Virus record (IMG/VR): IMGVR_UViG_3300025809_000123
Coordinates: 1-23,974 of that record
Length of the DNA: 23,974 nucleotides
Source of the DNA: a virus
Strand: one strand, 5' to 3'
The translations under genes and the position numbers were made by a program. This document shows, piece after piece, positions 1 to 23,974 of this stretch. Under the pieces are notes generated by a model that saw only the letters and a program-made list of their open reading frames with translations, was not told where the DNA came from and ran no database searches. Each line of letters starts with the position of its first letter. Positions within the stretch are counted from its first letter, which is position 1.

Positions 1-3000
1 TTACTCCTTCTTTATTTACACCAGCACCCTCTTGAGCCATAGGGTACTCTGTAACAGAGTTACCATTAAACTTGTAATCTTTTCCTGGTTGCATCATCTT
101 CTTGTCACCAGTGTCAGATATTCCAAGTACAGGGTAGTTAACACCCTTCATTGTTATATTGTTGGAGTTTATTTTAGTTACCTTTCCTGGGTGTGCCCAT
201 TGTCCTCTATTATCTTCTATTACTCCACCATCTTGAAAATATTGAAAACCTGTTTTATTTTTAGCCTTTTTATGTCTTTGCTTACTATTCCAATCTGAAG
301 TAAGAACATCAAATTTCATTTCTCCAAAATCGTTATAATACCCATATTTAATACGATCCCTTTTGTCTTCTTTAGAGCCTTTTAGAATTACTTTTTCATT
401 TGGTTCATTATAAATATTTACATCATAGTCTCTACGAATGCTTGTTTCAGTAGGAGTTACTTTATCTGGAGAGATGTCACCAGCATATTTTGTTATTGTC
501 TTTTTGTTAGTTGGGTTAATTTTAGGATGAATATTATCATCTACAATATCAACTGGCTGTCCTAAAGAATTATAAAACTTCCGAAGTGTTGTTGGTGTAT
601 GCCAATTTCCATATTGGTTTATTGCTTCTTCCCTTCTTTTATATTTATTATAAAGTTGTGAGCTATCTTGAAATGCTTTATATCTAGGATCGTCTTCAGA
701 CTTTACATATCTAAAAGTTCCAAGATCAACTTCATTTAAGTTTTGAACTTTATCCAAAGAACCACCATCTTGGTATTTATCTAACCATCCACCGTTTTTC
801 ATTTTAGGTGACTTCCAAGAACCTTCTCCAAACTTAATAGCAGACTCTTTGTTATCACCAAACTCTATAACTTCACCTCTGTTTAATGCTTCATTATAGA
901 TATTCATCCAATCTTTTTCACCAGACATGTCCATCCACTTACCATCTTCATTTTGGAACAAAGAAGGGAATGCTACCCAAGTGCCATCTTCAAGTTGTTC
1001 AGCTTTCATAAGATGTGTAGACTCACTACCATCAGCATTTTTTCTAACACCTTGACGTGTAGGTATCTTATATCCATCTTGAGCTTTAGGTACATTACCT
1101 CCATTCTTATTTTGTGAAGCAGCACCAAGTCCTACAGCTGCAGGAACAAATGCTGGAAGCTTATTAAATATCTTTCTAAAGTTTTCTTTATCACCTAATA
1201 ATCTAAAGAAGTCTTCATCAACAGGAGTTTCTCCTTTTAACCCTTTAGTCATTATTGCTTCAATTTTTGAAGGACTAACTTCTTGACCAGGTTTTAAATT
1301 AAAAGCTTTTCTAAGCTCATGTACTCTAGCATGTATCTCCTGAGGTCTTGCTAAATATTCTAATCTATCAATTAAGTCTTGTCTTGTTTTTTGATCTTTT
1401 GTTGTGTTTATTTTATTAAGCCACCAATCTTGATCTTTACCTACTGCACTGTTTAATATGTCTGTAGCTTCATCTGTATATCCTGCTTTACCTACTGTAA
1501 TTGCATGTAGGTCTTCATGTGTAATTACTGAACCAACATCCTTTGCTTTTTCTTTTATACGTTTTACGTGAACTGATGCTTGATTTGTACCACCCTTATA
1601 TAATCCTAAGGTTCTAGGGTTTTCATCATAATGAATACCCATATCTTGATGGTTTAAATTATTCTCATCAAACACCTCTGTAAATCTTCCTTTCTGCTGT
1701 ACTGTTTCAAGATTTCTTTTTGCTAATCCAGCTTTTAGATCTTTTAGATTATCTTTAATTCTATTCTGTAACTTAACTGGTAAGTTAGGAGTCTTATCAA
1801 GCATTGTATTATACATATTAATATCTTGAAGAAGCTCAACTTCACTCATATCAGCTCTAACTCTACTAGGCTGATTAAGCATTTGTTCTGTTTTCTTAAT
1901 AACATCAGGATGATTAAACCAGTTTTTATTAAATTTTTCACTAGCTCTAATTTGTGATGACGTTGTATTCACTAGTCCTAATTCATCATTCAAGTTTGCA
2001 AGGCCTTTTCTAATTCCAGGATCTATTGAGGCATCAATAGCATTAGATACAGCTGGAGTAGGAGTTTTTGTAAATAAGTTTTTACCTTTATTATATAAAT
2101 TTTTAATATTTTTACCTCCTGTAAATATTTCACTAAATGGTACTAGATCCATTGCTGTTAGAGCAAGATCTGTTCCTGTATCAAAATTAGGATTTTCTTT
2201 GAATTTATCATATGCTTCAGGAGTAGCGTAACCAGCATAAGCTGCACTACCTACATCAACTACATTACCTATACTTACAGGGCCTCCAAGAGGTTTATAA
2301 CTTAATGCTTTTTGAATTGGGTTAAGAGCATATCTACTTACATATGGTGCAGCAGCCCTAGCTAATGTTGCTATACTTGGACCAGCCGCCATACCTCCAG
2401 CAAGAGCCAACATTCCGTACATTAAAGGATTAACAACATCATAAGTATCTTCAGCAAGTCCTCTTTTTGTATAAGCAGCTCTTCTTACACCTCTCCCTAT
2501 AGGGCCATCATCCTTAAAGTATTTTCTTTGCTCTGCACTTAAATCATTATAGTAAGGATACTTCTCATAGTCTACCCCTGAGTACATTACTACTTCATCT
2601 AGTTGATTAGGGACATCAGCAAATGTACCTTCCTCATATGCTTTTTTATATTCAGGTGTACCATACATTACTGTGTCAAAATTAATTAATCCTGGAGAAC
2701 CAGGAACTGGTGTACCTTCACCTTGTAAACCAGTATCTTTATAGAACCCTTTATGAAAATTACTTTCCTTTTTCAATACCTCTTCTGGTATATCTTTATA
2801 GAATCCATCTTGAGCTTTAGTAAGGTTAGGAGGAGACATTGCAGAAGAACCAGAGTTACGTGAATACATCATACCTGATGCACCTGGAAGACTTCCTCCC
2901 ATAGCAAACTTATCTAACCAACCACCATTCTTAAATTGACCACCTTCTTGTTTAGGTCCCATTTGAGAAGCTGCTCCTAATCCTGCTACAGCTGCTGCAG

Positions 3001-4054
3001 AATATGTTTTATTTAAAATATCTTTTATTCCTTTTCTAACATTACTGTTTTTTAAATTTGCAGTTCTTGGGGCATTAGGCATTAGATACTGACCTGGTTT
3101 TAAAAATTGTTCTGCATCTAAATTTGAAAATAAATGTTGAATATCAAAATTTGCACCTGAACCTCTAAAGTCTTTTCCTCCTTCTTTTGACCAATTAACT
3201 ATTGCATCTGTAAGTGCCTCAACTTGTTCATCTGTTACATTATCTCCCACCTTTAATCCTGCATTTTTTTCTAACCAACCAAGTGCTTTTCTAAACCTTA
3301 CTTGTTGCTCAAATGCTTGACTCATGTTTTGTACAAGATTTTCGTCAGGCATTCCTGTTCTATCAACAAGTTTAAATTTTGGGTGTCTATATAAATCACT
3401 TCCTTGTTGACCTACATTACTAAACATGTGCTCTATTTCATGCTCAAGTGTTCCTAATACATTTTCTTTGGTAAGGTGAGGGTTTCTTGGGTCTATAGTA
3501 ATTTTACCACGAGTATATAAACCAGCAGATCCATCTCTAGTTTTATCAAAAGCAAGAGTAGAATTTTCAAACTCTTTTATATAATCATCAATATAACCAA
3601 CCACTTCATCTTTGCTACGTCCAGTAGCTTCCATGTTATTTTTTATAAACTTGTCAGACATTAATCTGCTTCTAGTTTTAGTTGCTAGATCTGAAATTTC
3701 TTGTGTTGTAGGTATGAGATGATCATAATCAATTGTATCAAACTCACCATCTACAACTTTCATAAATTGTTTTTTCTCAATAGTTGGTAAACTTTTAAAT
3801 TTAAAATTATCCACCTTTTTAACATCAGTAATTTTATCAATAGCCTTAGCACCATCATATAACTCCTTTCCCCACTTTAATACCTTACCCAATTGTGCTT
3901 TATCTATCCCAGCACCATTAATTGCTTTCAAAGGCGTAGCCCCACTAGCAATAGCTCCAAAGTATTTCTTTTGCTTTGCTGTGAGAGGCTTACCTTTTAC
4001 GTAACCATCTTGTAGTATCTTTTTAGCTTTTGCTGCTGATAAACTCTTTGCCAT
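1..4054 (-). CDS. Giant virion/cargo-type protein with two HExxH zincin-like domains (3' end beyond window)
   Basis: The frame from ATG 4054 stays open for 1351 codons to base 2, with no stop inside the window; I checked every in-frame triplet. The start overlaps the previous stop as TAATG. Two HExxH motifs are visible: HEIEH at residues 205-209 and HEDLH at 846-850. Each is followed by a plausible third zinc ligand (E249 in AFEQQVRFRKAL; E906 in PQEIHARVHELRKAF), a gluzincin-like layout. Both units are followed by the same heptapeptide GLGAASQ (357-363 and 975-981) and later by KNGGWLDK (375-382 and 1086-1093), so the protein carries an internal duplication. A hydrophobic Ala/Gly-rich stretch lies at about 539-575. 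Short AQDG/QDGG repeats separate segments in the last third, which also holds the phrases GSESTHLM and YPVLGISDTGD that I recall from other phage proteins. Position after the muzzle genes suggests a packaged or ejected protein; proteolytic activity is inferred from motifs only. Confidence 0.85.
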   Translation of the reverse strand, partial: MAKSLSAAKAKKILQDGYVKGKPLTAKQKKYFGAIASGATPLKAINGAGIDKAQLGKVLKWGKELYDGAKAIDKITDVKKVDNFKFKSLPTIEKKQFMKVVDGEFDTIDYDHLIPTTQEISDLATKTRSRLMSDKFIKNNMEATGRSKDEVVGYIDDYIKEFENSTLAFDKTRDGSAGLYTRGKITIDPRNPHLTKENVLGTLEHEIEHMFSNVGQQGSDLYRHPKFKLVDRTGMPDENLVQNMSQAFEQQVRFRKALGWLEKNAGLKVGDNVTDEQVEALTDAIVNWSKEGGKDFRGSGANFDIQHLFSNLDAEQFLKPGQYLMPNAPRTANLKNSNVRKGIKDILNKTYSAAAVAGLGAASQMGPKQEGGQFKNGGWLDKFAMGGSLPGASGMMYSRNSGSSAMSPPNLTKAQDGFYKDIPEEVLKKESNFHKGFYKDTGLQGEGTPVPGSPGLINFDTVMYGTPEYKKAYEEGTFADVPNQLDEVVMYSGVDYEKYPYYNDLSAEQRKYFKDDGPIGRGVRRAAYTKRGLAEDTYDVVNPLMYGMLALAGGMAAGPSIATLARAAAPYVSRYALNPIQKALSYKPLGGPVSIGNVVDVGSAAYAGYATPEAYDKFKENPNFDTGTDLALTAMDLVPFSEIFTGGKNIKNLYNKGKNLFTKTPTPAVSNAIDASIDPGIRKGLANLNDELGLVNTTSSQIRASEKFNKNWFNHPDVIKKTEQMLNQPSRVRADMSEVELLQDINMYNTMLDKTPNLPVKLQNRIKDNLKDLKAGLAKRNLETVQQKGRFTEVFDENNLNHQDMGIHYDENPRTLGLYKGGTNQASVHVKRIKEKAKDVGSVITHEDLHAITVGKAGYTDEATDILNSAVGKDQDWWLNKINTTKDQKTRQDLIDRLEYLARPQEIHARVHELRKAFNLKPGQEVSPSKIEAIMTKGLKGETPVDEDFFRLLGDKENFRKIFNKLPAFVPAAVGLGAASQNKNGGNVPKAQDGYKIPTRQGVRKNADGSESTHLMKAEQLEDGTWVAFPSLFQNEDGKWMDMSGEKDWMNIYNEALNRGEVIEFGDNKESAIKFGEGSWKSPKMKNGGWLDKYQDGGSLDKVQNLNEVDLGTFRYVKSEDDPRYKAFQDSSQLYNKYKRREEAINQYGNWHTPTTLRKFYNSLGQPVDIVDDNIHPKINPTNKKTITKYAGDISPDKVTPTETSIRRDYDVNIYNEPNEKVILKGSKEDKRDRIKYGYYNDFGEMKFDVLTSDWNSKQRHKKAKNKTGFQYFQDGGVIEDNRGQWAHPGKVTKINSNNITMKGVNYPVLGISDTGDKKMMQPGKDYKFNGNSVTEYPMAQEGAGVNKEGV

Positions 4055-4929
4055 TACTTATATGATATTTGTGACGGTGTGATTATAAATTGACTTACTA
4101 TGTGCGTTGTTGACTTATTATCAAGTATGTGTCTAACTTTTAAATTCTTAGCTCTAAGTGGAGACTTTCTAAATGATCTAGATCCGTAATCCATATTAGT
4201 CTGATTAACCTCCTTATCTAAAGATAATGATTTACATGAACTTAAGAACAAAGGTATCTCATCATTTTTTTGAACAGCCCAAAATGTATTATACTGATAA
4301 AAGCTATCTGTCTTTGCATAGGTAATAGTTTTACTATCAGTATTTAAAATAGGGTATTGCATATAAGACGATAAGTTATTTTCAGGCTTTGGTACTAACT
4401 TTAATACTCCTGTTGATTGTTGACCATTATATAAAACAGCTTTATTAAACCACTGGTTGTCAACTTGTATCTTTTTATTTGTATCAAAAGATCCTGGAGT
4501 CTCTGGTAAATAATTATAAACTTTACTATAGTCTTTTACATTTTGTAATATCTCATCATGATATGTGTAAGAAAATGGATACTCTATAATATAAGGTTCG
4601 ATGTTTCCATAGTAGTAATTATATATAGATGTGTTTTTTAGATGTGTCCAGAGACATCCTGTTATAGCTGTTGTATACTCAGAGTTTACCCAATCTTCAT
4701 TCTCTATTTCTTTTAATGGTACGTATTGATTAAATGTACAATTTCCAGAAGAAGTAATTGATATACTAATATCATTTGTAGGTACATTTAAAGCAATACC
4801 AGACACTAGATCATCTAGAGACACATTATCTTTTAATACATTTCCACTTTCGTCTAGTATATTAAAAGGTCCTGCTCCAGGTGCAGACTCTGTTATTTTT
4901 ATATTTATTGCTTTAGTGTTGTTTGCCAT
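4054..4929 (-). CDS. Probable separate C-terminal domain of the crAss-like muzzle/stabilization protein, with an N-terminal GPF module
   Basis: 291 residues. Residues 1-75 are a divergent copy of the small module repeated in this window (GPFNILDESG, closing with SSGNCTFNQYV). From about residue 91 the text changes to CLWTHLKN, YYYGNIEPYIIEYPF (105-119), FNKAVLYNGQQSTG (161-174), LVPKPENNL (178-186) and YPILNTDSK. That order (W-x-H, YG, EYP, N-K-A-Y-N-QQSG, NN, YP) is what I recall from the last 200 or so residues of crAss-like muzzle/stabilization proteins, where it normally follows a WISFHSYLP-type segment in the same polypeptide. Here that segment sits in the preceding gene, 12 bases upstream, so this looks like the tail piece of a split protein. 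It would work in the phage tail next to the 2188-residue product. The next gene overlaps its stop by one base. The alternative is an independent tail protein that shares this fold. Confidence 0.65.
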   Translation of the reverse strand: MANNTKAINIKITESAPGAGPFNILDESGNVLKDNVSLDDLVSGIALNVPTNDISISITSSGNCTFNQYVPLKEIENEDWVNSEYTTAITGCLWTHLKNTSIYNYYYGNIEPYIIEYPFSYTYHDEILQNVKDYSKVYNYLPETPGSFDTNKKIQVDNQWFNKAVLYNGQQSTGVLKLVPKPENNLSSYMQYPILNTDSKTITYAKTDSFYQYNTFWAVQKNDEIPLFLSSCKSLSLDKEVNQTNMDYGSRSFRKSPLRAKNLKVRHILDNKSTTHIVSQFIITPSQISYK

Positions 4930-4941
4930 CTGTTTATTTTA

Positions 4942-7900
4942 TTATGTACACGATCCTATTAATGTTGCTCCTGGTATTGCTACACTTGCACAAACTCTTA
5001 AGGTTTGCCCAGATCCTACAGATATTGATTCTTGTTGACCGAAGCAATTAGTGTAATAGATTGCTGTTGGTCCAGTCACTTCATACTCATTACAAGTTGC
5101 TGATATTGTAGTGGTAGTGGTAGTAGTAGGTGCACCAGTAGTACTAGTAGTTGTTGTATTTGCACTTAATGATTTACACACACATGACATTATTGATGAA
5201 CCTGATGTTATATTTATTCCAGAATCAGCTCCATTTATAAGAGTGTAAGGTGCAGTGGGTGAAAGAATATATGATTGTGATAACGAGTCAAATATTATAA
5301 TATTATTTTCATACTCAAAAATAACTTTTCCTTCTACAGAACCTATATTAGCTTCAGTATTTAAAACTCCAGTGGAATATTCATATTCTGAAATATAATA
5401 AATAGATGATAAAGTATCTTTATTTACAACTAATACTCTACCATTAGTAGTGTACAACATGTTACTTATTGCTTCTCTATTATTCTGTAATGTAAACTTT
5501 GTTGTACCTGTAGCAGCTAAAGTTGTTATATCTAATTCTATTCCATTTGCTGGAGAACTATCATCAATAGCAATTAATGTTGTGTCATCTATAGCTACAA
5601 TAGAATCTACTGTTCCAAAACCTATTGGTAAAGTTATTGTTCTTTTAGGACCAGTCGCAAGCTCATTTCCAGTTGCCACAAATGGATCTAGTTGATCAAT
5701 GTCCCACTCTTTAATATCTGAGGACACTGACCAAAATTTAGTTGACGTTAGAGCTATATCCGAAGGACTTGTATATCCAGGAATTGTTAAGTCTACTAAA
5801 GTTAGATTTCTTGATTGAGGGTTAGCTGTACTAACTCTATTGTTTCCTAAATCTAATATTAAGTTGTTACATTCTTTTATAAAAGGAATTCCAGTAGTGG
5901 TAGTTGTGGTTGTCTGTACACAACTACAATCGTACATGTCAGATATTATTCCATTATATATTTGAAACACACTATTGTTAGATCCATAAGTTTCGTTTGT
6001 CCAATACCACCCATCAGGAGCAGGGGTGCAATCACCATTGCTTCCTAAGAACGCCTGTTGACCTATTTCTAATCTATAATTTACTTGTATGATAAAACCA
6101 ATAGGAAGTGTAGAATTTGTAGGATCTTGAACATTACTTGTAAGTGTAACAAAACCTGCTGCATCACAAGCATCTTTTGCATTTCCAGAACTTATAACTG
6201 GAGACTGTCCAACTATTTGATAACCTTCAAATATTGCTTTTTCAACCACTGTTGAAGGTCTTGCACATATTGTAGTGGTAGTCGTAGGAGGAACAGTTAT
6301 AATTCCAGTACCACCTGAAAGTTCACAACTTGTTGGTACAAAGAATCCACCTTTCATAGTACAATCTTTACTTGTAGTAGTAGTAGTTGTAGTTGTAAAT
6401 AAAGGGTTACTTGTAGTAGTGGTTGAAGTTGTAACAATTAAAGGACTTTTAACTGGTCCTGCTATTACTGATAAAGGTGTTTGTGTTACACAGCATGTGT
6501 TTGTACCTGAGTAATAAAAATTGTTTTCCCCTACGTAAAAATTAGGTAGGTATGAATGAAAGGATATCCAACTATTACTATTAAAATCAAAAGACATTGT
6601 CCAAGATTTATTGCAGAAGTAACTTTCATCATCTAAAGAAATTATTCTTATTGGTGGATCTATCTCTCTATTTGTTGTAGTAGTAGTTGTTGTATCATCT
6701 GTAATTGAATCTTTATCAGTAGTAGTAGTTGTAGTTGTGATTTCTTCTTTAGTAGTAGTAGTGGTAGTTGTTATTATATCTCCACAAGAGCCCTGTGCTA
6801 TAAGACCTATATTACTACGTACTATTTTACTAGCACATATTTCAATACCTTCACAAATTGGATCACCACATTCAAGTAAAATAGTTTGTGTTTCAAATTC
6901 TCCACAAGGAACATATTGTATATTTATAGAACCGTCAAATGGTTGACTTTTATATAAAGTACAAATTGACTCTAATGGTGTTGGTACTTCTAAGTTAAAC
7001 GAGGATGCACCTGTTGCTAACTCAACATAAAAATCTCCTGTTTCTTCATTATATTTAATATCATCACTAAGAGGTGTGTAGTCAAGTTTAGTAATAATTA
7101 CTCTTTCAAACTTACTATCATATACACCATGTAATCCAATACCATTAAAGTGATTGTCAGTATTTACATTAGGAAAGTGTTGTAGTATTTTAAAAGGTAA
7201 GTGATCTGTCATAAATCTATTTACACCAGAACCATATCCAGTAAGGTCTGCTACCTGACCACCTCTTACTAAAAATACTTGACCTCTTTTTGCATCTGCA
7301 GTTATTTGCCCTTGAGGTATTTTTAATAAAAACTTATTCTGAGCTCCTACATATCCAAGATCTGTTTCAGCAAAATCAATAGGTGGAGATGAATCAAATA
7401 GATTAGGGTTGCCTATATAAGCCGCTTGAGGATTACTAGTATCAATAGTTAGCAAGTTGTTATACAACAGTGACTTATTCTCAAAACGTGCAAGTATTGC
7501 TTTATTCTGAATACCATCTAATGATGTAAGATTCCCATAGTTTTGTGGAAAATCATGAAAAGATAATGCTCTATAAACTAGCCAGTTGTTTACTCTAACA
7601 TCAGCACTTGTAGTAGCAGCGTCAGAATAAATAGCTCTAAAAGGATACACTGTGTAGCATAAATCTTCTTTCCAGTCAGGAGGAAGATGTGTAAATACAT
7701 TTTCTTTATTTTGTTTAGAAAATGTTACATTATAGTAATACGTATTATCTTGAACAATAGGTACGTTTGTTTCTTGTAACCAATCATCAGGAATACCAGA
7801 GCTTACATGAGGCCAGAAGTCTCCTTCTTTATTATTAAATGCTTGACGTAAATCTGTATTATATACAGTCTCACAATAAAAATTAGGAATACCGTATGCA

Positions 7901-10900
7901 AATAAATACATAAATCCATCATAAAAAGTTCTATATGAACCCCCTGTCTCAGGATCTATTGAGGATGGGTCATTAGGACAATCTAAATTATGAGCTTTAT
8001 ATGAAAAGAAGTTTGCAGCTATAGTGCCATCAATTTCAGCATTTTCTAGTATTGATCTTGAGGAATGCCAAAACCTAGGATATGCTATGTTTCCAATTTC
8101 ATCAAAGAACACGTCACTATCAACAGGAGCACCCACTCTATTGTCAATAAAGAAAGGAAGTTTAGTTTTATATGCAAACCTAGATATAAATATATCTCCT
8201 CCAAATATAGTTGATGTCCCACCTGTATCCCTCTTAGCTTGATATCCTGTATCTACAGTATCATATGAGTATATCTGTCCGTATTGATTAACTACAATAT
8301 TTTTCATTGATGCATAGTACGACACAACAGACAAGTCAAATTCTTTTTCAGGAGATGAACATGTTCCAGCACTACCAATAGTATATCTTGATTTGTCTAT
8401 AATAGAAGGTTCTCCAGAAGGAGTTTTCAAACTATTCGTATCACTTGGAAAAGGTATGTAACTTACACTAGAATTATTTGTAAAATCTCTATTCTCAATT
8501 GTTTTTATAAACACTGAGCTTTCTCTATTCCAATTGTTTACATTATATTCATTTGGTGCAAGGGATTGTACTCCAGGTATTAAGTATCTTGCAAAATCAA
8601 TATCTCTTTGTTTAATACCTACAAAACTTGTTCCAGAACCACTGCCAGACTTATTATTACCAATATCAAATGAATAATCATAACTAGCTCTAGAGTTATA
8701 TGACTGTGCATAATTTCTTCTAGTTATACCGTTTATATATATTGTTAAGTATGTTTGATATATAGTAAATGCTACACTTATATTAAAAGTAGTTGTCAGA
8801 CCTGCAACATCACCTGCACTCTTTAATGCATCTTGCTGTGCTTCTAAAGAAAGAAGTTTATATTTAGCATTATCTTTAACTTCAGCAAAGTGACCTTTAC
8901 CTGCACCAAACATTACACTTTCAAGCTTTAATACATTTCCTAAGAATGGCTGTCCAAAAGATGTATCTGGTGAGTTAAATATTTGTCTATAAGAAAGACC
9001 TTCTTCATCATTTAATTCTGTAATTGGTTTAAGTGGTTCTTCTAATTTACATCCTAATGTAGATCTTCTACTTTTTTTAGTATCAGTAATTTCTCCAGGA
9101 GGCATTTCTTCTTCTGCTGTAAGTTGATTTATCCTTTCTACTGTACAAGGCCAAAACTCACTACTGCCATATTGCTGAGGAGCAACACCGCCTTGAGCAA
9201 CTCTTGCAAACTCAGAATCATTAGCAGAGGAGCAAAAACAACTCCACCCTTCTAACCACTCATTGGTATAAACCTCTGCACTATTATCATCTGTAAAAGG
9301 ATCGTTCCAATACGCACCCCAACTAGCACAAGTTTGTGAAGCTATTTCGTAAACATCATAATTACCAGGACCTATTAAAATCCTACCAAGAAGAGCAGTT
9401 GGTCTTGTAAGAGAACAGATTTCAATTTGTGTGTCTAATTCAATAGTTGCTTCTGCAACTCTACCATTTAAAGCACTTGTGTATTCATATACTCCTTGCT
9501 CATCATTTATTGTAATTTCAATAAATCCACTACCACCACCAAGAAAATCCTGCCAAGAGAATATTGTTTCAGTTGAAGGTAAATATAATAACCAAGGTTC
9601 TGATTCGTCAGTCCAAGCGTTATTAGTTTCAGATATATAAGAATCACCTCCTAAATCATTATAAGGATAATTTGGATAATAATATTCTTGCTCATCTCTA
9701 GTGTAAGTGTTTACATTCCTGAGCATACCCTTTGCTATTACAGACTTATTAGTTCCTCTGTCTGCTCTTATAATCTTGTATCCAACAATGTCATCTTTTA
9801 AATCGTCTGATAAATCAGATGTAAAAATTAATGAATTAATTTCACTATTGTTAACACGTACACCTAATGGAAATACTGCATCATCTTGCATAGTAGGTAC
9901 AATCTGATCATTATCATAAACAATTTGACCGTTCTCAATAATAGGGCTAACTAAAACATCTGGAAATTTATGGTGTCTAATTTTTTGTCCAGCTAAATCT
10001 CCCCACACATCATCTTGACAGGGATATTCTTCTGTAGATTCCCAAAATGCAAATTCACCATATTGGTAAGGTCCTTTATAACTTGTGTCTGTAGAATCAT
10101 AGCCTGAAGAAAACTCAGAAACTGTTGCTGTATTATAAACTTTCCAATATGATTTATATCCTACATCACCTATATAGTAATCAGGTTCACCAATAAAATC
10201 ACTATTTGTACTTGGTATATCTTGAGGGTTGTCTACAGGTGGATTAACTTGTCTACCTGGAATATGAAAACCATCTGTTTGTTTACCGTTTCGTAATAAG
10301 AATACTATTTCAAATGCATATACCTCATCACGCATATATCCACGTAAGTTAGTAGCATTTAGTTCATCTGCATAGTTTTCACTTGCTGGAATTCTATGTG
10401 TTTCCCACTTAAGTTCTATTTGACTAGCAATAGACTGATAATTAATTCTATCAATAGATGTAAGGTTGTCCCATACAAGAACATCTTGCACAGCTGTAAC
10501 ATCTTGAGCTATATCATAATATGGAAACTTCTCAAAAATATCAATCATTGCTAATTGAATAGGTGTTTGATCTGATCCTGTATAAGTGATATCTTTAAAA
10601 GGTTCTTCAATATTATAAGTACCCACTAATTCAGCAGAGCTTATATTATTAATAGTTTTTATTACAGCTAAATTAAAGTACTGAAACTGCCCTGTTATAT
10701 CTAAATCATTTACACTTATAACAATAGACTTTCCAACAGGATAGTCAAAGTTTACTGTTGTTACAAACTCATCAGCAATAGGTGTTGGGTTTGTTACAGA
10801 GTAGTAAGATGTAAGCTCATTACCACTTGCATCTGCATATTGAACTGCAAACTGATAAGTTCCTGCAACTAAAGATCCTACATTTTCAACTTTGGAAACT

Positions 10901-11508
10901 TCTAAAGAAGGTATGGAAAAATTAGGTTGTAATTTAATTTGGTTACAATCTAATTCATTACCGTATACAGGATCACAACTAGGTGTTCCTGCTATAAGTT
11001 TATAAGGAATGTTTTCTATATCTAGATATCTTCTAGAGTTAATTCCGTCTGTCCAGTATATCTCTGTTGTACAATTAGTTATTCTGTGTACAATTTTAGG
11101 AATAGGGTGTTGTGTGCTAAAGTTTAAACAAGGTGCATTGATTAATACACGATACACACAATCATTATTATCCATGTATCCTATCTCACTTCCTCCTGTA
11201 TCAGGGTTTGATAAAAAGAAAATATTCTTTCTTTTTTCTGGAATAAAATGTTCCCCAATTAATTTATAACCAGTAGTAAAAACAAGACATAACTCATTAC
11301 CTGGCTCATTCTGATAATTAACAGAACTAGAGTCAAAGTTTTCTATAGCAGCATTTAAAGCATACGTAAGCCTTCCAGGACCAACCTGATTAATTGAACT
11401 GTCTAGATTTAATCCTGTTCTAGCAGTTGCAGAGTTCATCGTTATATTGGTTCTTCTTCTTGATTTTCCAGATGTCCCAGAAGTACCATTTGATTGATCT
11501 TTAGCCAT
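4942..11508 (-). CDS. Very large tail stabilization/muzzle-type protein with Thr-linked C-terminal extension
   Basis: 2188 residues. The N-terminus has the pattern GLNLDSS (32-38), LTYALNA (47-53), NEPGNELC (about 66-73), which I associate with crAss-like muzzle ('stabilization') proteins that build the distal tail. The body to about residue 1530 shows no enzyme motif. FCNKSWTMSFDF (1631 on) and WISFHSYLPNFY (about 1648-1659) match the late part of that family. After it come Thr runs joining distinct pieces: three Thr7 blocks at about 1579-1613, then more near 1690-1750 and 1865-1875; a propeller-like region at about 1880-2110 containing IKEWDID (1932-1938); and a closing Cys module. A related Cys module sits before the first Thr block (ICAS...GSCGD against VCAS...LIGSC). 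The canonical C-terminal domain is not here but in the next gene. Start 11508 is 5 bases after the previous stop. Function by family resemblance and position. Confidence 0.75.
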   Translation of the reverse strand: MAKDQSNGTSGTSGKSRRRTNITMNSATARTGLNLDSSINQVGPGRLTYALNAAIENFDSSSVNYQNEPGNELCLVFTTGYKLIGEHFIPEKRKNIFFLSNPDTGGSEIGYMDNNDCVYRVLINAPCLNFSTQHPIPKIVHRITNCTTEIYWTDGINSRRYLDIENIPYKLIAGTPSCDPVYGNELDCNQIKLQPNFSIPSLEVSKVENVGSLVAGTYQFAVQYADASGNELTSYYSVTNPTPIADEFVTTVNFDYPVGKSIVISVNDLDITGQFQYFNLAVIKTINNISSAELVGTYNIEEPFKDITYTGSDQTPIQLAMIDIFEKFPYYDIAQDVTAVQDVLVWDNLTSIDRINYQSIASQIELKWETHRIPASENYADELNATNLRGYMRDEVYAFEIVFLLRNGKQTDGFHIPGRQVNPPVDNPQDIPSTNSDFIGEPDYYIGDVGYKSYWKVYNTATVSEFSSGYDSTDTSYKGPYQYGEFAFWESTEEYPCQDDVWGDLAGQKIRHHKFPDVLVSPIIENGQIVYDNDQIVPTMQDDAVFPLGVRVNNSEINSLIFTSDLSDDLKDDIVGYKIIRADRGTNKSVIAKGMLRNVNTYTRDEQEYYYPNYPYNDLGGDSYISETNNAWTDESEPWLLYLPSTETIFSWQDFLGGGSGFIEITINDEQGVYEYTSALNGRVAEATIELDTQIEICSLTRPTALLGRILIGPGNYDVYEIASQTCASWGAYWNDPFTDDNSAEVYTNEWLEGWSCFCSSANDSEFARVAQGGVAPQQYGSSEFWPCTVERINQLTAEEEMPPGEITDTKKSRRSTLGCKLEEPLKPITELNDEEGLSYRQIFNSPDTSFGQPFLGNVLKLESVMFGAGKGHFAEVKDNAKYKLLSLEAQQDALKSAGDVAGLTTTFNISVAFTIYQTYLTIYINGITRRNYAQSYNSRASYDYSFDIGNNKSGSGSGTSFVGIKQRDIDFARYLIPGVQSLAPNEYNVNNWNRESSVFIKTIENRDFTNNSSVSYIPFPSDTNSLKTPSGEPSIIDKSRYTIGSAGTCSSPEKEFDLSVVSYYASMKNIVVNQYGQIYSYDTVDTGYQAKRDTGGTSTIFGGDIFISRFAYKTKLPFFIDNRVGAPVDSDVFFDEIGNIAYPRFWHSSRSILENAEIDGTIAANFFSYKAHNLDCPNDPSSIDPETGGSYRTFYDGFMYLFAYGIPNFYCETVYNTDLRQAFNNKEGDFWPHVSSGIPDDWLQETNVPIVQDNTYYYNVTFSKQNKENVFTHLPPDWKEDLCYTVYPFRAIYSDAATTSADVRVNNWLVYRALSFHDFPQNYGNLTSLDGIQNKAILARFENKSLLYNNLLTIDTSNPQAAYIGNPNLFDSSPPIDFAETDLGYVGAQNKFLLKIPQGQITADAKRGQVFLVRGGQVADLTGYGSGVNRFMTDHLPFKILQHFPNVNTDNHFNGIGLHGVYDSKFERVIITKLDYTPLSDDIKYNEETGDFYVELATGASSFNLEVPTPLESICTLYKSQPFDGSINIQYVPCGEFETQTILLECGDPICEGIEICASKIVRSNIGLIAQGSCGDIITTTTTTTKEEITTTTTTTDKDSITDDTTTTTTTNREIDPPIRIISLDDESYFCNKSWTMSFDFNSNSWISFHSYLPNFYVGENNFYYSGTNTCCVTQTPLSVIAGPVKSPLIVTTSTTTTSNPLFTTTTTTTTSKDCTMKGGFFVPTSCELSGGTGIITVPPTTTTTICARPSTVVEKAIFEGYQIVGQSPVISSGNAKDACDAAGFVTLTSNVQDPTNSTLPIGFIIQVNYRLEIGQQAFLGSNGDCTPAPDGWYWTNETYGSNNSVFQIYNGIISDMYDCSCVQTTTTTTTGIPFIKECNNLILDLGNNRVSTANPQSRNLTLVDLTIPGYTSPSDIALTSTKFWSVSSDIKEWDIDQLDPFVATGNELATGPKRTITLPIGFGTVDSIVAIDDTTLIAIDDSSPANGIELDITTLAATGTTKFTLQNNREAISNMLYTTNGRVLVVNKDTLSSIYYISEYEYSTGVLNTEANIGSVEGKVIFEYENNIIIFDSLSQSYILSPTAPYTLINGADSGINITSGSSIMSCVCKSLSANTTTTSTTGAPTTTTTTTISATCNEYEVTGPTAIYYTNCFGQQESISVGSGQTLRVCASVAIPGATLIGSCT
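5110..5155 (-). repeat. Triplet tract encoding the last Thr linker of the muzzle-type protein
   Basis: Thr codons interrupted by a short GAP insert join the propeller-like region to the final Cys module. A further Thr7 block lies at about 5893-5914. Confidence 0.65.
6670..6773 (-). repeat. Three spaced Thr7 triplet blocks in the muzzle-type gene
   Basis: Blocks at about 6750-6773, 6717-6738 and 6670-6694 each encode about seven Thr, separated by short acidic/Lys spacers (KEEI, DKDSITDD). Further blocks sit at 6362-6435 and 6267-6290. They border the inserted modules. Confidence 0.75.
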
Positions 11509-11513
11509 AGTTC

Positions 11514-12488
11514 TTAATTATTGCGTCTTCTTCTACTTCCGTATCTATTGGTTCGATTAGGTAACTCATACATATTGAACCTGTTTAAATCTTTTTTAAT
11601 CCTTCTTTGCTTTTCCCAAGGTGTTTGTTTTTTAACCTCAATCTCTGCCTCTATATATTTTTCATTATATTCCTGCTTGTAGTATGCTAACTTCTGTTGA
11701 AGCTGATTAAAAGTTTCATCATTTGTTTGATTAGTTAATATTTCAAACACTTTAAACTTAATAAAAGCTTCTACATATTCAGCTATACGATAATTATCAG
11801 GAACCAATTGATTACCTATATCATCATACTCAGCAGAATAAAACAATAAGTGAACTACACCATTTCTAAAATTAGTGACAAATTTATTGTCTCTAATATC
11901 AAAAGAATCATAAGTAGCAGAACCAGGAGTAAACTCACGAACTGGTGGAGCAAAGTTGTTCCAGTCACTTCTATAATTTACATCACATTGTTTTCTAGTA
12001 GATATATTTCCTGGTTTTAATAAATAACTATGTCTGTATGATCTAGCTATTTCATTGTTTGTTTTGTATACAGCTTGAACTAATTCAGGCATACAAGTAC
12101 CATCACAACTTGGATGTTGACATTCAGGATTATTACAAGGAGTTCCTCCTATTGTTAGTGGGGATATTTGTATTGTTGTTGCGTTAGCTGCTTGTGAATA
12201 GAATGATGTAGCAGAAGGATAAGGGTTCCCTGGTATAGCTGTACACATCCAGGCTTCTCTAACTGCATGAAAGTTATCTGGTAATCTTGCTTCAAAGTCT
12301 TCTATAAATAAAACTTGTTCACTAATTATGTAAGTAGTTCTTCCCAATTTCTTTAAACATTTGTCTAAGTATGTAGGGAATAACAAATCATCTACTGCAC
12401 CAGTATCAAAGTAACTTTTAAGTTCTTCTTTTACAGTTGCATATAGAGGCTCTGGTGATACGAAATTATATTTATAATAGTATGACAT
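11514..12488 (-). CDS. crAss-like ring/connector-type neck protein
   Basis: 324 residues. The N-terminal part, YATVKEELKSYFDTGAVDD followed by LLFPTYLDKCLKKLG and DFEARLPDNFHAVREAWMC (residues 16-82), resembles a structural protein conserved beside the muzzle gene in crAss-like phages and thought to form one of the rings below the portal. Four cysteines and a histidine cluster at C118, C123, H125, C128 and C132, spaced like a small metal site. A later stretch, KTNNEIARSYRHSYLLKPGNIS, is also typical as I recall. The C-terminus is basic (ends RNN after a GSRRRR run), compatible with contact to DNA or an acidic partner. It lies 3 bases after the IHF-like gene and 5 bases before the muzzle gene, in one operon. 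The exact ring number cannot be assigned from sequence alone. No catalytic motif is visible. Confidence 0.7.
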   Translation of the reverse strand: MSYYYKYNFVSPEPLYATVKEELKSYFDTGAVDDLLFPTYLDKCLKKLGRTTYIISEQVLFIEDFEARLPDNFHAVREAWMCTAIPGNPYPSATSFYSQAANATTIQISPLTIGGTPCNNPECQHPSCDGTCMPELVQAVYKTNNEIARSYRHSYLLKPGNISTRKQCDVNYRSDWNNFAPPVREFTPGSATYDSFDIRDNKFVTNFRNGVVHLLFYSAEYDDIGNQLVPDNYRIAEYVEAFIKFKVFEILTNQTNDETFNQLQQKLAYYKQEYNEKYIEAEIEVKKQTPWEKQRRIKKDLNRFNMYELPNRTNRYGSRRRRNN

Positions 12489-12491
12489 AAC

Positions 12492-12971
12492 TTATTTTTT
12501 CCATTCGTTGTACGTATGTTGGTACTTTTTATCAGTTTTTATATAATGAGATAGCAATCTTGATGTGTCTCTAGATGGTTTAAAATACCAAAGGTCTGCA
12601 TTTCTAAATCTTGCAGACTCTTTAAACCATAACCATCCAAAGAAATATCCTTCAGTATGATAATTAAAGTTGTATATAACTTTACCTTTCTCTTTAGTTT
12701 TTTGCCAATCAATAGGAAGATTGATAAACTCTTTTCCTCCTACTCCTTTAACTTTTCTTCTTTTCTTCTTGTTTATTGAGAAGTCTCCAAACCCACAGGG
12801 AAGTTTTTCTTTTTCGCCTGTTTCTAGTATGTGATGTTTAAAAGAATCATTAAATGTATAAAGTATATTTCTCCACTCATCAAAGTTTAAATTTACAAGA
12901 GGGTTGTTCTTACAAAAATCTTTGTAGTTATCTTTACTTGCACTTCTCCAATCCACAGAGACTCTAGACAT
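12492..12971 (-). CDS. HU/IHF-like small structural protein
   Basis: 159 residues. The segment ILETGEKEKLPCGFGDFSINKKKRRK (split here: ILETGEKEKLPCGFGDF about 49-65, then SINKKKRRK 66-74) recalls the HU/IHF pattern of a GFGxF turn followed by a basic arm. It continues with NLPIDWQKTKEKGKVIYNFNYHTEGYFFGWLW (NLPIDWQKT at about 84, NYHTEGYFF at about 103) and KPSRDTSRLLSHYIKTD, a conserved-looking Trp/Tyr-rich C-terminal half. In crAss-like genomes a gene labelled 'IHF subunit' lies between ring-protein genes, and the placement here is identical. It may bind DNA or be a ring component that reuses the fold; the sequence does not decide. Spacing is 11 bases after the upstream gene and 3 before the next. 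The start at 12971 is preceded by an A/T-rich leader with no Shine-Dalgarno. Confidence 0.65.
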   Translation of the reverse strand: MSRVSVDWRSASKDNYKDFCKNNPLVNLNFDEWRNILYTFNDSFKHHILETGEKEKLPCGFGDFSINKKKRRKVKGVGGKEFINLPIDWQKTKEKGKVIYNFNYHTEGYFFGWLWFKESARFRNADLWYFKPSRDTSRLLSHYIKTDKKYQHTYNEWKK

Positions 12972-12982
12972 TTATACAATTT

Positions 12983-13711
12983 TTAATTAGTAGGTTGTGC
13001 ATTAGGAGCTTGACCATCTATACCTTCATTACTCATATCATCTTTAAGTTGGAAGTATGTAGATAAAAGTTTTGTAGATGTCATAGCTAGTACTTGTTGC
13101 TCTAAGTAACCTGGAAGAGCATACTCTTTATCCAAAGGGTTTTTACAGTAATCTTCGTCAGTATAACTAAAACTTCCGCAATCACAATCTGGATACATTA
13201 TTTCATTAGGTACATCTTCTTCAAATAAAGCAGCTAGTCTTATTGACTTTAATAAAGGATTACTAATGTACATATAACCATTAGATATCCAAAAGTAACT
13301 TTGCTTTTTAATTATTGGTAACTTTAATAAATTTAAGTATCTATTTATTGTTATTTCTTTTAATTTAGTACCCTTTCCTCCCATAGCATTTATAGAATAT
13401 ACACCTTGAATTACATATTGGTAATTTCCTTCAGACATTCTTGGGAGTTTATATTTTGTTCTTGCAACTGTACATTCATCAGCAAACTCACAACATTCAG
13501 AGATAGGAACTTCAACCATTTCCAAACAAGGAATAGTAGTAAATAAAGTATCACTGGCCCAGAGTTTTCTTATATTAGTTTCTCTTTTAATTAAAGTTAA
13601 TGCGTTAACTCTAACTTCAGATGCTATTGCTCTATCAGTTATAAGCGCATCAGTAGATAAGATCTTATGTGTAGATCTTATATCTGAAACTAATTTTCTC
13701 AATGTTGCCAT
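12983..13711 (-). CDS. crAss-like ring/virion structural protein
   Basis: 242 residues. The text LRKLVSDIRSTHKILSTDALITDRAIASE (LVSDIRSTHK 7-16, ITDRAIASE 24-32), PCLEMVEVPISECC (61-74) and KYKLPRMSEG (86-95), followed by a region ending YFWISNGYMYISNP, is what I recall from a virion structural family that sits upstream of the IHF-like gene in crAss-like phages. Four cysteines at 62, 73, 74 and 80 could pair or bind metal. There is no signal peptide or membrane segment, in keeping with an internal assembly protein. The C-terminus ends in a low-complexity Pro/Asn tail. It starts 2 bases after the metallophosphoesterase stop, so the two are translated together. Assignment to a specific ring of the neck is not possible from sequence. 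Confidence 0.65.
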   Translation of the reverse strand: MATLRKLVSDIRSTHKILSTDALITDRAIASEVRVNALTLIKRETNIRKLWASDTLFTTIPCLEMVEVPISECCEFADECTVARTKYKLPRMSEGNYQYVIQGVYSINAMGGKGTKLKEITINRYLNLLKLPIIKKQSYFWISNGYMYISNPLLKSIRLAALFEEDVPNEIMYPDCDCGSFSYTDEDYCKNPLDKEYALPGYLEQQVLAMTSTKLLSTYFQLKDDMSNEGIDGQAPNAQPTN

Positions 13712-13713
13712 AA

Positions 13714-14958
13714 TTATATTCTTTCTTCAAATTCAGCCACCTTGCCTACTTTAAAATCATAAACTAAAGCTAGAGCAGCTCGTACACTATGTACAAAATT
13801 ATTATCTTTATGCCATCTATCTGTTCCAGATAAACTAGGCATTTGTTGTATCCTAACTCCTTTTATTTCCTTTGCCATATAATGATGCTTGTCACCTGTA
13901 TGAACTTCTCTGTATGTAGCATCTCCAAACCACTTACTATAAGTTGGATGTGTAGCAAATAGTAAAGGTAGCGCATCAATCTTACAATTACCATGATGAA
14001 ATCCAATAAATGTATTACCTACTACAGTTGCTTTAATCAATCCTTCTTCTCTAACAAATGATATGTTATCATCTTTTTTAAAGAATATATCTAAAGCATG
14101 AGCTAGATAATATGATTTAGTTCTATCATGATTACCTTGTACTAAAATAACTTCAACATGTTTAGCATTAGCCTTAAGCATCTTAATAGTATCTACTAGA
14201 ATATTAAATCCCATCTCATACTCTGAAGCATAATCTAATATTATATCCTGTGGGGTACCATTAGTTGTAGTGTTTTGATAATTATCCGTATGAAAAAAAT
14301 CATTAGATATGGGAAACACCACCTTGTTTATATCATAAATAGATCTAACTTTCTCTGTTAAAGATTCTGCTATATTTACAAATCTATTAGCTCTAGTCTG
14401 TGGATCATTGTCTCCATCAACATATCGTTTACCTAAATGGTAATCAGAAAGTGAGAGTTCAATATCTACTGTAGACCAATGTTTCCTTGTTTCTGGTGAA
14501 GGAATTGGAATGTAGTTAGATTTATAATTTTGTAAAAACTTACTAAAGTCTTCAGCAGTATAGTCTTTTGCTTCTTTCTTTCTTGAAAAGATTGAAGATG
14601 TAAACTTTCCGCTTGGTAAAACTTTAGACCAATAATTAGTAATAATGTATTTATCTAAGTCTATTTTGTGGAGCTTTGCTAGCTCTATATCATTTTTAGG
14701 CTCAAAGTCTAAAGTGATTGTACTTTCAATTGTGCCTTTTTCATTGTTTACTTTTTTTACAAACTCAATTTGCTCATTAAGTTTACCAGCCTCTTTGATA
14801 AAGTCTTCTGCAGGATCTTTATCTTGTTTCTTTATTTCCTTTAGTAATTCATTTACTTCATCTTCTGTAATATTTAATTTATCAGCATAAAACTTTTTAC
14901 TTTTCTTCCAAGCTAGTAATGATTTTAACTTGACAAGTAAATCTTCAGAGTAAGACAT
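13714..14958 (-). CDS. Calcineurin-like metallophosphoesterase with N-terminal HTH-like segment
   Basis: 414 residues. The metallophosphoesterase signature is complete and in order: DYH (D172, H174), SNDFFH (D220, H223, with Asn in place of the usual Gly before Asp), GNHD (275-278), GFHHG (H321/H322) and GDKHHY (G355-H359). These residues would hold a dinuclear metal site, and the enzyme should hydrolyse phosphomono- or diesters; SbcD/Mre11-type nucleases and phosphatases share the fold, so the substrate is open. Residues 16-47 (KKSKKFYADKLNITEDEVNELLKE, given in part) look like a small helix-turn-helix, suggesting nucleic-acid contact. It is the first gene after a terminator and an inverted repeat, and heads the neck/tail operon. 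The start at 14958 has no Shine-Dalgarno. Its presence among structural genes may mean DNA processing at packaging or ejection, which is inference. Confidence 0.85.
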   Translation of the reverse strand: MSYSEDLLVKLKSLLAWKKSKKFYADKLNITEDEVNELLKEIKKQDKDPAEDFIKEAGKLNEQIEFVKKVNNEKGTIESTITLDFEPKNDIELAKLHKIDLDKYIITNYWSKVLPSGKFTSSIFSRKKEAKDYTAEDFSKFLQNYKSNYIPIPSPETRKHWSTVDIELSLSDYHLGKRYVDGDNDPQTRANRFVNIAESLTEKVRSIYDINKVVFPISNDFFHTDNYQNTTTNGTPQDIILDYASEYEMGFNILVDTIKMLKANAKHVEVILVQGNHDRTKSYYLAHALDIFFKKDDNISFVREEGLIKATVVGNTFIGFHHGNCKIDALPLLFATHPTYSKWFGDATYREVHTGDKHHYMAKEIKGVRIQQMPSLSGTDRWHKDNNFVHSVRAALALVYDFKVGKVAEFEERI

Positions 14959-15040
14959 AAGGTGTGGGTTTAGTTAAATATGGTAAAGATATGGAATTTA
15001 TTTTGGATATTACAAATAAATTTACTAAGGGTGGTTATTC

Positions 15041-15063
15041 TTTATAACTAGTTTAGTTATAAA
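15041..15063. promoter_or_regulatory. Perfect 10-bp inverted repeat, 3-nt spacer (candidate operator or promoter element)
   Basis: Arms TTTATAACTA (15041-15050) and TAGTTATAAA (15054-15063) are exact reverse complements around gtt. It lies in the only sizeable non-coding gap, just beyond the U-tract of the terminator and 83 bases before the metallophosphoesterase start. It could be an operator for a dimeric regulator, part of a phage-specific promoter, or an AT hairpin in the 5' leader. No convincing TAnnTTTG/TTTG Bacteroidota promoter is visible beside it. Confidence 0.45.
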
Positions 15064-15096
15064 TAAAAAACTCCCAGGGCTATTACACCCTAGGAG
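15062..15096 (-). terminator. Intrinsic terminator of the upstream tail-fibre gene unit
   Basis: On the minus strand CTCCTAGGG pairs with CCCTGGGAG (15096-15088 and 15079-15071; 9 pairs including one G-U), with an 8-base loop, followed at once by six T and then ATTT. It lies 36 bases beyond the stop of the last module gene (15132) and before the next operon, so it closes the upstream unit. Confidence 0.85.
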
Positions 15097-15097
15097 A

Positions 15098-15125
15098 AGC
15101 CTTGTAAAACCAACAAAACAAGACT
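15098..15125 (-). other. Accessory hairpin directly upstream of the terminator
   Basis: On the minus strand AGTCTTGT (15125-15118) can pair with ACAAGGCT (15105-15098), 8 pairs with one G-U, around a T-rich 12-base loop. It abuts the terminator stem with one base between, and could protect the 3' end of the transcript. It lacks its own T-tract, so it is not counted as a second terminator. Confidence 0.4.
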
Positions 15126-15131
15126 TTTTTA

Positions 15132-15356
15132 TTATTGGGGTTCCACTAGTATTTCTGTAGTGTTTGTACAGCTTCCAAAAGAGACTACTCTAATAATTTG
15201 TGTATCGTCAGGTATTTGATCTGTTGGATAACCTGCTAGTAATTGATCTCTAGTTATATCTGATTCAATTGGTGCTGAGTAGTTATTTACATCTGAGTAC
15301 AAGTAAAAAGGTCCTGTATCTACCCCTAGTATTGAAAATTGTATTGCTCCTGTCAT
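15132..15356 (-). CDS. Stand-alone small GPF/SDADG module protein (copy 1)
   Basis: 74 residues, made of little but the recurrent module: ILGVDTGPFYLYSDVNNY, then a GIS/DIT-type turn (SDITRDQLLAGY), then QIIRVVSFGSCTNTTEI. It aligns along its whole length with the 78-residue and 72-residue neighbours and with the N-termini of the 370-, 953- and 291-residue proteins. No signal peptide or membrane segment is present. It looks like a compact beta-sandwich with one cysteine near the end. It is the last gene before the terminator, 3 bases after the previous stop. Function unknown; because the module caps larger tail-type proteins, a role in virion attachment or decoration is the simplest idea. Confidence 0.8.
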   Translation of the reverse strand: MTGAIQFSILGVDTGPFYLYSDVNNYSAPIESDITRDQLLAGYPTDQIPDDTQIIRVVSFGSCTNTTEILVEPQ

Positions 15357-15359
15357 TTG

Positions 15360-15596
15360 TTATGTTATTAGTACTTGTTCGTAATTTTGACAATTAAAAT
15401 TTGCGTTCCTAACTCTAATTATAGTTGTACCAGCAGGAACAGGTGTTAAAAAACCAAAGAATCCTGTTAGTGATGCTATTGAAATACCTGTTGCAATTGG
15501 TGTTGTAAAACCATCTGCATCTGAAAATATATTTACAGGTCCAGAACAGACTCCTGCTGAAGTTAAGCTAATTCTTACATTTGTTGAAGATGCCAT
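15360..15596 (-). CDS. Stand-alone small GPF/SDADG module protein (copy 2)
   Basis: 78 residues. The module is clear: LTSAGVCSGPVNIFSDADGF, PIATGISIASLTG, VPAGTTIIRVRNANFNCQN. Compared with the other copies it has a few extra residues between the GIS helix/turn and the VPAGTTIIRV strand, and a second cysteine before GP that could pair with the conserved late cysteine. The start is preceded by an A-rich leader (eight A, then TAAAAT) with no Shine-Dalgarno, as usual in Bacteroidota. It lies 16 bases after the 370-residue gene and 3 bases before the next module gene. Function unknown. Confidence 0.8.
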   Translation of the reverse strand: MASSTNVRISLTSAGVCSGPVNIFSDADGFTTPIATGISIASLTGFFGFLTPVPAGTTIIRVRNANFNCQNYEQVLIT

Positions 15597-15612
15597 ATTT
15601 TATTTTTTTTAA

Positions 15613-16725
15613 TTAGAAACAGATTGATATAGGGCTTAATATGTATCCATTACTGTCTACTCTAGCAGAGTATTCAGTAGAATTTGTATTGAGTCGTATT
15701 TTATAGTAGTTCCCATTTCCATTAAATGGGCTAGTTGCTCCAACATTGTTAAATATTCTATCATTTACACTAATCGTTCCAATTGATTGATGTTGTATAT
15801 AACAAAGAGTATCTATTGCTATGAAACAATCTGACGCACTTGGATTTGTTTGAGACGATATTCCTCCTGGATCTACACTTGGACTAGAACTTGTTGTTGT
15901 TGTAGTAGTTGGTGGTGTTACAAATACTGCAGAAAGACCATTTAAACTACAATCGCACGTAGTAGTAGTTGTTGTTGTTGGTGGGATAGTAGTAGTACTT
16001 GTTGTTGTACTTGTACTTGAACTTGTAGTTGTAGTTGTAGTTGGAATTATAACTACACCATCGAAAAACCAGTCTTGATTGAACGATTCCATTACATAAG
16101 ATTGGAAAAGTGGAGTTATTAATTCATCAACACAAGGATTACATATATCATTTGGTTGATATAAATTTCCATTTTGCACTACCTTATTTCCAAAATACCA
16201 AGATCCAGCTTTTTCATTAGTCATAGTTGCTTGTATAATAGCTCCAGCCTGAATAAGTAATTGACCAGATTGTGTAGCATTGCCTACACTTATTGTAGAA
16301 TCTACAACAGATATTCCGTCTACAGTTATTTCAAGATTTACAGTTCCTATAGTTGATGGAGTTTGACTTCGCAACTCCCAGTTAAACTTATAAGGAGGTG
16401 GTAATGTAGTAGTAGTTGTTGTTGTTGAACTGGTTGATGTAGTAGTAGATGTACTACTAGTACTTGTAGTAGATGTACTACTAGATGATGTTGTTGTAGT
16501 AGTTGGGCAATTAGTTGGTATGTCAATACAATTTTCACAGTTACCTACAGAGCAAACTCTAATAATAGTTGCACCTATAGGAAGTTCTACAACATAACCA
16601 GACTCTAATTCTGTAGCTGGTACTTGTGTTTCAAAAGGGGAAACATATCCATCTGCATCTGAAAATAAATCAAACGGTCCAGCAATGCCAGACGGAGGAA
16701 TAGTTATGGTTATTTGTATTAACAT
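15613..16725 (-). CDS. Modular tail/surface protein: GPF module plus Thr/Ser-rich linkers
   Basis: 370 residues. Residues 1-70 are the recurrent module in its cleanest form (SGIAGPFDLFSDADGYVSPF, then IGATIIRVCSVGNCENC). A Thr/Ser-only linker follows (about 75-107), then a beta-rich piece of about 115 residues (from YKFNWELRSQTPS), a second Thr/Ser linker (about 229-257), a short CDCSLNGLSAVF segment, a third Thr/Ser linker (about 273-283), and a C-terminal globular piece ending YILSPISICF. The layout is beads on a string, as in flexible tail fibres or adhesins; the Thr/Ser runs could be O-glycosylated, which is inference. It sits 27 bases after one stand-alone module gene and 16 before another. 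No homologue-specific function can be named. Confidence 0.8.
   Translation of the reverse strand: MLIQITITIPPSGIAGPFDLFSDADGYVSPFETQVPATELESGYVVELPIGATIIRVCSVGNCENCIDIPTNCPTTTTTSSSSTSTTSTSSTSTTTSTSSTTTTTTTLPPPYKFNWELRSQTPSTIGTVNLEITVDGISVVDSTISVGNATQSGQLLIQAGAIIQATMTNEKAGSWYFGNKVVQNGNLYQPNDICNPCVDELITPLFQSYVMESFNQDWFFDGVVIIPTTTTTTSSSTSTTTSTTTIPPTTTTTTTCDCSLNGLSAVFVTPPTTTTTTSSSPSVDPGGISSQTNPSASDCFIAIDTLCYIQHQSIGTISVNDRIFNNVGATSPFNGNGNYYKIRLNTNSTEYSARVDSNGYILSPISICF
15889..16044 (-). repeat. ACN/TCN triplet tracts encoding Thr/Ser linkers (second and third linkers of the 370-residue protein)
   Basis: On the plus strand these appear as runs of gta/gtt/tgt triplets at about 15958-16044 and 15889-15913, interrupted by a short coding segment. 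On the coding strand they are runs of ACT, ACA and AGT/TCA codons. Expansion or loss of triplets would stay in frame. Confidence 0.7.
16404..16503 (-). repeat. Triplet tract encoding the first Thr/Ser linker of the 370-residue protein
   Basis: About 33 consecutive Thr or Ser codons, with two near-copies of a block reading gtagatgtactactag on the plus strand. It separates the N-terminal module from the next domain. Confidence 0.75.
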
Positions 16726-16752
16726 ATCTTATATTGTTGTGTTTATTTTAAT

Positions 16753-16971
16753 TTATTGTAGTGTAATATCTAAAGAATTAATACACTTATATTTAGATGT
16801 AACTCTTACTACACTTGAATAGTCTGGTACAACAGAACTAGTATATCCAATTAATAAATCTGCTCTAGATATACCTGTTTCAAAAGGATCACTAAAGTTA
16901 TCTTTATCTGAATAAAGTTCAAAGTTATCAGCATCGGTGCCTATATTAGGTATTGTTAAAAGTACAGTCAT
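16753..16971 (-). CDS. Stand-alone small GPF/SDADG module protein (copy 3)
   Basis: 72 residues from the ATG at 16971. A longer reading from 16986 would add MLFII but would overlap the previous stop (16974-16976) and break the alignment with its paralogues, which begin directly with a short hydrophobic strand (compare MTVLLTIPNIG here with MTIIITLSFAG of the 953-residue protein). The module core reads DNFELYSDKDNF, PFETGISRADLLIGY, SSVVRVTSKYKCINSLDI; the GP pair is replaced by DN. It starts 2 bases after the Cys-rich gene. Function unknown, presumably the same as the other copies. Confidence 0.8.
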   Translation of the reverse strand: MTVLLTIPNIGTDADNFELYSDKDNFSDPFETGISRADLLIGYTSSVVPDYSSVVRVTSKYKCINSLDITLQ

Positions 16972-16973
16972 AA

Positions 16974-17300
16974 TTATGAACAGCAATTATTATTAATAGT
17001 AGTTATTTGATTATTTATATCAATTATTTGAGCTTTCATTGCTGCAATTTCTTGAGTGTTTTTAACTTGTTGAACTTGTAATGCACAAAGAAGAGCATCT
17101 ATTTTTGATAATGCTACATTTAATGTGTCGCAAGCTTCTATATTTGTACATGGAGTTGTAGGCCCATCATACACAACTGTGCTTGACAAAGGTCCATTTG
17201 TTCCACATGAGTTAGTACAAGAGTTACAATTTGATGTACATCCACAAGGGCTATTTAAAACTACATCAGTGCAGCAAGGGTTTACAGGTAAGTGTGCCAT
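16974..17300 (-). CDS. Small Cys-rich protein with C-terminal coiled coil
   Basis: 108 residues. The N-terminal third is packed with cysteines (CC at 9-10, then CGC, CNSC and a further Cys within residues 19-32). The middle, VVYDGPTTPCTNIEACDTL, is followed by a heptad-patterned stretch from about residue 64 to 103 (LSKIDALLCALQ, then EIAAMKAQIIDINNQITTI) that should form a short, probably trimeric, coiled coil, closing with NNNCCS. The arrangement resembles a small trimeric fibre or fibre-assembly piece. Its Cys-rich start and Y-x-G...D-x-L segment resemble the first 40 residues of the collar protein encoded just upstream (12 bases away), so both may dock by the same means. No signal peptide is visible. 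Function unknown. Confidence 0.75.
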   Translation of the reverse strand: MAHLPVNPCCTDVVLNSPCGCTSNCNSCTNSCGTNGPLSSTVVYDGPTTPCTNIEACDTLNVALSKIDALLCALQVQQVKNTQEIAAMKAQIIDINNQITTINNNCCS

Positions 17301-17312
17301 TTTGTTTTTATT

Positions 17313-18473
17313 TTAAGGTATGTAAATTATATAATATGCTCCGTATCCAGGTTGCCAGTTAGCATGATCTTGCCCACCTCCTGTATTTGCTAGTGATACA
17401 CCAACATTTAAAGTTTGAGTAACTTCACTTGTTAATCCATTTGTAGCTGGAGATGATGTTCCTCTCATTGCGTATCCTAAATTACCACCAGTTGAATAAC
17501 CTTGTCTTATTTGTTGGTCAGTTTGAACTGGATCTTGAGTGTTAGCAGTACCTAATGACACTACCTTGTGAGTATGACTTGCTGGAGAAAGACTAGAAGT
17601 TACAGTTGAAACATGTGTATGTGGAGGTATTTGAGATGATTCTAACGTTACTCTATATGCTCCACTAGTAGTACCTAAACTCCATTCTGGAACTTCTCCA
17701 AGGACTGGAACTACAGCTGGATCAAGAGCACCGCCTCCAGGCATTCCTGTTGTAGATGCTACAACAACTCTTCCTCTAAGATCTGGAGTTCCATTAGCAC
17801 CATTACATAAAAATATTCTATCCCATTCACCTATACCAGCACCTGATCCATCAAAGTTACCTAAGCTTCCAAAATATGGTGTAGCAGAAAAGGGAACCAT
17901 TCTATTGTTAATTAAAGTTTGAGTTGGATTATTATTTATGTAGTTTTCAATATATGTATTTATATCTGAAATTGCAACAAAAGTGTTATTTACATATGTT
18001 ATAAAGTTATTTAGATTCTGTTGCACTTCACAAACTTTATCAATTACAGCTTGTATTACAGCTTGTGTATCAGTACTTGTATTAACTGTAGGGTCATCAG
18101 TAATACCTGGAACACTAAGACATCCTAGTATATATGGATCAGTAGGTACTTCTTCTTGGATAACACCTATTGTTTCTTCAATTTGACACAATGATTCAAT
18201 TATGGCCTTTAAATAATTATTTAAAGATAATGGATTACAGTCATCTAAGTTAGCCTGTACTGTAGGACATATTGCAGCTGATGGAACTATAGGAAATACT
18301 CCTGTTCCATCAAGTGTTGAACTTAAATAGGTTATTAAAGCCTGCTCTACAAATGATAGAGAGTCTCCATTTTTTATTCCTAAGACAGGGACATCTACCC
18401 CTGTATATTTAACGCATTTGTCTGAGCATACTTCAGTACATCCGTTATAGCAATTTGAGCAATTATTTGACAT
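17313..18473 (-). CDS. Tail-collar-domain fibre protein
   Basis: 386 residues. Residues 1-25 are Cys-rich (C5, C8, C12, C16, C20). Residues 60-190 are largely helical, with several Asn-rich stretches that could be coiled coil (QQNLNNFITYVNNTF, DINTYIENYINNN). The C-terminal half is a typical phage tail-collar/microcystin-dependent-protein domain: LCNGANGTPDLRGR (222-235), IPPHTHV (282-288), ASHTHK (298-303), and the closing HANWQPGYGAYYIIYIP (370-386), close to the usual HxNxQP...YII ending. Collar domains sit at fibre tips or shafts, and His residues there can bind metal. It lies 14 bases after the protease gene and 12 before the Cys-rich coiled-coil gene. Likely role: distal receptor-binding fibre or its tip. 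Confidence 0.85.
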   Translation of the reverse strand: MSNNCSNCYNGCTEVCSDKCVKYTGVDVPVLGIKNGDSLSFVEQALITYLSSTLDGTGVFPIVPSAAICPTVQANLDDCNPLSLNNYLKAIIESLCQIEETIGVIQEEVPTDPYILGCLSVPGITDDPTVNTSTDTQAVIQAVIDKVCEVQQNLNNFITYVNNTFVAISDINTYIENYINNNPTQTLINNRMVPFSATPYFGSLGNFDGSGAGIGEWDRIFLCNGANGTPDLRGRVVVASTTGMPGGGALDPAVVPVLGEVPEWSLGTTSGAYRVTLESSQIPPHTHVSTVTSSLSPASHTHKVVSLGTANTQDPVQTDQQIRQGYSTGGNLGYAMRGTSSPATNGLTSEVTQTLNVGVSLANTGGGQDHANWQPGYGAYYIIYIP

Positions 18474-18487
18474 GATATTTTATATTT

Positions 18488-19885
18488 TTAAGGTGTTGGT
18501 ATACAAGGGTTATTTAATGTATTAGTTAATCCTGCTTGGTAATGTAACTTACCGTTACAGAGTTTAGTTCTTTGGTCACTTCCTCCAGTTTCTGTTACAT
18601 ACTGTATAGTATCTTTTCTAACAGTGGATTGATTTGCAGCTGCAGCATCCCACCATTGAACTCCTAGCTGTTCAGCAATTCTATCTATTCTACAAAGATA
18701 AAAAATTGTACTACATGAGTTTTGACCTGGTGTACCAAAGCAACATGGGTTACCAGCATACTCTGGAGGCATCATTCCCATACTGCAACTACCAGCAAAA
18801 AGTAGGCCTATTAATTTCTTAACACCATTGAATTCAGCATATACAGCAGACCCTGAATCACCTTGAAGTCCTGGATTTAAACATCCTGGTTGTTGAGAGG
18901 ATGGTGTAGTATCGTCTGGTCGAATTACAGAAATGATATCATTGTAGTCTACAGGCCCAAGAGCAGTACCTACATTTGGTAAATTTATTGATCCTGTATA
19001 TACTCTTAGGTGTCCACATACTCCTTTACCTCTAGCTCCTGAAGTTCTTCCTGATGTCCAAATTTCTGGATTTGTATTATATATATCATCTAATTCAGCT
19101 GTTGTAGCAAACGGAGGATTTTGATTAGTTATTACATCTTCAAGACCTATAGGTTGCCATGATGCATATTGTTGTGACGAAGGTACACTTTCAGTCTCAA
19201 TATCTTGAAAGTTTACAGAATATATTGCAGCATCCACTTGATTAACAAACCCTGTACTAGCTAAGTGAATTGGAGCATATCTTAAACTTATTCCTACTTC
19301 ATTAACAGGTTGAGTATAACCACCAGCTGCTTCTGTAGCTTGATATACTCTATTTACTGGATCATAATCGTTTTCTACAGTAAGGGCAGCTAAGTTTCTA
19401 TCGCTTGTGTATGTAGGATTTTCTATAGTTACGTGATTATTAGTAAGTGCTACTATAGCTCCTGATGCTACATCTTGTACAAATGTTCCTAATGTACCAA
19501 CACTTGGATAGTTATTAGTACTAGCCATTGTTATTCCTCCTCTTAAAGGTCTAGTAAATTGTCTGTTAGTAAATTGTCCAGAGCTAGATCCATTCCATCC
19601 TCCACAATCAGAACATGTAGCAAATAGTTGAACTGGAGATTGTTGTATTATATCTATCTTAATAACTTTATCACCTATGGTAATTTCACTTGGTATAATT
19701 TCTTCAGAAGACAACTCTTCAATTGGTTTCTTTTCAGTAACTCCAATTACAATAGCATCATCTCCTGTAACTTTACCAGCAGAAACTTTTTCACCTATTC
19801 CAACAGAAGCAATAATAGTATTACCTTTTGCAAAGGTCTTTGCTATATGATCTATTTTATCTTTTATTTCTTTTGTTACTTTCAT
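18488..19885 (-). CDS. Chymotrypsin-fold (trypsin-like) serine protease
   Basis: 465 residues. The catalytic triad is readable: ALTNNH (H151), NQVDAAIYSV (D218) and GLQGDSGSAVY (S344). Spacing of 67 and 126 residues fits a chymotrypsin-fold enzyme with insertions. The N-terminal 80 residues (SVGIGEKVSAGKVTGDDAIVIGV in part, then KKPIEELSSEEIIPSEI) form a pre-domain of the kind I recall before bacterial trypsin-like peptidases with a GVG...IP pattern. Cysteines are frequent (C91, C94, C290, C335, C367, C381/C382, C391, C398), suggesting disulphides or metal. No signal peptide or transmembrane segment is seen, so the enzyme is probably virion-borne or acts in the host cytoplasm. It lies 3 bases after the 953-residue gene and 14 before the collar gene. 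Likely substrates: tail proteins themselves or host surface proteins (inference). Confidence 0.88.
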   Translation of the reverse strand: MKVTKEIKDKIDHIAKTFAKGNTIIASVGIGEKVSAGKVTGDDAIVIGVTEKKPIEELSSEEIIPSEITIGDKVIKIDIIQQSPVQLFATCSDCGGWNGSSSGQFTNRQFTRPLRGGITMASTNNYPSVGTLGTFVQDVASGAIVALTNNHVTIENPTYTSDRNLAALTVENDYDPVNRVYQATEAAGGYTQPVNEVGISLRYAPIHLASTGFVNQVDAAIYSVNFQDIETESVPSSQQYASWQPIGLEDVITNQNPPFATTAELDDIYNTNPEIWTSGRTSGARGKGVCGHLRVYTGSINLPNVGTALGPVDYNDIISVIRPDDTTPSSQQPGCLNPGLQGDSGSAVYAEFNGVKKLIGLLFAGSCSMGMMPPEYAGNPCCFGTPGQNSCSTIFYLCRIDRIAEQLGVQWWDAAAANQSTVRKDTIQYVTETGGSDQRTKLCNGKLHYQAGLTNTLNNPCIPTP

Positions 19886-19888
19886 ATT

Positions 19889-22750
19889 CTATTGATTTAT
19901 TTCTGATTCAAACCATGTCCAAATTGTCTTAGGTCCTGATGGGTTAGGAGTAGTACTACTAGTTGTTGTGGTTGGTGATGGGCCAAATGATGTAATACCA
20001 TCACTAACTCTACATATAGGAGTGGAAGCAAAGTCATCTGGTGACCTAGATGGTAGACCCATTTCCACAGGCACATCTGCTGGATCTAGTTGTGTCCACT
20101 GTAAAGTTTCTAAATCAAATCTCCAAACTCCTGCAAGCTCTGGCGAAACTGTACTATTATCACTACTAGCTATGTAAATACCTCCATCATATATACCCAA
20201 TGATGCAGTTCCTCTTACACCTGCTGGTAAGTTCACAACTCCATCTAGTGCATTTGTTGTATAATCAAATTGTAATAAGTATGCTGGATTACTATTATCT
20301 GGCTGTAATGGTGGAACATAACCTACAGCTATTATCTTATTTGGAGTGCCATCTGTTTTAAATGTCAATACTAAATCTCCTTGAAGCACATATCCGTGAT
20401 TTACTCCTACATCTATTTTAACACTGTAAGATAATGTTGTTCCTGAAAGCTCCCACTCTAATATTTGACTTACAGCAGTTGGAAAAGGTTGACTAAAATT
20501 TTGAAGCCAAATTCCTAAGAATTTAGTGTCAGTCACTGCTTCCATGATGAAACCAAAACTTCTTACATCACCTACTGGATAATCAATAAATTGTCCATCG
20601 AATGTAGTGTCTGAAGGAATTCCATTTATATCTGTGTATCCATATCTTGCTAAACTTTTAACACCTGTAACAAATGATGGAACATCTACAATAATGTAGT
20701 TTTCACTTAATGCAAAGTTAGGTGAATTTGTTGCAGTGTTTGATGGTAACAATATTTCTTGTTGAGTGTTTGTGTTTACATCCCAAGCAAAGTATTTTTT
20801 AAATGAATTTTGTCCAGGTAAACATCTTCCTGGATTAGCAAGACAACTATTACCAGCTGAGTCTGTAGAGTAAACTAATCTACAATTTAGAGGTGGTACA
20901 GCACATCCTAAAAATAATTTTCCACCAGTTGGCGCATTACCATATATAGTCATAGATGTATAGTTAGCAAGACTAGTAACTTTAAACTCCCCATCCCCAG
21001 AATTGTTTACAACAGGATTACCAGGCAAATTAGGATTTACCATCCCACCCCATAGTTTATTACCATCAACTTGAACTAAACATCCGTCATTTATAGAAAG
21101 TGTTGGAGTTCCACCATTAGTTTCTACATAATATACATCTCCAGCTGTACCATCTGCACTACTATTTAGAACACTAGCTCTAATTGGAATATCATTAACT
21201 GCTACAGGGAAATCAATTGTAATACTAAAGTCAAAACCTTGAACAGCTAAAAGTACATTTTCTCCCTCAGAATCAGGTGATGTAAGTCCACTACATCCTA
21301 AGAAACCACCATCTGTATTGCTTACAAACCAAGCACCTAAGTCATTGGATAAACTTGCTGTACACGTCATTCCAAAGTAAGTAAATGTCTGAGGCCCTAG
21401 GTAATTATTATTAGAACTATCATACAAACCATCAAATAGGTTAGGGAAATAAGTAAGACCACAATTAGGGTCAGGATCACCTGATATAAAATTAATGTTA
21501 GAACAGCTTGTAGCTGAACTTAACCAGTCATTTGAACTATTTACAAAAATATTGGATGTTAAGTTGTTAGGAATTGATTGATTTACTGTGTATACCTCTA
21601 AAGTTTCTGGTTGTAAAATTTGTGCTAATCCATTTACACCCCAGAAAGGTACATCTTTAGCTCCATTATAACTTTCTGAAAATTCTGGCAATCCATAATC
21701 TTGAAGTAATATTTTAGGTATAACCTGATTGTTTATACTAAATTCAGGACTAGATGGAGTTACAGGAAATACGACTAAATAATTACCTACTGCATATTGC
21801 TGACCCTCTCCACTAGGAGTAAGATCAACTCTATATCCTAATATAAGTTGTCCTGAATTTGTATAAGTAAGATTACTCAACTTACCTGTATTGCTTGCTG
21901 GAGTAGCTGCCCACTTAGAAGATATATCATTTGAGGAAATTGTAATGTTTCCTACAGTTGCAATACTAAATTCAGAAAGATAAATTGAACCAGTACCACC
22001 AGTACCTTCTGATGGTGCTGGAGCATATTCATTACCTGTTCCAACAATAAGTGTATTATTATCTATTGCAGTCATAGCCCATACAGAAGTTCCTCCCAGA
22101 TTATGTGCATAAGTCTGTCCCATAGGAACTGTTATCTCTCTTACATAAGTTAATGTAGGAGCATTTGGTGTAGTTCCATCTATGTCCCACTCTCTAATGT
22201 ATACCTTATCATCATTATCATTTGTTGGATTAGAACCTTGATCAACTATACTAGCTAACCATAGTTTATCTTCTGTAGCACAAATAGGTCTTTCAATACC
22301 CACTGTCTCAGTAAAGTCATTGGGAACTAATACAGTTGTACTTGTGTTAGTATTAAAGTTATATACAGCTACACTTCCTGAATTACCACCATCAGTAGAC
22401 CATAAACACGGTATACCAAATGGATCTGGGAAATAAGTTGTTGAAGTAGTTGTAGTTGAAGAACTAGATGTAGTTGTTGTAGTTGTAATATTACAAAGTA
22501 TCTCTCCAGCAAAATCACAATTTGGTGTAGCACAAGTGTAAATATCTGTTTCAGTATTTAAACAAAGACCACTTAAGTCATCTAATCTAACAACAGTAGT
22601 TCCTGCAGGTGCATTAACCTGAAATCCAGCTAATAAAGCTGCTTTAGATATGCCTTGTGCAAACGGTGTAGCAAAATTAGTTGCGTCAGAATATAGGTCA
22701 AAAGGACCTGTTTCATTACCTGCAAAACTTAATGTTATTATTATTGTCAT
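19889..22750 (-). CDS. 953-residue modular tail protein: GPF module, Thr linker, two propeller-like halves
   Basis: Residues 1-72 are the recurrent module (NETGPFDLYSDATNF, GISKAALLAGF, PAGTTVVRL). A Thr/Ser linker follows (about 89-105). From 115 a propeller-like region begins, CLWSTDGGNSG then VYNFNTNTSTTVLVPND, with blades such as KLWLAS, IREWDID (185-191) and NNTLIVG. A different beta-rich, Cys-containing part lies between about 440 and 620. A second propeller-like half starts near 622 with CRLVYSTDSAGNSC and WDVNTNTQQEILLPSN, clearly parallel to the first, and includes ILEWELSG. A short Thr/Ser linker (TTTTSSTTPNPSG) precedes the C-terminal WTWFESEINQ. IREWDID...NNTLIVG recurs in the muzzle protein as IKEWDID...DTTLIAI. 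No catalytic motif was found. Likely a fibre or spike component binding carbohydrate or protein (inference). The stop is TAG. Confidence 0.8.
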   Translation of the reverse strand: MTIIITLSFAGNETGPFDLYSDATNFATPFAQGISKAALLAGFQVNAPAGTTVVRLDDLSGLCLNTETDIYTCATPNCDFAGEILCNITTTTTTSSSSTTTTSTTYFPDPFGIPCLWSTDGGNSGSVAVYNFNTNTSTTVLVPNDFTETVGIERPICATEDKLWLASIVDQGSNPTNDNDDKVYIREWDIDGTTPNAPTLTYVREITVPMGQTYAHNLGGTSVWAMTAIDNNTLIVGTGNEYAPAPSEGTGGTGSIYLSEFSIATVGNITISSNDISSKWAATPASNTGKLSNLTYTNSGQLILGYRVDLTPSGEGQQYAVGNYLVVFPVTPSSPEFSINNQVIPKILLQDYGLPEFSESYNGAKDVPFWGVNGLAQILQPETLEVYTVNQSIPNNLTSNIFVNSSNDWLSSATSCSNINFISGDPDPNCGLTYFPNLFDGLYDSSNNNYLGPQTFTYFGMTCTASLSNDLGAWFVSNTDGGFLGCSGLTSPDSEGENVLLAVQGFDFSITIDFPVAVNDIPIRASVLNSSADGTAGDVYYVETNGGTPTLSINDGCLVQVDGNKLWGGMVNPNLPGNPVVNNSGDGEFKVTSLANYTSMTIYGNAPTGGKLFLGCAVPPLNCRLVYSTDSAGNSCLANPGRCLPGQNSFKKYFAWDVNTNTQQEILLPSNTATNSPNFALSENYIIVDVPSFVTGVKSLARYGYTDINGIPSDTTFDGQFIDYPVGDVRSFGFIMEAVTDTKFLGIWLQNFSQPFPTAVSQILEWELSGTTLSYSVKIDVGVNHGYVLQGDLVLTFKTDGTPNKIIAVGYVPPLQPDNSNPAYLLQFDYTTNALDGVVNLPAGVRGTASLGIYDGGIYIASSDNSTVSPELAGVWRFDLETLQWTQLDPADVPVEMGLPSRSPDDFASTPICRVSDGITSFGPSPTTTTSSTTPNPSGPKTIWTWFESEINQ
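22438..22493 (-). repeat. Triplet tract encoding the Thr/Ser linker of the 953-residue protein
   Basis: About 16 Thr/Ser codons in a row, the same composition as the linkers in the 370-residue and muzzle-type genes, placed between the N-terminal module and the first propeller-like half. Confidence 0.7.
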
Positions 22751-22774
22751 CTCTATCTATAATTTTTGATTTTA

Positions 22775-23974
22775 CTAAACTCCATATCCAAAGGCTATTA
22801 ATGCATTTCTTATTTCATCATACCAGTATTGTTCTGGGTTAGCAGGACTATTATCTAGATCTGCTGACCATGCAAATCTTGCAGGACTTGCGCTTGGGAA
22901 GAATTGTACATTATCTACAGGACCATATGCACTAGCAGGTTTTTCTGCAGGTTGGTTAGGTTGTCCTGCATTAAAGCTTGTAAGAACATCTGCACCATTA
23001 ATTCCTGCATTAAGAAGCCCAGTAGGTGAAACTAAAGGTTTTATTGTTGAGAAAGTATATGTGGATGTAGCTTCTGGATGGAAAAACTTAGCTCTATATA
23101 TATTAGTGTTTCCTGCTGCAGCTTCTATATCTGTAACAAAATCTCTTAGATTTCCTATATCCTCTTTTATTCTTGCGTTTGTTTGAACCTCTCTAGTTTC
23201 CCATGCGTTTCCTGTATTAAAGTCACCATCCATATTATATCCTGTTCCTGATTCATCACCAAAGGCCATAATTACTAAACTATCTGCATTAGGGAAATAT
23301 CCTGCTCCATCTATAGTGCCTCCTAATCCTTTATTTGAAAGCATTTGAATTTGTCTTTCTTCACCACTATGACACCAGTATACACGAGCTTCAAACTCAT
23401 CACTACCATTAGTAGCTCTATCTGTATTTCCACTTGCTTCAGTTCCTCCTGTTGCATAGAAATCTTGAAGTAAGTTTCTAAGATTACTTGTATTTGCATA
23501 ATCAGCAGATTTCTGAGCATCTGTTAGATTAAAAGTTACAACACCACTAGATCCAATGTCTGCAGTTAATGCAACAGAGATTCCACCACTATCCAAAAGA
23601 TCAAAAGTAGGTTGATTAGTAGAAGGATCAAATCCTGAAAATTCAACAAAAGTTCCTGCAGGTATTGAAGGGTGTATAGCTTCCATACCATCTACAATAC
23701 ATAAAAATGCTTTACTTGCTGTATCACCGATACCACCTTGCTGTTCAGTAACTCTAATATTTGCATTAGTAGATGAAACTAAACTAATCTTCTCTTGCCC
23801 TACTGATTGAGTTCCTGAGACTGTAGATTTTACACCTGTAACACTAGCTATCTGTGCTGTTACTGCTATTGTATCATCCATAGAACCTGAAGTATCACTC
23901 CAGAAAGTAAAGTATGAGTTCCCTGTAACTGGTATATCTGGATCAGGAGCAACACAGTCTCCTGCTGCAGTAAC
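22775..23974 (-). CDS. VWA-domain protein with MIDAS motif (5' end beyond window)
   Basis: The frame is open through base 23974, so the ATG at 23881 is internal and not the start: it is the Met of the motif DTSGSM. The visible 399 residues begin VTAAGDCVAPDPDIP and run into SYFTFWSDTSGSM, a hydrophobic strand followed by a perfect MIDAS DxSxS (D27, S29, S31 of the fragment). Further VWA-like landmarks are LRNLLQDFYATGG (about 165-177) and IMAFGDES (about 235-242; D240 candidate metal residue). An insert of about 100 residues between the MIDAS and the LRNLL helix is Gly/Ser/Thr-rich and beta-like. VWA domains bind proteins through a divalent metal and are common in adhesins. It precedes the 953-residue gene by 24 bases. 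Likely a virion-surface adhesion protein (inference). The stop is TAG. Confidence 0.85.
   Translation of the reverse strand, partial: VTAAGDCVAPDPDIPVTGNSYFTFWSDTSGSMDDTIAVTAQIASVTGVKSTVSGTQSVGQEKISLVSSTNANIRVTEQQGGIGDTASKAFLCIVDGMEAIHPSIPAGTFVEFSGFDPSTNQPTFDLLDSGGISVALTADIGSSGVVTFNLTDAQKSADYANTSNLRNLLQDFYATGGTEASGNTDRATNGSDEFEARVYWCHSGEERQIQMLSNKGLGGTIDGAGYFPNADSLVIMAFGDESGTGYNMDGDFNTGNAWETREVQTNARIKEDIGNLRDFVTDIEAAAGNTNIYRAKFFHPEATSTYTFSTIKPLVSPTGLLNAGINGADVLTSFNAGQPNQPAEKPASAYGPVDNVQFFPSASPARFAWSADLDNSPANPEQYWYDEIRNALIAFGYGV

Follow-up and report, generated by a model that had tools for sequence, protein, structure and literature searches.

The window analysed here, i.e. the whole stretch of 23,974 bases, is crAss-like as judged from its sequence, in that it encodes the Crassvirales tail ring proteins 1 and 2 and shows crAss-like synteny (Table 1). 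In crAss-like relatives, the usual gene order is a 188-residue protein, one or more long modular proteins, the protease that is the subject of this work and a collar protein, followed in most of them by small modules, an exonuclease-like gene, ring protein 2 and ring protein 1. The original prediction had placed the protease between a fibre-type protein and a collar protein. Both are present, the former upstream (953 residues) and the latter downstream (386 residues), but only the former is a conserved partner. The collar block lies elsewhere in L088-L095, where the protease is still found beside the long modular, fibre-type gene, and in L080, L097 and L108, the pair formed by the protease and long-protein genes is located outside of the fibre block. 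The constant neighbour of the protease is thus the upstream long modular protein. The DNA-repair-exonuclease-type gene (phrog_704) found amid the structural genes of the window (13714-14958, minus strand) keeps its position in most relatives.

Table 1. Features of the window related to the putative protease and its surroundings.
Feature	Position	Strand	Basis or remark
Crassvirales tail ring protein 1	11514..12488	-	Pfam CrAss_Ring_1, E 1.5e-07
Crassvirales tail ring protein 2	12983..13711	-	Pfam CrAss_Ring_2, E 1.5e-19; anchor for the comparison of relatives
Collar/tail-fibre-type protein, 386 aa, adjoining the protease	17313..18473	-	PHROG tail fibre/tail families; not a constant partner
Predicted NAL1-like serine protease, 465 aa, ATG start	18488..19885	-	Triad alignment, profile comparison, structure model
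Predicted N-terminal NAL1-type domain, about residues 1-90	19616..19885	-	hhalign to bacterial NAL1-like proteins from residues 22-24; NAL1 structural alignment over model residues 1-420
Predicted trypsin-fold protease domain, about residues 112-414	18644..19552	-	Structural alignment with alpha-lytic protease, Z 17.0, 191 residues
Predicted catalytic H151 codon	19433..19435	-	Invariant in alignment
Predicted catalytic D218 codon	19232..19234	-	Invariant in alignment
Predicted catalytic S344 codon (GDSGS)	18854..18856	-	Invariant in alignment
Conserved C-terminal segment, residues 415-465	18491..18643	-	Q450, G452, T454, L457, C443 and C461 invariant; mostly outside the NAL1-aligned region
Modular appendage protein, 953 aa, directly upstream of the protease (3-base gap)	19889..22750	-	GPFDLYSDA N-terminal module, Thr-rich linkers, Kelch-like repeats, C-terminal tag
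Tag peptide GPKTIWTWF, residues 939-947 of the 953-aa protein	19910..19936	-	Motif common to the upstream proteins

The proposal that H151, D218 and S344 form a catalytic triad in its usual sequence contexts (TNNHV, NQVDAAI and GDSGS, respectively) was borne out by comparison with relatives. These were collected in three scans of viral contigs, the widest of which gave 165 matches, 80 of them kept. In an alignment of 33 relatives and in one of 55, with identities going down to 39% or less, the three residues do not vary, and the larger alignment reveals that the GDSGS box and seven Cys residues (C91, C94, C290, C335, C398, C443 and C461) are invariant as well. Since triad invariance is not expected of a random or decaying ORF, the 465-residue product is very likely an active enzyme, in agreement with the original prediction, which the confident trypsin-fold model described below also supports. 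As anticipated, the protein sequence (MKVTKEIKDKIDHIAKTFAKGN...) is devoid of an N-terminal hydrophobic export signal. As for the label 'trypsin-like', it is appropriate for the fold but not beyond it, given that the closest relatives belong to another type of protease. The Arg/Lys specificity of trypsin is conferred by an Asp residue in the S1 pocket, at classical position 189. The presumed equivalent here, residue 338, six positions before S344, is an invariant Pro rather than an Asp, and therefore this specificity should not be assumed.

Pfam and NCBIfam searches gave no name to the protease ORF, and PHROGs labels it 'protease' (phrog_20754, E 6.5e-17, residues 5-233). With 55 sequences as input, a structure model with a pLDDT of 81.5 and a pTM of 0.88 was obtained, compared with a pLDDT of 30.8 from 10 close sequences. 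The best Foldseek match of the model is NARROW LEAF 1 (NAL1), the product of a rice yield gene (E 3.1e-16). Using VIA-align 2, the model and NAL1 were aligned with a Z score of 28.5 over 333 residues and an rmsd of 3.3, covering model residues 1-420 and hence the N-terminal domain, and simple trypsin-fold proteases, such as alpha-lytic protease, rank after NAL1. From the resemblance of the model to active proteases of the trypsin fold, the three triad residues are predicted to come together in space.

Sequence comparisons are in line with the structural ones. A profile of 33 relatives gave a weak match to NAL1 (E 0.012), yet a collinear one, encompassing the N-terminal domain, the TN-x-HV box and GDSGS, with H151 facing the second His of the HH pair in the TNHHV motif of NAL1 and S344 its GDSGS motif. 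Searches with the corresponding stretch of NAL1 identified bacterial NAL1-like relatives that are located on plasmids and match the Pfam NAL1 families. The phage profile aligned by hhalign with such a protein of Rhizobium (E 1e-18, 282 columns), through the N-terminal domain, TNNHV/SNNHV, N-x-VD, GRTTG and GDSGS, and with one of Paenibacillus (E 2.2e-9); D218 corresponds to the N-x-VD motif of a bacterial NAL1-like relative. The window protein itself matches neither Pfam NAL1_N (PF25608) nor Nal1_C (PF25819), and the best of the 55 members reached E values of 0.0034 and 0.015, which do not pass the Pfam cut-offs; we therefore call the protease NAL1-like rather than a member of these families. 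The alignments, the model, Foldseek and VIA-align all point to a trypsin/chymotrypsin fold with an intact triad, preceded by a NAL1-type N-terminal domain and with His, Asp and Ser at equivalent positions and in the same order. On the basis of sequence and model comparisons, the phage protease is thus NAL1-like over both domains. It differs from NAL1 by its low identity (about 15%), its longer loops, its seven invariant Cys residues, its additional conserved C-terminal segment and, on the phage side, its link to appendages and to a tag peptide.

We found no significant relative of the protease among named phage records, nor any in a profile scan of bacterial and archaeal genome contigs, and its best plasmid match, a CHAT-domain protein, was taken as a chance hit. 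The fold is shared by an unannotated protein of Virus NIOZ-UU157 (A0A7S9XDX3; TM-score 0.87), which is 39% identical and apparently a member of this family. In an archaeal virus, Aeropyrum coil-shaped virus, the putative serine protease 25-326 (L116, positions 5950-6930) is a full member of the PHROG to which the window protease also belongs, but it lacks a crAss-like appendage context.

The 953-residue upstream protein ends with a Thr-rich linker and the peptide GPKTIWTWF. While the bodies of the upstream proteins differ between relatives, they all have in common this short peptide, hereafter called the tag, usually at the C terminus behind a Thr-rich linker. The pattern T-[IVL]-[FWY]-[TIM]-x-F is present exactly once in each of the 78 proteins encoded directly upstream of a protease gene, and it does not recur among the 239,775 remaining residues encoded by these loci. 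As the pattern was written from the very loci in which it was first counted, independent checks were made. A DNA pattern for TIWTWFE gave 26 matches, 6 of them without a protease; in 3 of these 6, the peptide falls within a called ORF, in each case with no Thr-rich linker around it. The tag is encoded by 33 distinct DNA sequences, with codons that vary at conserved residues (ACT, ACA, ACC or ACG at the fourth position, TTT or TTC at the last), and its distance to the protease start varies between loci, which indicates that the constraint acts on the peptide. In L064 and L065, the tag is internal, between Thr-rich linkers, and is followed by 471 and 401 residues, respectively. We thus discarded the possibility that it represents a translation or start-site signal of the protease gene, from whose ATG it is more than 1 kb away in these two loci.

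We then compared loci with and without a protease, fetched through ring protein 2. Twenty-two syntenic crAss-like loci, with near-copies among them, have no protease and harbour at the same place an appendage gene with the same head domain, many of them with Thr-rich linkers. The tag is absent from the orthologous appendage genes of all 22, which led us to reject the idea that it is merely inherited with the appendage gene. Searches of 18 whole protease-free records, several of which are fragments, detected neither a protease nor a Thr-linked tag. According to the ring protein 2 tree, the presence of the protease has changed at least four times, and L032 and L034, which have both protease and tag, nest among phages that have neither. 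Identical ring proteins are found in L213, a 12.6-kb fragment with no protease and no tag, and in L215, which has both. Two loci, L215 and L216, have a tag and no protease nearby. The genome of L215 (G017) encodes two proteases some 52 kb away from that tag, whereas L216 is a fragment whose metagenome also yielded L108, and that protease pair is present in L108.

The coupling extends to subtypes. Among 44 non-redundant adjacent pairs, the similarity of the tags tracks that of the proteases (Mantel r 0.54, 0 of 2000 permutations), a correlation inflated by the usual adjacency of the genes and for which linkage in cis alone could suffice. G017 is informative in this respect, as it encodes two proteases that share 52% identity, along with two Thr-linked tags, one of them far from the proteases. 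The first protease, PRO1, adjoins the tag GVNTIFTYF; the proteases of L031-L035, to which it is 86-89% identical, go with tags of the form GVNT[VI]FTYF. The second, PRO2, is 77% identical to the protease of L097 (tag GFNTIYTHF) and 59% to that of L091 (GVYTIFTHF), and it is paired with the unlinked tag GIRTIYTHF, the subtype of which fits. Subtype matching thus holds even in the absence of linkage, in trans pairing seen in this one genome. A side observation is that L080 harbours tandem proteases of different subtypes outside of the fibre block (6001-8569), and that its genome encodes two tagged proteins.

The protease is extended at its C terminus by Thr/Ser-rich linkers and appendage modules in 21 of 87 protease ORFs, and the modules fused to proteases also occur in neighbouring appendage proteins. 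One module follows the tag in L065 and the protease in L103, with 84.8% identity between the two copies, as would be expected if both positions meet in the particle.

The original prediction of an appendage-linked role is strongly supported by these observations and can be sharpened to the upstream 953-residue protein and its C-terminal tag. Among the roles that had been put forward, we favour that of a virion-borne protease. The NAL1-like serine protease would be an active, structural part of the virion and the 953-residue modular protein a surface appendage, whose C-terminal GPKTIWTWF peptide, on its flexible Thr-rich linker, would bind the cognate protease and thereby place it at the appendage end. 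There, the enzyme might cut host surface or extracellular proteins, giving the phage easier access to its receptor; host surface proteins are a natural guess for the target of an appendage enzyme. We consider that this entire scenario stands about an even chance of being correct. Docking is favoured by the C-terminal or internal position of the tag, by the appendage modules borne by the protease and by the module shared between L065 and L103. The alternating pattern of the tag (T, aromatic and variable residues alternating with I, T/I/M and F) would suit beta-strand pairing with another strand. It is tempting to speculate, more tentatively, that the two genes constitute a portable two-part module of crAss-like phages, in which a NAL1-type protease is brought to the virion surface by a short cognate peptide borne on a Thr-rich linker of the appendage, and distinct tag subtypes pair with distinct protease subtypes, such that a single virus can operate two pairs in parallel; we regard this generalization as somewhat less likely to be right than wrong.

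Maturation of the tail proteins, another of the roles initially proposed, retains a lower probability. The tag would then be a cleavage site, and the enzyme, which need not stay in the virion, would trim the appendage in the course of assembly or free the domains that follow the tag. Such processing would also explain why tag and protease are so strictly coupled and match in subtype. The invariant T and F residues with aromatic and aliphatic positions between them would fit a protease cleft as well, I-[FWY]-[TIM]-x-F possibly filling it with F as P1, and L064 and L065 have whole post-tag domains that could be released. Nevertheless, in 76 of 78 cases cleavage at the tag would shorten the protein by no more than about a dozen C-terminal residues, and both the fusions of proteases with appendage modules and the occurrence of the same module after tag or protease fit co-assembly better than release. 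We consider processing less likely than docking, of which it is the strongest competitor. Alternatively, the protein might only fold or cap the appendage tip, similar to T4 gp38 for gp37, with proteolysis being secondary or self-directed. The position of the protease gene directly downstream of the appendage gene is consistent with such an assembly factor, and T4 gp38 is a released chaperone (PMC12892980), but the invariance of the triad in 55 of 55 relatives would be unexpected if catalysis were dispensable, which makes this reading improbable. Lastly, the destruction of a host protein after infection, such as the defence factor of the original prediction, with an incidental position among fibre genes, would agree with the absence of an export signal and with the location of the protease outside the fibre block in G017, but it is very improbable, as moved proteases keep a tagged appendage protein beside them (L080, L097), proteases of relatives are fused to appendage modules and protease-free relatives have no tag, and we found no support for it here.

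A functional parallel to the docked protease might be found in T2-type phages, in which gp38 is placed at the tip of gp37 (PMC12892980). There, a separate protein sits at the tip of a fibre protein, as the protease would here, although the two systems are unrelated. Unlike the phage protease, T2-type gp38 contains poly-glycine helices and serves in receptor binding, and that paper does not describe its being recognized through a short, portable peptide carried by a Thr-rich linker. The poly-glycine helix sandwich characteristic of gp38 is not found in the protease model, which consists of a trypsin fold and an N-terminal domain. As for crAss-like phages, the structure of crAss001 revealed fibre hubs and disulfide-stabilised tails (PMC10172136). 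It has in common with the window ring proteins 1 and 2 and fibre genes in the structural region, but the word 'protease' is absent from the text of that paper. In the literature searched, we came across no paper dealing with a protease of this kind in crAss-like phages. The new element is the coupling of a tag peptide on the upstream appendage protein to a NAL1-like protease. If our interpretation is correct, phages attach surface enzymes by means of small exchangeable peptide tags, and the NAL1 family, so far associated with a rice yield gene, gains a viral branch whose partner is evident. The two sequence features, tag and protease, would then each account for the other, a direct test of what the phage protease does would become possible, and tag-protease pairs could serve as orthogonal binding pairs.

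Other features of the window deserve mention. Long Thr/Ser-rich linkers join interchangeable modules in the products of 15613-16725 and 19889-22750 (minus strand), as in many appendage proteins of relatives. The GPFDLYSDA-type module, about 65 residues long, is found repeatedly, both in small genes of its own and at the N terminus of long modular proteins (15132-15356, 15360-15596, 15613-16725, 16753-16971 and 19889-22750, minus strand) and might be a common attachment domain. The gene at 22775-23974 (minus strand) encodes the C-terminal part of a long appendage protein, which has about 960 residues in L004, with the sequence SDTSGSMDDT, which includes a DxSxS motif like that of von Willebrand A domains. 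At the other edge of the window, downstream of genes for 2188- and 291-residue proteins, a 1351-residue protein (2-4054, minus strand) contains two HExxH motifs (HEIEH and HEDLH), as found in zinc metalloproteases.
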